Of a stretch of 64,000 bases of DNA, positions 1 to 64,000 are shown piece by piece. A program made the translations under genes and the position numbers. This DNA is from Deltaproteobacteria bacterium (GTDB lineage Bacteria; Desulfobacterota; Desulfuromonadia; Geobacterales; Geobacteraceae), in the NCBI GenBank assembly GCA_021847245.1, contig JAJZUC010000005.1:1-64000 (forward strand). The letters are read 5' to 3'. The notes under the pieces were generated by a model that was not told where the DNA came from, made no database searches, and was given only the letters and a program-made list of their open reading frames with translations. Position 1 is the stretch's first letter; each line of letters begins with the position of its first letter.

Positions 1-542
1 CCCTCCTGTGAAGTCAGGAAGGTAACATCCGAAACGAATTCAAATCGAAAAAAGAACAATTGTGTCAAAGAACTATAAAAATCAATGGTTTGCAGAAGTA
101 CATTCGTACTTTACCGGACAGTAGTGCCCCCATGTATATAATCACGAGGGGGGGAAGGTCTTTTTCCTTCTCTTGGCTAAAAATGCGGGAAATTGGAAAT
201 GATTTGGATAAACCGAGCTGCTGCCTGGCGGCCGAGGGGGATTACGTGGATGTGCGGGTGAGCGGCTATATAAAATAAGCTCAAAATGTCAACGAATAGT
301 TTACATTCTCGACATAATCTAAAAAAGGCGCTGTTTGCCCTGCCGAAGGGGATAAGCTCGGTCGTCAATGGTAGACACCAAAGGGTTCACGTCGCCTGTT
401 GTTGCTGATTATATTGCCGTTCAAATGCAGTGGGAGCAGGTGAGGGGGCGTCCAGAAAACTGCCAGTATTTCCATAATTATCATTTGCAAAAAATATCAA
501 TTTGCGGTATTTATTGCCTATGATAATAACGGGGTGTTCTCG
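1..542. other. AT-rich leader region without a confident gene
   Basis: This stretch is visibly poorer in G+C than the rest of the window. The only sizeable plus-strand ORF (60-278, 72 aa) has a faint LytTR-like look (RGGRSFSFSWL, then a basic and aromatic C-terminus), but I see no ribosome-binding site and no complete domain, so I do not call it. The base composition fits horizontally acquired DNA flanking the toxin-antitoxin genes. The AT-rich 480-530 segment probably carries the promoter of the following abiE genes, although I could not place clean -35 and -10 boxes. Confidence 0.5.
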
Positions 543-1322
543 ATGTACATGAAGATTATTGACGAATTTGTGGCACAGGGCCATTTCTGCTTTTCGTTCG
601 CCGAAATGGTAAAACGGCTTGATGCTTCCCCAGTGGCGATCAAGTCTGCCCTGAACCGCTTGAAGAAGAAGGGAGTACTGGCCTTACCCTACCAGGAATT
701 CTACGTGATTCTCCCACCCGAACACCGTGCTCGTGGTTGTCTGCCGCCGCAGCAGTTCATCCCCGATCTGATGGAGTATCTTGGAGAAGCCTATTATGTC
801 GGCCTATTGAGCGCCGCCGAGTTTCATGGTGCAGCTCATCATCGTCCCCAAGTCTTTCAGGTAGTCGTGGCAAAGGCCCGGCGCCCCATTGAGTGCGGAC
901 AGGTCAGGGTGGAATTCATTTTCAGGAAAAATGCAGCCAGTATCCCGACCGAGCCGAGGAATACTACCGCCGGCACTGTGAAAATTTCAACTCCCGAAGC
1001 TACGGCCATTGATCTCGTAGGATATGTTCGCCGCTGCGCGGGTCTCGATAACGTTGCCACCGTGCTGGCCGAGCTGGCAGAGAAGATCGACGTCGGACGG
1101 CTGGTAGAGATGGCTCATTATTCACCCATTGCCTGGGTGCAGCGGTTGGGTTATCTCCTTGAACTACTCGAAGAGCATGACAAAGCGGATCTGCTTGCCG
1201 ATTACCTGAAAACCGGCCATGCAATGCCGACCCCCCTGGAGCCAGGAACCAGCATCAAGGGGGCTAAGAAGAACAGCCGCTGGCAGGTCTTTATAAATAC
1301 TGACGTGGAGCCTGAACTTTGA
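543..1322 (+). CDS. AbiEi-type antitoxin (type IV toxin-antitoxin, transcriptional regulator)
   Basis: About 259 aa. The N-terminal 60 residues form a winged-helix segment (FSFAEMVKRLDASPVAIKSALNRLKKKGVL) followed by the YYVGLLSAAEFHGAAH segment typical of AbiEi antitoxins, and an alpha-helical C-terminal domain. In characterised AbiE systems the antitoxin represses its own operon and neutralises the AbiEii nucleotidyltransferase without stably binding it. I prefer ATG 543 over the annotated GTG 534 because a GGGGTG stretch lies about 6 nt upstream of 543. The next gene overlaps it by 4 bp, so the two are translationally coupled. The pair can act in abortive phage defence; that role here is inferred from the family. 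Confidence 0.85.
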   Translation: MYMKIIDEFVAQGHFCFSFAEMVKRLDASPVAIKSALNRLKKKGVLALPYQEFYVILPPEHRARGCLPPQQFIPDLMEYLGEAYYVGLLSAAEFHGAAHHRPQVFQVVVAKARRPIECGQVRVEFIFRKNAASIPTEPRNTTAGTVKISTPEATAIDLVGYVRRCAGLDNVATVLAELAEKIDVGRLVEMAHYSPIAWVQRLGYLLELLEEHDKADLLADYLKTGHAMPTPLEPGTSIKGAKKNSRWQVFINTDVEPEL

Positions 1323-2128
1323 TCGATCGTGCCTATATCACTGAATGGCAGCAAACTGCCCCTTGGTCGCAACGCTACCAGGTGGAGCAGGACCTTATCA
1401 TTTGCCGAGCGTTGGTTGAAATATTCAACCACCCCCTGCTAACGGAACAACTTGCGTTCCGGGGCGGCACGGCCCTGTTCAAGCTCTATCTTCCACCGGC
1501 TCGCTATTCCGAAGATATTGACCTAGTTCAAGTCAAGGCCGGGCCCATTGGTCCGGTCATGGATGCGCTACAGGAAAAACTCAATCCTTGGCTTGGCGTC
1601 CCGAAGCGGAAACAGTCCGAAGGACGGGTTACGCTCACCTACCGGATTGAGTCGGAAGAAGGCTTACCATTGAAACTCAAGGTAGAAATCAATTCCCGCG
1701 AACATTTTTCAGTACTCGGACTCGATCGGCGGCGATTTTCTGTTGAGTCACGCTGGTTCAGTGGAAGCACTACCATACTGACCTACCAGCTTGATGAACT
1801 GCTGGGAACCAAGGTCAGGGCTTTATATCAGAGAAAGAAAGGGCGTGATCTTTTCGACCTCTGGAAAGCTTTTTCCTTGATCGAGATAAACCCAGCGCAG
1901 GTTGTCGACTGCTTTCTGAGGTACATGGAGCATGAAGGTCATCGCGTTTCCCGTGCGGAGTTTGAGATGAATCTTGGCGAGAAGCTCAGGGACCCCAGGT
2001 TCCTTGAGGATATCGGGCCGCTACTGATGAGGAACAGCGGGTGGGATCTTCAAAAGGCCGCGGAGTTTGTAATGAATGAACTGGTTGCCCGTTTGCCGGG
2101 GGAAGCGTGGCAGGGCGGAAAAACATGA
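1319..2128 (+). CDS. AbiEii-type nucleotidyltransferase toxin
   Basis: 269 aa, starting at TTG inside the antitoxin stop region with a GGAG about 8 nt upstream. It shows the nucleotidyltransferase signature of AbiEii/DUF1814 toxins: FRGGTALFK followed by SEDIDLV (the metal-binding DxD acidic pair), then a central LDELLGTKVRALYQRKKGRDLFDLW block that matches the conserved K/R and D motifs of the family. Family members transfer nucleotides to RNA (tRNA acceptor ends in studied relatives), causing growth arrest. The length and all visible motifs are intact, so the toxin appears functional. It forms one operon with the AbiEi gene. Confidence 0.88.
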   Translation: MIDRAYITEWQQTAPWSQRYQVEQDLIICRALVEIFNHPLLTEQLAFRGGTALFKLYLPPARYSEDIDLVQVKAGPIGPVMDALQEKLNPWLGVPKRKQSEGRVTLTYRIESEEGLPLKLKVEINSREHFSVLGLDRRRFSVESRWFSGSTTILTYQLDELLGTKVRALYQRKKGRDLFDLWKAFSLIEINPAQVVDCFLRYMEHEGHRVSRAEFEMNLGEKLRDPRFLEDIGPLLMRNSGWDLQKAAEFVMNELVARLPGEAWQGGKT

Positions 2129-2245
2129 TCGGCCTGGTGAATGTGGCCTTCTGGTTCCAGCAGCGGGTGTTTGCATAATGACAGTACCAGTCGATATTTC
2201 CGCCTGACTGGGTATACCCCTTTTTGCCATAGAGGATCAATAATC

Positions 2246-2287
2246 TTGAATTTGTTCTTTGTAGATGATATTAGGATATTCGAATAT
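2246..2287 (+). promoter_or_regulatory. Promoter with ArsR-type operator palindrome ATATTCGAATAT
   Basis: A perfect 12-bp palindrome, ATATTCGAATAT (2276-2287), lies 14 bp upstream of the ATG of an ArsR-family fragment. A TTGAAT box (2246-2251) about 17 bp ahead of TATTAG gives a plausible sigma-70 promoter overlapping it. AT-rich palindromes of this kind are the usual operators of ArsR/SmtB repressors. The operator looks intact although the gene behind it is truncated. Confidence 0.5.
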
Positions 2288-2301
2288 TGCTTGAGGTTGG
2301 A

Positions 2302-2493
2302 ATGATGGATATTGATACTTCCATGGAATGGGCTGAACTCCTGAAGGCCCTTGCGCATCCTACGCGCCTGCAGATTGTTGCTGAACTGCTCAAGGGGACC
2401 AAGTGTGTCAGCGATATTCCCCCCTCTGCAAATCTCGCGAGCAGGGGAGAGTCACCGAAACTTTTAGACCTTTTCCTTCGTCTGCGTCGGTAA
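2302..2493 (+). pseudogene. Truncated ArsR-family repressor
   Basis: The ORF begins MMDIDTSMEWAELLKALAHPTRLQIVAELLKGTKCVSDI, the N-terminal helix and first helix of the winged helix of ArsR-family metalloregulators. After about 40 residues the similarity stops and the frame runs into sequence antisense to the 3' end of the histidine-kinase gene, ending at about 64 aa instead of the usual 95-120. A GAGG sits just upstream of the tandem ATGs. The recognition helix and any metal ligands are missing, so it is a remnant left by a recombination junction near 2410-2430. The similarity to ArsR is clear; the exact breakpoint is approximate. Confidence 0.7.
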
Positions 2494-3730
2494 GGGTTAT
2501 GCTCCCCCCGTGCCGCTCGACGGCGGATTTGACGATGGCGAGGCCGAGGCCGCTTCCGGTGGTGTTCTCCCCCCGTCTGAAAAAACGGTCGAACACCCGC
2601 TCCCGGTCGACCGCGGGGATGCCGGGGCCGGTATCGACAACCTCGATGACAGCTTCGTGTTCGCCACGGCGCACCGCCACATCCACCGTCCCCCCCGGCG
2701 GGGTGTAGCGGACGGCGTTGTCCACCAGGTTGCCGATCATCGCCCGGAGCGCCTCCTCTTCCCCGGTGACGGTCACCGCATCGCTCTCGGTCATCCCCAG
2801 ATCGACACCCTTTTCCATGGCGATACGCGCCCGTTCGGCCACGATCTCTTCGGTCAGTTCGGTTAGCGCCACGTTGGAGAAAAGCGGTGGGGCCTCTGGC
2901 TCGATCCGAGCCAGGGCGAGGAGTTGGCCGACAAGCCTGGCGGCGCGGTCGATCCCCTCCTTCAACCGCTCAAGCGCTTCGGTCCGTTCTGCGTTACCGG
3001 CGCTTCGTTCAAGAACGCGCACTTGGAGTCCAACGGCTGCGAGCGGCGTCCGGAGCTCGTGGGCCGCATCGGCAACGAATCGCTTCTGTGCTTCAATGGC
3101 ACTGGCCAGCTTTTCCAGGAGAAGATTGAGGCGGCCGACGACGGGGAGGACTTCGGCAGGGAGATCGTTCAGCGGGATCGGGTCGAGGGCGGCGGGGGAA
3201 CGGCGGGAGATCTCCTCGGCTACCCGGGTGAGTGGCCGCAACCCGTTGCGCACGGAGAGCCAGATGAACAGGGCGAAGAAAGGGATGGTCAACAGCAGTG
3301 GGACAATTGACCGAAAGGCGAAGTTGACGCTTAGCTCGCGGCGGGCCTCGATCGGCTGGGAGACCTGGATGGCCCGGGGACCGGTCCGGAGGACAAAGAC
3401 CCGCCAGTGTCTGCCGCCGGAGTAAACCGTGCTGATCCCCTCCCGTTGAAGCGGGAGAGTCCTTCCCGGGGGGGTAACGGAGAAGAGGGCGCCGCTTTTC
3501 CAGACCTGTACCGCGAGCTCCGATTCCTCTTCATAATTGATCCCTGCCGAGGGGAGCGGCGCAACGGTTTCCTGGCGGGAGAAGGCGTGGGCCACCTGGG
3601 CGAGTTGATAATCGAAAAGCTCATCCATCTCTTCCCGTGCCTTGAGATAGGTGGCGCCCCCGGCGAGAACGCCGACTATTATCAGGCCACCGAGCAGGAG
3701 CGACAGGAGTTTGCGACTGATGGAGTTCAC
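2408..3730 (-). CDS. Sensor histidine kinase, QseC/PmrB-like
   Basis: 440 aa. An N-terminal membrane segment (LLSLLLGGLIIVGVLAGG) and a second one near residue 160 flank a periplasmic sensor region. A HAMP-like linker follows, then the HisKA phosphoacceptor box FVADAAHELRTPLAAV, and a HATPase_c domain with N box (NLVDNAVRYTPPGG), G1 (DTGPGIP) and G2 (GSGLGLAIVK). The gene overlaps the upstream response-regulator gene by 4 bp, so they form one operon. The C-terminal tail (CSRDLQRGEYR) lies at the junction with the ArsR fragment and may not be native. The signal it senses is not evident. Confidence 0.9.
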   Translation of the reverse strand: MNSISRKLLSLLLGGLIIVGVLAGGATYLKAREEMDELFDYQLAQVAHAFSRQETVAPLPSAGINYEEESELAVQVWKSGALFSVTPPGRTLPLQREGISTVYSGGRHWRVFVLRTGPRAIQVSQPIEARRELSVNFAFRSIVPLLLTIPFFALFIWLSVRNGLRPLTRVAEEISRRSPAALDPIPLNDLPAEVLPVVGRLNLLLEKLASAIEAQKRFVADAAHELRTPLAAVGLQVRVLERSAGNAERTEALERLKEGIDRAARLVGQLLALARIEPEAPPLFSNVALTELTEEIVAERARIAMEKGVDLGMTESDAVTVTGEEEALRAMIGNLVDNAVRYTPPGGTVDVAVRRGEHEAVIEVVDTGPGIPAVDRERVFDRFFRRGENTTGSGLGLAIVKSAVERHGGSITLTDADEGKGLKVSVTLPCSRDLQRGEYR

Positions 3731-4389
3731 AGGGCACCCGCCAGCATGTAACCGACCCCGCGGACGGTGCGGATATGCTCTGCCCCGATCTTCTTCCTCA
3801 GGTTGTGGATATGGACCTCCACGGTGTTACTCTCCACCTCTTCCCCCCATCCGTAAAGCCTTTCCTCAAGCGCCGAACGGGAGAGAAGGGCACCGGGGCG
3901 TTCCATGAGGGCGGCCAGAATCACATGCTCTCGCGCGGAGAGATGCACCCTCTCGCCATTACAATAAAACTCGCGGGTGGCGGGATTGAGGACGAGGGGA
4001 CCGTACTCGATGAGCGGCGCAGCGCGGCCCGCCTGCCGCCGTTGAAGCGCCCGTATCCGGGCTGCCAGCTCGTCCGGGTCGAACGGTTTCACCAGGTAGT
4101 CGTCGGCGCCGGTGTCGAGTCCCCTGATCCGGTCCGGGACCGCGTCCCGGGCGGTGAGGATGATGACTGGAACCGGGTTGGCCTTATCCCGCAACTCTGC
4201 CAGGAGCTCGAGCCCTCCTTTGCCGGGAAGGCCGAGATCAAGGAGAAGCAGGGAGTACTCCCCCGTGGCAAGGGCCAGTTCCGCCTCTTCGGCGTCCCGC
4301 ACCCAGTCGGTGGTGATCCCCTCCTGTTTGAGGGAGCGCCGAAGGGCGTCGCCGAGCATTTGGTCGTCTTCTACGAGCAGGATGCGCAT
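3727..4389 (-). CDS. OmpR-family response regulator, QseB-like
   Basis: 220 aa. The receiver domain starts MRILLVEDDQMLGDAL, has the phospho-acceptor Asp in LLLLDLGLPGKGG (about residue 51), and the conserved Lys in DDYLVKPF. The C-terminal winged helix (about residues 125-218) contains LSAREHVILAALMERPG and NTVEVHIHNLRKKIG, typical of OmpR/PhoB DNA-binding domains. It is the first gene of the pair with the downstream kinase (ATGA overlap). Regulated genes are unknown; the PAP2 phosphatase gene immediately upstream on the same strand is a possible target or operon partner. Confidence 0.93.
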   Translation of the reverse strand: MRILLVEDDQMLGDALRRSLKQEGITTDWVRDAEEAELALATGEYSLLLLDLGLPGKGGLELLAELRDKANPVPVIILTARDAVPDRIRGLDTGADDYLVKPFDPDELAARIRALQRRQAGRAAPLIEYGPLVLNPATREFYCNGERVHLSAREHVILAALMERPGALLSRSALEERLYGWGEEVESNTVEVHIHNLRKKIGAEHIRTVRGVGYMLAGAL

Positions 4390-4416
4390 GAAGCTCCTCT
4401 TCTTAGGGGTACCATT

Positions 4417-5016
4417 CTATTCACCGGTTGAGCAGGCGGAGGACCGGTTCGAGATAACCCAAGTGTAAAGCCGCAGCAAGGGATGACTTGCCAGCATGTC
4501 GACAGGGTGTGCCGCGAGTCGGATGACCACGACGGAAAGGGCGGCCGTTCCTAGTGCGCCGACCATATCGAAGGGGAAGTGCACGCCAAGGTAGATCCGT
4601 GCCCAGGCTACCGGCAGCGCGGCCAGCATGAGGACCGCTCCTGCCCGGCGGGTCGTGCGGTCGAGAAACAGGGCTAGCCCCACCGCGCAGAGGACCGTGA
4701 CGTGGTCGCTCGGAAAGGAGCTGTCAGCCGCGTGGGGAAGGTAGGTGTGGCCGAGCCCCGCCACGAACGGTCGCGGATGCTGGTAGAAGAGTCCGATCAG
4801 TTGGTTGACCCCCAGGGCGAGCATTGCCGAGAAGAAAGTGCGCAAGAGCCGTGTGCGCCCCGTTTCCGAGCGGTCGCGGAACCAGAGGAGTATCAGCAGG
4901 GCCGGCACGATCCCGATCAGGTACTCGGCGAGAAAGACCGGGAGGGCGAGCCAGAAACCGGCGAGGCCGGCACCGGCATTCAGAACGTGAAAGAGGGAGA
5001 TGTTGGTCGATTCCAT
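4417..5016 (-). CDS. PAP2-family membrane phosphatase, BcrC/undecaprenyl-diphosphatase-like
   Basis: 199 aa from the ATG at 5016; the longer ORF-track start adds an N-terminus that does not look native. Five or six hydrophobic segments are visible. The three phosphatase motifs are present: YQHPRPF, SSFPSDHVTVL (His in the PSDH variant typical of BcrC-like enzymes) and ARIYLGVHFPFDMVGA. Such enzymes dephosphorylate undecaprenyl diphosphate or related lipids outside the membrane. The gene lies 27 bp upstream of the response-regulator gene and probably shares its transcript, so the two-component system may respond to envelope stress. That link is inference. Confidence 0.85.
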   Translation of the reverse strand: MESTNISLFHVLNAGAGLAGFWLALPVFLAEYLIGIVPALLILLWFRDRSETGRTRLLRTFFSAMLALGVNQLIGLFYQHPRPFVAGLGHTYLPHAADSSFPSDHVTVLCAVGLALFLDRTTRRAGAVLMLAALPVAWARIYLGVHFPFDMVGALGTAALSVVVIRLAAHPVDMLASHPLLRLYTWVISNRSSACSTGE

Positions 5017-5267
5017 AGTTTCTCTTTCTTTCTTACGGCAGCCGGAACCAGTGGGGCCAGTGGGGGACATCCATGTATCTGAAGATGAACGAAGAACCTT
5101 AAAGCAGTATGAAGGCAGCAAGTAACATGCGCAGGTGGGTCACGTTTGGGCGCCGGCCGATGGTAAAACGCCCAGGCACAGAAGGTGTGCCGGGTACTTG
5201 TATCCTGCTGCCGCCGGCATGGCTGACGAGCAGGGGTGGCAGTCGCCCTGACCTGGTAAAGGTCTTC

Positions 5268-5297
5268 TTGACAAATGGCAAAATTAATTGGACAATT
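5268..5297 (+). promoter_or_regulatory. Promoter with autoregulatory palindrome upstream of the Xre/RES genes
   Basis: TTGACA (5268-5273), a 17-bp spacer and GACAAT (5291-5296) form a good sigma-70 promoter. A palindrome AATTG-GA-CAATT (5286-5297) covers the -10 box, where an Xre/ParS-type antitoxin would be expected to repress. The rest of the 5017-5323 intergenic stretch contains no convincing gene. Confidence 0.55.
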
Positions 5298-5323
5298 TAC
5301 CCAAAGCTGATTTGGGAGGAGTT

Positions 5324-5731
5324 ATGGGCAATACCGCACTTGCAGAAATACTGGGCTACGACGAGGAGAATCAGACCCCGGTCGAAATCGTTGCCCGCGG
5401 CTTACCGTATGGTGCGGTGGAGCGCCTTGCCAGGATCCTCGACCTGACCATGGAAAAAATGTGCCAGATCATCCCCGTCTCGCGCCGGACTTTGGCCCGA
5501 TACCGGGGCGGAAACCTCGATCCCCATCTTTCCGACCATATCCTGATGCTGGGCCAGGTCTACGAGCGGGCTGTGGAGGTCCTGGAGTCGCCGGAAAATG
5601 CCCTTCTCTGGCTCAAGACACCTAACTATGCCTTTCGTTTCAAGGCCCCTCTGGATTACCTCTCCTCTTTCACCGGTGCCCAGGAGGTTCTCGACGAGCT
5701 CGGGCGGCTTCAGTACGGGGTTTTTGTCTGA
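5324..5731 (+). CDS. Xre/ParS/MbcA-like antitoxin of a RES-Xre pair
   Basis: 135 aa from ATG 5324, preceded by GGGAGGAG; the ORF-track TTG at 5288 lies inside the promoter palindrome and is not used. The N-terminal half is helix-turn-helix-like (LARILDLTMEKMCQIIPVSRRTLARYRGG). The C-terminal half carries the conserved antitoxin domain (RAVEVLESPENALLWLKTPNYAF followed by LDYLSSFTGAQEVLDELGRLQYGVFV). That domain normally plugs the RES toxin active site in a 2:2 or larger complex. The stop overlaps the start of the RES gene (TGATG), so they are coupled. Self-repression through the palindrome is likely. Confidence 0.9.
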   Translation: MGNTALAEILGYDEENQTPVEIVARGLPYGAVERLARILDLTMEKMCQIIPVSRRTLARYRGGNLDPHLSDHILMLGQVYERAVEVLESPENALLWLKTPNYAFRFKAPLDYLSSFTGAQEVLDELGRLQYGVFV

Positions 5732-6192
5732 TGCTCCTGTACAGGATTGCCGAAGAGCAGTTCGCCGGCGATCTGTCCGGTGAAGGTGCGCGGCGTTACG
5801 GCGGACGCTGGAACCCCAAAGGTGTCCCGATGATCTATACCGCCGAGTCGGTGGCCCTGGCCGCCCTTGAAGTCCTGATCCGTCTTTCCACACCCAAGCA
5901 TTATTGCCGCGTTGTGTACGAGCTCCCGGACAGCTCAACGAGCGAGACGATTCCCGTTGCCGAACTGCCACCGGATTGGCTGCTGCCGCATCCCAATGCC
6001 CGTCTGATCGAAATAGGCAAGCGCTGGGCGCAGTCGAAACGATCCCTCCTCTTGCGAGTACCTTCCGCCGTGGTACGCGGCGAGGGGTGGAACTACCTCA
6101 TCAATCCGCTGCACCCGCGGTTCTCCGCAGTGGCCATCGCCGATATCGCACCGTTCGAGTATGACGCGCGGCTTCTGCGAAAGAGTCCGTAA
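5731..6192 (+). CDS. RES-domain toxin (NAD+-targeting)
   Basis: 153 aa. It shows the RES-domain hallmarks: an early Arg/Gly block (GEGARRYGGRWNPKGVPMIYTAESVALAALEVLIR) with the conserved R, Y and E residues, and the Ser-containing C-terminal segment (LRVPSAVVRGEGWNYLINPLHPRF). Known RES toxins either degrade NAD+ by phosphorolysis or hydrolysis (MbcT, RES of Photorhabdus and Pseudomonas) or ADP-ribosylate phosphoribosyl-pyrophosphate synthetase (ParT). The full domain is present, so activity is plausible. It is translated from the second cistron of the Xre/RES operon and faces an ADP-ribosylglycohydrolase gene 25 bp away. Confidence 0.92.
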   Translation: MLLYRIAEEQFAGDLSGEGARRYGGRWNPKGVPMIYTAESVALAALEVLIRLSTPKHYCRVVYELPDSSTSETIPVAELPPDWLLPHPNARLIEIGKRWAQSKRSLLLRVPSAVVRGEGWNYLINPLHPRFSAVAIADIAPFEYDARLLRKSP

Positions 6193-6217
6193 GGGAGAAG
6201 GGACCACCCTTCGCCGC

Positions 6218-6988
6218 TCACACCGGGTATATCCGGGTGAACCTGCCGATGACCGCCAGGAACTCCTCTGGCAGCAGCTGCCGCGCCGTGTCCGCGATGA
6301 GAGGGGGGATCTCTCCGTAGAACGCCTCTGCGATGCCGCCCGCGATGCATGCCAGGGTATCGCTATCCCCTCCGAGCGATACCGCCTTTCGGACAGCGTC
6401 TTCGTAATCCCGTGAATCGAGAAAGGCGATGAGCGCTTCGGGCACGGAACCCTGGCACGAGACGTCGAAACCGTAGCGCGGCCTCACATCGGCGACGGTG
6501 CGGTTCAGGTCGTAGCCGAAACGCCCGGTGATCTCGTGACGGATGGTCTCCTTGGTCGCCCCCGACCGCGCCAGGAAAACGGCAAGGGCGGTCGCCTGGG
6601 CCCCCTTGATCCCTTCCGGATGATTGTGGGAAACCTCCGCGCTCAGCTGCGCTTCCCGCAGCACCCGCGCGACGCTGTCGAACGCCATGCCGATGGGGCT
6701 CACCCGCATGGCTGCTCCGTTCCCCCAGCTGTTGTACGGCAGCACGGCATCTTCGAATATCCATCTCATGAAGGAGCCGCCATAGCCGGCATCGGGATAT
6801 CTCCGGCCAAAGGACTTCAAGGCCGCGGCGTAATCGATACCTTCCAGAATGGCATGGGCAACGGCCACTGTCATTACCGTATCGTCGGTAAAGCGGTTGC
6901 CTGGTCCGAACAGGGGGAACTCCTCGCTCTTGATCGGCTGGTATTCGTACACCGAGCCGATGATGTCGCCGGCTATCGCTCCGAGCAT
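6218..6988 (-). CDS. ADP-ribosylglycohydrolase (DraG/ARH3-like)
   Basis: 256 aa. The N-terminal signature MLGAIAGDIIGSVYE and the metal-binding FTDDTVMTVAVA match the ARH family, as does the C-terminal GGDSDTLACIAGGIAEAFYG, which supplies further Mg2+ ligands. These enzymes remove ADP-ribose from modified residues or hydrolyse related ADP-ribose conjugates. The first ATG fits the family start. The gene is convergent with the RES toxin gene with only a 25-bp gap. That placement suggests, but does not prove, a role in reversing toxin-made ADP-ribosylation. Confidence 0.92.
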   Translation of the reverse strand: MLGAIAGDIIGSVYEYQPIKSEEFPLFGPGNRFTDDTVMTVAVAHAILEGIDYAAALKSFGRRYPDAGYGGSFMRWIFEDAVLPYNSWGNGAAMRVSPIGMAFDSVARVLREAQLSAEVSHNHPEGIKGAQATALAVFLARSGATKETIRHEITGRFGYDLNRTVADVRPRYGFDVSCQGSVPEALIAFLDSRDYEDAVRKAVSLGGDSDTLACIAGGIAEAFYGEIPPLIADTARQLLPEEFLAVIGRFTRIYPV

Positions 6989-7185
6989 GGCGGTTGTCTC
7001 CTGTAGAATATCCTGTTTGTCCGGTCCTCTCCCGCTGCCGAATCGTCCCCGTTACACCTCAGTTCCTGTGCGTACCATTGTACCAGGGAAAGGTTCATGG
7101 ATGCCGCAAGTACATTCCTCTTTCTTGCCGTCGAGTCATGTGCTATACAACGGGGCGCCGTTAACTCCAGCACGAAGGTGGTTCC

Positions 7186-8163
7186 TTGGCTAAACCTGGA
7201 AAGAACGTCCGGTCGAACCGGAAAAAGGGGAAGGGGAGGAGGTCCCTTTTCCCGCTAGTTGTGGTCGCGCTCCTATTACTGTCCGTCGTTGGTTCCCTCA
7301 TTTACCTGAGTCATCCACGCAGGCAGAACCCCTCCCCGGGGCCGGCGCGGGAGTCGGCCGAGAGGCTGCCGGCGCGCGAGCAGCACAAACTCCCTGTACA
7401 CGAACGGGAAAAGGAGCCGGTGCATGAGGATTACACGGCGGTCGTGGTTCCTCCGCCGCTTCCCCGCGCCGAGAGACACCTCGTGCCGAGAAGCACCGGT
7501 CCCGGGACCCTTGCGATCATCATCGACGACATGGGGAAAGGGGTCCAGGAGGCGCGCTCCCTTCTCGACATCGGGGTCCCGCTGACGTTTTCCATCATCC
7601 CCGGTCTGCCCCGCGTGAGACAGGTTGCGGAAGAGGCCCGCCGGCGCGGCATCGAGGTGATGGTGCATATCCCCATGGAGCCGAAGGGGTATCCGGCGCG
7701 GAAGCTGGAGGAGAACGGGCTGTTGCTCGGGCAGGGCGACGAGGAGATCGTGCGGCGGCTGAACGGCTACCTGCAGGAGCTTCCCCAGGCGGTGGGGGCC
7801 AACAATCACATGGGGTCGGGGTTTACGGAGAACCGGGAGAAGATGACGGTGGTGCTCGGGGTGCTCCGGGAGCGGGGGCTCTTCTTCGTGGACAGCAAGA
7901 CCTCGCCGGTCTCGGTGGGGTACGACGTGGCCCGTGCGCTGGGGGTAAGGACGGCATCCCGGAACGTCTTTCTCGACAATATCCAGGAGCGGGGCTACAT
8001 CGCGAAGCAGCTGGCCCAGGCGGCGGCCATCGCCCGCAAGCGGGGGAGCGCCATCGCCATCTGCCACCCCCATCCGGCCACGATCCAGACCCTTGCCGCT
8101 GAACTGCCGCGGCTGCGGGACGAGGGGATCACCTTTGTTCCCGTGTCGCAACTCGTGAGATAG
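7186..8163 (+). CDS. Divergent polysaccharide deacetylase, YibQ family
   Basis: 325 aa from a TTG start with AGGTGG upstream. A basic N-terminus is followed by one transmembrane anchor (SLFPLVVVALLLLSVVGSLIYL, about residues 21-42), a Pro/Glu/Arg-rich linker to about residue 100, then the deacetylase-like domain: LAIIIDDMGKGVQEARSLLDIGVPLTFSIIPGLP, VMVHIPMEPKGYP, NNHMGSGFTENREKM. This is the standard signature of the divergent polysaccharide deacetylase family (DUF610/YibQ), whose substrate is not settled. In many proteobacteria it lies near envC/ctpA cell-division genes; here it stands alone. The domain faces the periplasm. Confidence 0.88.
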   Translation: MAKPGKNVRSNRKKGKGRRSLFPLVVVALLLLSVVGSLIYLSHPRRQNPSPGPARESAERLPAREQHKLPVHEREKEPVHEDYTAVVVPPPLPRAERHLVPRSTGPGTLAIIIDDMGKGVQEARSLLDIGVPLTFSIIPGLPRVRQVAEEARRRGIEVMVHIPMEPKGYPARKLEENGLLLGQGDEEIVRRLNGYLQELPQAVGANNHMGSGFTENREKMTVVLGVLRERGLFFVDSKTSPVSVGYDVARALGVRTASRNVFLDNIQERGYIAKQLAQAAAIARKRGSAIAICHPHPATIQTLAAELPRLRDEGITFVPVSQLVR

Positions 8164-8221
8164 ACAGGACGTCGCCCGACTTGTGGTCTGTTCGTTTACA
8201 GAGGCGTCGCAACCCGGGCGG

Positions 8222-9625
8222 TCAGGCCATGACCTGCTGGGCGATCCGCTTCCTGAGCCGGGCTATTCCCCGGTAATTGTCCTCGCTCAGGATCGCCTCC
8301 GGTTTTTCCCGGTTCACCGGATGAACCATGAGGAAACAGTCGGCCGTCGTTTCGAGCCGTCCGGCAAAGGTCTCCGCCATCATGGTGTAGAGCCTGCTCC
8401 GCTCCCGCCGCAGCATCCCCCCGTCGTACTCCTTCAGCGCGTAACTCTTCCGCATCAGATGGGCCCCTTCGAGATCGAAGCGGTGGAAGTCGACGGTGGT
8501 GCCGCTGCCGTTGGTGATCGGCCGGAAGACGTACGCCGATTCCCGCGCCGTGTCGCGCAGGATGTGAAGCGTCGGGTCGTTGTCGCCGAGGGTGGCGTCC
8601 AGGTTGTAGATGTTGGTGGTGAGGAGGCCGAAGAAGCACTCCTCTTCCAGGAAACCGGCGGCACTGCCGTCGGAGACCTCGAAATAGAAGGAAACCCGGT
8701 CGTTCCCCTCGCCGGAAACGGGGCGATTGCAGAGGATACACTCCGATTTCAGCCCCGACAGCCGGGCGAAGAAGGCCTCCTTCTTCCGCTCCTCCTCGGA
8801 CTGGAGCCACTGGTGGAAGAGGAGGGCGCGGGGCTCGGAGGTCGCGCGGTATTCCTCCATGATGGTCTGGGCGAGCTGGGCGAACTGGCCGTGGACCTCG
8901 GTCCATTTGGCGTGGGTGAGGATCGGGTAGATCTTGCCGTCGGGGTTGGTGTTGAGGCTCTCGACCTTCGGGCTCTTGGAGATGTAGGTGTCGAAGCAGC
9001 GGTAGCCGCGGTGGATGGCGTAGGCCTTCAGGAGCGATTTCTGGTCGGCGAAGGGGCCGTCGAACTTGATCCGCTCGTCCACCAGGCACGGGATGAGGGA
9101 GAGGCTCTTGCGGTCCAGCCCCTGCTGATCGAAGAGGGCGAAGATATTCTTGCAGTTTTCCAGACTCGGCATGTCCTTCACCGGGATGATCGCCCGATCG
9201 GCGGCGAAGAGGGCGTTCTGGGTCAGGATGTCCAGGTCGGGGCGCGTGTCGACGATGATGATGCCGGGAATGCGGGAAAGCGCCAGGAGCCGCGCCAGCA
9301 CCATCGGCCCTTTGACGGCCCCCTTCAGGTCGGCGAGGGTTCCCGACGACGGGATGTAGCCGACGCCGTACTGGCCGGTGTGGATGAGATCCCTGCCGGG
9401 GGTCTCCATCAGGAGGTCGGCCACGGTACCGGTGGTGCGCTGCCCCCTGATCTCGAACATCCGGTCGACGGTGAAGTGGTTGTCGAAGGAGAAGATGGAG
9501 ACCGGCAGATTTTCGTCGAGCGCCTTGAGGTAGATGGCCAGGTTGGTGGCGAGGGTGGTCTTGCCGACCCCCCCTTTTTCCGAAGAAACGGTGATCACGT
9601 ATGGGTAACTATGCATGGCGACCAT
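8222..9625 (-). CDS. Orphan ParA/MinD-like ATPase with a long C-terminal extension
   Basis: 467 aa. The deviant Walker A (SSEKGGVGKTTLATNLA) sits near the N-terminus, switch II is IIIVDTRPDLD, and IIPVKDMPSLENC follows. The ATPase part ends near residue 260. The remaining roughly 200 residues (ALLFHQWLQSEEERKKE onward, with a CILCNRP motif) match no domain I recognise. There is no ParB, no parS site and no replication gene nearby, so it is not an ordinary partition gene. Starts at 9625 or 9616 are both possible and neither has a clear ribosome-binding site. It might position a protein complex, but that is a guess. Confidence 0.75.
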   Translation of the reverse strand: MVAMHSYPYVITVSSEKGGVGKTTLATNLAIYLKALDENLPVSIFSFDNHFTVDRMFEIRGQRTTGTVADLLMETPGRDLIHTGQYGVGYIPSSGTLADLKGAVKGPMVLARLLALSRIPGIIIVDTRPDLDILTQNALFAADRAIIPVKDMPSLENCKNIFALFDQQGLDRKSLSLIPCLVDERIKFDGPFADQKSLLKAYAIHRGYRCFDTYISKSPKVESLNTNPDGKIYPILTHAKWTEVHGQFAQLAQTIMEEYRATSEPRALLFHQWLQSEEERKKEAFFARLSGLKSECILCNRPVSGEGNDRVSFYFEVSDGSAAGFLEEECFFGLLTTNIYNLDATLGDNDPTLHILRDTARESAYVFRPITNGSGTTVDFHRFDLEGAHLMRKSYALKEYDGGMLRRERSRLYTMMAETFAGRLETTADCFLMVHPVNREKPEAILSEDNYRGIARLRKRIAQQVMA

Positions 9626-9721
9626 ACTACACTGTCGCCGCTTCGCCGGTCAACCCGGTTTGACACTCCCCGTCCCCTGTGCTAGAAACGGGGAAAGGTC
9701 CGGGCTCATGCAGGGGGAGAT

Positions 9722-11062
9722 GTGGAGCTTTTCGCAGAAAAACGCATACTTACGGTAAGCCAGCTCACCGGTCTCATCCGCGGTGTCCTGGAGGAGAACT
9801 TCGAGCACGTCTGGGTCGAGGGGGAGGTGTCGAACCTGGCGATGCCGGCTTCGGGGCATCTCTATTTCACCCTCAAGGATGCCGGCGCGCAGCTGCGTTG
9901 CGTCATGTTCCGCGCGTCGGCCCGGGCCCTGAGGTTCCGGCCGAAGGACGGGATGGGGCTGATCGTGCGGGGACGGATCACCGTCTACGACCAGCGGGGC
10001 GATTACCAGCTCCTCGTGGAGTACCTGGAGCCCCGGGGGCTCGGGGCGTTGCAGCTGGCGTTCAGCCAGCTCAAGGAGAAGCTTGCCCGGGAGGGGCTCT
10101 TCGCCGAGGAGCGCAAGCGGCCGATCCCGGCCCTGCCGCAGCGGATCGGCATCGTGACCTCGCCGACGGGAGCGGCGATTCACGACATACTCCATGTCCT
10201 GAACCGCCGCTTCGCCAATCTGGAGGTGCTGATCCGTCCGGTGAAGGTGCAGGGGGAGGGGGCCGCCGAGGAGATTGCCGAGGCCATCCATGACCTCAAC
10301 CGCCACGGTGCGATCGACGTCATCATCGTCGGCAGGGGAGGCGGGTCCCTCGAAGATCTCTGGGCCTTCAACGAGGAGGTGGTCGCCCGGGCGATCCACC
10401 GCTCCAGGATCCCGGTCATCTCCGCCGTGGGGCACGAGGTCGACTTCACCATCGCCGATTTCGTGGCGGACCTGCGGGCACCGACCCCCTCCGCGGCGGC
10501 GGAGATGGTGGTAAAGAGCAAGGAGGAGCTGGCAGCCCGGGTCGATTTCCTGCGGCACCGGCTCGTCCAGAGGATGAAGGGGCGGCTCGCCGAGCGGCGC
10601 GGCGAGCTCGAAACCCTCAGCCGATCGCTGCGGGATCCGACCATGCTTCTCGGTCACCTCGCCCAGCGGGTCGACGACCTGGCGCTGCGGAGCGAGCGGG
10701 CGATCGCTGTTGCGCTCCGCCATCGACGCGCCGCGCTCGAAGGGCTGGGGAATCACCTGCGACTGACGAATCCGGCCCTGGAAATTGAACGGGTACGGGA
10801 GCGGATACTGGTGTTGGCGGGACGGAGCGAGGCCGCCCTGCGCCGCCGGCTGGACCGGGTCCGGGAGGCGACGGCCGTGGCGGCGGCGCGCCTCGACTCG
10901 CTCTCCCCCCTCGGGACCCTTGCCCGCGGGTACAGCATCGCCCTCAGGCTCCCGGCGCAACAGGTGGTGCGGGAGTCCCGCCAGATCGCCCCGGGAGACC
11001 GGCTGGAGCTTCGGTTCCACCGCGGCAAGGCCTTCTGCCAGGTCGAGTCGGCTGACGAGTGA
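9722..11062 (+). CDS. xseA: Exodeoxyribonuclease VII large subunit
   Basis: 446 aa from a GTG start with GGGGGAGAT upstream. An N-terminal OB-fold ([41 protein letters not shown]) is followed by the catalytic core with [17 protein letters not shown] and [49 protein letters not shown], and a long coiled coil to about residue 400. The C-terminal segment [14 protein letters not shown] is diagnostic. With XseB it digests single-stranded DNA to oligonucleotides. xseB lies 74 bp downstream behind its own promoter. Confidence 0.97.
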
Positions 11063-11076
11063 CGGCGCGCAATTCC

Positions 11077-11104
11077 TTGACTCAAAGTATACAATCGGTA
11101 TAAT
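11077..11104 (+). promoter_or_regulatory. Sigma-70 promoter of xseB-ispA-dxs
   Basis: TTGACT (11077-11082), a 16-bp spacer and a perfect TATAAT (11099-11104) lie 32 bp upstream of the xseB start. It is one of the best housekeeping-type promoter matches in the window and would drive the xseB-ispA-dxs genes independently of xseA. Confidence 0.7.
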
Positions 11105-11136
11105 GATTTCTTCATTTTTGCCGGGAAAGTAGCGAT

Positions 11137-11367
11137 ATGGCCGTCGAAAAATTCGAAACCGCCCTCAGGAAACTGGAAGATATCGTCAAGAAGCTCGAGG
11201 AAGGGGAGCTCTCCCTCGACGATTCGCTCAAGGCCTTCGAAGAGGGGGTCAAGATGGCCTCTTTCTGCACGAAGAAGCTTGACGAGGCCGAGAAGAAGGT
11301 TGAACTCCTCCTCAGGAAAAAGGACGGCAGTTTCGCCAAGGAAGCGTTCCGGCTCGACGACGAATAG
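11137..11367 (+). CDS. xseB: Exodeoxyribonuclease VII small subunit
   Basis: 76 aa, the usual length. The sequence FETALRKLEDIVKKLEEGELSLDDSLKAFEEGVKM is the highly conserved XseB helical hairpin that binds the large subunit's coiled coil. ispA follows after 68 bp, an arrangement (xse genes, then ispA and dxs) common in many bacteria. Confidence 0.97.
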   Translation: MAVEKFETALRKLEDIVKKLEEGELSLDDSLKAFEEGVKMASFCTKKLDEAEKKVELLLRKKDGSFAKEAFRLDDE

Positions 11368-11435
11368 ACGCGCCTCCCGGCGCCCCCTGCCCCCCTCCGG
11401 GAACGTCGAATCCATTCATTTCAAAGCGAGATCCC

Positions 11436-12329
11436 ATGGAACTGAAAAGCTATCTCAAAGAACGTTGCGCCCTCGTTGACGAAGCGCTTGAGCGCTCCCT
11501 CCCCGCGGAGGACGAACTCCCGTTCTCCATCCACCGCGCCATGCACTATTCGGTCTTCGCCGGCGGGAAGAGGGTCCGGCCGATCCTGATGCTCGCCGCC
11601 TGCGAGGCGGTGGGAGGAACCATCGCGGATGCGATGCCGGCGGCGTGCGCCATGGAGATGATCCATACCTACTCCCTCATCCACGACGATCTGCCGGCCA
11701 TGGACGACGATGATTTCCGCCGCGGCCGGCCGACGAACCACAAGGTCTTCGGCGAGGCGATCGCGATCCTGGCGGGAGACGCCCTTCTCACCGAGGCGTT
11801 CATCCTGATGAGCTCCCCCGAGTATGCCGCCAGGGTCGGCGCCGAGCGCCTGCTGCCGGTGATCCGCGAGATCGGTCACTGCGCCGGCTCCCGCGGCATG
11901 GTCGGGGGACAGGTGGTCGACATGGAGAGCGAGGGGAACAGAGAGATCGACCTCGCCACGGTCCAGTACATCCATACCCACAAGACCGGTGCCCTCATGA
12001 AGGCTTCGGTCAAAGCGGGCGCCATCCTCGGCGGTGCCGGCAAAGAGGCGCTGGAGGCGATGACCAGGTACGGGGAGGCGGTGGGCCTCGCCTTCCAGAT
12101 CGCCGACGACATCCTCGATATCGAGGGGACCACGGAGCAGCTCGGCAAGGACGCCGGGAGCGACGAGGCCCGGGGGAAGGCAACCTACCCGGCGATCATG
12201 GGGCTGGCCGATTCCAAGCGCCGCGCCCGGGAACTGGTCGACATAGCCCTGGCGGCCGTGGCGCCGTTCGGCGACAGGGCCGAGCCGCTGCGGGAGATCG
12301 CCCGCTACATCGTCTCAAGGAAGTCCTGA
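11436..12329 (+). CDS. ispA: Farnesyl diphosphate synthase / geranyltranstransferase
   Basis: 297 aa. Both Asp-rich motifs of E-type prenyl synthases are present: the first as [23 protein letters not shown] and the second as [13 protein letters not shown], together with the GGKRVRPIL entry motif. The enzyme condenses isopentenyl diphosphate with dimethylallyl and geranyl diphosphate to make C15 (possibly longer) precursors for undecaprenol and quinones. Its stop overlaps the dxs start (TGATG), coupling early and middle steps of isoprenoid synthesis. Confidence 0.95.
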
Positions 12330-14206
12330 TGTCCGCCATCCTCGACCGCATCGCGTCCCCCGCCGACCTGAAGGGGTTGAGCCCGAAGGAGCTGACGCAG
12401 CTTGCCGGCGAGCTCCGGCAGGAGATCATTGCCGTCTGCGCGAAGAACGGCGGGCACCTCGCCCCGAGCCTCGGGGTGGTGGAGTTGACCCTGGCGCTGC
12501 ACCGCGTGTTCGAGTCGCCGACGGACCGGATCATCTGGGACGTGGGGCACCAGGCCTACGCCCACAAGCTGATCACCGGGCGGCGGGAGCGGTTCGGCAC
12601 CCTCCGCACCCTCGGCGGGATCAGCGGCTTTCCGAAGCGAAACGAGTCCCCCCACGACGCCTTCGACACGGGCCACACCTCCACGTCGATCTCCGCCGCC
12701 CTCGGCTTTGCGGCTGCCCGCGACCTGCGGGGAGGGCGCAACAAGGTGATCGCGGTGATCGGCGACGGCTCCATGACCGGCGGGATCGCCTACGAGGGGC
12801 TCAACCACGCCGGGCACCTGAACAAGGATCTCGTGGTGGTCCTGAACGACAACGAGATGTCGATCGCCGAGAACGTGGGGGCGCTCTCCAACTTCCTCAA
12901 CCGCACCGTTACCAGCGAATTCGTCCACACCATGAAGAAGGAGCTCGAAGGTTTCCTCGGGAGCCTCGACCGGATCGGCCGCGGCGTCCTCAAGGTGGCC
13001 AAGCGGGCCGAGGAGTCGCTCAAGGGACTCTTCACCCCGGGAATGCTCTTCGAGGCGTTCGGGTTCGAGTACATCGGCCCCATCGACGGCCACGACATTG
13101 GCCGGCTGACGGAGACCTTCGAGAAGGTCCGGCGTTTCGACGACGCGGTGCTGATCCATGTCCTGACCAAGAAAGGGAAAGGGTACCCGCCGGCGGAACA
13201 GAACCCGGCTCTTTTTCACGGCGTGGGACCGTTCGAGATCGAGACCGGCAAGGTGCTGAAGGGGAAGGGGGGCGCGGCCTCCTACACCGGCGTCTTCGGC
13301 GAGGCGATCAAAAAGCTTGCCGCCGGGGACGAGCGGATCGTGGCCCTTACCGCCGCCATGCCCGACGGCACCGGGCTTACCCCCTTTGCCGCCGAGTTTC
13401 CGGAGCGCTTCTTCGACGTCGGGATTGCGGAGCAGCACGGCGTCACCTTTGCCGCGGGGCTTGCCGCGGAAGGGTACCGGCCGGTCTTCGCCGTCTATTC
13501 GTCGTTTCTCCAGCGGGCCTACGATCAGGTGTTCCACGACGTCTGTCTCCAGAACCTTCCGGTCACCTTCGCCATCGACCGCGCCGGGGTGGTCGGAAGC
13601 GACGGCCCGACCCACCACGGGCTCTTCGATCTCTCCTATCTGCGGCACCTGCCGAACATGGTCCTGATGGCCCCCAAGGACGAGAACGAGCTGCAGCACA
13701 TGCTCAGGACCGCCCTGGAGCACGAGGGGCCTGCCGCGGTCCGCTATCCCCGGGGAAACGGCTACGGTGTCTCCCTCGACCAGACGTACCAAAGTCTGCC
13801 GCTCGGCAGGGGCGAAGTGCTGAGGGAAGGGCGCCACGGGGCGATCCTCGCCGTCGGCACCACCGTCTACCCGGCCCGGGAGGCGGCGGAAGAGCTGGCC
13901 GGCGAGGGGATCGACCTCGCGGTGGTCAACGCCCGCTTCGTGAAGCCCCTGGACCGGGAGCTCGTCCTCACCCTTGCCCGGCGGTTCGGCCGGCTGCTGA
14001 CCGTTGAGGAGAACGTCGTCCAGGGGGGGGTCGGCACGGCGGTGCTGGAGCTTCTGGAGGAAGAGGGGGTGACGGGGGTCCCGGTCCTGCGGCTCGGCTA
14101 TCCGGACCGCTTTGTCGAACAGGGAGAACAGCCCGAGCTGCGGGCGATCCACGGGCTTGATGCGCCGGGGATCGCGGCCCGGGCACGGGAGTTCTTCGGA
14201 AGATGA
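12329..14206 (+). CDS. dxs: 1-deoxy-D-xylulose-5-phosphate synthase
   Basis: 625 aa, full length. The thiamine-diphosphate binding motif [18 protein letters not shown]...NDNEMSI is present, along with the DXS signatures [34 protein letters not shown] and [15 protein letters not shown]. It condenses pyruvate and glyceraldehyde 3-phosphate, the first step of the MEP isoprenoid pathway. It is the last gene of the xseB-ispA-dxs unit; a strong terminator follows 10 bp later. Confidence 0.98.
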
Positions 14207-14215
14207 GAGAGATAC

Positions 14216-14247
14216 GAAGGCCGGGTCACCACCCGGCCTTCCTTTTT
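14216..14247 (+). terminator. Intrinsic terminator after dxs
   Basis: GAAGGCCGGGT, loop CACC, ACCCGGCCTTC, then CTTTTT: a perfect 11-bp stem with a T-run, immediately downstream of dxs. Confidence 0.9.
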
Positions 14248-14316
14248 GCAGGTGGTCTTGAACCAGGCTGGCTGATATAATACGACCAGGGTGACGCTTG
14301 GAAACCGGAGGTGGAA

Positions 14317-14607
14317 ATGACATATCCAGACCTCATGAAGGCCCTGGAGATATTCGGCCTGACCGACCGGGTGACGCTTCGGGACATCAAGAACAGACAC
14401 CGCGAGCTGGTGAGGCGCTGCCACCCCGATGCCGGTGCGCCCCCCGATTCGGCGGAGATCCGGCTCATCAACGCCGCCTACCGCCTGCTTTGCGACTACG
14501 TCGTAAACTACCGCTTCTCCTTCTCCCGGGAGGAGTTCTACGAGCAGAATCCCGAGGAGCGGCTCCGGATGCAGTTTGAAGGTACGCCCCTTTGGGATGT
14601 CCGCTGA
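14317..14607 (+). CDS. Small J-domain (DnaJ-like) protein
   Basis: 96 aa from ATG 14317, which has GGAGGTGG just upstream; the ORF-track GTG six bases earlier overlaps that site. The body is a near-complete J domain: LMKALEIFGL, the positively charged helix IKNRHRELVRRC, the invariant HPD tripeptide (CHPDAG) and INAAYRLLCDY. There is no Gly/Phe region or zinc-finger domain, so it is a type III J protein that would recruit a DnaK to a specific client. No dnaK lies nearby. The client is unknown. Confidence 0.8.
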   Translation: MTYPDLMKALEIFGLTDRVTLRDIKNRHRELVRRCHPDAGAPPDSAEIRLINAAYRLLCDYVVNYRFSFSREEFYEQNPEERLRMQFEGTPLWDVR

Positions 14608-14614
14608 GCACGCC

Positions 14615-15895
14615 ATGAAACCGAGATTCACCCCTCTCGCCCCGATCGCCTGCCTCCTTGCCGCCCTCTCTCTCCCCGTCACCCTCCGCAACGCCGTGGG
14701 AGCGGATCCCATCCTGCACAACAATTACGGCGTCCAGCTCCTCGACCGAGGTGAGCTGGAAAAGGGGATCGAGCAGCTGGAGAAGGCTTACAGTCTCTAC
14801 GGCATGGACCAGACCCTCAGGAGCAATCTGGCCATGGCCTATACCCTGCTCGGTCACCGGTTTCTGGACAAAAAGTCCTATCCCGAGGCGGCCGGGGAGT
14901 TCGACAAGGCGAGCGCCCTCTTTCCCGATGATCCCCGCTACCATCTGCTGAAGGGGATTGCCCTCACCCTGGCGAAGAGCTACGAGCCTGCCCGTTACGA
15001 GCTTGAACTCGCCGCTTCCCTCGGGGGGGATACGGCGGAGGGGCTCTATTTCTTAGGCCGGATCCGGTACGAGTCGGGCGAAACGGACGAGGCGCTCCGG
15101 TACTGGGAAAAGGCCGCCGCCCTCGCTCCGTCGGATCCCTCCCTGGCCGCCCTGCTGGAGCGGATGCGGCGGGAGCAGGCAGTGGAGACGAAGATGGACC
15201 GGGGACACAGCTCGCGGTTCATTCTCTCCTATGATGCCGACGTCAGGCCGCAGATCGCCCTTGACCTCCTGAGCGCCCTCGAAACCATCTACAACAGTGT
15301 CGGCACCGATCTCGATTACTTCCCCGAAGCACGGGTGCCGGTCATTCTCTACACCAGGAAGGACTACCGTGAGGTCACCCGCTCCCCCGGCTGGTCGGGG
15401 GGGCTCTACGACGGCAAGATCCGGCTTCCGGTGGGGGGGGTGACGGAGATCACCCCCGAGCTCCGGGCCACGCTGCGCCACGAGTACACCCATGCGGTGA
15501 TCCGCGACCTGACGAAGGGGAACTGTCCCACCTGGCTCAACGAGGGGATTGCCGAACTCCAGGGACGGCTCGAACACAACACGCCGTTGGCGGAGCTGGG
15601 ACGGGCGGCGCGGGAGGGGCGGTTCATCCCCCTCAAGACGATGGAGGGACCGTTCACGGCCCTCGGCGCCGGGGATGTCCGACTGGCGTACGAGGAGAGC
15701 TATGCCGTGGTCAATTTCATGGTGACGACCTACGGCTGGTTCCGGGTGCGGTCGATCCTGACCGCCCTCGGCGACGGGCAGACCGTCGAGGCGGCGATCG
15801 CCTCCGGCCTGAAGGATTTCGGACTGACCTACGATGGGGTTATGGGTGAGTGGCGGGCGTACATGGCGCGGGAATACGGCGGCAGCGGTAGATGA
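14615..15895 (+). CDS. Secreted TPR protein with peptidase MA-type metalloprotease domain
   Basis: About 426 aa from ATG 14615, chosen because it gives a clean signal peptide (MKPRFTPLAPIACLLAALSLPVTLRNAVGA); the ORF-track start is 39 nt upstream. Residues about 35-200 contain TPR-like helices (LHNNYGVQLLDRGELEKGIEQLEKAYSLY, YHLLKGIALTLAKSYEPARYELELA). The C-terminal half is a gluzincin-type domain with zinc motif LRHEYTHAVIRDL and the downstream glutamate region WLNEGIAELQG. It is probably periplasmic or surface exposed. Substrates are unknown. It follows the J-domain gene by 7 bp. Confidence 0.82.
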   Translation: MKPRFTPLAPIACLLAALSLPVTLRNAVGADPILHNNYGVQLLDRGELEKGIEQLEKAYSLYGMDQTLRSNLAMAYTLLGHRFLDKKSYPEAAGEFDKASALFPDDPRYHLLKGIALTLAKSYEPARYELELAASLGGDTAEGLYFLGRIRYESGETDEALRYWEKAAALAPSDPSLAALLERMRREQAVETKMDRGHSSRFILSYDADVRPQIALDLLSALETIYNSVGTDLDYFPEARVPVILYTRKDYREVTRSPGWSGGLYDGKIRLPVGGVTEITPELRATLRHEYTHAVIRDLTKGNCPTWLNEGIAELQGRLEHNTPLAELGRAAREGRFIPLKTMEGPFTALGAGDVRLAYEESYAVVNFMVTTYGWFRVRSILTALGDGQTVEAAIASGLKDFGLTYDGVMGEWRAYMAREYGGSGR

Positions 15896-16107
15896 ATCTT
15901 CCCGGATCGAGATGGTAAAAAGAATCCCGGCCTCCTCATGGCGTTTGGCAAGAGCCTCGGATGACAAATAACGATTGTTCCCGCTGATGGCCGACTGGAT
16001 GGTGGTGCTGGTGCGAGGGGGTGAATTGCTATGAGTGGTTGGTGATGGGGATTGCTGAAGATGACGATGATTTATCACTTGACAGAGGCGGAGGTCTCAT
16101 TTATAAA

Positions 16108-16124
16108 AGGACTAAAACGGTCCT
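16108..16124. promoter_or_regulatory. Palindrome AGGAC-N7-GTCCT, candidate Rrf2 operator (copy 1)
   Basis: AGGAC taaaacg GTCCT lies 12 bp upstream of the rrf2 start, so it would permit autoregulation. An almost identical copy stands before cydA. The 15896-16107 stretch upstream contains no gene I can support. Confidence 0.65.
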
Positions 16125-16136
16125 AAAGGTGTTTTT

Positions 16137-16547
16137 ATGATGGAACTGACCCGCAAGGGGGAGTACGCAATTAGGGGCATTATCTACCTGGCCCAGCTTC
16201 CGCCGGGGAAAGTCGCTCTCATCAGCGAGATTGCCGAGGCGGCAGAGGTCCCCCAGACCTTTCTGGCGAAGATCCTCCAGAGCTTTGCCAAGATTGGCCT
16301 CGTCAAGTCGTTTCGGGGGGCGGGGGGGGGCTTCACGCTCGGCCGTTCCGCCGAGCAGATCACCCTGCGGGAGGTGGTGGAGGCGGTGGAGGGGCCGATC
16401 CTGCCGAACCGTTGCCTTCTGGGGGCCGGCACCTGCGAGCGTGACGGCACCTGCGGCGTCCACCCCGTCTGGCGCGAGGTACAGGGGAAGGTGGTGGAAG
16501 TGCTCGACGGGGTGTCCATCAAGGAGTTGGCGGCACGCAAGAAATAG
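16137..16547 (+). CDS. Rrf2-family iron-sulfur regulator of cydAB
   Basis: 136 aa. The N-terminal winged helix is typical of Rrf2 proteins (MELTRKGEYAIRGIIYLAQ, ISEIAEAAEVPQTFLAKILQSFAKIGLVKSFRGAGGGFTLGR). Three cysteines at about residues 93, 100 and 106 (C-x6-C-x5-C) match the cluster ligands of IscR/NsrR-like members, so it probably senses oxygen, nitric oxide or redox state with an Fe-S cluster. AAAGGTG precedes the ATG. It sits directly upstream of cydAB and the two shared palindromes make it their likely regulator. Confidence 0.9.
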   Translation: MMELTRKGEYAIRGIIYLAQLPPGKVALISEIAEAAEVPQTFLAKILQSFAKIGLVKSFRGAGGGFTLGRSAEQITLREVVEAVEGPILPNRCLLGAGTCERDGTCGVHPVWREVQGKVVEVLDGVSIKELAARKK

Positions 16548-16566
16548 TTTTTTTTTGTCCACATAA

Positions 16567-16583
16567 AGGACAAAAACGGTCCT
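16567..16583. promoter_or_regulatory. Palindrome AGGAC-N7-GTCCT, candidate Rrf2 operator (copy 2)
   Basis: AGGAC aaaaacg GTCCT, identical arms to copy 1 and a nearly identical spacer, 83 bp upstream of the cydA start. Its position within the probable cydA promoter region fits control by the adjacent Rrf2 protein. Confidence 0.65.
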
Positions 16584-16666
16584 GTATGGTAAGGTTGAAC
16601 CGAATTTTTCCGGTTCGAAATCGCTTCCGAAAATAATTCAGCACCACACTTCAAAGGAGGACGGCA

Positions 16667-18019
16667 ATGGATGTCTTATTCATGAGCAGGCTGCAGTTTG
16701 CGATTACGAGCATGTTCCATTTCATCTTCGTACCGCTTACCCTCGGCCTCTCCATTCTCACGGCGTTCATGGAAACCCGCTACGTCATCAGCGGCGACGA
16801 GACCTGGCTCAAGATGGCCAAGTTCTGGGGGAAACTCTTCCTGATCAACTTTGCCCTGGGGGTCGTCACGGGGATCACGCTGGAGTTCCAGTTCGGGATG
16901 AACTGGGCCGAATACTCCAAGTACGTCGGCGATATCTTCGGGGCGCCGCTGGCCATCGAGGCGACCGTGGCGTTCTTCATGGAGTCGGTATTCATCGGGG
17001 TCTGGATCTTCGGCTGGAACAAGGTCTCCAAGACCTTCCATGCGGTCTCCATCTGGCTGGTGGCAATCGCCACCAACCTCTCGGCCCTCTGGATCCTCCT
17101 GGCCAACGGCTGGATGCAGCATCCGGTTGGGTACGTACTGCGCAACGGCCGGGCCGAGATGGTCGATTTCATGGCGATGGTGACCAACCCTTACGGCCTG
17201 CTGAAATTCGGTCACCAGATCGTTTCCGGTTATACCGTGGCGGCGTTCTTCGTCATGGGAATCTCCGCCTGGCACCTGCTGCGCAAGAACCAGCCCGAGT
17301 TCTTCACCCGCTCCTTCAAGCTGGCGGCGGCCTTCGGCCTTGTTTCCGCGATCCTCGTCGGGGTGATCGGCGATTTCCACGCCGTTGAGGTGGCCAAGAC
17401 CCAGCCGACCAAGTTCGCCGCCATGGAGTCGGTCTGGGAAACCAGGAAGGGGGTGGGGCTGAACCTGATCCTCCTCCCGGACGAGAAGCGCGAATGCAAC
17501 GCCATCGAGCGCCTCTGCATCCCGAACATGGTCAGCCTCCTGGCGTTCCACCAGCCCGAGGCCGAGATCAAGGGGCTCAAGGACTTCCCGCGGGAGCTCC
17601 GGCCGCCGGTGATGCTCACCTATCTCAGCTTCCGGGCGATGGTGGGGCTCGGCACGCTCTTCATCCTGCTCTCGCTGGTGGCCGTCTTCCTCTCCCGCAC
17701 GGGACGGCTCCAGAACTTCCCGCTCTTTCTCAAGGTGCTGGTCTATGCCATTCCGCTCCCCTATATCGCCAACCAGCTCGGCTGGGTGGTGGCCGAGGTG
17801 GGGCGGCAGCCGTGGATCGTGTACGGGGTGCTCAAGACCTCCGACGCGGTCTCCAGGTCGGTCACGACGGCCCAGGTGGTCGGATCGCTCGCCGGCTTCA
17901 CCCTTCTGTACGGGTTTCTCGGCGTGGTCGACATCTATCTCCTGATCAAGTACGCCCGGAAAGGGCCCGACGACGACCTCTCCGGCATCATCAAACCCGT
18001 ATCGGCAAGGAGGGCGTAA
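16667..18019 (+). CDS. cydA: Cytochrome bd-type quinol oxidase subunit I
   Basis: 450 aa with about nine transmembrane helices. The early MSRLQFAITSMFHFIFVPLTLGLS contains the haem-ligand His region; GRQPW near residue 385 and the quinol-binding Q-loop region are present. The protein is shorter than the E. coli subunit (about 520 aa), indicating a short Q-loop, as in many non-enteric enzymes. It oxidises quinol and reduces oxygen with high affinity, useful to an anaerobe facing oxygen or nitric oxide. AAAGGAGGA precedes the ATG. cydB follows after 1 bp. Confidence 0.97.
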   Translation: MDVLFMSRLQFAITSMFHFIFVPLTLGLSILTAFMETRYVISGDETWLKMAKFWGKLFLINFALGVVTGITLEFQFGMNWAEYSKYVGDIFGAPLAIEATVAFFMESVFIGVWIFGWNKVSKTFHAVSIWLVAIATNLSALWILLANGWMQHPVGYVLRNGRAEMVDFMAMVTNPYGLLKFGHQIVSGYTVAAFFVMGISAWHLLRKNQPEFFTRSFKLAAAFGLVSAILVGVIGDFHAVEVAKTQPTKFAAMESVWETRKGVGLNLILLPDEKRECNAIERLCIPNMVSLLAFHQPEAEIKGLKDFPRELRPPVMLTYLSFRAMVGLGTLFILLSLVAVFLSRTGRLQNFPLFLKVLVYAIPLPYIANQLGWVVAEVGRQPWIVYGVLKTSDAVSRSVTTAQVVGSLAGFTLLYGFLGVVDIYLLIKYARKGPDDDLSGIIKPVSARRA

Positions 18020-18020
18020 C

Positions 18021-19049
18021 ATGGAACTGCAGATTACCTGGTTCGTGCTCTGGGGTGTTCTCTGGGCGGTCTACTTCATGCTCGACGGCTTCGTCCTCGG
18101 CACCGGCATCCTCCACAATTTCCTGGCCCGGACCGACGGCGAGAAGCGGGTCCTCATCAATACGATCGGCCCGGTCTGGGACGGCAACGAGGTCTGGCTG
18201 ATCACCGCCGGCGGCGCCACCTTCGCCGCGTTCCCGACCACCTATGCGCTGATGTTCAGCTATCTCTACACGGCGCTGCTGCTCCTGCTCTTCGCGCTCA
18301 TCGTCCGCGGGGTCTCCTTCGAGTTCCGCGGCAAGGTCGAGGGAGAGGGGTGGAAACGGGGCTGGGACATGGCGATCCAGGTGTCGAGCTTTCTCCCGGC
18401 GCTCCTGTTCGGCGTTGCCTTCGGCAACATCTTCATGGGGCTCCCCATGGATGCCGCCGGCTACCACGGCTCGCTCCTCTCGCTGCTCAACCCCTATGGC
18501 CTGCTGACCGGCGTCCTCTTCGTGCTCCTCTTCACGGTGCACGGCGCGCTGTACCTGGCGGTGAAAACCGTCGGCGACCTGAGCGCCCGCGCCAAGGCCC
18601 TCGCCGACAAGGTCTGGCCGGCACTCCTTGTGGTGGCGGTCGCCTTCCTGGCCTACACCAAATTTGCCACCGGGCTCTTCGACAACTACCTCTCGGCGCC
18701 TCTTCTCTTTGTCGTCCCGCTCCTGGCGGTGACGGCGCTTCTGGCCACGAGAATCCTCTCCGCCAGGGGGGCGACGCCGGGCGCCTTCGCGGCCTCCTGC
18801 GTGACGGTCCTGATGGTGGTCGCCACCGGTGTCACCGGACTCTTCCCGAACCTGATCCCGTCGAGCCTCGACCCGAACTTCAGTCTGACGATCTACAACT
18901 CTTCGTCGAGCCCCTACACCCTGAAGCTCATGACCATCGTCGCCTTCATCTTCGTGCCGATCGTCATTGCCTACAAGATCTGGGTCTACCGGATCTTTCG
19001 GGCGCCGGTGACGGAGGCCGAGGTCCTGGGGGACAAGAACGCCTACTGA
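18021..19049 (+). CDS. cydB: Cytochrome bd-type quinol oxidase subunit II
   Basis: 342 aa, polytopic. The N-terminus WFVLWGVLWAVYFMLDGFVLGTGIL and GPVWDGNEVWLITAGGATFAAFP are signatures of CydB. It forms the heterodimeric oxidase with CydA. No cydC/cydD or small cydX-type ORF is apparent; the 3' end is followed closely by a terminator. Confidence 0.97.
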   Translation: MELQITWFVLWGVLWAVYFMLDGFVLGTGILHNFLARTDGEKRVLINTIGPVWDGNEVWLITAGGATFAAFPTTYALMFSYLYTALLLLLFALIVRGVSFEFRGKVEGEGWKRGWDMAIQVSSFLPALLFGVAFGNIFMGLPMDAAGYHGSLLSLLNPYGLLTGVLFVLLFTVHGALYLAVKTVGDLSARAKALADKVWPALLVVAVAFLAYTKFATGLFDNYLSAPLLFVVPLLAVTALLATRILSARGATPGAFAASCVTVLMVVATGVTGLFPNLIPSSLDPNFSLTIYNSSSSPYTLKLMTIVAFIFVPIVIAYKIWVYRIFRAPVTEAEVLGDKNAY

Positions 19050-19066
19050 TCCATAACCGCTGTGAG

Positions 19067-19104
19067 AACGAAAAAAGCCTGCGTGACTGCAGGCTTTTTT
19101 CGTT
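19067..19104. terminator. Intrinsic terminator after cydAB
   Basis: AACGAAAAAAGCCTGC, loop GTGACT, GCAGGCTTTTTTCGTT: a perfect 16-bp stem with A and T runs, able to work in both directions. Confidence 0.93.
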
Positions 19105-19255
19105 GTATAGTACGCCCCTCTTATTGCCCCCCGCCGACAAGCATAATCTCTGTCGAAAAGAATCATTTTTCGGTAAACCGGCGGCATTTCCGGCCGATAA
19201 TAATTAACAGGACCAGGACGGACTCCCCGCCGCCTCCCCAATTTCGTGAGCTGCC

Positions 19256-20620
19256 ATGGCAGACGTCGTTGCCCATAAACTCCTCAGGACCTTCTTCAGA
19301 CGCAGCTTCTGGATTACGGTCATCCTTGCGCTGATCCTGTCGGGGGTCGTTCCCCTGATCATCTACCGCTATCATCTCCACCAGTATCAGGTGGAATCGG
19401 CGGCTCTGCTCCACCGCTTCATCGAGAAGGAAATCTGCTTCAGTCCCCACGATCTGCTCGAAAACCCGAAGAGTCTGGAGGCGACGGTTTCCAACATCAA
19501 CGTCTTCATGGAGTTCGGGGACCTGGTCGAGTTCAAGCTCTGGTCGGCCGACGGCACCCTCATCCATGCCTATCGCGCCCAGGATCTCGTCGGTCACCGG
19601 TTCCCCGGCAACGAGCGCCTGATGGAAACGGTGCGCACCGGCCGGACCTTCGTGGAGATCGAGGATACCCGCGACAGTGAAAACCTCAACCTGAAGGAGT
19701 TCGGCACCCTGGTCGAGATGTACGCGCCGGTAGTCGTCGACGGGACGGTGCAGGGGGCGGTGGAGGTCTATCGCAAGGCGCCGAAGTTCGAGCTCCTCAC
19801 GGGGCACATCGTCCTGGTGGTCTCCATCGCGGTCATCATTTTCCTGCTCCTTTACATGCTGCTCTATGGCCGGTTCCGGGCCGCCGCCACGAGCCTCATT
19901 GATTACGACGAGAAGCTGCAGGACGCCTACCGTTCCCTGGGGCTCTCCTACTTCGACACCATCCGCAGCCTCATCAAGGCCCTGGAACTGCGGGACATGG
20001 AGACGGAGGGTCATTCGGAACGGGTGGTCGCCGTCTCTCTCCACATCGGCGAGCGGCTCGGGATTCCGGAGGACGAGCTCGACAAGCTGGTGCTCGGCTC
20101 CTACCTACACGACATCGGCAAGATCGGGGTTCCCGACTCGATCCTTCTCAAGCCCGGCGGGCTCACCTCCGAGGAGGGAGCGGTCATACGCTCCCACGTG
20201 GAGAAGGGGCTTGAGATCATCGGCACCATCGAGTTCCTCGGTCCGGCGGCCGAGGTGGTCCGTTACCACCACGAGAAATGGGACGGCTCCGGCTACAGCG
20301 CCGGCCTCAAGGGTACTGAAATCCCGCTGGCGGCCCGAATCTTCGCGGTGGTCGACGTCTTCGACGCCCTGATCAGCAACCGCCCCTACCGCAGCCCCAT
20401 GTCGTTCGAAGAGGCGCAGGCGATGATCCTGGCGGGGCGGGGGGGCCATTTCGACCCGCAGGTCGTGGATGTCTTCCTGGAGATCGGGCGGGAGGAGTTC
20501 GAGGCGCTGAAGAAGGAGATCGCCGGGTGCGGCATCCATCACACGGTCAATGCCGCGGTCGAAAACATTCTCTGCCGGCTGAACGTCGTCGCGGATGCGG
20601 AGACGAAGCGCGGCGTCTGA
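19256..20620 (+). CDS. Membrane HD-GYP domain protein (cyclic-di-GMP phosphodiesterase family)
   Basis: 454 aa. Two transmembrane segments (FWITVILALILSGVVPLIIY near residue 20 and IVLVVSIAVIIFLLLYMLLYG near 190) enclose a periplasmic sensor domain of about 150 residues. The cytoplasmic C-terminus is an HD-GYP domain: SYLHDIGKIGVPDSILLKPGGLT, HVEKGLEII, and HHEKWDGSGYSAGLKGTEIPLAARI. The usual GYP tripeptide reads GYS here, while the HD and other metal ligands are kept. HD-GYP proteins hydrolyse cyclic di-GMP (or cGAMP in some). The substitution may weaken activity or partner binding. It is monocistronic, between terminators. Confidence 0.9.
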   Translation: MADVVAHKLLRTFFRRSFWITVILALILSGVVPLIIYRYHLHQYQVESAALLHRFIEKEICFSPHDLLENPKSLEATVSNINVFMEFGDLVEFKLWSADGTLIHAYRAQDLVGHRFPGNERLMETVRTGRTFVEIEDTRDSENLNLKEFGTLVEMYAPVVVDGTVQGAVEVYRKAPKFELLTGHIVLVVSIAVIIFLLLYMLLYGRFRAAATSLIDYDEKLQDAYRSLGLSYFDTIRSLIKALELRDMETEGHSERVVAVSLHIGERLGIPEDELDKLVLGSYLHDIGKIGVPDSILLKPGGLTSEEGAVIRSHVEKGLEIIGTIEFLGPAAEVVRYHHEKWDGSGYSAGLKGTEIPLAARIFAVVDVFDALISNRPYRSPMSFEEAQAMILAGRGGHFDPQVVDVFLEIGREEFEALKKEIAGCGIHHTVNAAVENILCRLNVVADAETKRGV

Positions 20621-20645
20621 GTCCCGCTGGCATGGAACAGGGAAA

Positions 20646-20685
20646 AACGAAAGGGTGCGACACAGGTGCGCACCCTTTCGTTTTT
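20646..20685 (+). terminator. Intrinsic terminator after the HD-GYP gene
   Basis: AACGAAAGGGTGCG, a 9-nt loop, CGCACCCTTTCGTT then TTT. The stem is 14 bp and perfect. It lies between convergent genes and may serve both. Confidence 0.9.
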
Positions 20686-20710
20686 CGAGGGAACCGTCGA
20701 TCTCGCCGTG

Positions 20711-21208
20711 CTACTCGCGGACGTAAATGTCCATGTCCGACTCGTGGACCATCGTCATGAGCCGGGCGTACTCCGATTCGATCATCTCGTAGTGGTTGCG
20801 GGTCTCCCGGGCGTTGAGCTCGAAGATGGCGCGGGCCTCGGGATCGGCTATCTGCGCCGCGGTCTCCCGGAGGTTCTTTTCCAGGTTCAGCTCTTTCTCC
20901 ATGGCGAGCTCAAGCGCCATCTGCTCGTTGAAGTCCGAACTTATCGCCCTGGCCATGGAAACCGTCCAACTCGATTCCTCGTCTGGAGGGGCGTCCATGA
21001 ACTCGTCGAAGTCCGGGATGTCGCCTCCCTTGTAGACCCGGAAAAAGTGGCCGGCGTGCTCGCGTTCCTCCCTGGCCAGGAGCTCGAACACCCTTATGGC
21101 GTCCCGCTCCTTCATCTGCTTTGCGCCGAGCTCGTAGAAATTCATGGCGTCCTTCTCGGTCTGGATCGATTTTCTGATGGCTTCCTGTACATCGATTTCC
21201 TCTGGCAT
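20711..21208 (-). CDS. Ferritin-like diiron protein (rubrerythrin-type, no rubredoxin domain)
   Basis: 165 aa, fully helical. Carboxylate/His motifs of a four-helix diiron protein are visible: SIQTEKDAMNFYELGAKQ with LAREEREHAGHFF in the first half, and ALELAMEKELNLEKNL with LNARETRNHYEMIE in the second. The C-terminal rubredoxin domain of classical rubrerythrin is absent. Such proteins usually detoxify peroxide or handle iron in anaerobes. A good GGAGGG lies upstream of the start. It is transcribed alone, divergent from prpB. Confidence 0.82.
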   Translation of the reverse strand: MPEEIDVQEAIRKSIQTEKDAMNFYELGAKQMKERDAIRVFELLAREEREHAGHFFRVYKGGDIPDFDEFMDAPPDEESSWTVSMARAISSDFNEQMALELAMEKELNLEKNLRETAAQIADPEARAIFELNARETRNHYEMIESEYARLMTMVHESDMDIYVRE

Positions 21209-21365
21209 GTATTTTCCCTCCTCCGGTTGGTGGTGTATACGGGGTGGTTACGGATAACCTTAGCGGATAATGCGGCGGTGTCAAATGGGGGGTAGACGTG
21301 GGACGGCGCCTTGTTTCGCCCTGTTTCCCGTGTAAACTGTAAACGAAACTTCGGGAGGGGAGACG

Positions 21366-22253
21366 ATGGAACCACGCACGCCGGGGGAGATGCTGCGCGC
21401 CGCCCTCGATCGGGAAACGCCGCTCCAGGTGGTGGGGGCGATCAATGCCTACACGGCCATCATGGCGGAGCGCTGCGGCTTTCGCGCCCTCTATCTTTCG
21501 GGGGCGGGGGTGGCCAACGCCTGTTTCGGACTGCCGGACCTGGGGATGACCACCCTCACCGACGTCCTGGAGGAGGTGCGGCGGATCACCGGTGTCAGCC
21601 GGCTGCCGCTCCTGGTCGATGCGGATACCGGATGGGGGCACGCCTTCATGATCGGCCGGACGGTGCGGGAGATGATCCGGGCCGGCGCCGCCGCCATCCA
21701 CATCGAGGACCAGGTGGCGGCCAAGCGGTGCGGCCACCGCCCCGGCAAGGCGCTCGTCCCGACCGCCGAGATGGTCGACCGGATCAGGGCCGCGGTCGAT
21801 GCCCGCACCGACCCTGCCTTCGTCATCATGGCCCGCACCGACGCCCTGGCGACCGAGGGGGTGGAGGGGGCCATCGAGCGGGCCTGCCGCTATCGGGAGG
21901 CGGGAGCCGACATGCTTTTCCCCGAGGCCCTCACGGAGCTTGACCAGTACCGGCGCTTCGCCGGGGCGGCCGGCATCCCGGTGCTCGCCAACATGACCGA
22001 ATTCGGCGTCACCCCCCTCTACACCCGCGAGGAACTGGCCTCGGCCGGGGTCTCCCTCATCCTCTATCCGCTCTCGGCCTTCCGCGCCATGAACGCGGCG
22101 GCCCTCCGGGTCCTGCGGGCGATCCGGGAGGAGGGGAGCCAGCGGGGGGTGGTGGAGACCATGCAGACGCGGGAGGAACTCTACACCTTTCTCGGCTACC
22201 ACGACTACGAGCGCAGGCTCGATGAGCTCTTCGGAAAGGAGGAGAAGCCATGA
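21366..22253 (+). CDS. prpB: 2-methylisocitrate lyase (PEP mutase/ICL superfamily)
   Basis: 295 aa. Signature elements of the family: [58 protein letters not shown] (the K-R-C-G-H catalytic loop) and IMARTDALA. PrpB cleaves 2-methylisocitrate to pyruvate and succinate in the methylcitrate cycle of propionate oxidation. Assignment to PrpB rather than another lyase of the superfamily rests on the sequence and on the adjoining citrate-synthase-type gene, whose start overlaps its stop by 4 bp. Confidence 0.9.
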
Positions 22254-23380
22254 ACGGACCATCGGTTTCGTACAGCCCCGGCCTCGAAGGGGTCATCGCT
22301 GGAAAGACGGCCATCAGCACGGTGGGAAAGAAGGGAAAGGGGCTCAACTACCGCGGATACTCCATCTACGATCTGGCCGAGCAGGCCGCGTTCGAGGAGG
22401 TGGCCCACCTCCTGATCCACGGCAGGCTTCCCGCAACGGGAGAGCTCGACGCCTACCGGGCGCGGCTCAAGGGGTTGCGCGGCCTCCCCGTCGCTCTGAA
22501 AAGGGTCCTGGAGCAGCTTCCCGCCACGGCCCACCCGATGGATGTGCTTCGCACCGCCTGCTCGGCCCTCGGCACCATGGAGCCCGAAGGGGAGGGGCGC
22601 GACCAGTATGCCATCGCCGACCGGCTCGTCGCCTCGTTCCCCTCCATGCTCCTCTACTGGCATCATTTCCACGCGGGGGGAAGGGCGGTTGACACGGAGA
22701 CGGACGAGGAGAGCCTTGCCGGCCATTTCCTCTTTCTCCTCCACGGGAGCAGGCCGGTGGAACTCCACCGCCGGATGCTGGACTCCTCCCTCATCCTCTA
22801 CGCCGAGCACGAATTCAACGCCTCCACCTTCTCCGCCCGGGTCACCGCCTCCACCCTTCCCGACTTCTACGCCGCCGTCACCTCGGCCATCGGCACCCTG
22901 CGGGGCCCCCTCCACGGCGGCGCCAACGAGGAGGCGATGAAGCTCATCACCCGTTTCCGCTCGCCTGAGGAGGCGGAGCGGGGGCTCCTCGCCATGCTCG
23001 CCCGCAAGGAGAAGATCATGGGGTTCGGCCACCGGGTCTACAAGGAGGCCGACCCCCGCTCGCGGGTGATCAAGGAGTGGTCCCGGCGCCTCGGCGAGGC
23101 GGCCGGCGACATGACCCTCTTTGCCGTCTCCGAGCGGATCGAGGAGGTGATGCTCCGCGAGAAGCGGCTCTACCCGAACCTCGACTTCTACAGCGCCTCC
23201 GCCTATCACCTGGCCGGGATCCCGACCCCCATGTTCACCCCCGTCTTCGTCTTCGCCCGGATCGCCGGCTGGTCGGCCCACATCATCGAGCAGCGGGCCG
23301 ACAACCGGATCTTCCGCCCCGTCGCCGATTACGTCGGGCCGGAGCCGATGGCGTTCGTGCCGCTCGGGGAGCGGGGGTGA
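22250..23380 (+). CDS. prpC: 2-methylcitrate synthase / citrate synthase family
   Basis: 376 aa. Citrate-synthase active-site elements are present: [12 protein letters not shown] (His), [15 protein letters not shown] (His and Arg) and [19 protein letters not shown] (Asp). The start overlaps prpB, with GGAGGAGAAG upstream, so the two enzymes are made together: PrpC condenses propionyl-CoA with oxaloacetate and PrpB performs the last cleavage. No prpD or acnD is in the window, so the dehydratase step must be encoded elsewhere. The length and motifs alone could also fit an ordinary citrate synthase. Confidence 0.88.
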
Positions 23381-23399
23381 GAACCGCTCTCGACCCGAT

Positions 23400-23654
23400 T
23401 CAGAAACCAAGCGGGCTCCTTGCCTCCTTCTCCGTCCTGACCGGCACGCAGTGGGTGTAGATCATGGTCATTTTCAAGCTGGAGTGCCCCCCGGCCTGGT
23501 GCAGGAAGGAAGCGCGCCGGATGGGGGAGTTCGCCGGGCAGATGGTGGAGGAGATCCTGGCGCCACGTCCTGGTGCATCTGCGCAAGGCCCAGAGCACCA
23601 TAGTACAGCCTCCTTTCGGTTACCTGTAATATGATGCAACGTTTTCCTGGCCAT
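23400..23654 (-). pseudogene. Remnant of a tyrosine recombinase (integrase) C-terminus
   Basis: The minus-strand frame contains GGHSSLKMTMIYTHCVPVRTEKEARSPL, which closely resembles the C-terminal end of integron/phage-type tyrosine recombinases (usually LGHSSVKTTMIYTHVL...RSPLD, including the catalytic His and Tyr). The upstream part of the frame is garbled (FLHQAG and preceding residues), indicating frameshifts and loss of most of the gene. It marks an old integration event between prpC and the bacterioferritin gene. The remaining 23655-23803 sequence holds no further gene. Confidence 0.65.
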
Positions 23655-23803
23655 ACCTCCTTCGGTTACATTTAATTTGAGTTAATTCCCCGGCAAGAAG
23701 ACGCCTTGACCTTTGGCAAGACTCTGCTTCACTTAACAGAGGACGGCAGTATGGGTGACAGCCTTCCTGTCGTGATCTATCCAGAGTTGAAGGGAGGGTA
23801 TCC

Positions 23804-24271
23804 ATGAAAGGGAATGAAACGATTATCGAGCACCTGAATGCGCGCCTCGCCGAGGAACTGACGGCGGTCAACCAGTATTTCGTCCATGCCGAGATGTGCG
23901 AAAACTGGAAGTACGAACGGCTCCACGCCGTGATCAGGAAGCGTTCCATCGACGAGATGAAGCATGCCGAGAAGCTGATCGCCCGTATTCTGTTTCTCGA
24001 AGGGAAGCCGATTGTCAGCAATCTCAACAAGATTCACATCGGTGCCGAGATCCCCAGGATGCACGAATACGACCACGCCGCCGAGGAAGCGGCGATCCGG
24101 GGGTACAACGACAGCATCCGGGTGGCGGTGGAGCTGGGGGACAACGGGACGCGGGAACTGCTCGAATCGATCCTCAGAGAGGAAGAGGGGCATATCGACG
24201 TGATCGAGGCCCAACTCGACCAGATCAAGCAGATGGGGGTCCCGAACTATCTCGGGGAACAGATCGATTAG
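23804..24271 (+). CDS. bfr: Bacterioferritin
   Basis: 155 aa, starting MKGNETIIEHLNARLAEELTAVNQYFVHAEM. The ferroxidase ligands known from E. coli Bfr are all in register: Glu18, Glu51, His54, Glu94, Glu127 and His130. The haem-binding Met52 (SIDEMKHAEK) is also conserved, so this is a true haem-containing bacterioferritin rather than a Dps or plain ferritin. It stores iron as a 24-mer shell. GGAGGG precedes the start, and it is monocistronic with a strong terminator directly behind it. Confidence 0.97.
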   Translation: MKGNETIIEHLNARLAEELTAVNQYFVHAEMCENWKYERLHAVIRKRSIDEMKHAEKLIARILFLEGKPIVSNLNKIHIGAEIPRMHEYDHAAEEAAIRGYNDSIRVAVELGDNGTRELLESILREEEGHIDVIEAQLDQIKQMGVPNYLGEQID

Positions 24272-24273
24272 GA

Positions 24274-24305
24274 ATGACAAAGCCCGCATCTGCGGGCTTT
24301 GTCAT
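24274..24305. terminator. Bidirectional intrinsic terminator after bfr
   Basis: ATGACAAAGCCCGCA, loop TC, TGCGGGCTTTGTCAT: a perfect 15-bp stem between convergent genes. Confidence 0.9.
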
Positions 24306-24309
24306 GTTT

Positions 24310-24570
24310 CTACCGAAGGTATTCGAGGACGAACGCCTGCACCTCGCCGGATTCGCGTCCGGCGGCCTCCTGCCGCTCCTCCGGGGTCATCAGCTCGTGG
24401 AGGATCTTCCGTGCCCGCTTGCGGCTGCCGGCAATGGCCTCCGTCATCCGGCAGAGGATGTTGACGGGCAATCCGGCGCGGTATCCCTCCACCAGCTTGG
24501 CGATTTCATCGCGCTGCTGTGCGCTGCTCCACGTCTTGTAGAGTGATGCTCCCAGATCTGCGTGCAACAT
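24310..24570 (-). CDS. Hypothetical small helical protein
   Basis: 86 aa from the internal ATG (MLHADLGASLYKTWSSAQQRDEIAKLVEGYRAG); the ORF-track start 165 nt upstream would overlap the divergent CapA-like leader and is not supported. GGAGGAGAGC lies upstream of the chosen start. The protein is hydrophilic and Arg/Glu-rich with no signal peptide or transmembrane segment. I do not recognise a domain. Its convergent terminator is shared with bfr. Confidence 0.6.
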   Translation of the reverse strand: MLHADLGASLYKTWSSAQQRDEIAKLVEGYRAGLPVNILCRMTEAIAGSRKRARKILHELMTPEERQEAAGRESGEVQAFVLEYLR

Positions 24571-24733
24571 GCTCTCCTCCTCCCCGATGGTGGTGCCCGC
24601 GGGTCGTGATATCGTGCAACAGGATGGCCCAGCATACTGCATGGCGCCTGGAGCGTCCAGCGTTTTTCCGCTGCAATCCGGGAGGGAACCCGGCAGGGGC
24701 GGAAGGGGGCGGGGATTGAAAAGGGAAACTGCC

Positions 24734-25912
24734 ATGGAGAGCCCGGAGCAGCTCGGAGCCCCAACGGAGCGGATTCAGCCCCAGGCCATCTTCACGCTCT
24801 TTCTGTGCGGCGATTGCATGACCGGCCGGGGGATCGACCAGATCCTCCCCCATCCCGTCCCACCCCATCTGTTCGAGCCGTACGTAAGGGATGCCCGCCG
24901 GTACGTGGAGCTTGCCGAGCGTCACAACGGCCCGATACCTCGGAATGCACCCTTCGGCTACGTGTGGGGAGATGCGCTTGTGGAGCTGCGGCTCAGGGCG
25001 CCGGACGTGAGGATCGTCAACCTGGAGACGGCCGTTACGACCAGCGAGGAACACTGGCCGGGGAAAGGGATCCACTACCGGATGCATCCCGCGAACGCCC
25101 CGGTTCTGACAGCGGCGGCGCTCGATGTCTGTGCCCTTGCCAACAACCACGTGCTCGACTGGGGGTATCCGGGGCTTGCGGAGACCGTCGAGACCCTCCG
25201 GCATGCGGGGGTGCGGTGGGCCGGTGCCGGGCGCGATCTGGCGGCGGCAGAGGCGCCTGCTTTCGTGGAGCTTCCCGGAAGGGGGAGGGTGCTGGTCTTC
25301 TCCTTCGGCACCGAGTCGAGCGGCATTCCCGACGAATGGACGGCAGCCCCCGGACGGGCCGGCGTTAACCTCCTCCAGGATCTGTCCGGCCGTGCCGTCA
25401 CCCGCATCGGCAGGATGGTCCGCACTGTAAAGAGGCAAGGCGACATCGTGGTCGCCTCGATCCACTGGGGAGGAAACTGGGGGTACTCCGTGCCGGACGC
25501 GCACCGGGAGTTTGCCCGTCGCCTGATCGACGAAGCCGGGGTCGACCTGATCCACGGCCATTCCTCCCATCACGTGATGGGGATCGAGGTCTACCGGGAA
25601 AAGCTTGTCCTGTACGGCTGCGGCGACTTCATCACCGACTACGAGGGGATCGAGGGGTACGAGGAGTTTCGGGGAGAACTGCGGCTCATGTACTTCCCGC
25701 GGGTCGATGCGCTTACGGGGAGGCTTGCGGGGGTCGAGATGGTGCCGATGGAGATGCGCAACTTCCGGGTGAACAGGGCGGCGCCGCGGGACGCGCTTTG
25801 GCTGCGGGATCTGCTGAACCGCGAGGGAAAGCGCTTCGGCACGGGTGCCGAGCTTTCAGGCGATTCCACACTCGTTTTGCGGTGGGGAAAGCAGGCCGGG
25901 AATGGAAGGTGA
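24734..25912 (+). CDS. CapA-family protein (poly-gamma-glutamate capsule synthesis-type metallophosphatase)
   Basis: About 392 aa from ATG 24734. It has the CapA/PGA_cap features: FLCGDCMTGRGID, IVNLETAVT, LDVCALANNHVLDWGYPGL, VVASIHWGGNWGY, LIHGHSSHHVMGIEVYREKLVLYGCGDFI. These metal-binding Asp/Asn/His motifs belong to a calcineurin-like fold. There is no signal peptide or membrane anchor, unlike capsule-associated CapA, and no capsule gene nearby. It overlaps the start of rtcA by 11 bp, so a cytoplasmic role linked to RNA or phosphate-ester metabolism is conceivable. Confidence 0.85.
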   Translation: MESPEQLGAPTERIQPQAIFTLFLCGDCMTGRGIDQILPHPVPPHLFEPYVRDARRYVELAERHNGPIPRNAPFGYVWGDALVELRLRAPDVRIVNLETAVTTSEEHWPGKGIHYRMHPANAPVLTAAALDVCALANNHVLDWGYPGLAETVETLRHAGVRWAGAGRDLAAAEAPAFVELPGRGRVLVFSFGTESSGIPDEWTAAPGRAGVNLLQDLSGRAVTRIGRMVRTVKRQGDIVVASIHWGGNWGYSVPDAHREFARRLIDEAGVDLIHGHSSHHVMGIEVYREKLVLYGCGDFITDYEGIEGYEEFRGELRLMYFPRVDALTGRLAGVEMVPMEMRNFRVNRAAPRDALWLRDLLNREGKRFGTGAELSGDSTLVLRWGKQAGNGR

Positions 25913-26942
25913 GACGGTGATCGAGATTGACGGCAGTCACGGAGAGGGTGGGGGGCAGATCCTGCGCACCGCCCTTGCCCTGTCGTGCGTCACCGGTCAG
26001 CCGTTCCGGATCGCCGGCATCAGAAAGGGGCGGGAGAAGCCGGGGCTCATGCCCCAGCACCTGATGGCGGTCCGGGCCGCGGCGCGGGTCTCCGGCGCCC
26101 GGGTCACCGGCGACTCCCCCGGCTCCACCGACCTGGTCTTCGCCCCGGGGCCGGTGATACCCGGCGAGTTCCAGTTCGACATCGGGACGGCGGGCTCCGT
26201 CACCCTGGTTCTGCAGACCCTCATCCTGCCGCTTCTCCTTGCCTCCGGGCGAAGCACGGTGATCCTGACAGGGGGGACCCACGTGCCGTTCAGCCCACCT
26301 TACCACTATCTGGCCGAGGTTTTCGCCCCCCTGCTGGCGCGGATCGGGGGGAAGGTCCACCTTGCCATCGATTCCTACGGCTTCTATCCCCGCGGCGGCG
26401 GCCACGTGCGGTGCGTGGTGGAGCCGGCGCTCTCCCTTGCCCCCCTCGACATGACATCGCCGGGACGAGACCCGCGGGTGAGCGGGCTCTCCGTGGTTGC
26501 CAATCTCCCGTTCGCCATTGCCGAACGGCAGCGCCGCAGTGCCCTCGACACCCTCAGCGCTTCGGGAATCCGCGCCGAGATCTCTCTCCTCGATGCCCCT
26601 TCCCCGGGGAAGGGAACTTTTCTCTTTCTGCGGCGCCTGGCGGGGGAGCTGCCGTCGGGGTTCTCCGCCCTCGGTGCGCTCGGGAAACGGGCCGAGGCGG
26701 TGGGGGGCGAGGCGGCGGCAGAACTGGTGAGGCATCACCGGTCCGGGGCCTCCCTCGATCCGCATCTCGCCGACCAGGTGGTCCCCTACCTTGCACTGGC
26801 GCAGGGGGAATCGTCCTTTACCACTTCATGCGTTACCCGCCATCTCCTCACCAATCTCTGGGTCGTCGGGCAGTTCGTCGCGTTCCGGCATCGGGTCGAG
26901 GGGGAAGAGGGGGAGGTGGGGCGGGTTACGATCGGGCGTTGA
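25902..26942 (+). CDS. rtcA: RNA 3'-terminal phosphate cyclase
   Basis: 346 aa from ATG 25902; a GTG at 25917 preceded by AGGTGAG would give the more usual short N-terminus (IEIDGSHGEGGGQILRTALALS). The family signatures are clear: GEGGGQILR, the RPGL-like KGREKPGLMPQH block, FYPRGGGHV, and DPHLADQVVPYLALAQG near the C-terminus with the His that becomes adenylylated. RtcA converts 3'-phosphate ends of RNA to 2',3'-cyclic phosphates using ATP. No rtcB ligase or rtcR regulator is in the window; the only partner is the overlapping CapA-like gene. Confidence 0.95.
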   Translation: MEGETVIEIDGSHGEGGGQILRTALALSCVTGQPFRIAGIRKGREKPGLMPQHLMAVRAAARVSGARVTGDSPGSTDLVFAPGPVIPGEFQFDIGTAGSVTLVLQTLILPLLLASGRSTVILTGGTHVPFSPPYHYLAEVFAPLLARIGGKVHLAIDSYGFYPRGGGHVRCVVEPALSLAPLDMTSPGRDPRVSGLSVVANLPFAIAERQRRSALDTLSASGIRAEISLLDAPSPGKGTFLFLRRLAGELPSGFSALGALGKRAEAVGGEAAAELVRHHRSGASLDPHLADQVVPYLALAQGESSFTTSCVTRHLLTNLWVVGQFVAFRHRVEGEEGEVGRVTIGR

Positions 26943-26944
26943 CG

Positions 26945-26980
26945 AAAGAAGGCGTCCCCATTGCAGAGACGCCTTCTTCA
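26945..26980. terminator. Terminator hairpin between rtcA and gap
   Basis: GAAGGCGTC, an 11-nt loop, GACGCCTTC then TTC, between two convergent genes. The T-run is short but the flanking A-rich left side suits the minus strand. Confidence 0.7.
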
Positions 26981-27005
26981 TTTCCGCACCGTTGGCAGAA
27001 GCGGA

Positions 27006-28451
27006 TCAGTTCGGCAGGGAGGGAAGCTCCACTCCGGCCATCTTCTGGACCATGCGCACCACCTGGCAGCTGTAGCCGAACTCGTTGTCGTACCAGACGT
27101 AGAGGACGCAGCGGTTTCCCTGGACGATGGTCGCCAGGGAATCGACCACCCCGGCGTGGCGGGAGCCGACGAAGTCGCTGGAGACGACTTCCGGGGAGTT
27201 GGTGTAGTCGATCTGGTTATGCAGCGGCGAGTTGAGGGAAATCTCGCGCAGGTAACGGTTGATCTCCGCCACGTCGATCGTCCGGGAAAGTTCCAGGTTG
27301 AGGATCGCCAGGGAGACGTTCGGGGTCGGGACCCGGATGGCGTTGCCGGTCAGCTTGCCGGTCAGCTCGGGGAGCGCCTTGGCTACGGCCTTGGCGGCGC
27401 CGGTCTCGGTGATGACCATGTTGAGAGGGGCGCTGCGGCCGCGGCGGGACGCCTTGTGATAGTTGTCGATCAGGTTCTGGTCGTTGGTGTAGGAGTGGCA
27501 CGTCTCCACGTGGCCGCTGACGATGCCGAACCGGTCGTTGACCGCCTTGAGCACCGGCACGATGGCGTTGGTGGTGCAGCTGGCGGCGGAGAAGATCCGT
27601 TCCTCCGGGGTGATCAGGTCGTTGTTCACCCCGGCGACGATGTTCGGGATGTCGCCCTTGCCGGGGGCGGTGAGGACGACCTTGGCGATCCCCTGTGCCT
27701 GCAGGTGACGGCCGAGTCCTTCGCGGTCGCGCCACTTCCCGGTGTTGTCGATGAGGATCGCGTTATGGATGCCGTACCGGGTGTAGTCGACGGTTTCGGG
27801 GGCGTCGGCGTAGATGATGCGGATCAGGTTGCCGTTGGCGATGATGGCGTTTTCTTCCTCGTCGATGGTGATGATCCCGTTGAAATGGCCGTGCACCGAG
27901 TCGCGGCGCAGCAGGCTCGCCCGTTTCGCCAGGTCGTCGGCGCTCCCCTTGCGCACCACGGCGGCCCGCAGCCGCAGCTTCTCGCCGCTTCCCGATTTCT
28001 CGACGAGGATCCGGGCAAGGAGCCGGCCGATCCGGCCGAAACCGTAGAGAACCACATCCTGCGGCTCGCTCAGCAGCGGCACCCGGCCGGTGTTTACCGC
28101 AGCCAGTTCCCGGGTGACGAATTCCTCGACCCCCACCTTGCCACCCTGGGCCTGGTAGGCGACGGTCAGTTTGCCGATATCGATCCGCGCCGGCGCCAGA
28201 TCGAGGGTCGTCATCGCCTTGAGGAGCGGATAGGTGTCGAGGACCGAAAGCTCGTCGTCGAGGATGAGGCGGGCGAAACGGTGCGTCTTGAGGATGTCGA
28301 TGGGGGTACTGTTGACGAGCGAACGGCCGTAGACCGTGGTCACAATGTTGTGCTCCCGGTAGAGATGACCGACCAGCGGCAGCATCTGTTCGGCGCACTC
28401 TTCGAGGCTCTGCCATTCCTTGATGTAGGCTACCTGTTTCCTGTTGTTCAT
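27006..28451 (-). CDS. gap: Glyceraldehyde-3-phosphate dehydrogenase, long form
   Basis: 481 aa from the ATG at 28451, behind a GAGAAGGGA site; the ORF-track start is too far upstream. About 130 residues of N-terminal sequence (QVAYIKEWQSLEECAEQMLPLVGHLYREHNIVTTVYGRSLVN) precede the NAD-binding LYGFGRIGRLLARIL. The catalytic motif SAASCTTNAIVPVLKA with its nucleophilic Cys is intact, and VWYDNEFGYSCQVVRM closes the protein. This is the roughly 480-aa GAPDH subfamily found in many proteobacteria beside or instead of the 335-aa enzyme. Whether it works in glycolysis or gluconeogenesis cannot be told from sequence. Confidence 0.93.
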   Translation of the reverse strand: MNNRKQVAYIKEWQSLEECAEQMLPLVGHLYREHNIVTTVYGRSLVNSTPIDILKTHRFARLILDDELSVLDTYPLLKAMTTLDLAPARIDIGKLTVAYQAQGGKVGVEEFVTRELAAVNTGRVPLLSEPQDVVLYGFGRIGRLLARILVEKSGSGEKLRLRAAVVRKGSADDLAKRASLLRRDSVHGHFNGIITIDEEENAIIANGNLIRIIYADAPETVDYTRYGIHNAILIDNTGKWRDREGLGRHLQAQGIAKVVLTAPGKGDIPNIVAGVNNDLITPEERIFSAASCTTNAIVPVLKAVNDRFGIVSGHVETCHSYTNDQNLIDNYHKASRRGRSAPLNMVITETGAAKAVAKALPELTGKLTGNAIRVPTPNVSLAILNLELSRTIDVAEINRYLREISLNSPLHNQIDYTNSPEVVSSDFVGSRHAGVVDSLATIVQGNRCVLYVWYDNEFGYSCQVVRMVQKMAGVELPSLPN

Positions 28452-28755
28452 CGTCGATCCCTTCTCCCTTCGAATGTAACGCAAGTGCGAATCACTCATT
28501 CTAAAATATGGATGCCACTTTCTCAATAGGAACCACGGGAATACGGATAAAATCCTGATTGAAGGAACGGTTCAACGCTCTCATGAAGAGGACTCCGTTT
28601 TTTCGTTTATTTTACAGTCCTGACGGATATCTTTACAAAAATGCTGAAGACAGACGGGGGGGCTGAAAAAACTCCAATGATATCAATATTATTTTTGCGG
28701 CATGTTATTTGAATTGACGCTGTGTAAGATTGGCTGCGAAAGGAGGGGAAAAACC
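28452..28755. other. Intergenic region between gap and the PEP-CTERM gene
   Basis: This 304-bp divergent spacer is AT-rich between about 28600 and 28700 and contains no credible gene. I looked specifically for a GEMM cyclic-di-GMP riboswitch, common before such genes in Geobacter, and found none of its conserved core. No clean -24/-12 or -35/-10 pair stands out. Confidence 0.5.
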
Positions 28756-29466
28756 ATGAAAACTTCAGGTGCGAAGGTCTCACTGTCGTTGATGTCACTG
28801 GTCGCCGTACTGCTCCTCGGAGTCATCCAGGCCCACGCGCTCAGCCTGACGACCGATGCCAACGCGGTGCTGGCAAATGGTTCGATCGATTGGGGAGGAT
28901 TGGGACCAGACCGTACCCAACTGTCTCAACCTTTTTCGGTCGCGGTGAACGGAATCTCCGGACTGGAAGCGGTGGTGAGCAAGTCATCGCCAGGTCCGAT
29001 GGAGATTCGCGTCCAGGGGAGTTCGTGGGCTGGCAACTTCGGAACGGGGGAATCGCTCCTCTGGACAATGCACACAAACGGCCCGATGATTCTTGATTTT
29101 AACGCCGGTGTAAGCGGTGTGGGCGCCCAGATCCAGTCGAACTATTACGGCGATTTCCTCGCGACGATAGAAGCCTTCGACCTGAGCGGCGCATCATTGG
29201 GGGCGTTCACCGTGCAGGGACGCTCGGACGACGACGGGAATGATAGTGCCCTCTTCCTCGGAGTGCTGAGTGACCTGGCGAACATCGATAAAATTGCTTT
29301 TAACGTATCGAGAGCAGGCGCAGCGGGTGGTGACGATTTCGCCATAAACGGTCCGGTGGTGAAAGGGCAGTCGCCGCAACCCGCACCGGTGCCGGAGCCG
29401 GCGACTTTCCTGCTGGTCGGCGCCGGACTGGTTGGTGCAGCGTTTGCGAAAAGAAGGCGGAGCTGA
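28756..29466 (+). CDS. PEP-CTERM sorted surface protein
   Basis: 236 aa from the ATG behind AGGAGGGG. A signal peptide (VSLSLMSLVAVLLLGVIQAHA) leads into a beta-rich body (residues about 30-205, with GVGAQIQSNYYGDFLATIEAFDLSG). The C-terminus PAPVPEPATFLLVGAGLVGAAFAKRRRS is a textbook PEP-CTERM signal: VPEP motif, transmembrane helix and basic tail, recognised by an exosortase. No exosortase gene is in the window, so it must be elsewhere. The body resembles other PEP-CTERM proteins of unknown function and has no catalytic motif I recognise. Confidence 0.88.
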   Translation: MKTSGAKVSLSLMSLVAVLLLGVIQAHALSLTTDANAVLANGSIDWGGLGPDRTQLSQPFSVAVNGISGLEAVVSKSSPGPMEIRVQGSSWAGNFGTGESLLWTMHTNGPMILDFNAGVSGVGAQIQSNYYGDFLATIEAFDLSGASLGAFTVQGRSDDDGNDSALFLGVLSDLANIDKIAFNVSRAGAAGGDDFAINGPVVKGQSPQPAPVPEPATFLLVGAGLVGAAFAKRRRS

Positions 29467-29493
29467 GGAGATATCCGGTTTCCTGTCAGACGG

Positions 29494-29524
29494 AAGGGGG
29501 TGCCAGATGGTACCCCTTTTTTTG
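29494..29524 (+). terminator. Terminator after the PEP-CTERM gene
   Basis: AAGGGGGTGCC, loop AGAT, GGTACCCC then TTTTTTTT. The stem has one bulge and one G-U pair but the T-run is long. Confidence 0.75.
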
Positions 29525-29582
29525 CGAGTGCGGTTGAAAGAGGGACGTGATACGGTATTTGGCCGACATGCGTGGCGGCGGC

Positions 29583-29732
29583 TTAGCCTCCTTGCATGTT
29601 CTCGTAGAAGAGAAAGACGAGAAGGACGACGAGGGCCGAGGCAATTACGGTCAGGATGATGGCAATGACCAGGTTCACCGTATCGCGAACCTTCTCCTGC
29701 GGGGTCCGTGTTTCCCTGAAGTATCTCCCCAT
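29583..29732 (-). CDS. Small single-pass membrane protein (below the ORF-track limit)
   Basis: 49 aa, read directly from the minus strand. It starts at ATG 29732 after a good AAAGGGAGAG site: MGRYFRETRTPQEKV, then a single hydrophobic helix (LVIAIILTVIASALVVLLVFLFY) and a short ENMQGG tail ending at TAA. The pattern of a charged N-terminus and one transmembrane helix is that of small membrane regulators or complex subunits. I do not recognise a family. It stands alone, between the PEP-CTERM terminator and a divergently transcribed hypothetical gene. Confidence 0.65.
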   Translation of the reverse strand: MGRYFRETRTPQEKVRDTVNLVIAIILTVIASALVVLLVFLFYENMQGG

Positions 29733-29955
29733 ACTCTCCCTTTCCGCCCTGCATCAAGGATGGTGGCCCGCTTTCGGTGTATTCACACTGTATCCAAATT
29801 CGGTCCCAATATCAAGCATGCCATCCCTCCTCTCGGCTTCGGGACTTCGACGTATATGAGCTTGCAGGAGAACGGTATTCTGTATACACTGTAGAGAGCT
29901 AGAGGCGCCACGAGATGGCCTGATCGGGAATCCACTCGCAACGGAGCGGAAGGTC

Positions 29956-30420
29956 ATGGACTGCATTGCGCTCAAAAAGTTGATTGCCACCGACAACCAG
30001 CTCTCGCAGATACACTTCCTCCTCAAGACCAAGGCGAAACGGGGGGAATCCGACGCCTTCGTCTATAATGCCGGCCGGTTCTTCGATCGCCACGAGGAAA
30101 CCCATCATCGGACGATCATTTCAAGGCGGGACGACTCAAACGACGCCACACTCTGCCGCGGTCTCGTCAGGCTCGGACTGATGATTCTCACTGCGGGCTT
30201 CGGCATCCTTATACAATCCATCATCGCCATTGCCGTTATTCCTCTGGTCCTCTCCCTGCTTTGGGGGGAGGTGGCCTTGATCCGTCGGGCGTACCTCTAT
30301 GACCGCTGCCTGAAGGAGTACCTCAAGACCCTGCGTCAGACCCGCATTCCTCGCCGGGAGGCGTTCCTGAGGGAGATGATGCAGCAGGTCTCTTACATTG
30401 CCGGCTGCGGCCGCTCGTGA
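29956..30420 (+). CDS. Hypothetical membrane protein
   Basis: 154 aa from ATG 29956 with CGGAAGG upstream. The N-terminal 65 residues are basic and hydrophilic (LLKTKAKRGESDAFVYNAGRFFDRHEETHH). One or two hydrophobic stretches follow (GLMILTAGFGILIQSIIAIAVIPLVLSLLW), then a basic amphipathic C-terminus (YDRCLKEYLKTLRQTRIPRREAFLREMM). No known domain is apparent. It may be a small envelope or signalling protein; nothing in the context specifies more. Confidence 0.6.
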   Translation: MDCIALKKLIATDNQLSQIHFLLKTKAKRGESDAFVYNAGRFFDRHEETHHRTIISRRDDSNDATLCRGLVRLGLMILTAGFGILIQSIIAIAVIPLVLSLLWGEVALIRRAYLYDRCLKEYLKTLRQTRIPRREAFLREMMQQVSYIAGCGRS

Positions 30421-30445
30421 CGAGGCCGGCTTCCACGGTGGAGCC

Positions 30446-30469
30446 AACCGGCAACAGGCCGGTTTTTTT
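30446..30469 (+). terminator. Terminator after the hypothetical membrane protein gene
   Basis: AACCGGC, loop AACAG, GCCGGTT then TTTTT. A 7-bp stem with a good T-run. Confidence 0.8.
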
Positions 30470-30512
30470 GTGCCCGCAACATGGGCAGTCCCCCATCGGC
30501 CGGGATAACCGG

Positions 30513-30540
30513 TTGCATGGCCTGGATTGATTCATATACT
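30513..30540 (+). promoter_or_regulatory. Candidate sigma-70 promoter of the ligase/acyltransferase gene
   Basis: TTGCAT (30513-30518), a 16-bp spacer and TATACT (30535-30540) lie 45 bp upstream of the chosen start. Confidence 0.5.
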
Positions 30541-30585
30541 GTATTCCACCGCTGCGGCGACTTCACTCTCCTTTCAGGGCATACC

Positions 30586-33063
30586 ATGAACACTCTGGCC
30601 GATCTGCTGGCTACCTTTACCGCCCATGGCGACCGTACCGCCTTTGTCCACCGGACAGGGGTGCGACGGCTCATCTTTTCCTATGCCGACCTCCATCTCC
30701 TGGCCCTGCGGATGAACGGCTGGCTGGCCGACCGGGGGGTGGGACCCGGGGACCGCGTGCTTCTCTGGGGGCCGAACTCCCCGTGGTGGGGGGCGGCATT
30801 CTGGGGGATCGTCGCCCGCGGGGCCGTGGCGGTGCCGGTCGACTTCATGTCGGGGACGGATCGGGCCGAGACCATCGCCGCTCTCACGGAGGCCTCCCTC
30901 GTGATCCAGAGCCGGGACAAGCTCGACCGTCTCGTCGGGCGGCCATCGGTCCTCTTCGAGGAGCTTCCCTTCCTGCTGGCGGAAAGGGAGCCACTGTCCG
31001 ACGTTTATTCCCCCGAGCCGGACGAGATGGCCGAGCTCATCTACACTTCCGGCACCACAGGCAATCCCAAGGGGGTGATCCTCACCCATCGCAACCTGAT
31101 CGCCAACCTGCTCCAGGTGGACCGCCATATCCCCGTCGTGACGCCGGAGTTCGCCTTTCTCTCCCTCCTGCCGCTTTCCCACATGTTCGAGCAGATGGGG
31201 GGATTCCTCACCCCTCTGTTCAACGGGGCGTCCATCGTCTACATCCGGACCCTGAAACCGTCGGCGATCCTCGAAGCCCTGGGGGAAGAGGACGTATCCG
31301 CCGCGGTCGCGGTGCCGCGGCTGCTCCAGCTCCTGCGAAGCTCCATCGAGCGGGAACTGGCGGCAAAGGGGCTTTCCTGGCTCTTCGAGCGGCTTCTGGC
31401 CGCGGGGAGCCGCCTGCCGCCGGCGTGGCGCCGGCTTCTCTTCTTTCCCGTCCGGCGGAAGTTCGGCCGCTCCTTCAGGCTCTTCGTCTCGGGGGGGGCC
31501 CCCCTTGACCCCGATCTCTTCCGTTTCTGGGACGCCATGGGGTTCACCGTCGTCGAGGGATACGGTCTCACGGAGTGCGCGCCGGTCCTGACGGCCAACA
31601 CCATGGAGCACCAGGTGGCCGGCTCCGTGGGTGCGCCGCTGCCGGGAGTCGAGCTGCGCCTTGAGGGGGGGGAGATCTTGGTCCGGGGGGAGAACGTCTT
31701 TCACGGCTACTACCGGAACGGCGAGGCAACCAGCGAGGCCTTTGTCGACGGGTGGTTCCGCACCGGCGATCTCGGGGAGCTCGACGAAGCCGGATGGCTC
31801 CGGATCAAGGGGCGGAGCAAGGAGCTGATCGTCACCGGTGCGGGGGTAAACGTCTATCCGGACGAGATCGAGGCGATCCTGGAGCGGACGGCGGGGGTGC
31901 GGGAGGGATGCGTCATCGGCCTCGACCGGGGGACGGGGGAGGAGGTTCACGCCGTCCTGATCCCGGACGGAAGCGGCCGTCCGCCCGAGGAGATCGTCGC
32001 CGAGGTGAACGGGCGCCTCGATGAGCTGCACCGGATCACCTCGTTCACGGTCTGGCCCGAGGCCGAATTTCCCAAGACCACCACCATGAAGATCCGGAAG
32101 TTCCAGGTCAAGGAACGGGTGCTCCAGGGGAGCGCCGGCGGCGGAGGGACGGGGCGCGTCGACCGCCTGGCGGCATTGATCGCCTCGGTGACCGGGATGC
32201 CGACGGAGCGGGTGACCGATGAGGCGGTCCTTGCCACCGACCTGGGGCTCACCTCCATCGGCCGGCTCGAACTCGTCAATGCCCTGGAGCTCGAATTCCG
32301 CCTCGACCTGGAGGACTCGGCCATCGGACCCGCAACCCGGGTCGGCGAGCTGCGGGAGATCATCCGGCGGCGGGAAAGGATCGAGGTCCGCGAGCACTTC
32401 CGCCCCTGGGCCGCCGGGAGGGGTGCGCGGGGGGTGCGCCGCTTTCTCGACGCCGTTCTCCACTTTCCCCTGGTGCGCCGCTTCGTCTCCCTGGAGGTCG
32501 ACGGACTCCGGAACCTGGAAGGGATCGAGGGGCCGGTCATGTTCATCTCCAACCACCAGAGCTACTTAGACCACCCGACAATCATGCTCGCCCTGCCGCC
32601 GCCCCTCCGCTACAACACCGCCACGGCGGCCTGGGAGGAGTTCTTCTTCCGCAACTATCGTAACTTCGCCCAGAAGCTCTGGAAACGTCTCACCTACGAG
32701 TACGCCTCCGTCGCCTTCACGGTCTTTCCCCTTCCCCAGAGCAGGGGGTTCAGGGGGGCGCTCCGTCACATGGGGGAGTTGACGGATTGGGGGATGAACA
32801 CCCTGGTTTTCCCCGAGGGTGAACGCTCCTTCGACGGGACGCTCCTCCCGTTCCAGCAGGGGCTCGGGATCATGGTCCGCGAGCTCGGCGTGCCGGTGGT
32901 GCCGGTCAGGATCCAGGGGCTGGAGCGCGTCTTCCCCCGCGGCACGGCGTGGCCGCGGCGGGGACCGGTGCGGGTCCGGTTCGGGAAGCCACTTTACTTC
33001 GGCACCGAGTCGCCGTCGGAGATCGTGGCGCGGGCGCAGCGGGCGGTGGAGGAGCTTTCGTGA
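30586..33063 (+). CDS. AMP-dependent acyl ligase / acyl carrier domain / PlsC acyltransferase fusion
   Basis: 825 aa from ATG 30586; the ORF-track start lies upstream of the promoter. Three domains are visible in order. Residues about 1-510 are an AMP-forming acyl ligase (LIYTSGTTGNPKGVILTHRN, FVSGGAPLDPDLFRFWDAMG, EGYGLTECAPVL, GWFRTGDLGELDEAGWLRIKGRSKELIV). About 530-600 is a carrier-like domain with the phosphopantetheine serine in DLGLTSIGRLELVNALE. The last 200 residues are a PlsC-type acyltransferase (MFISNHQSYLDHPT, LVFPEGERSFDG). Together they could activate a fatty acid, load it on the carrier and transfer it to a glycerol or lyso-lipid acceptor. The stop overlaps the next gene's start. 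Confidence 0.88.
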   Translation: MNTLADLLATFTAHGDRTAFVHRTGVRRLIFSYADLHLLALRMNGWLADRGVGPGDRVLLWGPNSPWWGAAFWGIVARGAVAVPVDFMSGTDRAETIAALTEASLVIQSRDKLDRLVGRPSVLFEELPFLLAEREPLSDVYSPEPDEMAELIYTSGTTGNPKGVILTHRNLIANLLQVDRHIPVVTPEFAFLSLLPLSHMFEQMGGFLTPLFNGASIVYIRTLKPSAILEALGEEDVSAAVAVPRLLQLLRSSIERELAAKGLSWLFERLLAAGSRLPPAWRRLLFFPVRRKFGRSFRLFVSGGAPLDPDLFRFWDAMGFTVVEGYGLTECAPVLTANTMEHQVAGSVGAPLPGVELRLEGGEILVRGENVFHGYYRNGEATSEAFVDGWFRTGDLGELDEAGWLRIKGRSKELIVTGAGVNVYPDEIEAILERTAGVREGCVIGLDRGTGEEVHAVLIPDGSGRPPEEIVAEVNGRLDELHRITSFTVWPEAEFPKTTTMKIRKFQVKERVLQGSAGGGGTGRVDRLAALIASVTGMPTERVTDEAVLATDLGLTSIGRLELVNALELEFRLDLEDSAIGPATRVGELREIIRRRERIEVREHFRPWAAGRGARGVRRFLDAVLHFPLVRRFVSLEVDGLRNLEGIEGPVMFISNHQSYLDHPTIMLALPPPLRYNTATAAWEEFFFRNYRNFAQKLWKRLTYEYASVAFTVFPLPQSRGFRGALRHMGELTDWGMNTLVFPEGERSFDGTLLPFQQGLGIMVRELGVPVVPVRIQGLERVFPRGTAWPRRGPVRVRFGKPLYFGTESPSEIVARAQRAVEELS

Positions 33064-35684
33064 CCGCATGGCATACCCTTTCCGCAGAGGCTGCGCTCGA
33101 ACGGCTCAACTCCGCCCGGCGGGGGATTTCGTCCGCCGAGGCGGGCCGCCGCCTGGAAGATACCGGTCCCAATGAGCTGGCCGAACGGGGAGGGCGCTCC
33201 CCCTTTACCATGTTCGTCTCCCAGTTCACCGACTTCATGATCCTCGTCCTCCTGGCGGCCGCCCTGGTGGCAGGGGCCATCGGCGACCTGGGGGACGCGG
33301 CCCCCATCGTGACCATCGTGATCCTCAACGCCATCATCGGCTTTATCCAGGAGTACCGCGCGGAGCGAGCCATGGCGGCCCTGCGGGAGATGGCGGGGAG
33401 CACGGCGACGCTGCTGCGCGACGGCGCGCCGGTCACGGTTCCCGCGCGGGAGATCGTGCCGGGAGACCTGGTTCTCCTGGAGGCGGGAAAGGTGGTCCCC
33501 GCCGATCTGCGGCTCGTGGAGGCGGCCCGCCTGACCATCGTGGAGGCGGCCCTGACCGGCGAGTCATTCCCGGTGGAGAAGACGACGGAGCCGGTTGCCG
33601 GAGACGATCTCCCCCTCGGCGACCGGCGCTCCATGGCCTACAAGGGGACGGTGGTCACCCATGGCCGCGGCGCTGGAGTGGCCGTGGCCACCGGCATGGC
33701 GACGGAGCTTGGCCGGATCGCCGCCATGATCCGGGGGGAGGTGGAGACGAAGACCCCCCTCCAGCGCCGCCTCGCCGCTTTCGGCCGACGCCTCGCCATA
33801 GCCATCATATTCGTCTGCGCGGCGATCTTCACCCTGGGGCTTCTGCGGGGCGAACCGCTTCTCCTCATGTTTCTCACCGCCGTTTCCCTCGCCGTGGCGG
33901 CGATCCCAGAGGCCCTGCCGGCGGTGGTGACCATCACCCTCGCCCTGGGCGCCCGGAGGATGGTGCGCCAGAATGCCCTCATCCGGCGGCTGCCGGCGGT
34001 GGAAACCCTCGGCTCGGTCTCCTACATCTGCTCGGACAAGACCGGCACCCTCACGCGGAACCGGATGACGGTGGAGACCCTCTGCGTCGACGGCGTTCTT
34101 CGCACCGTCGGGGAGATGCGGGCGGATCCCCCGTCCGGCGCTTCGTACCGGCTCCTCATGACGGCCATGGCCCTCTGCAACGATGCCCGCGTCGACGACG
34201 GGGGCAACCTCGTCGGCGACCCCACGGAAACGGCGCTTCTGGCGGCGGCGCAGGACGCGGGCTTCGACCGGTCGGCCCTGGGGGAGGAGCGACCCCGGAT
34301 TGCGGAACTCCCCTTCGACTCCGAGCGCAAGTGCATGACCACCTTGCACCGCGAGGGACCGGCGGTCGTCGCCTTCACCAAGGGGGCGGCGGAGGTGATC
34401 CTCGCCCGGGCGGAGACGATGCTGACGTCCCGCGGGGAGCTCCCCCTCGACCGGGACGAGATCGCCGGGGTCGCCGACCGGCTGGCAGGGGAGGGGATGC
34501 GGGTGCTGGCGGTGGCCATGCGAAGATGGGAGAGCGTTCCCGTCCCCCTGGAGAGTGAGACGGCGGAGACGGGGCTCGTTTTTCTCGGTCTGGCGGGGAT
34601 GCTCGACCCGCCGCGGGAGGAGGTGAAGGAGGCGGTGGCCCAGTGCCGGACCGCCGGGATTACCCCGGTGATGATCACCGGCGACCATCCGCTGACGGCG
34701 CTCGTGATCGCCCGCAGGCTCGATATCGTGCGCGACGGCGACGAGGTCGTCGTCACCGGCCGGGAACTGGCCGCAATGACGCCGGAAGAACTGGCGCGGC
34801 GCGTGGAGTCGATCCGGATCTACGCCCGGGTGGCCCCCGAGCAGAAGCTTGCCATCGTCAAGTCGCTCCAGGCCCACGGGCATTTCGTCGCCATGACCGG
34901 CGACGGGGTAAACGACGCACCGGCCCTCAAGCGTGCCGACATCGGGGTCGCCATGGGGGTTACCGGCACCGACGTCGCCAAGGAGGCGTCGGCCATGGTC
35001 CTGCTGGACGACAACTTTGCGACCATCGTCAAGGCGGTGCGGGAGGGGCGGCGGATCTACGCCAATATCCTCCGGTTCATCACCTACTCCATCACGAGCA
35101 ACACCGGCACCCTGGTCGCCATCACCCTCGCGCCGTTTTTCGGCCTGCCGCTGCCGCTCCTGCCGCTGCAGATCCTCTGGCTCAACCTTCTCTGCGACAG
35201 CCTCCCCGGCCTGGCCCTGGCTGGGGAGCCCGCCGGGCGGGGGATCATGAACCGTCCGCCCGTTAAACCCTCCGAAGGGATCTTTGCCGGCGGCCGGGGG
35301 CTCTACGTGGCCGGCCACGGCCTTCTCATCGGAGCCGTGGCCCTGGCGCTCCAGGCCTATGCCCTGCGCCGCGGCCTTCCCTGGCAGACCATGGTCTTTA
35401 CCTTCCTCGTGGTCAACCGGCTCGCCGTGGCCCAGGCGGTCCGCTCCGACCGCGATTCCCTCTTCCGGATCGGCATCTTCTCCAACCTCCCCCTGGCCGG
35501 CGCCATGCTCATCACCCTCCTCCTCCAGCTGGCGGTGGTCTATGTCCCCCCGCTCTCGGCGGTTTTCTCCACCACTCCCCTTCCGTTCGGGCCTCTTCTC
35601 TTCACGCTGGTACTGGCCGGCGGCATGCTGGCGATGTCGGAGATGCAGAAGCTCGTTCTGCGGCTCCGGCAGAGAGGGCTTTAA
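33060..35684 (+). CDS. Cation-transporting P-type ATPase, Ca2+/PMR1-like (P2-type)
   Basis: 874 aa from the GTG at 33060, overlapping the previous stop (GTGA) and preceded by GGAGGAG; the ORF-track start reads back into the upstream gene. The domain order is that of P2-type pumps: cation ATPase N-terminus (WHTLSAEAALERLNSARRGISSAEA), actuator (LTGESFPVE), phosphorylation loop CSDKTGTLTRNRMTVE, ATP-binding region with KGAAEVIL, hinge TGDGVNDAPALKRADIGVAMG, and M5-M10 helices including LQILWLNLLCDSLPGLALA. Conserved PEALPAVVT in M4 fits Ca2+ (or Mn2+) transport. Coupling to a lipid acyltransferase gene hints at membrane homeostasis, as inference. Confidence 0.92.
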   Translation: MTAWHTLSAEAALERLNSARRGISSAEAGRRLEDTGPNELAERGGRSPFTMFVSQFTDFMILVLLAAALVAGAIGDLGDAAPIVTIVILNAIIGFIQEYRAERAMAALREMAGSTATLLRDGAPVTVPAREIVPGDLVLLEAGKVVPADLRLVEAARLTIVEAALTGESFPVEKTTEPVAGDDLPLGDRRSMAYKGTVVTHGRGAGVAVATGMATELGRIAAMIRGEVETKTPLQRRLAAFGRRLAIAIIFVCAAIFTLGLLRGEPLLLMFLTAVSLAVAAIPEALPAVVTITLALGARRMVRQNALIRRLPAVETLGSVSYICSDKTGTLTRNRMTVETLCVDGVLRTVGEMRADPPSGASYRLLMTAMALCNDARVDDGGNLVGDPTETALLAAAQDAGFDRSALGEERPRIAELPFDSERKCMTTLHREGPAVVAFTKGAAEVILARAETMLTSRGELPLDRDEIAGVADRLAGEGMRVLAVAMRRWESVPVPLESETAETGLVFLGLAGMLDPPREEVKEAVAQCRTAGITPVMITGDHPLTALVIARRLDIVRDGDEVVVTGRELAAMTPEELARRVESIRIYARVAPEQKLAIVKSLQAHGHFVAMTGDGVNDAPALKRADIGVAMGVTGTDVAKEASAMVLLDDNFATIVKAVREGRRIYANILRFITYSITSNTGTLVAITLAPFFGLPLPLLPLQILWLNLLCDSLPGLALAGEPAGRGIMNRPPVKPSEGIFAGGRGLYVAGHGLLIGAVALALQAYALRRGLPWQTMVFTFLVVNRLAVAQAVRSDRDSLFRIGIFSNLPLAGAMLITLLLQLAVVYVPPLSAVFSTTPLPFGPLLFTLVLAGGMLAMSEMQKLVLRLRQRGL

Positions 35685-35909
35685 GTTAACTACTTTGTCA
35701 CATTCGACATCAGTGCCCGGGAGGGGGGGCCGGGGACTCTCCCTCCGAAAGAATTCCAAGCGTCACCGCCAGTCGCACGATTCACCTGAACAGGCGATTT
35801 TGCGGCTTTCCTTTCGCATTGACATCGTGGTTTCTTGCGGGATTTTGAAATGAAAGAGGGGTGCCCCTCCTTGCGGATGTCGGCACCCCCTTTGGGAAAA
35901 TCTGATTTT
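35685..35909. other. Intergenic region with a weak hairpin
   Basis: No gene is supported here; the ORF-track reading frames are short, basic and lack start signals. A GGGGTGCC / GGCACCCC hairpin (35858-35889) followed by TTT could be the terminator for the P-type ATPase unit, but its loop is long. Confidence 0.45.
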
Positions 35910-35995
35910 GTGAGGCGTGAGGAGTGAGGCGGAAAACCTCTACGTATCGTTCTTGTTGCTGATTTACACCTCACACCTCACTCCTCACCCCTCAC
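35910..35995. repeat. Inverted arms built from GTGAGNN heptamers
   Basis: The left arm is GTGAGGC GTGAGGA GTGAGG (35910-35929). The right arm is the complementary CCTCACTCCTCACCCCTCAC (35976-35995, 19 of 20 positions matching), itself part of a CTCACNC heptamer run of four units. The right arm ends on the stop codon of the CheX-like gene. The same heptamer logic recurs at 43.9 kb. Confidence 0.75.
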
Positions 35996-36855
35996 TCCTC
36001 GATGAAAACCGCCAGTTCCACCCGGTCGCCATCGGCGAGACAGACCGGGAAGCGGAGCGCCGACCGGCCGGCGGGCGCCTCGATTTCCCCTGCCGCCTCG
36101 ACCAGCTCGGGGGGTGCGATCTCGATGGCTTTACCCATCTGGGCCGCCTTGGCGGCCACGTTGCCGAGCACCACGTTTACGAACTCCATGACCGTGTCGT
36201 CGAGCACTTCCTTCGGCTCGCCGTCAACGTTGGCTTCCTTCAGGATCTCCCTGGCGATCTGCTTCTGGGTGGCGGCAGAGACCCCCAGGAGGTAGCGTCC
36301 CGACACGTCGCCGGAAAACTCCATGGCGGCGTAGACCTCCATGGCCGGCAGGCTCCGGGCGGTGGCAATCGGCTCCGGCCGGAAGGTGAGAAGCGCCACG
36401 CGGGTCAGCATCTTGTAGGAGAGGTCGGCCAGCATCTCCCAGAACGGGGCGTCGGTCACCCCCGCCGGGATCGCCACCTTGTCGGTGGCATACTGGGCCT
36501 GGTCGGCCTTGAACTCGTCGAGAAGCGCCGGCAGCTTGTCGGCGGAGAGCCCCCCGACCTTGACGAGCGCCTCGCCGATGTAGAGGTGGGTATTCTTCTG
36601 GCGGGCCAGCACCTGCATCATCTGCTCGCCGGTCAGAAGCCCCAGCTTCACCGCCATGTCGCCGAAGCGGAGATCCTCGGTCCTCTGGGCGTCGTGCACC
36701 TTCTCGATGTCACCCTCGGCGAGAAGCCCCATGGCCATGGCGGTGGCCCCGAAACTGAGATTCACCGATTCCTGCAATTCTATGGCCTGCAAGAGGATTT
36801 CCCTCGAAACAACCCCTTTTTCCACCAGAAACTGTCCGAAAAACTTGACCGCCAT
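35992..36855 (-). CDS. CheX-like chemotaxis protein with an N-terminal MshEN-like module
   Basis: 287 aa. The N-terminal 110 residues contain two copies of a helical unit (FGQFLVEKGVVSREILLQAIELQE and FGDMAVKLGLLTGEQMMQVLARQKN) resembling the MshEN/GSPII_E N-terminal domain that in some proteins binds cyclic di-GMP. The C-terminal half resembles CheX/CheC phosphatase-like folds (MEFSGDVSGRYLLGVS, EVLDDTVMEFVNVVLGNVAAKA with the E-x-x-N-type motif). It probably modulates the neighbouring CheY-like regulator, whose gene ends 57 bp upstream on the same strand. The exact activity is unproven. Confidence 0.75.
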   Translation of the reverse strand: MAVKFFGQFLVEKGVVSREILLQAIELQESVNLSFGATAMAMGLLAEGDIEKVHDAQRTEDLRFGDMAVKLGLLTGEQMMQVLARQKNTHLYIGEALVKVGGLSADKLPALLDEFKADQAQYATDKVAIPAGVTDAPFWEMLADLSYKMLTRVALLTFRPEPIATARSLPAMEVYAAMEFSGDVSGRYLLGVSAATQKQIAREILKEANVDGEPKEVLDDTVMEFVNVVLGNVAAKAAQMGKAIEIAPPELVEAAGEIEAPAGRSALRFPVCLADGDRVELAVFIEE

Positions 36856-36912
36856 ATCCGGTCCTCCTTGGGAAGTATAGTGCTGTCCGAACGTAGTGAG
36901 GATCCGCGTGGG

Positions 36913-37272
36913 CTACAGTTCGCGGAGGATCTTCAGGACGTTGTCCCCCTCGAACGGCTTGGAGATGACCGTCCGGGCCCCGAGCCGCAGCGCCTCGGTG
37001 AACTTGTCGCCGACCCCGCCCAGCGAGGTGACCATGACCACCTTTACGTTCTTGTCGAGGGCCACGAGGGTCCGAAGGGCCGTGAGGCCGTCCATCCCCG
37101 GCATGTTCATGTCCATGCAGATGATGTCGGGATGCTCCGTCTGGTGCAGCCGGATCGCCTCCATGCCGTTCTTGCCGTGCCCGACCACCTGGAACTCGCC
37201 GCTGTCGGTGAGGATCTTTTCCAGTTGCCGTGCCACCGAGATGCTGTCATCCACAACCAAAACCTTTTTCAT
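36913..37272 (-). CDS. CheY-like single-domain response regulator
   Basis: 119 aa from the ATG at 37272, directly behind GGGAGGAGGAG. A stand-alone receiver domain: KKVLVVDDSISVARQLEKIL (acidic pair), the phospho-acceptor Asp in DIICMDMNMPGMDGL, Thr in VVMVTSLGG, and Lys in TVISKPFEGD. It has no output domain. It forms a probable operon with the CheX-like gene, giving a receiver-plus-phosphatase pair. No kinase, methyl-accepting protein or motility gene lies nearby, so the cognate kinase is elsewhere. Confidence 0.93.
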   Translation of the reverse strand: MKKVLVVDDSISVARQLEKILTDSGEFQVVGHGKNGMEAIRLHQTEHPDIICMDMNMPGMDGLTALRTLVALDKNVKVVMVTSLGGVGDKFTEALRLGARTVISKPFEGDNVLKILREL

Positions 37273-37355
37273 GCGCTCCTCCTCCCTATCGGTACGCATT
37301 GCGCGTTCAGTCTCGTCATACAGTAATTTGTATCGGCAGATGGCTGATTATATTT

Positions 37356-37388
37356 AGAAAAAAATATCGGGACCGTCTCCGGTCCCGA
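37356..37388 (-). terminator. Terminator of the lutC-lutB unit (minus strand)
   Basis: Read on the minus strand: TCGGGACCG, loop GAGA, CGGTCCCGA, then TATTTTTTT. A 9-bp stem and a T-run oriented for transcription coming from the LutB-type gene, about 200 bp beyond its stop. Confidence 0.8.
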
Positions 37389-37441
37389 CACGCTGAAGCA
37401 AGCTGCTGAAAAAGTGGCGGATTTACAGCTAACTCTCCGCC

Positions 37442-37606
37442 AGGAGCCTGTCGGACTTAGGGAATCGTAGCGAGAGAACGGCAGATCGAGGACAGATTTT
37501 CGGGAATTTGCAGGCGAATAGTGGTTCTATTCGTCAAGAATTCCCGGAAATATGGACCGATTTGCCGTTCTCGCAGTAGATTCATTCCTAAGTCCGACAG
37601 GCTCCT
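37442..37606. repeat. 165-bp palindromic element with 20-bp perfect terminal inverted repeats
   Basis: AGGAGCCTGTCGGACTTAGG (37442-37461) is perfectly complementary to CCTAAGTCCGACAGGCTCCT (37587-37606). Between them the halves keep pairing (GAGAACGGCA...TGCCGTTCTC, GGGAATT...AATTCCC) down to a central GGCGAATAG / CTATTCGTC hairpin, so the whole element can fold as one long stem. It encodes no protein. The size and structure fit a MITE or REP-type element. Its right end overlaps the last codons and stop of the LutB-type gene. Confidence 0.85.
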
Positions 37607-39726
37607 AGTCGCCGTGCCAGCAGGGTGGCGGAGTGCTCGACGGCGATGCCGGCGCCGGCCGCCTCCAGCCCCCCTTCGATCTGGAGCTTGCAGCCGGGGC
37701 AGTCCACCGCCACGGTCCGCGCGCCGGTGGCTGCGATGTTCTCCATCTTGTTCTTCAGCACTTCCCGGGAGATCTCCGGGTACTTGATGGAATAGGAGCC
37801 GCCGAACCCGCAGCACTTGTCGCAGTCGGCCATCTCCCGGATCTCGGCCCCCACCAGCTCCGTGAGGACCCGCCGCGGCTCCTCGTAGACCCCGCACCCC
37901 CGCTTCAGGTGACAGGCGTCGTGGTAGGTCACGGAAATCCCCCCGCCTTCGGCACCCCCCTTTGATAAAGGGGGGATGGGGGGGATTTTTCTCGCCGCCA
38001 GCTCCGAGAAGTTGAAGGTCTTCGCGGCCAGCCGCTCCGCCTTCTCGCGCCAGGCGGGATCGGCGGAGAGGAGCTTCGGGAAGTCGTGGCGCAGCGACAT
38101 GGTGCAGGTGGGGCAGATGGTGACCACGTAGTCGGCCTCTTCTTCCAGCAGGACGTCGGTGTTGATCCGCGCCAGGTCCCGGGCCACCTCCATCTCCCCC
38201 GAATAGCGGGCCGGGATGCCGCAGCAGGTCTGCTTCTGCGGGAACGACATCTCGTAACCGAGGGTCTCCAGGCTCGTCACCGTATCCCGGCACATCTCCG
38301 GAAAGACGAAATCCGCCAGACATCCGGAATAGAACAAAACCTTTTCCCGTTTTGAGTTTTGAGTTTTGGGTTTTGAGTTGTCCTCGTGGGCGATATCCCT
38401 AAACGGCTTCTCGGCGATGGGGGGGAGGGAGCGGTTGGCGGTCTCCCGGTTGAGGATGAGGGGGAGGTGGCGGATGCGCCCCCCTTCGCCCTGGAATGGT
38501 TTCTGGGCGAGGTAGGCGGCCCGCAGCGCGGCATGGAAGAGCTTGCGGTTCTTCATCAGGGTGCCGAAGAGAAACTTCTGCCCCACCGGCTTCCTGACCT
38601 TGTCCCGCAGGTCGACGATGAGCCCCTCGATGTCGATTTTCGAGGCGCAGACCTCGTTGCACTTCTTGCAGCCGATGCAGAGCTTGAGGATCTCCTCCGC
38701 CTTGTCGAAACCGTGGAAGAACGGGGTGAGGACGAGGCCGATGCCGCCGACGTAGATGTGGCCGAAGACGTGCCCGCCGACGATCTCGTAGATGGGGCAG
38801 ACGTTGGCGCAGGCGCCGCACTTGACGCACTTGAGCGCCTCGGAGAAGTCGGGGTCGGCGGCCAGCCGCAGCCGCCCGTTGTCGAGGAGGACGATGTGGA
38901 GCTCCCGCCCCTCGCCGCCGGTGGGCCCCTTGATGAAGGAGACGTAGGAGGTGATCTTCTGGCCGGTGGCGTTTTTCGGCAGGATGTCGATCACGTCGAG
39001 GGCCTCGGCGAGCGACGGGACGATCTTCTCCACCCCGATGAGTGCGATGTGGGTGCGGGGGAGGGTGGTGACGAGCCGGCCGTTCCCCTCGTTGGTGATG
39101 ATGCCGATGGCGCCGGAGTCGGCCATGGCGACGTTGGCGCCGGAGAGCCCCACCTGCCCGGCGAGAAAGCCGCTGCGAAGCGTTTCCCGGGCCACTCGGA
39201 CGAGCTGCGGGATGTCGGGGGGGCACTCCCTGCCGGTGGCGCGGCTGAAGAGCTCCGCCACATCCTCGCGGTTCTTGTGGATGGCCGGCATCACCATGTG
39301 GGAGGGACGCTCTCCCGCCAGCTGGATGATCCACTCCCCGAGGTCGGTTTCGAGGCATCTCACCCCCCGCTCCTCCAGGTAGTGGTTCAGCTCGATCTCC
39401 TCCGAGGTCATCGCCTTCGACTTCACGAGGAAGTCGGCCCCCTTCGCCGCGATGATCCCGTGGATGGTCCGGTTCGCCTCCTCCGGGGTGGCGCAGAGGT
39501 GGACCATGGCTCCGGCCTTCTCGGCGCTGGCGGTGAAGCGTGCCACCAGCTCCGGGAGATCCCGGAGCCCCGCCTGCTTGAAGGCCGAGATCCGCCCCCG
39601 CAGTTCCTCGAAGTCGAGCCCCTCGAACGCCCTGGCCCGGGCCACCGGGTAGGCCGCCGCGAAGTTTTTGAGGGCGCGGCGGAGAAACGCGTCGTTGATC
39701 TTCTGTCTGATGACGTCTTTGGCCAT
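37588..39726 (-). CDS. LutB-LutA-like fusion: LUD/ferredoxin-type Fe-S lactate oxidation protein
   Basis: 712 aa. Residues 1-300 are a LUD-type (LutB/LldF N-terminal) domain (LSGANVAMADSGAIGIITNEGNGRLVTTLPRTHIALIGVEKIVPS). Two 4Fe-4S motifs follow (CVKCGACANVCPIYE, CIGCKKCNEVCASKIDI). The C-terminal about 270 residues form a CCG cysteine-rich half as in LutA/GlcF (FYSGCLADFVFPEM, QTCCGIPARYSGEM, DACHLKRGCGVYEEPRR, DCDKCCGFGGSYSIK). In Bacillus LutA and LutB are separate proteins. Two low-complexity insertions interrupt it, and the terminal residues and stop come from the palindromic element. GGAGG precedes the ATG, 2 bp after lutC. Confidence 0.9.
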   Translation of the reverse strand: MAKDVIRQKINDAFLRRALKNFAAAYPVARARAFEGLDFEELRGRISAFKQAGLRDLPELVARFTASAEKAGAMVHLCATPEEANRTIHGIIAAKGADFLVKSKAMTSEEIELNHYLEERGVRCLETDLGEWIIQLAGERPSHMVMPAIHKNREDVAELFSRATGRECPPDIPQLVRVARETLRSGFLAGQVGLSGANVAMADSGAIGIITNEGNGRLVTTLPRTHIALIGVEKIVPSLAEALDVIDILPKNATGQKITSYVSFIKGPTGGEGRELHIVLLDNGRLRLAADPDFSEALKCVKCGACANVCPIYEIVGGHVFGHIYVGGIGLVLTPFFHGFDKAEEILKLCIGCKKCNEVCASKIDIEGLIVDLRDKVRKPVGQKFLFGTLMKNRKLFHAALRAAYLAQKPFQGEGGRIRHLPLILNRETANRSLPPIAEKPFRDIAHEDNSKPKTQNSKREKVLFYSGCLADFVFPEMCRDTVTSLETLGYEMSFPQKQTCCGIPARYSGEMEVARDLARINTDVLLEEEADYVVTICPTCTMSLRHDFPKLLSADPAWREKAERLAAKTFNFSELAARKIPPIPPLSKGGAEGGGISVTYHDACHLKRGCGVYEEPRRVLTELVGAEIREMADCDKCCGFGGSYSIKYPEISREVLKNKMENIAATGARTVAVDCPGCKLQIEGGLEAAGAGIAVEHSATLLARRLGACRT
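37955..37975. repeat. Intragenic palindrome CCCCCCTTT-GAT-AAAGGGGGG
   Basis: A perfect 9-bp inverted repeat inside the LutB-type gene, in a roughly 50-bp C/G-run segment that encodes IPPIPPLSKGGAEGGG. The peptide breaks an otherwise conserved region ahead of the DACHLKRGC motif and looks like an in-frame insertion. Confidence 0.7.
38350..38377. repeat. Intragenic heptamer tandem repeat (TTTTGAG x4)
   Basis: TTTTGAG TTTTGAG TTTTGGG TTTTGAG on the plus strand, inside the LutB-type gene, encoding NSKPKTQNSK on the minus strand between the Fe-S domain and the CCG domain. A 7-bp unit is not a multiple of three, so gain or loss of one copy would shift the frame. Confidence 0.8.
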
Positions 39727-39728
39727 GG

Positions 39729-40232
39729 CTAGTTTTCCTCCACGATCAGGATCTGGAGCTCCTTCGGTCCGTGGACGCCGATGGTGAGGACCCGCTCGAT
39801 GTCGGCGGTGCGGCTTGGCCCGGTGATGAGGGAAAGGTAGGCCGAGCCGGGGGATGAAAGGAGGGCGCCCAGGGTGGTGCCGAGGGCAGAGAGGTCGGCC
39901 ACGATGGTGGCGGCGTCGAGAATCACCAGGTGGACCGGGGGGAGGGCGGTGGCGCTCCGGCCGGCGGGATCGGAGAGGGCGAGCAGAAGCGATCCGGTCC
40001 GGGCGATGCCGGCCTGGGCGAAGCTTAGGCCGATCTCCGCCGTGTGGAGCGCGTCGGCGGGGACGAAGTCGAGCCCGTCGAGGGCGCTCCGGACCGGCGG
40101 GGGAAGCGCCGATGCCGCCACCGCCCTGCCGGCGGCCCGGGTCCGAATGGCGTTAACGGCTTCGTTCATGGTGGGAAACCGTTTTACCTCTGCTCCGACC
40201 GCCTCGGCGGCCGTTGTAAACTGCTCGACCAT
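39729..40232 (-). CDS. lutC: LutC-like LUD-domain protein
   Basis: 167 aa from the ATG at 40232 (GAGG upstream). Features of the LutC/YkgG family are visible: FAQAGIARTGSLLLALSDPAGRSATALPPVHLVILDAATIV and the Gly/Ser/Pro-rich C-terminus LITGPSRTADIERVLTIGVHGPKELQILIVEE. In Bacillus, LutABC together oxidise L-lactate to pyruvate. It is the first gene of the minus-strand unit with the LutB-type fusion, transcribed divergently from the lactate permease. Confidence 0.9.
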   Translation of the reverse strand: MVEQFTTAAEAVGAEVKRFPTMNEAVNAIRTRAAGRAVAASALPPPVRSALDGLDFVPADALHTAEIGLSFAQAGIARTGSLLLALSDPAGRSATALPPVHLVILDAATIVADLSALGTTLGALLSSPGSAYLSLITGPSRTADIERVLTIGVHGPKELQILIVEEN

Positions 40233-40248
40233 GGGGATGCCTCGCAAG

Positions 40249-40259
40249 ATGTAATACCA
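40249..40259. promoter_or_regulatory. FadR/LldR-like operator on the lutC side
   Basis: ATGTAATACCA, whose complement TGGTATTACAT fits the FadR-family consensus TNGTNNNACNA except at one terminal base. It sits just downstream of the lutC -10 box, at the expected start of transcription. Confidence 0.5.
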
Positions 40260-40273
40260 ACTGTTGTTTTAAG

Positions 40274-40301
40274 GATATACGAAGCTAAAAGCAGGTGTCA
40301 A
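40274..40301 (-). promoter_or_regulatory. Sigma-70 promoter of lutC
   Basis: On the minus strand, TTGACA (40301-40296), a 16-bp spacer and TATATC (40279-40274). The -35 is perfect. The operator-like site lies immediately downstream. Confidence 0.6.
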
Positions 40302-40330
40302 GGCAATTTGATCGCGAAAGAAAAATCGTA

Positions 40331-40357
40331 TTGACACGATATGGGTAATTTGATAAT
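40331..40357 (+). promoter_or_regulatory. Sigma-70 promoter of lldP
   Basis: TTGACA (40331-40336), a 15-bp spacer and GATAAT (40352-40357), 57 bp before the lldP start. The spacer is slightly short, so activity may depend on a regulator. Confidence 0.55.
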
Positions 40358-40368
40358 TGGTAAGACAA
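40358..40368. promoter_or_regulatory. FadR/LldR-like operator on the lldP side
   Basis: TGGTAAGACAA matches the FadR-family operator consensus TNGTNNNACNA exactly and abuts the -10 box of the lldP promoter, a repression position. A FadR/GntR regulator is encoded at the far end of this gene group (45381-46106). Confidence 0.6.
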
Positions 40369-40414
40369 ACAAGCAAAACCCTTTTTTATTTCAACGTAGC
40401 GAAAGGAGTCTCGT

Positions 40415-42430
40415 ATGCCGTGGATCCAGACCTACACCCCGGTCGGAGGTAGTCTCGGGCTTTCGGCCCTGGTCGCCGCCGTCCCCCTCGTCGTCATCTT
40501 CATCTGTCTTGCCGTTCTCCGGATGAAGGCCCACAAGGCGGGCCTCCTCGCCGTCGGTTCGGCCGTCGCCCTTGCCGTCGGGGTCTGGGGGATGCCGGCG
40601 AAACTGGCCGGGCTTGCCACCCTTCAGGGGGCGGGCTTCGGCCTCTTCCCGGTCTTCTATATCGTCATTACGACCCTCTTTCTCTACAACATCACGGTCA
40701 AGGGGGGGCAGTTCGAGGTCATCCGCGCCTCCCTCGCCGGCGTTACCGGCGACCGGCGCCTCCAGGCGCTGCTGATCGCCTTCTGCTTCGGTGCCTTCAT
40801 CGAGGGGGCCGCCGGCTTCGGGACCCCGGTGGCCATCGCCGGCGCCACCCTGGTGGGGCTGGGATTCCGGCCGCTGTACGCCGCCGGCGTCTGCCTGGTG
40901 GCCAACACCGCGCCGGTCGCCTTCGGCGCCATCGGCATCCCGGTGGTGGCGCTGGCCGGGGTCATGGGGTACGGCGATGACGGGATGATGAAACTCTCCA
41001 CCATGGTCGGGCGCCAGCTCCCCTTCATCTCGGTCTTCATCCCGTTCTACGTCATCATGATCATGGTGGGCTGGAAAAAGACCATCGAGGTTCTCCCCGC
41101 CATCATCACCTGCGGGGTCACCTTCGCCGTCACCCAGTGGGCCACCGCCAGCTACCTCGGTCCCTACCTACCCGACGTCACCGCGTCGCTTCTCTCCATT
41201 GTGGCCCTGGTGCTCCTGCTGCGTGTCTGGCACCCGAAGACGATCTGGACCTTCGACCACGAGCCGGCATTCGCCGGCAGGGAAGAGCACCGTTACACCG
41301 CCGGGGAGGTTGCCCGCGCCTGGGCCCCCTACCTGGCGCTCACCGTCATGGTGCTCCTCTGGGGAATCCCCTCCATCAAGACCGCGCTTGACAGGAGCGC
41401 CGTGGAGTTCCCGGTGGCCGGGCTCCACAACGCCATCGTCAAGAAGGTCTCCAAGCCCGAGGAAGGGATGCGGAAGGTTGCCACGGTGATCGAAGAGATC
41501 GACCGGCAGCTCGCTCTGCTGGCGCCGGCGGATCCGAAGCAGGCCCCCCTGGCGGCAAAGCTGCAGGAGCTGAAGGGGGCCGAGGCACAGCTGCTCGCCG
41601 TGGAAAAGTCGCTGGCCGACAACGGCGTGGTGCTGACCGCCGGGCGGATGAAGGCGTTCGATGCGGTGGCCGGGATGAAGGATGAACTGCAGAAGCTCGC
41701 CAAGGAAGCGTCGAAGGGCGCCGCCACTGCGGCGGGCGGACCCTCCGTCGGTGTCGCCCCGGCTCTGGCCGCCGTCACGACGGCCCCGATCATCGCCAAG
41801 GACCGGTTCAAGCCCCTCGACAAGGCCCTGGCCGACCAGCTTCCGGCCAAGGTGGCCGCCAAGTACAAGTTCAACTTCATGTCCGCCGCCGGCACCGCCA
41901 TCCTCATCGCCGCCTTCATCTCCGCCCTCATCTGCGGCGTCGGCATCGGCGACACCTTCAGGATCCTCGGCAAGACCCTCTACGACATGCGCTACCCGGC
42001 CCTCACCGTCGCCTCGGTCCTGGGGCTCGCCTACGTCATGAACAGCTCCGGCATGACCAACTGCCTCGGCCTCGCCTTCACCAAGACCGGCCACATCTTC
42101 CCGTTCCTTTCCCCGCTCCTCGGCTGGCTGGGGGTCTTTCTCACCGGCTCCGACACCTCGTCCAACGTCCTCTTCGGCGGCCTCCAGAAGGCGACCGCCG
42201 AGCAGCTCGGCATCAACCCGATCCTGACCGGCGCCGCCAATACGAGCGGCGGGGTCATGGGGAAGATGATCTCGCCCCAGTCGCTGGCCGTCGCCACCGC
42301 CGCCACCGGGATGGTGGGGGAGGAGGGGAACCTCTTCCGCTTCACCCTGAAGCATTCACTCTTCCTGACGGTGGTGGTCGGGATCATCGTCTACCTCCAG
42401 GCCTACGTGGTGCCGTGGATGATTCCGTAG
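40415..42430 (+). CDS. lldP: L-lactate permease
   Basis: 671 aa with about 12-14 transmembrane segments. LctP/LldP signatures are present (FCFGAFIEGAAGFGTPVAIAGATLVGLGF; SDTSSNVLFGGLQKATAEQLGINP; GGVMGKMISPQSLAVATAATGMVGEEGNLFRFTLKHSLF). It imports lactate, and possibly glycolate, with protons. It is about 120 residues longer than the E. coli protein because of a hydrophilic Ala/Lys/Glu-rich segment (about residues 330-485) between membrane helices. AAAGGAG precedes the ATG. It heads the lldP-glcD-glcF group opposite lutCB. Confidence 0.95.
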   Translation: MPWIQTYTPVGGSLGLSALVAAVPLVVIFICLAVLRMKAHKAGLLAVGSAVALAVGVWGMPAKLAGLATLQGAGFGLFPVFYIVITTLFLYNITVKGGQFEVIRASLAGVTGDRRLQALLIAFCFGAFIEGAAGFGTPVAIAGATLVGLGFRPLYAAGVCLVANTAPVAFGAIGIPVVALAGVMGYGDDGMMKLSTMVGRQLPFISVFIPFYVIMIMVGWKKTIEVLPAIITCGVTFAVTQWATASYLGPYLPDVTASLLSIVALVLLLRVWHPKTIWTFDHEPAFAGREEHRYTAGEVARAWAPYLALTVMVLLWGIPSIKTALDRSAVEFPVAGLHNAIVKKVSKPEEGMRKVATVIEEIDRQLALLAPADPKQAPLAAKLQELKGAEAQLLAVEKSLADNGVVLTAGRMKAFDAVAGMKDELQKLAKEASKGAATAAGGPSVGVAPALAAVTTAPIIAKDRFKPLDKALADQLPAKVAAKYKFNFMSAAGTAILIAAFISALICGVGIGDTFRILGKTLYDMRYPALTVASVLGLAYVMNSSGMTNCLGLAFTKTGHIFPFLSPLLGWLGVFLTGSDTSSNVLFGGLQKATAEQLGINPILTGAANTSGGVMGKMISPQSLAVATAATGMVGEEGNLFRFTLKHSLFLTVVVGIIVYLQAYVVPWMIP

Positions 42431-42463
42431 CGGGCAGGGCTACCCGCGGGATCGCCTTCGGGG

Positions 42464-42521
42464 GTAGGGGCGACCCTGTGTGGCCGCCCTGAGAATGGGC
42501 AACCACATGGGCTGCCCCTAC
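42464..42521. repeat. 58-bp imperfect palindromic repeat GTAGGGGC...GCCCCTAC
   Basis: GTAGGGGC at one end and GCCCCTAC at the other, with internal pairing between GGCCGCCC / GGGCAACC-type segments. It lies between lldP and the GlcD-like gene. It could fold in the transcript and reduce read-through or protect the lldP mRNA. Its appearance is that of a dispersed extragenic palindrome. Confidence 0.65.
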
Positions 42522-42533
42522 AGGAACACAATA

Positions 42534-43907
42534 ATGAACGAGAACCTTATCAAGAAACTGGCCGCCATTGTCGGTCCCGAGAACACCCTTAGCGACCGGG
42601 AGAGCTTGGCCTGTTACGGCTACGACTCCACACCCGAACACGAAAGCCGCCCCGGCGCCGTGGTCCTTCCGGGCTCGGAGGAGGAGATCTGCCGGATCAT
42701 GGCCCTCTGCCATGACGCCGGTGTCCCGGTCACCCCCCGGGGGTCGGGGACCAACCTCTCCGGCGGCTCCCTGGGTCGCCCCGAGGGGGTTGTCGTCCAG
42801 ACGAGCCGGCTCAACGGCATCGTCGAGATCGACGAGGAGAACCTCACCGCCACCGTCCAGCCGGGGGTCATCACCAGCACCCTCCACAAGGCGGTGGAGG
42901 CCCGGGGGCTCTTCTACCCCCCGGATCCCGGGAGCATGAACATCTCCACCATCGGCGGCAACGTGGCCGAGAACGCCGGGGGGCTGCGGGGGCTGAAGTA
43001 CGGCGTCACCGCCGACTACGTCATGGGGCTGCGAACCGCGCTTCCCGACGGAAGCCTCCTCAGAAGCGGCGGCAAGGCGGTGAAGGATGTGGCCGGCTAC
43101 AACCTGAACCAGCTCCTCGTCTCCTCCGAGGGGACCCTGGGGCTCTTCACCGAGGTCACCGTCAAACTGATCCCAAAACCACAGGCCAGAAAGACCATGC
43201 TCGTCCACTTCCCCCGGCTGGAGGACGCCGCCCTGGCGGTCTCCCGCATCATCGCCGCCCGGGTCATCCCGGCTACCCTGGAGTTCATGGACCGGGTGAC
43301 GATCCGCTGCATCGAGGAGTACGCCAAGGTGGGGCTTCCCCTCGATGTGGACGCCGTGCTCCTGATCGAGGTGGACGGCCACCCGGCCCAGGTTGGGGAG
43401 GAGGCGGCCGCCGTCCGGGCGGTCTGCGAGAGGCACCGCTGCTCTTTCTTCCAGACCGCCGCCACCGCCGACGAGGCCCTGAAGCTCGCCACCGCCCGCC
43501 GCGTCGCCCTCTCGTCCCTGGCGCGGATGAAGCCGACCACCATCCTGGAGGACGCCACCGTCCCCCGCAGCTCCATCGCCCCCATGGTGAAGCTGATCCA
43601 GGAGACCGCCAAGAAATACGACCTCACCATCGGCACCTTCGGCCACGCCGGCGACGGCAACCTCCACCCCACCTGCCTCACCGACGAGCGGGACGCCGAT
43701 GAGATCGCCCGGGCCCACCGGGCCTTCGCCGAGATCTTCGACGCCGCCATCGCCATGGGGGGGACCATCACCGGCGAGCACGGCGTCGGCCTCGCCAAGA
43801 AGAAGTACCTCCTGCGCCTGGTGGGAGAGCCGGGGCTGCGGGTGATGCGGGGGATCAAGGAGGCGTTTGATCCGAAGGGGATCCTGAACCCGGGCAAGGT
43901 GTTCTGA
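42534..43907 (+). CDS. glcD: FAD-linked D-2-hydroxyacid (D-lactate/glycolate) dehydrogenase, GlcD-like
   Basis: 457 aa from ATG 42534 (AGGA upstream). An N-terminal FAD_binding_4 domain (VTPRGSGTNLSGGSLGRPEGVVVQTSRLNGIVEID; YPPDPGSMNISTIGGNVAENAGGLRGLKYGVT; GGKAVKDVAGYNLNQLLVSSEGTLGLFTEVTVKL) is followed by the FAD-oxidase C-terminal domain (TFGHAGDGNLHPT; TGEHGVGLAKKKYL). Such enzymes oxidise D-lactate or glycolate and hand electrons to a GlcF-type Fe-S protein, encoded just downstream. Preceded by lldP, it most likely serves as D-lactate dehydrogenase; the symbol is by family. Confidence 0.9.
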   Translation: MNENLIKKLAAIVGPENTLSDRESLACYGYDSTPEHESRPGAVVLPGSEEEICRIMALCHDAGVPVTPRGSGTNLSGGSLGRPEGVVVQTSRLNGIVEIDEENLTATVQPGVITSTLHKAVEARGLFYPPDPGSMNISTIGGNVAENAGGLRGLKYGVTADYVMGLRTALPDGSLLRSGGKAVKDVAGYNLNQLLVSSEGTLGLFTEVTVKLIPKPQARKTMLVHFPRLEDAALAVSRIIAARVIPATLEFMDRVTIRCIEEYAKVGLPLDVDAVLLIEVDGHPAQVGEEAAAVRAVCERHRCSFFQTAATADEALKLATARRVALSSLARMKPTTILEDATVPRSSIAPMVKLIQETAKKYDLTIGTFGHAGDGNLHPTCLTDERDADEIARAHRAFAEIFDAAIAMGGTITGEHGVGLAKKKYLLRLVGEPGLRVMRGIKEAFDPKGILNPGKVF

Positions 43908-43928
43908 TGGACGGGAGACGGGAAAGCC

Positions 43929-44000
43929 GTGAGATGTGAGAAGTGAGATGTTACGTCTAACGTCTCACGTCTCACGTCTCACGTCTGTCTCACGTCTAAC
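43929..44000. repeat. Heptamer tandem repeats GTGAGAN / ACGTCTN in inverted arrangement
   Basis: GTGAGAT GTGAGAA GTGAGAT runs into ACGTCTA ACGTCTC ACGTCTC ACGTCTC ACGTCTG(TCTC) ACGTCTA. The unit length is seven throughout, and the GTGAGA and TCTCAC halves can pair. It fills the spacer between the GlcD-like and GlcF-like genes and resembles the element at 35.9 kb. Confidence 0.8.
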
Positions 44001-44020
44001 TTCTTTTCATTGAGGCAAAC

Positions 44021-45265
44021 ATGGAATACGTGAAGCTGATCAACTGCATGCGCTGCGGCATGTGCCTCCCGCACTGCCCGACCTACAGGGAGACCTTCCT
44101 GGAGACCGCCTCTCCCCGGGGGCGGGTCGCGCTTATGCGCAAGATCGCGGAGGGGGAGCTGGAAGCGAGCGAGCGGCTCCTCGAATACCTCTCCCTCTGC
44201 CTCGACTGCCAGGCGTGCGCCACGGCGTGCCCCTGCGGCGTGAACGCCGGCGAGATGGTGGCGGAGTTCAAGTGCGAGCGGCACGAAGGAAAGGGGCTCT
44301 CTTTCATGGAGGAGCTGGTGCTGCGAAAGCTTCTGCCGCACCCCGACCGGCTGGAGGCGGCGGTGGCGCCGCTGCGGGCCTACCAGCGGAGCGGCCTGCA
44401 GAAGCTCGTCCGCTCCCTCGGCGTTCTGAAGATGTTCCCCGCACCCCTCGGGCGGATGGAGGGACTGTTCCCTGCGCTTCCGCCACAGCCGCTGCGCCGG
44501 ACCATCGCCGAGGTCACCCCGGCGGTGGGGAAGGAGCGGGGGAGGGTCGGCTTCTTCCTCGGCTGCGTCATGAGCCTCGTCTTCTCCGGGGCGAGCCACG
44601 CCACGGTCCGGCTCCTCTCGGCCCTCGGCTACGCGGTGGTGACGCCGAAGGCCCAGAAATGCTGCGGCGCCCCCAACATGCTGGCCGGCGACCGTGAAGG
44701 GCTCCTGGAGGCGGCCCGCTTCAACGTTGACCTCTTCGCGGGACACGATCTCGACTTCATCGTCACCGACTGCGGCGGCTGCGGCGCCGAACTTAAGAAG
44801 TACGGCCACCACCTGGCGGGGGACGAACGGGCCGCCTCCTTCGGCGAGCGGGTCCGCGACATCTCCCAGATCCTTGCCCTCCATGCCGACGAGCTGCGGG
44901 AGAGGCTCAATCCGCTGTCGCTCAAGGTCACCTACCACGACCCGTGCCACATCGCCCACTGCCAGGGGATACGCCAGGAGCCGCGGCGGCTTCTGAAGCT
45001 CGTTCCCGGCCTTGACTGCCGCGAGATGGCCGAGGCCGACGCCTGCTGCGGCAGCGCGGGCACCTACAACATCGAGAAGCCCGAAATGTCCGACCGGGTC
45101 CTGCGCCGCAAGGTCGCCAACATCAAGGCGACCGGCGCCGAGGTCCTCGTCACCTCCAACCCGGGGTGCCTGCTCCAGCTCAAAAAGGCCCTCGCCGAGG
45201 AGATCCCGCCGGTCCGGGTCATGCACCTCACCGAACTGCTCCATCTAAGCCTCGCCCCCTCTTGA
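44021..45265 (+). CDS. glcF: Fe-S subunit of D-2-hydroxyacid dehydrogenase, GlcF-like
   Basis: 414 aa. Two ferredoxin motifs at the N-terminus (CMRCGMCLPHCPTY and CLDCQACATACPCG) are followed by two CCG cysteine-rich domains (GCVMSLVFSG...KCCGAPNMLAGD...TDCGGCGAELK; YHDPCHIAHCQGIRQEPRR...DACCGSAGTYNIEKPEMS). It would carry electrons from the GlcD-like flavoprotein to the quinone pool. GAGG precedes the ATG. It follows the GlcD-like gene, separated by the heptamer repeat. Confidence 0.93.
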   Translation: MEYVKLINCMRCGMCLPHCPTYRETFLETASPRGRVALMRKIAEGELEASERLLEYLSLCLDCQACATACPCGVNAGEMVAEFKCERHEGKGLSFMEELVLRKLLPHPDRLEAAVAPLRAYQRSGLQKLVRSLGVLKMFPAPLGRMEGLFPALPPQPLRRTIAEVTPAVGKERGRVGFFLGCVMSLVFSGASHATVRLLSALGYAVVTPKAQKCCGAPNMLAGDREGLLEAARFNVDLFAGHDLDFIVTDCGGCGAELKKYGHHLAGDERAASFGERVRDISQILALHADELRERLNPLSLKVTYHDPCHIAHCQGIRQEPRRLLKLVPGLDCREMAEADACCGSAGTYNIEKPEMSDRVLRRKVANIKATGAEVLVTSNPGCLLQLKKALAEEIPPVRVMHLTELLHLSLAPS

Positions 45266-45380
45266 TCCGGACGGGGCGACTCAGCTCCCGCCCAGTTGCC
45301 GGGATAATCTCTGTTGCCTTCCCCGGGCTCATGGTGTATTCATAATCGCTGCATGACCATTTTCTCATCCCGGGAACGCA

Positions 45381-46106
45381 ATGAATTTCAAGCCGATCAA
45401 GCCGAAGAAGATCTCTACCCAGATTGCCGAGCAGATCCGCTCCTCCATCCTCGCCGGCGAGTTCGCCCCCGGTCAGAAGCTCCCCCCCGAACGGGAGCTG
45501 GCGGAGATGTTCGGTGTTTCCCGCCCGTCGGTGCGCGAGGCGCTCAACCTCCTTTCCGCCGCCGGGTTCGTGGAGTCGTACCAGGGGGGAGGCACCGTCG
45601 TCAAATCCCTCGTGGAGTCGGCCTCGGGACCGACCCTGTCGGAGTTGATCAAGGGGGAGAGCGAGCGGGCCCTGGACGTCATCGAGGTCCGCAAGTGCAT
45701 GGAGGCCTGGACCGCCTACTACGCCGCCCAGCGGGCGCTTCCCGAGGATCTCCGGAAACTGGAGGCGATCGTCGCGGGGATGGAGGAGAACCTCCGTGGC
45801 ATGAGCTCCTCCGAGGACCTGGACGCCAATTTCCACATCGTCATCGCCCGGGCGACCCACAACATCGTCTGGCTCCACCTGATGCAGACCATCTTCGACG
45901 CCATGCAGGAATTCCAGCAGGGGGTCTGGCGGGCGGTCTACCTCACCGAGGAGGACCACCGCATCCTCTACGAGCACCACAAGGCGATCTTCGAAGCGGT
46001 CCGCGACCGCTCCCCCGAACGGGCCCGGGATGCGATGCTCACCCACCTCACCTTCGCCGAGAAGCGAAGCAGCGCCTACGTAAGCCTCGCCCGACAGTCG
46101 CGGTAG
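45381..46106 (+). CDS. GntR-family regulator, FadR/LldR type
   Basis: 241 aa. The N-terminal winged helix (ISTQIAEQIRSSILAGEFAPGQKLPPERELAEMFGVSRPSVREALNLLSAAGFVESYQGGGTVV) is classic GntR. The C-terminal FCD domain is helical, with ligand or metal-binding Asp/His residues (LDANFHIVIARATHN, HHKAIFEAVRDRSPERARDAMLTHL). As an LldR-like protein at the end of the lactate genes it is the natural candidate to bind the TNGTNNNACNA sites at 40249-40259 and 40358-40368, with lactate as inducer. A terminator follows. Confidence 0.9.
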   Translation: MNFKPIKPKKISTQIAEQIRSSILAGEFAPGQKLPPERELAEMFGVSRPSVREALNLLSAAGFVESYQGGGTVVKSLVESASGPTLSELIKGESERALDVIEVRKCMEAWTAYYAAQRALPEDLRKLEAIVAGMEENLRGMSSSEDLDANFHIVIARATHNIVWLHLMQTIFDAMQEFQQGVWRAVYLTEEDHRILYEHHKAIFEAVRDRSPERARDAMLTHLTFAEKRSSAYVSLARQSR

Positions 46107-46137
46107 AGTCCATCGAATCGTAGCGGGAAAACGAAAT

Positions 46138-46170
46138 AAAGGGTCACGGCAGATGCCGCGACCCTTTTTC
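46138..46170 (+). terminator. Terminator after the FadR/LldR-type regulator
   Basis: AAAGGGTCACGGC, loop AGAT, GCCGCGACCCTTT then TTC. The stem has one mismatch. It isolates the lactate group from the following locus. Confidence 0.88.
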
Positions 46171-46429
46171 TTTTTGTTTTTTGTTGTTTCTCCCGACACT
46201 TTCCCGGGAGATGTAACAGGGTTTTTACAGCTGTAATGTCACTCCGTTGGGTGCGGACAAGTTCGCGGAATGTTTGTCTTTTGTTCCAGGTGAAACGTTT
46301 GTTTCCCCAGAGCCGGGGAGACACCGTTTCATCATCTTTACATTATTCCGGATTCGTCTGGGCGAAATGGAGCTGAAATAACTGGAAAACTACAATGATA
46401 ACGGCATCATATCCGGTTTACCCGATGGA
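46171..46429. other. Upstream regulatory region of the amyloid-like operon with two palindromes
   Basis: No gene lies here. Two palindromes are candidate activator sites: TTACAG-CTGTAA (46225-46236) and GGTGAAAC-GTTT-GTTTCCCC (46289-46308, 7 of 8 arm positions paired). They lie about 195 and 120 bp upstream of the -24 box, the usual distance range for sigma-54 enhancer sites. The local sequence is AT-rich, which would ease DNA looping. Confidence 0.5.
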
Positions 46430-46444
46430 TGGCACGGCGATTGC
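46430..46444 (+). promoter_or_regulatory. Sigma-54 (-24/-12) promoter
   Basis: TGGCACG-GCGA-TTGC fits the sigma-54 consensus TGGCACG-N4-TTGC exactly across the core. The predicted start of transcription is near 46455, leaving a leader of about 64 nt before the ATG at 46519. A sigma-54 activator gene is encoded 5 kb away at 51276-52613. Confidence 0.85.
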
Positions 46445-46518
46445 CTTTATGTCTGTATAGATTATGGCTCAGGCATGGTGCCTTGCCGAACACGAACGAA
46501 TGGTCAAAGGAGGATGTT

Positions 46519-48042
46519 ATGAAAGCGAATCACAAACGAGTAGCCGTATCATTGGCCTTCGCCCTTGCTCTGGGAATTTCGGGGCAAGTGTCAGCCCAAC
46601 CGACCGACAGTCTGAACAACAACGATGTTCAACTGGCCGATGATAGGGGAACGAATGCGAACGATGGATCCGCTGCCGTTGGGTCTAATTCGCTGAACGA
46701 CAACACGCTCGGGATTAATTCGAACAACAACAACTCCAATCAGAACAACAAGGACATCGACGTCACGGCCACCAAGACCCAAGACTCCAACAACAACAAC
46801 TCCAACCAGAACAACAAGGACATCGATGTTACCAAGACAACCACGCTTACTGCCACCAAGACCGATGACTCCCACGACAACAACTCCAACCAGAATAACA
46901 AGGACATCGACGTCACTGCCACCAAGACCGATGACTCCTACAACAACAACTCCAATCAGAACAACAAGGACATCGACGTTACCAAGACAACCACGCTTAC
47001 TGCCACCAAGACCGATGACTCCCACGACAATAACTCCAATCAGAACAACAAGGACATTGACATCACTAAAACCAATACCATTACCACAACAAAAACCGAC
47101 ACCGACATAGACAAAGCGAAAGCGGGCGACGGTTCCATGGCGGCAAACGACGAATCGACCATCGAAAACAAGACCAAGGCCGAGGACCGCAGCGCTGCAG
47201 CTACCAACAATTCAACGGCATCAGTAGATAACACGAACAACTCGGACCAGAACAACAACAAGAGCAAGACTTTCACCAATTCCTTCAACAAGGACGAAAG
47301 CGACAAGGCCAAGGCTGAAAAGAATGCTCTCAACAACAGCGATCACAACATAGTCACCAGTGACTCGCTCAACAACAATACCGTCAACAGCAACAACAAG
47401 TCACTCGATGTCGATATTAAAGACAGCAACCTGACCAAGAACGAGAGCGGCAATGCGGTGGTCGACAGCGAAAAAGTCAATATTGACTCCTTCAACGGGA
47501 ACGTGAAAGACGTCGATGAGGGAAGCGCGGTTGCTACCGGTGGCGGGAGCGCGTCCGTCGACAGCAGCATCAACGCCACTGGCGCGAGAAGCATTGCCGC
47601 CGGCGGCGACGTGGATGCAACGTACGACTCGAATAATAACAACAATAACGCAGAAGGTAAAGGCAGTGCAGCGGCCAACAACGGTTCAACTGCCACGGTG
47701 GATAACAGCAAGAGCAAGGCCGGGAATTACGGCGCCGCAGCCAACAACGGCGGAACCGCCAACGTGAACAACAGCGTGAACGACTCCTACAACACCGACG
47801 ACAGCACCAACATAACCGTCGGCGACGTGGGTGTGGCGATTGCCAACAGCAGCCTGCAGGGCCAGGTCAGCGGCAACATGACCGCCCTTCCTCCGGGTTC
47901 CGAAATGCTTACCGGCGACAACAGAATCGACCACAACGCTGTAAACAACGCTGCCGGCATCACCGCATTGTCCCAGAACAGCGGTCCCAACTCCCTGATC
48001 CAACAGTCCGTCAACGTGCAGTCCAACATGAACCTGCCGTAG
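46519..48042 (+). CDS. Secreted Asn/Lys/Asp/Thr-rich repeat protein, Fap-like amyloid subunit candidate
   Basis: 507 aa from the ATG behind AAAGGAGGA; the ORF-track start lies at the promoter. A signal peptide (VAVSLAFALALGISGQVSA) is followed by NSNQNNKDIDVT tandem repeats (about residues 69-195), then a long Asn/Ser/Asp/Lys-rich region with GGxxxV(D/N)NS motifs. The C-terminus AAGITALSQNSGPNSLIQQSVNVQSNM resembles the Q/N-S-G-N-x-L-x-Q-x-S-V ends of FapA/B/C family proteins. Cysteine is absent and aromatic residues are scarce. Together with the C39 peptidase and FapF-like genes I infer an exported fibre-forming subunit. The repeat sequence differs from Pseudomonas Fap repeats. Confidence 0.7.
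   Translation: MKANHKRVAVSLAFALALGISGQVSAQPTDSLNNNDVQLADDRGTNANDGSAAVGSNSLNDNTLGINSNNNNSNQNNKDIDVTATKTQDSNNNNSNQNNKDIDVTKTTTLTATKTDDSHDNNSNQNNKDIDVTATKTDDSYNNNSNQNNKDIDVTKTTTLTATKTDDSHDNNSNQNNKDIDITKTNTITTTKTDTDIDKAKAGDGSMAANDESTIENKTKAEDRSAAATNNSTASVDNTNNSDQNNNKSKTFTNSFNKDESDKAKAEKNALNNSDHNIVTSDSLNNNTVNSNNKSLDVDIKDSNLTKNESGNAVVDSEKVNIDSFNGNVKDVDEGSAVATGGGSASVDSSINATGARSIAAGGDVDATYDSNNNNNNAEGKGSAAANNGSTATVDNSKSKAGNYGAAANNGGTANVNNSVNDSYNTDDSTNITVGDVGVAIANSSLQGQVSGNMTALPPGSEMLTGDNRIDHNAVNNAAGITALSQNSGPNSLIQQSVNVQSNMNLP
46723..47103 (+). repeat. Five tandem units alternating 66 and 84 bp
   Basis: Units begin at 46723, 46789, 46873, 46939 and 47023. They encode NNNNSNQNNKDIDVTATKT-DS (22 aa) alternating with the same core plus KTTTLT (28 aa), so the higher-order period is 150 bp. 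DNA identity between corresponding units is high, and the core AACTCCAAYCAGAAYAACAAGGACAT is nearly invariant, indicating recent duplication. Confidence 0.9.
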
Positions 48043-48059
48043 AAGAGGAGCGTGCCAGG

Positions 48060-48093
48060 CGGGTGGCGGCAAGAGTGCCGCCACCCCGTTTTT
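48060..48093 (+). terminator. Strong internal hairpin with T-run after the repeat-protein gene
   Basis: GGGTGGCGGC, loop AAGAGT, GCCGCCACCC, CG then TTTTT: a perfect 10-bp G+C stem. It stands between the first structural gene and the next gene of the same group, so it probably allows partial read-through and keeps the first product most abundant. Confidence 0.85.
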
Positions 48094-48147
48094 CGACCGG
48101 GTGACAAGGTTCCAGTCCCAGTTGGCCACGATCAAGAGGTGTGGGAT

Positions 48148-48549
48148 ATGAGACAGATAACGAAACTCCTACTTGCGGCACTGGTGCTATTCGGGAGCGC
48201 GCTTTCGGTGCGGGAGTCTCTGGCGGAGCCGGTCGATCCTACGATGGCTGGACAGAATGATGTTGTGGATGTCTCGCAATTTGGTTCAGCGGCGTCCGGT
48301 AAAGATCTGATGGCGCAGAACGGACGCCTGGACATGCAGGTCGACCAGCTCAATTTTCAGACGAGCACCAACAATCAGAGCAACTCCTACGTGGGGGGGA
48401 ATTACCTCCTCAACCCCGGTGCAACCGGCATCAACTCGGTGAGCGATTCCGCGTTTGCCAATGCCAGCGGGATTGCCACCGTGATCCAGAACTCGGGCAA
48501 CCAGGTTCTTATTCAGAATTCAATGATTCTCAACCTGTTATTGCGGTAG
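48148..48549 (+). CDS. Small secreted protein with Fap-type C-terminus (minor subunit or chaperone candidate)
   Basis: 133 aa from ATG 48148 (AGAGGTG upstream). The signal peptide is LLLAALVLFGSALSVRESLA. The mature chain is Asn/Gln/Ser-rich (LNFQTSTNNQSNSYVGGNYLLNPG) and ends ASGIATVIQNSGNQVLIQNSMILNLLLR, which mirrors the C-terminal motif of the preceding repeat protein. The tandem Asn-rich repeats are absent. By analogy with Fap loci it could be a nucleator or chaperone-like partner (FapA/FapB role), but the sequence alone does not decide which. Confidence 0.65.
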   Translation: MRQITKLLLAALVLFGSALSVRESLAEPVDPTMAGQNDVVDVSQFGSAASGKDLMAQNGRLDMQVDQLNFQTSTNNQSNSYVGGNYLLNPGATGINSVSDSAFANASGIATVIQNSGNQVLIQNSMILNLLLR

Positions 48550-48605
48550 CATCGGGGAAACATTATGAAGCGGATGCAATAGGCAAAATGTCTGGTAAGC
48601 TGTCT

Positions 48606-48640
48606 GCAGGGTACGCCGGGTTCCGCCCGGCGCTCCCTGC
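48606..48640 (+). terminator. Hairpin between the small secreted protein and the peptidase gene
   Basis: GCAGGG-TA-CGCCGGG, loop TTCCG, CCCGGCG-CT-CCCTGC: 6- and 7-bp helices around a 2x2 internal loop, with only a weak pyrimidine tail (CTTTC). More likely an attenuating or mRNA-protecting structure than a full terminator. Confidence 0.6.
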
Positions 48641-48676
48641 CTTTCAATTTCGGTCAACAACGGGGAAGAAATCGCC

Positions 48677-49375
48677 ATGAAATCGCCCCTCACGATACGA
48701 CTAATCCTTGGCACCTTCGCCATTCTCGCCGCGTCATCTTCGGCTGCCGCCGCAACCATGACGGTTCGCGGCGGGAGTGGCGATTTCACTGTCAAGGTGA
48801 TGAGCATGCAGGAGCGACGCTTTCGCACCACCATTCGGCAGCAGAACGATTTCAGTTGCGGCTCGGCGGCACTCGCCACCCTGCTCACCTATCATTACGA
48901 GGACAAGGTCAGCGAGCAGGAGGTGTTCGACGCGATGTTCGAGGCCGGCGATCAGGAGAAGATCCGCCGGGAAGGCTTTTCGATGCTCGATATGAAAAAG
49001 TACCTGGAGGCCAATGGTTACACGGCGAACGGCTACAAGATCGACCTGCCAAAGCTGGCGAAGGTCGGGGTGCCGGCCATCGCCCTGATCAACCATAACG
49101 GCTACAAGCATTTTGTGGTGGTCAAGGGTGTAACGGCGAAGGAGGTTCTTCTGGGAGATCCATCGCTGGGGACGAGGACCATTCAGCGGCCCGACTTCGA
49201 GAAGATGTGGAACGGGTTAGTCTTTATCGTGCTTAACAAGAAGAACGTGGCGCAGAATCACTTCAACAATGAGAAGGAATGGCGTGTGAGGGAGAAAGCG
49301 CCGCTTGGCATGGCGCTTAACCCGAGCGAGCTGGCGAATATGACGCTGTTTCTGCCGGGGCGTAACGACTTTTAG
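48677..49375 (+). CDS. Periplasmic C39-like cysteine peptidase, FapD-like
   Basis: 232 aa with a signal peptide (LILGTFAILAASSSAAAA). The peptidase C39 domain has oxyanion Gln and nucleophilic Cys in RQQNDFSCGSAALATLLTYHY, the catalytic His in NGYKHFVVVKG and Asp in LLGDPSLG. There is no ABC transporter or membrane domain, so it is a free exported peptidase like FapD rather than a bacteriocin exporter. C39 enzymes cut after double-glycine leaders; the next gene encodes a protein with exactly such a leader. The tail (about 60 aa, EKEWRVREKAPLGMALNPSELANMTLFLPGRNDF) is of unknown role. Confidence 0.9.
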   Translation: MKSPLTIRLILGTFAILAASSSAAAATMTVRGGSGDFTVKVMSMQERRFRTTIRQQNDFSCGSAALATLLTYHYEDKVSEQEVFDAMFEAGDQEKIRREGFSMLDMKKYLEANGYTANGYKIDLPKLAKVGVPAIALINHNGYKHFVVVKGVTAKEVLLGDPSLGTRTIQRPDFEKMWNGLVFIVLNKKNVAQNHFNNEKEWRVREKAPLGMALNPSELANMTLFLPGRNDF

Positions 49376-49387
49376 CGGGGGCAGGCC

Positions 49388-49903
49388 ATGCGTACACCTT
49401 GCATAAAACGGATTCTGGCAGGTGCCACGTCTCTGGTGATCGGAATGGCGGCTTATCCCGCCCTGGCGGACTCCCATGACGTCGACGCGGGAGCTGCAGT
49501 CAGTAACCAGGAGCTGGATACCATGCGCGGCGGCTATGACCTGGGAAGTGGGGTGCTGATACCATTCGGCATCGACATAAGGAGAGACGTATTCATCGAC
49601 GGCGTGCGTGTGGCGACGAGCACCCTGAATATCCCCATCGGGGGGGCGCCGGGTCAGCAATCGTCAGGCCAGGGGAACGCCACCAGTCCGCTCGTGATTC
49701 AGTCGGGCACCGGCAACAGTGTGTCGCCGGACGTGCTCAAGAACCTCGGGCAAGGGCTTTTCACGTTTATTCAGAACAGCCTCGACAACAAGGTGATCCA
49801 GAATGTGACGCAGATCAACGCCACCCTTAACAGCCTGAGCGTCTACAGGCAGATGAACCTCTCATTTTCGCTGAACCAGCAGCTTATCCATTCAATCCGG
49901 TAA
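49388..49903 (+). CDS. Secreted protein with double-glycine leader, FapE-like position
   Basis: 171 aa, 12 bp after the peptidase gene. A Sec signal peptide ends at about ALA-27. It is followed by VSNQELDTMRGG (residues 38-49), which fits the double-glycine leader consensus LSxxELxxIxGG, so cleavage is expected between Gly49 and Tyr50. The mature part is Gly/Ser/Asn/Gln-rich (PGQQSSGQGNATSPLVIQSGTGNSV) with a C-terminal stretch of polar-hydrophobic alternation (IQNVTQINATLNSLSVYRQMNLSF). It is the likely substrate of the adjacent C39 peptidase. Whether it is a fibre component or an export factor is not known. Confidence 0.7.
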   Translation: MRTPCIKRILAGATSLVIGMAAYPALADSHDVDAGAAVSNQELDTMRGGYDLGSGVLIPFGIDIRRDVFIDGVRVATSTLNIPIGGAPGQQSSGQGNATSPLVIQSGTGNSVSPDVLKNLGQGLFTFIQNSLDNKVIQNVTQINATLNSLSVYRQMNLSFSLNQQLIHSIR

Positions 49904-49920
49904 CTTCAGTGCCAATCGGC

Positions 49921-51099
49921 TCAGAAACTGACCGGGACGCGCAGCGTCAACTGGACATCCGGCGCCGATTCCGTAACACCCACCCCCAGTGACAGGTTGA
50001 GATTGGTATTTTCGAAGAGCTTGTAGGAATAGCCGAACAACAGGGTCCCCACATAGGTATTCTGGATATCGGCAAAAAACTGGTTGTTTATCCTGGTCTT
50101 GCCGATAATGCTGTGGTCGTAGCCGATACTGAACGACGCCTTTTCGTTTATTGCCAGTCCCATCCCGAAATTGAATTCAACCACATCTCCCGGATCGATG
50201 GTTCCGAAATCCCGTCCGTTAACCACGCCAACGTTGCGCTCAATATTCCACGTGTAGCTGACGCCGCCGAAGAACACCGCCGGGTCTGAAGGGAAAATGG
50301 CGGTCAATCCTCCCTGGACCGCCCAGAAGCCTGAACCGCGGGGGAGCTCCGTCTGCAGGTTGGTGGCGGGATCTATCGGCACCTCGAAACCGTTCTTGCC
50401 GGTGGGGGCCTTGGCCCGCAGGCTTGCCGTGAAGAAAGGACCGGTGCTGGGCTGGTTCAGCTGGTAGCGCAAACCGAACTCCACGTCACCGATGCCGTTG
50501 CCTTCCGCATCGAAGACACTCTCTCTGTCGTTTTGTTGTTGAGTGAAGGGTCGGGTAGTTGATGTCTCTGACTGGTAGACGTAGGGGACTCTCGCTTCGA
50601 CTTCGAACCGGTTCGTGAGCCCATAGCGGGCGGCCAGGGCGGTAACGTAGGTGTGGCGGGTGACGCTCCGAACGTCGATGAGGCCGATGGTTACCGCTGG
50701 AATGTAGGTATAGCCGATGAGGGCGATCCGTCTGGTTGAAGAGAGCGAATACTGAAAGGACGGTTCCAGCACCAAGGTTCCCCGTGGGGTCAGGATCCCC
50801 GGCTGCTCGAAGATGGGAGCGATTTCAGGGGGTTTTGCTTCGGGGGACGGTTCCGGCGGACGCCCGACCGGCTGCGTTGCCGCCGATTTCTCTTTCGGTG
50901 TGACTTGCTGCTGTGCTGGCTGGCTTTCTTTCTGTCCGCTTTTTTTCGGGGTTGGTTTTCCGGTTTGGGGTTCCTTGGCCGGCGTGGTGGTTTCAGAAGC
51001 AGGTGGGGCGGGTGTGGGATCACCGTGGGCGGTTGTGATTGTCAGTAGAGTGGTAGCCACACAGAGGCAGGTCAAGACTCTGAAACGGTTTGCAGCCAT
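49921..51099 (-). CDS. Outer-membrane beta-barrel exporter, FapF-like
   Basis: 392 aa from the ATG at 51099, which gives a clean signal peptide (FRVLTCLCVATTLLTITTAHG); the ORF-track start is further upstream. A Pro/Lys/Glu/Gln-rich linker (residues about 27-90) precedes the barrel, which starts PGILTPRGTLVLEPSFQYS and ends in the outer-membrane signature Phe (RVPVSF). Repeated aromatic beta strands (YGLTNRFEVEARVPYVYQ, VFFGGVSYTWNIE, FGYSYKLFENTNLNLSLGVGV) support a 12-strand or larger barrel. FapF exports amyloid subunits in Pseudomonas. The trimeric coiled coil of FapF is not visible; the Pro-rich linker takes its place. It is convergent with the + strand genes. Confidence 0.78.
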   Translation of the reverse strand: MAANRFRVLTCLCVATTLLTITTAHGDPTPAPPASETTTPAKEPQTGKPTPKKSGQKESQPAQQQVTPKEKSAATQPVGRPPEPSPEAKPPEIAPIFEQPGILTPRGTLVLEPSFQYSLSSTRRIALIGYTYIPAVTIGLIDVRSVTRHTYVTALAARYGLTNRFEVEARVPYVYQSETSTTRPFTQQQNDRESVFDAEGNGIGDVEFGLRYQLNQPSTGPFFTASLRAKAPTGKNGFEVPIDPATNLQTELPRGSGFWAVQGGLTAIFPSDPAVFFGGVSYTWNIERNVGVVNGRDFGTIDPGDVVEFNFGMGLAINEKASFSIGYDHSIIGKTRINNQFFADIQNTYVGTLLFGYSYKLFENTNLNLSLGVGVTESAPDVQLTLRVPVSF

Positions 51100-51174
51100 A
51101 AAATTTATCCCCCTGAGGTTTGATTGAATTACACGGAAAATAATTAGCATCGATTAAAAGCATCGATGGCACCG

Positions 51175-51203
51175 AATAAACACCAGCCGGTACCTTTTGT
51201 CAA
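51175..51203 (-). promoter_or_regulatory. Candidate sigma-70 promoter of the barrel gene
   Basis: On the minus strand TTGACA (51203-51198), a 17-bp spacer and TTTATT (51180-51175) lie about 75 bp upstream of the ATG. A GG-N10-GC pair (sigma-54-like, CGGTGCCATCGATGC) overlaps the region but fits the consensus poorly. Confidence 0.5.
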
Positions 51204-51275
51204 TCTCTATAACAGTGTTTTTGTTTTTGGAAGGTCTTGCCTTGAATTCGACCGGTGCGGGAATCTTTAGCCAAA

Positions 51276-52613
51276 TTACGCACTTATCCCGAACTTGTTC
51301 ATCAACCGGTAGAGGGTTACCCGCGATACGCCAAGTTGCCGCGCAGCTTCCGATACGTTGTTCATGGTGCGTTGCAGGCTGGCCCTGATCGCCTCGCATT
51401 CGGCCTTCTCCCGTGCGCTGTCCAAAGACAAGACCCTTCCTGCCGTATCGGGATTGTCCAGGCCGAGATCCGCTGCGGTGATCAGCCGGCCCTCACACAT
51501 TACCGAGGCCCGCTTCACGCGGTTGATCAATTCACGCACGTTCCCCGGCCACGGGTGACTATACATGGCGCGTAACGCCCTTTTGCTGAAACCCCTTGCG
51601 GCGAGCTTTTCCTTGCGTGCAAACTCTTTCAGGCAGGTATGGGCGAGCAATTCTATGTCCCGTTCCCGTTCCCGCAAAGGAGGCATTTTGAGACGCAGCA
51701 CGTTGAGCCGATAATAGAGGTCTTCGCGAAAGCGCCCATCCTTCACGGCCTGTTCGATGTCTACGTTGGTGGCGGCTATCACCCGGGCATCAACGGGGAT
51801 GACCCGGTTCGATCCGATACGTTCCACGGTTTTTTCCTGCAAGAAGCGCAGCAGGTTGACCTGAAGCTCCAGTGGGAGCTCGCCGATTTCATCGAGGAAA
51901 ACGGTCCCCCGCGCCGCTGCCTCGATCCGGCCGATCTTGCGCTGAAAGGCGCCGGTAAAGGCCCCTTTTTCGTGGCCGAACAGCTCGCTCTGGATCAGCG
52001 GAGTCGGCAAGGCGCCACAATTGACCGCAACAAACGGCCATTGCCGACGCGGGGAGTGAGAATGTATGGCCTGCGCCACCAGCTCCTTTCCGGTGCCGCT
52101 CTCGCCGGTAATAAGGATCGGAGAGTCCGAGCCCTGCATCTTGCACATGTTCTGGTAGAGCTCCTGCATGCTGCTGCTTGTCCCCACCATCCGATGACCG
52201 CCGGCATTCCTGTTCGGTGAGTCGAGCCGGCTCTTCAGTGCGGCTTTGCCGTAGGCATGTCCGAGGGTAACCACCAGGCGCATCGGATCCACCGGGAGGG
52301 TATGGAAGTCGTGGAAATTTTCCATGACAAACCTGCCGGCTTCCGGCGTCTGCAGACCGGCGGCCGGGACGAGTGCTACCCACTCCATGGTGTCTCTGGA
52401 CAGGATGACGTCCTCGATCGTTTCAAGAGTGCTTTCATGGAAATCGGCACAGTGGACGAGACCTACGTGCAGGTTCCCTTTTCCGATCGCGGCCTTGGCG
52501 TCGACACTGTTTGTCGCCATCCGCAGGTCCCAGCCTTGCGACTCGAGTACCCCGGCAGGAAGATGAGGCCGTTCATCCAGGCTCAGTATGAGTATTTCCC
52601 GCCTTGTCACCAT
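51276..52613 (-). CDS. Sigma-54-dependent transcriptional activator (NtrC superfamily)
   Basis: 445 aa from ATG 52613. The first about 130 residues resemble a degenerate receiver domain ([14 protein letters not shown]) without an obvious phospho-acceptor Asp, as in VpsR/FleQ-like activators. The AAA+ domain is complete: [11 protein letters not shown] (Walker A), [12 protein letters not shown] (the GAFTGA sigma-54 contact loop), [12 protein letters not shown] (Walker B) and [24 protein letters not shown] Fis-type helix-turn-helix closes it ([25 protein letters not shown]). It lies between the barrel gene and the adhesin genes and is the obvious activator for the sigma-54 promoter at 46430. Confidence 0.95.
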
Positions 52614-52638
52614 CAACCTCAGAGTAAATCGGGTTTTT

Positions 52639-54027
52639 CTACAGGGTGATCAATTTCAGCGCCAGTTTGAGAATTATCAGCACGTCCCCGATGGTTATCC
52701 TCCCGTCGGGTAGGGGGGTGCCGTTTGTCATGGGAGAAACGTCTCCGTACAGGATATCGTCGGCGGTCGGCATGGCGAGACCCGTGCTGATTTTCAGTGC
52801 CCTGATGACGTCCAACATGTCCACTTTGTCATCTTTCGTGATATCGCCGACTTTCCCCTGTGCAACGTGAATGATGTTGCGCGGCACGCTCGCCGAGTTG
52901 CCCGCCTCGTCGGACGCCGTGACGGTCACGTGGTAGAGCTTGTCCTCGGTGAAGGTCACATCCTGCTCGAAGCCCTGCCCCGACGTGAGATCCTTGAACA
53001 CGTTGAGGACGGTCCCATCACGGGCAACGGTTACGGAGACTTTGGTCAGGGCGTCGGATACCGTACCTGTGATCCTGATGGTTGGCTGGGCGCTCCTTAT
53101 GTCCTGCAGGGGGTAGGTCAGCTCCAGGGACGGAGCCTGGTCGTCATAGGTGATGGTGCGTTTCTGGGAGGTGCCGGCATTTCCGACCGAGTCGGTGGCG
53201 CTTATCTCGATGGTATTGATGCCGTTGGCAAGGTTTGCGGTTACAGTGAAGTTGTTGCCGCTCGGAGATGAAAGCTGGGGCGCGCCGCCGTTTACCCGCA
53301 TCTCCACCGTGGCGGTTTCGTCAACCGTTCCCGTGACATCCACGGATGACTTTGATGTCACGCTGTTGTCCGCCGGGGATGTGATCACAAGCGTAGGGGG
53401 GGTCAGGTCGAGGGTGACGGTTCTCCGGTTGCTGCTCCAGTTGCCGGCTCGGTCCGTTGCGACGGTCGTTATGGCATTTGCACCGGCATTCAGCTGCAGC
53501 GGATAACTGAACGAGCCATTGGTATTGACCCCGACACCGGCGCCGTTGATGGTGAGGCTCTTGACGCCGTTTTCGTCGCTTACCGATCCCGCGATGTTAA
53601 GGGTCGGATTTCCGGTGACTGCGCCGTCGGTGAGGGTGGATAGTAATAATTCCGGCGCCTTGGTGTCCACCGTCCATTGACTGGTGGAGGCGTCTGCATC
53701 GGCTTGCCAGACGCCGGAACTGTCCCTGCCGACCACGTAGATGGTGTGGGGACCGTCGGGAATATTTGCAAGGGGTACCGCCTCGCTCACCGGGGTAATG
53801 GCCGATTTGGTTCCCGGTTTCCAGTAATCGAGCCAGTATTGGTAGGCGACGATATCGTAGCCGCTTACCGTAATGGTGGCGCTGGTCAGACGGGTAGGGC
53901 TCTGGGGAGCGCCGGTGATTTCGGCCATGGGCGCCCCTTGGGCCTCCAGCGCGTAAAGGAGACAGAAGCCGGTGACAGAAAGTGCGGACCGCAGTAATCG
54001 TAATAGCTTGCTCATTGGTCTTGACAT
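52639..54027 (-). CDS. Secreted Ig-like domain protein with C-terminal dockerin
   Basis: 462 aa from the ATG at 54027, which has GGAGG five bases ahead. A signal peptide (LLRLLRSALSVTGFCLLYALEAQG) leads to several Ig-like or Big-type domains (ITGAPQSPTRLTSATITVSGYD; LLLSTLTDGAVTGNPTLNIAGSVSDENGVKSLTINGAGVGV; LVITSPADNSVTSKSSVDVTGTV). The C-terminal 70 residues hold two Ca2+-binding dockerin-type half-repeats: DITKDDKVDMLDVIRALK and DVSPMTNGTPLPDGRITIGDVLIILKLAL. It resembles the C-terminus of the neighbouring giant protein. The predicted role is an adhesin or matrix protein held by a cohesin. Confidence 0.82.
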   Translation of the reverse strand: MSRPMSKLLRLLRSALSVTGFCLLYALEAQGAPMAEITGAPQSPTRLTSATITVSGYDIVAYQYWLDYWKPGTKSAITPVSEAVPLANIPDGPHTIYVVGRDSSGVWQADADASTSQWTVDTKAPELLLSTLTDGAVTGNPTLNIAGSVSDENGVKSLTINGAGVGVNTNGSFSYPLQLNAGANAITTVATDRAGNWSSNRRTVTLDLTPPTLVITSPADNSVTSKSSVDVTGTVDETATVEMRVNGGAPQLSSPSGNNFTVTANLANGINTIEISATDSVGNAGTSQKRTITYDDQAPSLELTYPLQDIRSAQPTIRITGTVSDALTKVSVTVARDGTVLNVFKDLTSGQGFEQDVTFTEDKLYHVTVTASDEAGNSASVPRNIIHVAQGKVGDITKDDKVDMLDVIRALKISTGLAMPTADDILYGDVSPMTNGTPLPDGRITIGDVLIILKLALKLITL

Positions 54028-54095
54028 TTTGCCCTCCATGGCAGAAATGCCTCCGATCGGGGCCCTCGGGAAGGGCCGTGATTTCGGAAGTCCAT

Positions 54096-55373
54096 CTATT
54101 CCGTCACCGTTGCGTTTATGAATTTGCCGTTTGGGCCGTCGTTAGACGGGGTCGATCCGCCGTTATTCGGATCGTACAGGGCCGCATCGAACGAGACGAT
54201 CTTGAAATCGGAGATGGGGGGTGGTGTCCCCGCCGGGACGTCGCACTTGATCGTCAACAGCTCGCCAATCCCGAAACTCCCCGACACCATTCCCACCGTT
54301 ACCCGCCCCCTGGCCGTATCCGATGGGGGGATGTAATTTCCCATCGGGTAAATCCCCTGCGGAAGCGTCGCGGAGGTGGTCACCACCCCGCTCAGGGTTT
54401 GGTACGCCTCTCCGGAAAAGTCTGCCTTCAGCGTTACCCCTTGCGGCAATTCCACTGTCACCACAAACCCGCCGAAGGAGAAACCGGGGGGTGGTTCTCC
54501 GGTGGTTGTCACCTTGACGGTCCTGGTTGTTCCCCCTGCGTTGGCCAGGTTGGTCAGTCTGATATCTTTCACAACGGTCGGATTCCTGTCCGATGCCAGG
54601 AACTCCTTCAAGGCGGTCTGAAAGGCCGCGGCGTTCTCGGCGGACATGGCGCCGTCGTCGGCCAGATCGGTGGCCAGGGTGGTCAATACGTCGGACAGCT
54701 TACCGTTCTTGGCCAGCTGGGAGATGGCTGCCAGCGCCAGGGTGTAATCTTTCTGCGCCTGGTCAGTACCCGATTTCAGGAATTCGTCGCCAGTGAGTGC
54801 CACAGGTTGCGTCGCAATGATATCCACCTTGAAGAGGTCCGAAATCAGGGCATTTGCGCTGTTGACCTTGTCCGCGGTAAGGGTGCCGCTTCCCTTGGTG
54901 GCAATTTGCGCCGCAAGCTCCGTCAGGGGGGTGACTGCCACCTTCATTTTATCGGTGGGATTGGCAATGAGCGCCCGTAGCGGTTCCTCCGTGGTCACAG
55001 TCTTGTCCACAGCGGTGGCCTCATCGGTGTACGTGCCGGTGGCCTCTATCTCCACCACACCGCTGTAGGAACCGTTGAAGGTTTTGGTGGAGCTGATGTG
55101 CGTAGAGTAATTCCCGAAGGAGTTGATCCTGATCGGCTCCTTCTCCGGTATCGAAATTTCTTGTCTGGTCCTGTCGGGATTCACGGCATAGACCTTGACG
55201 TACCCGTCCTTGAAGAGCCCCTTCGAGACAACGCCGCTTATTTTGGTATCGGTATCCGTCGGATTGGTCTGCTCGGTTGTCGATCCGCCGCCGCTGAACC
55301 CGCCGAACCCGCAACCGCATATGTTTGTTGTCACGAGGATAAGTATCAGCCAGAAGAATGTCTTTGCTTTCAT
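54096..55373 (-). CDS. Lipoprotein with a cohesin-like C-terminal domain
   Basis: 425 aa from the ATG at 55373 (GAGGTG upstream). The N-terminus KTFFWLILILVTTNICGCGFGG carries a lipobox-type cysteine (ICG-C). An initial transthyretin-like beta domain (ISGVVSKGLFKDGYVKVYAVN) is followed by a helical region (LIANPTDKMKVAVTPLTELAAQIA to FQTALKEFLAS). The last about 140 residues (FGGFVVTVELPQGVTLKADFSGEAY...RGRVTVGMVSGSFGIGELLTIKCDVPAGTPPPISDFKIVSFDAALYD) have the strand pattern of a cohesin domain. It lies between two genes whose products end in dockerins, so it is a likely surface anchor for both. The cohesin call is by pattern only. Confidence 0.65.
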   Translation of the reverse strand: MKAKTFFWLILILVTTNICGCGFGGFSGGGSTTEQTNPTDTDTKISGVVSKGLFKDGYVKVYAVNPDRTRQEISIPEKEPIRINSFGNYSTHISSTKTFNGSYSGVVEIEATGTYTDEATAVDKTVTTEEPLRALIANPTDKMKVAVTPLTELAAQIATKGSGTLTADKVNSANALISDLFKVDIIATQPVALTGDEFLKSGTDQAQKDYTLALAAISQLAKNGKLSDVLTTLATDLADDGAMSAENAAAFQTALKEFLASDRNPTVVKDIRLTNLANAGGTTRTVKVTTTGEPPPGFSFGGFVVTVELPQGVTLKADFSGEAYQTLSGVVTTSATLPQGIYPMGNYIPPSDTARGRVTVGMVSGSFGIGELLTIKCDVPAGTPPPISDFKIVSFDAALYDPNNGGSTPSNDGPNGKFINATVTE

Positions 55374-55423
55374 AACGGGCACCTCATGATGTCCAACCCC
55401 TTCAAATCGCTGTTACTGCATGG

Positions 55424-58400
55424 TTACTGTTGAATGATTTTCAACCACTTTTTCAGGATTACCAGTGTGTCACTTATGTCGATCTTGCCGTCGGGAACGG
55501 ATATGCCGTTAACGAACGGCGAGACGTCGCCGACGATCAGGTCACCCTCCGTCGGCTGTCTGAGACCCACGGCAATCCTCAATGCAATGAGAACGTCGAG
55601 GACGGAGAGTTGGCCATCGGCGTTGAGATCGCCGCTTGGCGGGTCTGCCCAAGTGATGTTCCGTGGGACGCTGCTCTCGTTCCCCGCTTCGTCCGTTGCT
55701 TTGACGATTACGTGATAGATGAGGCCTTTTGTCGGGAAAATCAGCTTCTGTTCGAAAGTCTGCCCGGAACCGTCGTTTACCAGCGGAGGCGGGTCGAGTG
55801 GTTCGCCGTTGCGGGTGATGCTGACGGTGACATTGGTCAGGGCATCGGCCACTCTGCCCTTGATCGTCAGGTACCCGTCCGGGATCCTTATGTCCTTCGG
55901 GGGGTAGGTGATCTCCAGGGACGGCTTCTGGTCGTCAAAGATGACGACCTGGCTGTACGAGCCCTTGCTTCCGGCCAGGTCGGTGACGGTGAGCACGATG
56001 TTGTTGCACCCCTCAACCAGCGGGACCGAAGCGGTGAAATGTGTATCGGTCATTTCCGCAAGCTGGGTGGAACGGAGCACCGACTCCGTCTGGCAGTCGT
56101 AAACCGAGACCTCGATCTGCCCGATGGCGCTGGCAGGTTTACTCATGGTGCCGGTAACATCCACTGGAGACTTTGCAATCTTGCTGTCGGCCGCCGGGGA
56201 GATATCGGAAAGCGTGGTGCCGTTCGGATCGTAGGTGATGTTTCTGGTAAAGCGGGGGGTGCTCTCATTCCCCGCGCGATCGGTGGCTATGATGGTGATC
56301 CGGTTCGCCCCGAGGCTCAGTTTCGGGATGTTGTGCCTGTAATCGCCGTTTGCCTCGATCCCGTTCCCCGGCGTCAACTCGGCCGAGTAGTACATATTGT
56401 TGCCGCTGTCAGAGGCTGAAATGACCAGAGTCCGGATGCCGTTTAGGTCGCCGGCGTTTCCGCTGACGTTGAGATCTTCCTTGTTGGTGAACGAGTCGGG
56501 TTGGAGCATTGTTACGTTCAGGGTCGGCGGCGTCGTGTCTATGACAATGGCCAGAGTGCCGCTTGCCGACCAGTTCCCCGCCGTGTCGCGTTCCTGCACG
56601 TAGAGGGTGTGGGTTCCCTCGCTCAGTGACGCGGCCGGTGTAAAGGTCGTGGCGGCGGTCTCTGTCGCCCCGGTGGCGAGATCGGCGTCGTCAAGCCTGA
56701 AGCGGAAGGTCCCGTTGCCACTTTCGTCCGAGGTCCAGCTCCAGGTCGGTCTGGTATTGTTGGTCGGCGATGGTCCCGCGACTGCGGGAGCGGCCGGCGC
56801 GGTGGTGTCCACGACAATGGTGAAACTGCCGGTTGCCGACCAGTTCCCCGCCGCGTCCCGTTCCTGGACGTAGAGGGTGTGGGTTGCCTCGCTCAGCACA
56901 TCGGTCGGGGTGAAAGATGTTGCCGTGGTTTCCGTCGCCCCGGTGGAGAGATCGGCGTCGTCGAGCTTGTAGCGGAAAGTTCCGTTCCCGCCATTGCCCC
57001 CCGAGCTCCAGCTCCACGTCGGGGTGGTGCTGTTGGTCGGCGTCGTGCCTGAGACCGTCGTTGCGCCTGGGGCCGTGGTATCCACGACTATGGTGAGGGT
57101 GCCGCTTGCGGACCAGTTCGCCGCCGCGTCCCGCTCCTGCACGTAGAGCGTATGGCTTCCATCGTTCAGCGCGTTGGCCGGAGTGAAGGTCGTGGCGGTG
57201 GTTTCCATTGCACCGGTCGAAAGATCGGCATTGTCGAGCCTGTAACGGAAATACCCGTTGCCCCCGTTTCCTCCCGAGGTCCAGCTCCAGGCAGGCGTTG
57301 CCGTGTTGCTCGGCGTCGTGCCGCTCACTGCCGGCGCGGCCGGCGCACTCCTGTCTATCACCAGCGGTCCGTCACTGGAGGCAAAGACCGCTGTCTTCCC
57401 GTCTTCTATCCTGGCATAGACGTAATAGGCTCCGTCCGGCAGGGTTGACGTATCCCAGGAGTAACTGGTCTTCCCCAAGACGATGCCGGAAACTATCTGC
57501 GTTACGTTCTGGCTGCCGTCGTAAACAAATTTTTCATTACCGTAATAAAGGGTGATCTGGGCGGCCGGGCTGTCCGGGTCGGAGGCGTTCCAGGTTATGG
57601 TGTAGCGTGTGGCGTTGGTCGCCGGTTCGGCTGCGCCCGGAGCAGTCAGTGTGATGCTCGGCGGCTGGTTGACCCCCTGGTTCTTGACCGTGAACGAGCT
57701 TGTCGCCATCCACGTGCTGTAATAGCCGTGCTCGTCCTTGGCCTTGGCTCTCCAGTAGTATCGGGTGTTGTCGGCAAGAGGCGTGTTGTCGGCAACCTTC
57801 CAGCTCGTTCCCGGGACTTCTGCACCGGCCACGAATGTCTTGAGGGTGCTGTCGCTGTAAATCTCGAAGTTGCAGGAGATGGCATCGTGGTCCACATCGG
57901 TGGTGCTGACGGTAAGAGTAGGCGTAGTGGAAGTCACCTCGCCGTTGTCGGAGGGAGCGACAATGGTCGGCACGTTAGGGGCCTCATTCTGCAGGTTGAC
58001 GAAAAACTGGGCGCTCATCCACGGACCGTCGGCCTGGCCGTCGTTTGCCTTCACTCGCCAGTACCAGACGGAGTTGTCGGTGAGAGGTTTGGCAACCGCC
58101 CAGCTCGTTGTCCCCGCCCCCTCGGCGATAATGGGTGAAGTCTGCTTGTTGGGACTGTCGAAGGTGTTGACGGTGTCGATCTCGAAAGCGTAGCTCAGGG
58201 TGTCCCTGTCCGCGTCGGTGGCGTTGTTGACCTTCAGGGTCGGGGTTAGCGTAACGACTTCATTCAAGTTGTACGTCCCGTTTGGCGGTGTATTGACCGT
58301 CGGAGCGGTCGGGGCGTCGTTGGCGGTGTTCGTGAAGAAGGCGGCGCTCACCCAGTTGCTGGTTGCCCCGTGCTGGTCAACAGCCCTGCTTCTCCAGTAG

Positions 58401-61400
58401 TATTGGGTGTTGTCGGCAAGTTTCCCTGCAGGAACTGTCCATGGCGTACTTCCGTCATTCCCCTGCGCAATCCCGGAGGCATTCGCCGCGATGTTCGCGA
58501 AGCCGCTGTCTGTTGCCACGACAAATTCGTAGGTGATGGTGTCTTCATCCATGTCGGCTGCGTTGGTGACGGTGAGGGGAGGGGTCAGCGTCGACACCAC
58601 GGTATTGTCGCCCGGCGAGCTGATTCCCGGATCGGTGGGCTTGTCGTTCGCAGTGTTGACGAAGAAGCTGGCCGTGGGCATGTCGCCGCTGTTCCTGTAT
58701 CCGTCATTTGCCCTGCATCTCCAGTAATACAGGGTGTTGTCGACAAGCTTGCCGGATGGAATCGTCCAGGAGGCGACCCCGCCGCTGGCGGCAATCCCGC
58801 TCTGAGAGGCTGAGACTGTGCTGAAATCGTTTGCCGTGCTGATCTCGAAGATATAGGTGACCGGATCGTTGTCCGGGTCGGTTGAAGCGTTTACCTTGAG
58901 GGTCGGAGTGAGCGAAGTGACTTCGCTGACATTCGCTACCCCGTCGGGCGGTGAATTTAGCGACGGTATGCCCGGCGCGCCGTTGGAATCGGAGGGTCTT
59001 GTAAAGGAAGCGGTCCTCGCGCTGCTGCTCACGGCGTTCCCTGCCGGGTCGGTAATGTTGGCCTTGGCGGTTATGGTGTATTGCGTCCCGATAGCCTGGG
59101 GGCTCGTGGTCAGACGATAGGTGGCGCCGTTCTGCGAGACTTCCGTTACGGCCAGGCCGTTGTCGGCCGTGTAATTCGCCGCAACCGCCGCACCGAGAAC
59201 CGTTTCGCTGAAGGAGACATCCACATGGGTCGAGTCCACATATGACGCCGTGGCGTTCATGGTCGGCGCGGTGGTGTCGACCATTATGGCGAAGCTGCCC
59301 CTGGCCGACCAGTTCCCCGCCGCATCCCGTTCCTGCACGTAGAGGGTGTGACTCCCTTCGGTCAGTCCCGCGCCCGGGGTGAAGGATGTTGCCGTGGTTT
59401 CGGTCGCGCCGGTCGCCAGGTCATTGTCGTCGAGCTTGTAGCGGAAGGTGCCGTTGCCGCCATTACCTCCCGAACTCCAGTTCCAGGTGGGGGTCGTGTC
59501 TTTTGTCGGCGTCGTGCCGGTGACTGTGGGAGCCGCCGGGGCCGTAGTGTCTACAACTATGGCGAAGCTGCCGCTGGCCGACCAGTTGCCGGCCCCATCC
59601 CGCTCCTGGACGTAGAGGGTGTGGGTTCCTTCGCTCTGCGCAATGGAAGGAACAAAGGTGGTAGCCGTGGTTTCGGTCGCGCCGGCTGTCAGGTTGTTGT
59701 CGTCGAGCTTGTAGCGGAAGGTCCCGTTGCCGCCACCTCCGCCGGTACTCCAGCTCCAGGTGGGGGTCGTGTCGTTGATCGGGCTTGTGCCGGTGACTTT
59801 AGGGGCGGTCGGGGCCGTAGTGTCGACGACGATGGCGAAGCTGCCGCTGGTCGACCAGTTCCCGGCCGCGTCCCGTTCCTGGACGTAGAGGGTGTGACTC
59901 CCTTCGTTCTGCGCCGCTGAAGGGGTAAAGGTCGTGGCCGTGGTTTCCGTCGCGCCGGTTGTGAAATTATTGTTGTCGAGCTTGTAGCGGAAGGTGCCGT
60001 TGCCGCCCCCCGAACTCCAGCTCCAGGTGGGGGTCGTGTTGTTGACCGGCGTCGTGCCGGTGACTGTCGGGGCCGCTGGTGCCGAAGTGTCGACTACGAT
60101 GGCGAAGCTGCCGCTGGCCGACCAGTTCCCGGCCGCGTCCCGTTCCTGGACGTAGAGGGTGTGACTCCCTTCGTTCTGCGTCGCGGAAGGGGTAAAGGTC
60201 GTGGCCGTGGTTTCCGTCGCGCCGGTTGTGAAATTATTGTCGTCGAGCTTGTAACGGAAGGTGCCGTTGCCGCCCCCAGAACTCCAGCTCCAGGTGGGGG
60301 TCGTGTCGTTGGTCGGCGTCGTGCCGGTGACTGTCGGGGTTGTCGGGGCCGTGGTGTCGACGACGATGGCGAAGCTGCCGCTGGCGGACCAGTTCCCGGC
60401 CGCGTCCCGCTCTTGCACGTAGAGGGTGTGACTCCCTTCGCTCTGCACATCGGTCGGTGTGAAAGATGTTGCCGCGGTCTCCGTCGCGCCGGTCGCCAGG
60501 TTGCTGTCGTCCAGCTTGTAGCGGTAGGTGCCGTTGCCGCCATTGCCCCCTGAACTCCAGCTCCAGGTGGGTGTCGTGTCGTTGGTCGGCGACGTGCCGG
60601 TGACTTTGGGTGCGGTTGGAGCCGTGGTGTCGACGACGATGGCGAAGCTGCCGCTGGCGGACCAGTTGCCGGCCGCGTCCCGCTCCTGGACGTAAAAAGT
60701 GTGGGTTCCCTGGCTCTGTTCCGAGGTAGGGGTAAAGGTCGTAGCCGTGGTTTCGGTCGCGCCGGTCGCCAGGTTGTTGTCGTCCAGCTTGTAGCGGTAG
60801 GTGCCGTTGCCGCCTCCGCCTCCCGAACTCCAACTCCAGGTGGGGGTGGTGTCGTTGGTCGGCGTCGTGCCGGTAACTGTCGGTGCCGTTGGTGCGGTGG
60901 TATCCACGTCGATGGCGAAGCTGCCGGTTGTCGACCAGTTCCCCGCTGCATTCCGCTCCTGGACGTAGAGGGTGTGGGTTCCCGGGCTCTGCGCCGAGGT
61001 CGGGGTAAAGGTCGTGGCCGTGGTCTCCGTCGTGCCAGTCGCCAGGTTGCTGTCGTCCAGCTTGTAGCGATAGGTGCCGTTGCCGCCGCCTCCGCCGCTA
61101 CTCCAGCTCCAGGTGGGTGTCGTGTCGTTGGTTGGCGACGTGCCGGTGACTGTCGGGGCGGTTGGGGCTGTGGTGTCCACGACGATGGCGAAGCTGCCGC
61201 TCGCGGACCAGCTTCCGGCCGCGTCCCGCTCCTGGACGTAAAGAGTGTGGGTTCCCGGGCTCTGCTCCGAGGTCGGGGTAAAGGTCGTGGCCGTGGTCTC
61301 CGTCGCGCCGGTCGCCAGATTGTTGTCGTCCAGCTTGTAGCGATAGGTGCCGTTGCCGCCGCCGCCGCTACTCCAGCTCCAGGTGGGTGTCGTGTCGTTG

Positions 61401-64000
61401 GTCGGTGACGTGCCGGTGACTGTCGGGGCGGTTGGGGCTGTGGTGTCCACGACGATGGCGAAGCTGCCGCTGGTCGACCAGTTCCCGGCCACATCCCGCT
61501 CCTGGACGTACAGGGTGTGGGTCCCTTCACTCTGTGCCGAAGCCGGGGTGAAGGTCGTAGCCGTGGTTTCGGTCGCGCCGGTCGCCAGGTTGCTGTCGTC
61601 GAGCTTGTAGCGGTAGGTCCCGTTACCGCCTCCGCCCCCCGAACTCCAGCTCCAGGCGGGTTTGGTATTGTTGGTCGGCGTCGTGCCGGCTACGACAGGT
61701 GCTGACGGCGGAGTCCGGTCTATCACCAGCGGGCCGGCGCTGTAGGCATAGGCGGTCGATTGCTCGTCTTTTATCATCCCATAGACGTAATAGTTGCCGT
61801 CGGGAAGGGCCGAAGTGTTCCAGGTGTAACTGTTGGCGGTATCATCCTCTTTGATCCCGGTGATTATCTGGGTGCCGTTGTAGCCACTGTTGTCGCTGTC
61901 GAAATAAAGGGTGATGGTGGCGTTGCTGTCAGGGTCGGCGTCGGTCCAACGGATGGTGAAGCTTGAGGCGTTGGTCGGTGAAAGACCTGCGCCGGGAGCG
62001 TCTATGGCAATAGTGGGGGGATCGTTGACACCGTTGTCGTCGACATAGAATGATTTTGCCGCCATCCAGGGGCTCAGATAGTTGTGCTGGTCCTTGGCCC
62101 TGGCTGTCCAGTAGTAGGTCCTGAGATTATCGAGGGGGGGATCTACCGTCCAGCCAATCCCCTGGTCTGTAGCGCCGGCAACTTGTGACTGGGGAGTCAG
62201 GCTGCTGTCGGTGAATACTGCGAATTCATATTTCAGGGTGTCGTAGTCAATGTCAGTGGCTGCATTGATGGTAAGTGTCGGTGTTCGTGTGGAAACTCTC
62301 GCGTTGTCGGCAGGGTTGTTCACTGACGGTGCAGTGGGAGCGTTGTTTGCCGTGTTGACGAAGAAACTCCCCGTTGCCATCCACGGACCGTCGATCTTGC
62401 CGTCGTTTGCCTTAGCGCGCCAGTACCACGTGGTGTTGTCGGTCAGTGCCGGGGTTGTCCATTGTGTGGTGCCGGCGCCTTCGGCTACGGGGGAAGATGT
62501 CTTTTTGTTCGGACTGCTGAATGTGTCGACCGTGTCTATTTCAAATGTGTAGCTCAGGGTATCTCCATCCAGGTCCGATGCGTTGTTTACTACCAGCGCA
62601 GGAGCAGTAATCGTGACTTCGTTCTGGTTGGGTATGCCGTTCGGCGGTGTATTGAGAGTTGGCGCGGTCGGTGCGTCGTTGACTGCGGTGACGGTAATGT
62701 TCACCGTGGCGGCGTTCGAGTCGGCAGTGCCGTCATTGGCCTTGAAGGTGAAGCTGTCGGAGCCGTTGTAGTTGGCGTTGGGGGTGTAGCTGTAGGCGCC
62801 GGTCGCTGTGTTGGTGATGGTGACGGTTCCCTTGGTTGCCGGGCTGACGATGGAGTAGGTGAGAGAGGTACTGTCGACGTCGGTGGCCACGAGAGTCCCT
62901 GTGGCTGCCGTGTCCTCGCTGGTGGTGAGGGTGCCGCCTTGTGCCACTGGCGCGTCGTTTGAGGCATCTATGGTGATATTCACCGTGGCGGCGTTCGAGT
63001 CGACAGTGCCGTCGTTGGCCTTGAAGGTGAAGCTGTCGGAGCCGTTGTAGTTCGCTGCCGGCGTATAGGTCAGGTTCGGGGCGGTGCCGGAAAGGGTCCC
63101 GTGGGTGGGTGAAGATACATTGTAAGTGAGGGTGTCCCCGTCGACGTCGCCGGCGGAGAGCGTGATCGCCTTGGCCGTATCCTCGGCCGTGGTAACGCTC
63201 TGGTCGCTGGTTACCGGGGCGTCGTTGACCGGGGTGACAGTAACGCTTGCCGTGCCGTCCACATGGAGCCCCCCCTGGTCGGTGGCGCGGTAGGTGAAGC
63301 TGTCGGGGCCGTTGTAATTTGTAACTGGGGTATAGACCAGCTGGTTGGCGACTACGGTCGCCGAGCCGTGGGCCGGGTTGGTCAGGATGGTGAAGGTGTG
63401 AGTGTCGCCGGGATCGGGATCGGAAACCGAAGGGGTCACTCCCGCGCTCGCTGTGTCCTCCAGGGTGGTGATGCTGGCGCTGGTGGCGGTCGGGGGATCG
63501 TTGGTGTTAGTGACCGCGAGGTTGAAGGCGGGCAGGGCTGCGCTCTCTTTGCCGTCGCTTACGCTGATCACGATCCCGTTGGTGGTGCCGACGTCGCCGT
63601 TTTGAGGCGTGCCGGTCAGGGCGCCGGTGGCGGGATTGAAGGCGGCCCACGACGGCTTGTTGGTAATGCTGAAGGTAAGGGTGTCGCCGTCGACATCGGA
63701 GGCGGTCGGGGTGAAACTGTACGCTGCTCCCTGCTGAATGCTGGTGGCGGGCGTGCCGCCGATTGTCGGCGCATCGTTTGCCGCAGTGACGGTGATGTTC
63801 ACCGTGGCGGCGTTCGAGTCGGCAGTGCCGTCGTTGGCCTTGAAGGTGAAGCTGTCGGAGCCGTTGTAGTTCGCAGCCGGCGTGTAGGTCAGGTTCGGGG
63901 CGGTGCCGGAAAGGGTCCCGTGGGACGGTGGAGTTGCGACAGTGTAAGTGAGGTTGTCACCGTCGACATCGCTGGCGGAGAGCGTGATCGCCTTGGCCGT
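55424..64000 (-). CDS. Giant repeat adhesin with C-terminal dockerin (5' end outside the window)
   Basis: At least 2858 aa; the frame is open to the window edge, so the ORF-track start at 63802 is internal and the true N-terminus lies beyond. From the visible N-terminal side: cadherin-like tandem-95 repeats (YTPAANYNGSDSFTFKANDG), fibronectin/Ig-type domains with the W-(R/A)-A-K-A-NDG pattern, nine near-identical Ig-like repeats (TPTWSWSSGG..GNGTYRYKLDD...HTLYVQERDAAGNWSASGSFAIVVDT), more Ig domains, three further repeats, and a final dockerin (DLNADGQLSVLDVLIALR; DVSPFVNGISVPDGKIDISDTLVILKKWL). It ends 50 bp upstream of the lipoprotein start. Confidence 0.88.
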   Translation of the reverse strand, partial: TAKAITLSASDVDGDNLTYTVATPPSHGTLSGTAPNLTYTPAANYNGSDSFTFKANDGTADSNAATVNITVTAANDAPTIGGTPATSIQQGAAYSFTPTASDVDGDTLTFSITNKPSWAAFNPATGALTGTPQNGDVGTTNGIVISVSDGKESAALPAFNLAVTNTNDPPTATSASITTLEDTASAGVTPSVSDPDPGDTHTFTILTNPAHGSATVVANQLVYTPVTNYNGPDSFTYRATDQGGLHVDGTASVTVTPVNDAPVTSDQSVTTAEDTAKAITLSAGDVDGDTLTYNVSSPTHGTLSGTAPNLTYTPAANYNGSDSFTFKANDGTVDSNAATVNITIDASNDAPVAQGGTLTTSEDTAATGTLVATDVDSTSLTYSIVSPATKGTVTITNTATGAYSYTPNANYNGSDSFTFKANDGTADSNAATVNITVTAVNDAPTAPTLNTPPNGIPNQNEVTITAPALVVNNASDLDGDTLSYTFEIDTVDTFSSPNKKTSSPVAEGAGTTQWTTPALTDNTTWYWRAKANDGKIDGPWMATGSFFVNTANNAPTAPSVNNPADNARVSTRTPTLTINAATDIDYDTLKYEFAVFTDSSLTPQSQVAGATDQGIGWTVDPPLDNLRTYYWTARAKDQHNYLSPWMAAKSFYVDDNGVNDPPTIAIDAPGAGLSPTNASSFTIRWTDADPDSNATITLYFDSDNSGYNGTQIITGIKEDDTANSYTWNTSALPDGNYYVYGMIKDEQSTAYAYSAGPLVIDRTPPSAPVVAGTTPTNNTKPAWSWSSGGGGGNGTYRYKLDDSNLATGATETTATTFTPASAQSEGTHTLYVQERDVAGNWSTSGSFAIVVDTTAPTAPTVTGTSPTNDTTPTWSWSSGGGGNGTYRYKLDDNNLATGATETTATTFTPTSEQSPGTHTLYVQERDAAGSWSASGSFAIVVDTTAPTAPTVTGTSPTNDTTPTWSWSSGGGGGNGTYRYKLDDSNLATGTTETTATTFTPTSAQSPGTHTLYVQERNAAGNWSTTGSFAIDVDTTAPTAPTVTGTTPTNDTTPTWSWSSGGGGGNGTYRYKLDDNNLATGATETTATTFTPTSEQSQGTHTFYVQERDAAGNWSASGSFAIVVDTTAPTAPKVTGTSPTNDTTPTWSWSSGGNGGNGTYRYKLDDSNLATGATETAATSFTPTDVQSEGSHTLYVQERDAAGNWSASGSFAIVVDTTAPTTPTVTGTTPTNDTTPTWSWSSGGGNGTFRYKLDDNNFTTGATETTATTFTPSATQNEGSHTLYVQERDAAGNWSASGSFAIVVDTSAPAAPTVTGTTPVNNTTPTWSWSSGGGNGTFRYKLDNNNFTTGATETTATTFTPSAAQNEGSHTLYVQERDAAGNWSTSGSFAIVVDTTAPTAPKVTGTSPINDTTPTWSWSTGGGGGNGTFRYKLDDNNLTAGATETTATTFVPSIAQSEGTHTLYVQERDGAGNWSASGSFAIVVDTTAPAAPTVTGTTPTKDTTPTWNWSSGGNGGNGTFRYKLDDNDLATGATETTATSFTPGAGLTEGSHTLYVQERDAAGNWSARGSFAIMVDTTAPTMNATASYVDSTHVDVSFSETVLGAAVAANYTADNGLAVTEVSQNGATYRLTTSPQAIGTQYTITAKANITDPAGNAVSSSARTASFTRPSDSNGAPGIPSLNSPPDGVANVSEVTSLTPTLKVNASTDPDNDPVTYIFEISTANDFSTVSASQSGIAASGGVASWTIPSGKLVDNTLYYWRCRANDGYRNSGDMPTASFFVNTANDKPTDPGISSPGDNTVVSTLTPPLTVTNAADMDEDTITYEFVVATDSGFANIAANASGIAQGNDGSTPWTVPAGKLADNTQYYWRSRAVDQHGATSNWVSAAFFTNTANDAPTAPTVNTPPNGTYNLNEVVTLTPTLKVNNATDADRDTLSYAFEIDTVNTFDSPNKQTSPIIAEGAGTTSWAVAKPLTDNSVWYWRVKANDGQADGPWMSAQFFVNLQNEAPNVPTIVAPSDNGEVTSTTPTLTVSTTDVDHDAISCNFEIYSDSTLKTFVAGAEVPGTSWKVADNTPLADNTRYYWRAKAKDEHGYYSTWMATSSFTVKNQGVNQPPSITLTAPGAAEPATNATRYTITWNASDPDSPAAQITLYYGNEKFVYDGSQNVTQIVSGIVLGKTSYSWDTSTLPDGAYYVYARIEDGKTAVFASSDGPLVIDRSAPAAPAVSGTTPSNTATPAWSWTSGGNGGNGYFRYRLDNADLSTGAMETTATTFTPANALNDGSHTLYVQERDAAANWSASGTLTIVVDTTAPGATTVSGTTPTNSTTPTWSWSSGGNGGNGTFRYKLDDADLSTGATETTATSFTPTDVLSEATHTLYVQERDAAGNWSATGSFTIVVDTTAPAAPAVAGPSPTNNTRPTWSWTSDESGNGTFRFRLDDADLATGATETAATTFTPAASLSEGTHTLYVQERDTAGNWSASGTLAIVIDTTPPTLNVTMLQPDSFTNKEDLNVSGNAGDLNGIRTLVISASDSGNNMYYSAELTPGNGIEANGDYRHNIPKLSLGANRITIIATDRAGNESTPRFTRNITYDPNGTTLSDISPAADSKIAKSPVDVTGTMSKPASAIGQIEVSVYDCQTESVLRSTQLAEMTDTHFTASVPLVEGCNNIVLTVTDLAGSKGSYSQVVIFDDQKPSLEITYPPKDIRIPDGYLTIKGRVADALTNVTVSITRNGEPLDPPPLVNDGSGQTFEQKLIFPTKGLIYHVIVKATDEAGNESSVPRNITWADPPSGDLNADGQLSVLDVLIALRIAVGLRQPTEGDLIVGDVSPFVNGISVPDGKIDISDTLVILKKWLKIIQQ
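56540..57360. repeat. Array of three Ig-like repeats (about 270 bp each)
   Basis: Three copies of the same Ig-like unit as the main array (SWTSGGNGGNGYFRYRLDNADLSTG and two relatives), closest to the dockerin end of the giant protein. They are more diverged from one another than the nine of the main array. Boundaries are approximate. Confidence 0.8.
59280..61715. repeat. Array of nine highly similar Ig-like repeats (about 255-280 bp each)
   Basis: Nine consecutive units, each encoding about 88-93 aa with conserved TPTWSWSSGG, GNGT(Y/F)RYKLDD, ATGATETTATTFTP and HTLYVQERDAAGNWSASGSFAIVVDT blocks. The number of Gly codons after WSWSSGG varies. DNA similarity is high enough for unequal recombination. 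Boundaries are approximate. Confidence 0.88.
62690..64000. repeat. Cadherin-like/tandem-95 repeats of the giant adhesin
   Basis: Repeated units of about 300 bp encoding VNDAP, a TTAEDTA segment, DVDGDTLTY, HGTLSGTAPNLTYTPAANYNGSDSFTFKANDGTVDSNAATVNITI. At least two copies (near 62.9-63.2 and 63.8-64.0 kb) are almost identical at DNA level, and the pattern continues past the window edge. Confidence 0.8.

Follow-up and report, generated by a model that had tools for sequence, protein, structure and literature searches.

Canonical double-glycine leader behind a Sec-type signal peptide in the Fap-like matrix locus of a genome resembling Geobacteraceae

The window analysed here, the whole stretch of 64,000 nucleotides, comes from a Geobacteraceae-like genome, whose nearest named relative found is Geomesophilobacter sediminis, and contains a matrix locus of the Fap-like kind. 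This is probably a functional-amyloid secretion locus with two-step precursor processing, in which a protein of 171 amino acids in the position of FapE would first lose a Sec signal peptide and then, in the periplasm, a double-glycine leader that fits the C39 peptidase encoded next door. That the cargo is amyloid is suggested by its QN-rich motifs only. What is new with respect to the literature is the canonical and conserved leader on the protein in the FapE position, which makes the open question of the FapD target directly testable.

Layout of the locus

The genes for an Asn-rich repeat protein, a protein of 133 amino acids, a C39 peptidase and the 171-aa protein with the double-glycine leader (hereafter the GG protein) follow one another on the forward strand, and the barrel gene is convergent to them. 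The features of the locus are as follows:

46519..48042, + strand: Asn-rich tandem-repeat Sec-type protein (150-bp repeat unit, about 20% Asn, no GG leader)
48148..48549, + strand: small Sec-type protein, 133 aa, with a degenerate leader ASGKDLMAQNGR ending in GR and a C-terminal VIQNSGNQVLIQNSMILNL
48677..49375, + strand: FapD-like C39 cysteine peptidase, 232 aa, with its own signal peptide (PF03412, E 6e-26)
49388..49903, + strand: FapE-position protein, 171 aa, with a Sec-type signal peptide and a double-glycine leader (14 Geobacterales genomes have a homologue next to a FapD-like gene)
49388..49468, + strand: predicted Sec signal peptide of the latter, residues 1-27 (ALA/D), read by eye and present in all aligned homologues
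49499..49534, + strand: leader motif VSNQELDTMRGG, residues 38-49, with a predicted cut after G49
49535..49900, + strand: predicted mature protein, from the putative N-terminus Tyr50 to the end
49921..51150, - strand: FapF-like outer-membrane barrel (NCBIfam FapF, E 1.7e-43)
51276..52616, - strand: VpsR-domain sigma-54-dependent regulator (Pfam VpsR, E 1.7e-13; Sigma54_activat, E 1e-70)

The gene before that of the GG protein encodes a stand-alone C39 peptidase with a signal peptide, exactly as the initial annotation had described it in coordinates, length and sequence. A free C39 peptidase predicted to be periplasmic is not new as such, enzymes of this type being already known as the FapD family, and the functional-amyloid context had been missed. 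The best NCBIfam match of the peptidase is FapD (“fibril amyloid maturation endopeptidase,” E 4e-51), with FilB next, and its score of 173 bits against the FapD model lies below the equivalog cut-off of 330 bits. The catalytic residues Q55, C61 (codon 48857-48859), H145 and D161 are all intact and are invariant across 24 relatives, so that the enzyme combines the Gln/Cys/His/Asp set of family C39 with a predicted papain-like fold and, despite the score below the equivalog cut-off, has the signal peptide and the intact catalytic Cys of a FapD. A profile built from the peptidase and its relatives retrieves the protease domain of LahT (6mpz, E 1.5e-18), PCAT1 and ComA. An AlphaFold2 model, the alignment behind which comprised the window and genome loci only, has a mean pLDDT of 80, with values above 90 over most of the catalytic domain, and is closest to the structures of substrate-bound PCAT1, ComA and leader-bound LahT (E about 4e-9 to 2e-8), with a TM-score of about 0.8 against the isolated domains when normalised to those domains.

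It had also been suggested that the peptidase processes itself at an RGG following its signal peptide. Indeed, the triplet exists (residues 31-33), but it is not conserved, and relatives have SGG, FLG or QGN in its place. Since, in addition, no leader with the -12/-8/-7 residues lies ahead of it, and the model places it at a β-hairpin turn preceding the catalytic domain, self-processing was rejected.

The product of the barrel gene matches the solved FapF structure 5o67 over residues 110-408 (E 1.5e-33), which identifies it as an outer-membrane barrel of the trimeric type, while its score of 149 bits against the FapF model is below the NCBIfam equivalog cut-off of 700. Of 57 loci, 45 have a FapF-like homologue in the neighbourhood of the C39 gene. 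The gene is convergent in the window and in most Geobacterales relatives and co-directional in Cupriavidus, Croceicoccus and Polymorphobacter; in the latter two the order of repeat protein, small protein, C39 peptidase, GG protein and barrel recurs with all genes co-directional. Because the barrel gene of the window lies on the opposite strand, so that there is no single co-directional operon ending in fapF, the locus is named Fap-like.

Neither the 133-aa protein nor the repeat protein has a significant match in NCBIfam or Pfam. The repeat unit of about 150 bp in the latter contains NNNSNQNNKDIDVT blocks, homologues occupy the same place in relatives, and the protein is probably a fibre protein. 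Homologues of the 133-aa protein sit directly before the peptidase in relatives. Its C-terminus contains TVIQNSGNQVLIQNSMILNL, similar to the amyloid-like stretch IQNSLDNKVIQN in the mature part of the GG protein. Within its family the Geobacterales relatives keep the GR (TGRQ; VSNENLGDQTGR), and those of Cupriavidus and Photobacterium have a true RGG. Possible roles of the 133-aa protein are those of a fibre subunit or of a further substrate, which would then have Arg at -1.

The VpsR-domain activator is likely to be the regulator of the locus, and the occurrence of sigma-54 regulators near the C39 gene in 22 of the 57 loci suggests a shared biofilm-type regulation. Beyond it, on the reverse strand (52639-63802), are encoded an Ig-like protein with a dockerin-like C-terminus, a Big_13/cadherin repeat protein of 2792 aa and, between them, an unassigned protein of 428 aa, all of which probably belong to this matrix locus as surface adhesins.

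The leader and its conservation

The gene of the GG protein starts 12 nt downstream of the peptidase gene on the same strand. Its product has no significant family match in NCBIfam and Pfam and no tblastn match on plasmids, and the designation FapE-like fits it by position and conserved linkage. A Sec signal peptide followed by a near-perfect GG leader had been noted before, and the coordinates, length and sequence given for it are correct. Cleavage by signal peptidase is predicted by eye at ALA27/D28, which puts the end of the GG 22 residues beyond the Sec site. The motif VSNQELDTMRGG ends in G48-G49, followed by Tyr50, and conforms to the double-glycine consensus L(-12)-x3-E(-8)-L(-7)...G(-2)G(-1) (PMC6363468), with V(-12), E(-8), L(-7), M(-4), G(-2) and G(-1). 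In LahT the leader residues -4, -7 and -12 sit in hydrophobic pockets (PMC6363468), for which the leader of the window offers M, L and V, respectively.

Ten Geobacterales homologues share 33-46% identity with the GG protein, and the alignment of all 11 has only 12 invariant columns, four of which are L43, R47, G48 and G49. By profile search the protein is present in 14 of the 141 genomes of the order, window genome included; 12 of these had already been found via the peptidase, and the two new ones (L118 and L119) likewise have an adjacent peptidase gene, and their leaders read SDQDLSAIRGGF and SDAELATLRGGF. The leader is kept in all 14 Geobacterales homologues, each of them beside a FapD-like gene. 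At one locus (L102 5660-6073, genome G028) the GG protein is apparently split into two pieces by a frameshift, with the peptidase intact.

The same leader design is shared by proteins at the FapE position in other Desulfobacterota and in Alpha-, Beta- and Gammaproteobacteria, with RGG followed usually by Y or F (for example VPEEELGEVRGGY, LTDDELNQYRGGY, LTDDEMSSLRGGF, ITDYELATMRGGI and ALSEEVLARQRGGI); in the Cupriavidus protein the leader, ARLEESRGGF, comes after a long N-terminal stretch. Among 31 FapE-position proteins, E is found at -8 in 22 and Y or F at +1 in 28, both positions being free of the search pattern, while the counts at -7 (L in 28, M in the remaining 3), -3 (R in 29) and -2/-1 (GG in 28, GR in 3) are partly conditioned by it. 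The leaders of L025 and L024 (ARLDKQRGGF and ARLEESRGGF) were read by eye, and L025 stands outside these counts. At the loci L074, L089, L096 and L104 the FapE-position protein is absent.

The leader in the GG protein exceeds chance. A survey of the neighbours of free C39 peptidases for the same motif, as proposed in the initial annotation, revealed an enrichment: GG-ending leaders are carried by 43 of 319 Sec-type ORFs on the same strand as, and at most 3.5 kb from, secreted-type C39 genes, as compared with 7 of 475 controls, which lie on the opposite strand or at a greater distance from the C39 gene. With a looser pattern the numbers were 50/319 and 22/475, for which the Fisher p of 2e-7 is indicative only, since the ORFs were called mechanically and include spurious ones, the signal peptides were assigned by a crude rule and the genomes are related. 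Over 200 shuffles the looser pattern gave a mean of 19.4 and a maximum of 34 matches, and among the ORFs that overlap the peptidase gene or lie at most 60 bases away it was matched in 28 of 81.

Two-step processing and its alternatives

That a Sec cut is followed by a second one, made after the GG in the periplasm by the C39 peptidase next door, as the initial annotation had envisaged, is well supported as a prediction by the conservation of the leader, by the linkage of the two genes and by the finding of no other C39 gene in several relatives. Export across the inner membrane via Sec, with loss of the signal peptide, would be common to the FapD-like peptidase, the FapE-like protein and the proteins of the fibre. 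The propeptide VSNQELDTMRGG would then be taken up in the periplasm by the leader groove of the peptidase, which, as sequence and conservation suggest, would cut after Gly49 to yield a form that starts at Tyr50. By analogy with Pseudomonas Fap, the mature FapE-like protein would exit via, or open, the FapF-like barrel and may help to build or anchor the extracellular fibre. From the sequence we infer both the periplasmic cleavage after G49 and the role of the protein in secretion. Counting against this reading are the score of the peptidase below the FapD cut-off, the FapF-like gene on the opposite strand, the GR of three of the 31 FapE-position proteins and the four loci where such a protein is absent. 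The leader yields an exact prediction, a cut before Tyr50, and could serve as a well-defined substrate in vitro.

The peptidase could instead act mainly on the periplasmic region of FapF or on the 133-aa protein, with the GG of the 171-aa protein as a secondary site. Cleavage of FapF was considered by Rouse et al. (PMC5557850), and in the 133-aa family a motif resembling a leader ends in GR or RGG. However, a full canonical leader is found in the window only on the FapE-position protein, and the GG of some FapF-like proteins is, by eye, a part of the barrel start motif, for which reason FapF was rejected as the carrier of a canonical site. We therefore regard this as unlikely.

More doubtful still is that the leader is a docking site only, bound by the FapD-like protein as a chaperone in the manner of the C39-like domains of T1SS, so that the GG would stay uncut. 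Inactive C39-like domains do exist (PMC5557850), but Cys, His, Asp and Gln are invariant in the 24 relatives of the peptidase, and in the 11 homologues of the GG protein it is the GG itself that is invariant, besides the docking residues at -7/-8. Furthermore, Pseudomonas FapD requires its cysteine (PMC5557850).

The GG protein could also be a bacteriocin that uses a haemocin-like export route rather than a fibre component, given that haemocin and the Campylobacter plasmid bacteriocins likewise combine a Sec signal and a GG leader with a secreted C39 enzyme and a barrel-like gene. Against this, amyloid-like QN-rich stretches are found in the repeat protein and the 133-aa protein as well as in the GG protein, the locus shows no immunity gene, and its neighbours are the Ig-like and cadherin-like surface proteins and the VpsR-type regulator, which makes a bacteriocin very improbable.

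Processing of the leader in the cytoplasm was rejected. No PF03412 peptidase besides the FapD-like gene was found in seven relatives that are at least 99% complete (G021, G011, G042, G007, G316, G272 and G434, the first three being single-contig assemblies) or in the 78%-complete window genome. As the FapD-like gene is the sole PF03412 gene in the seven relatives, the leader cannot be cut there by an ABC transporter containing such a peptidase. In addition, the leader is not N-terminal, as it is in substrates of cytoplasmic ABC-transporter processing, but is preceded by a Sec-type signal. That the start is misannotated, and that an ABC transporter with a peptidase domain processes the protein from a cytosolic leader some 30 residues long, is hardly credible. 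In-frame start codons do occur at residues 17 and 20, but the N-terminal Lys/Arg and hydrophobic signal sequences are retained in homologues, there is no other C39 gene in the genomes just named and the gene is linked without exception to one for a C39 enzyme with a signal peptide.

Wider pattern and comparison with known systems

In Desulfobacterota, Fil-like loci (L076-L095) contain clusters of Sec-type proteins with motifs such as LTEEDMVEVTGQ and an adjoining C39 enzyme and barrel; these motifs follow the signal peptide and are of the type xxExxMxEVTGQ, with TGQ replacing GG. On Acinetobacter plasmids (L034 3447-3773, 5340-5807 and 6224-6637; L112 404-970) small Gly-rich proteins with a Sec-type signal and a ELSRQEMKDTQGA or ELSNQEMKDTQGA leader are encoded beside a FapF-like barrel and a C39 enzyme that has a signal peptide, in what appear to be bacteriocin-like loci. 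The Campylobacter plasmid bacteriocins (L117 381-977 and 6969-7598; L114 5923-6357) have a Sec-type signal followed by leaders of the LNLDEMKQVKGGY type, and their genes adjoin a signal-peptide C39 enzyme and an HmcD-like gene.

In plasmid bacteriocin loci a KGG or QGA leader comes after the Sec-type signal, and barrel-like genes and C39 enzymes with a signal peptide are encoded nearby; this occurrence of Sec-plus-leader proteins suggests a general route from Sec via a periplasmic C39 enzyme to a barrel. Whether signal-peptide C39 enzymes and FapF/HmcD-type barrels form one widespread two-membrane export route, with Sec, a periplasmic cut of a leader that has Gly at -2 and exit through the barrel, for functional amyloids, Fil proteins and plasmid bacteriocins, and with subfamily-specific residues at -3 and -1 (RGG, TGQ, TGR, KGG, QGA), is in our view an evenly balanced question. 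The shift of double-glycine processing from the cytoplasm to the periplasm would then be a recurrent design, apparently common to amyloid and bacteriocin loci, and a Sec signal followed by ELxxxRGG[YF] provides a sequence handle for such cargo in genomes.

PCAT1, ComA, LahT and the double-glycine peptides share with the window the C39 fold, the catalytic residues and the leader consensus. However, their peptidases are of the type fused to a transporter that cuts in the cytoplasm, whereas the enzyme of the window is free, has a signal peptide and lacks an ABC domain. In the haemocin-type operon of Avibacterium p250 the precursor has a Sec-type signal followed by VLSQKEMSEVKGG, and a secreted-type C39 enzyme, an HmcD gene and the hemocin structural protein are combined in one operon; the similarity of the peptidases is weak (32% over 63%), and the operon differs in encoding a bacteriocin with an immunity gene and an ATPase gene and no QN-rich fibre proteins. 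As for the Fil system of Acinetobacter (FilA, FilB, FilC), the models for the FilB-type C39 enzyme (E 3e-36) and the FilC-type barrel (E 2e-14) match the proteins of the window, but FilA carries MDDAALSAATGQ, with GQ instead of GG, and the cargo is pilus-like.

The closest parallel is drawn with Pseudomonas Fap (fapABCDEF), where FapD works in the periplasm, its active-site cysteine is required for the secretion of FapC, and peptides from the first ~70 residues of FapE are missing (PMC5557850). The target and cut site of FapD were unproven in 2017, FapE being suspected and the Pseudomonas Fap proteins lacking a canonical site (PMC5557850); a review of 2018 still gave the substrate as undetermined and noted fapD-fapF pairs in five further phyla (PMC6173800), and in the literature of 2025 the target is only “thought to” involve the N-terminus of FapE. 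Both systems have a signal-peptide C39 peptidase, a FapF-type barrel, QN-rich Sec-exported cargo and a gene between those of peptidase and barrel, with co-directional genes in relatives of the window locus. By contrast, in the window the FapF-like gene is convergent, the repeat protein is unlike FapC by family search, the peptidase falls below the FapD equivalog cut-off, and the FapE-position protein has the canonical GG leader reported to be absent in Pseudomonas. This leader points to the long-sought target of the FapD family and to its probable cut site.
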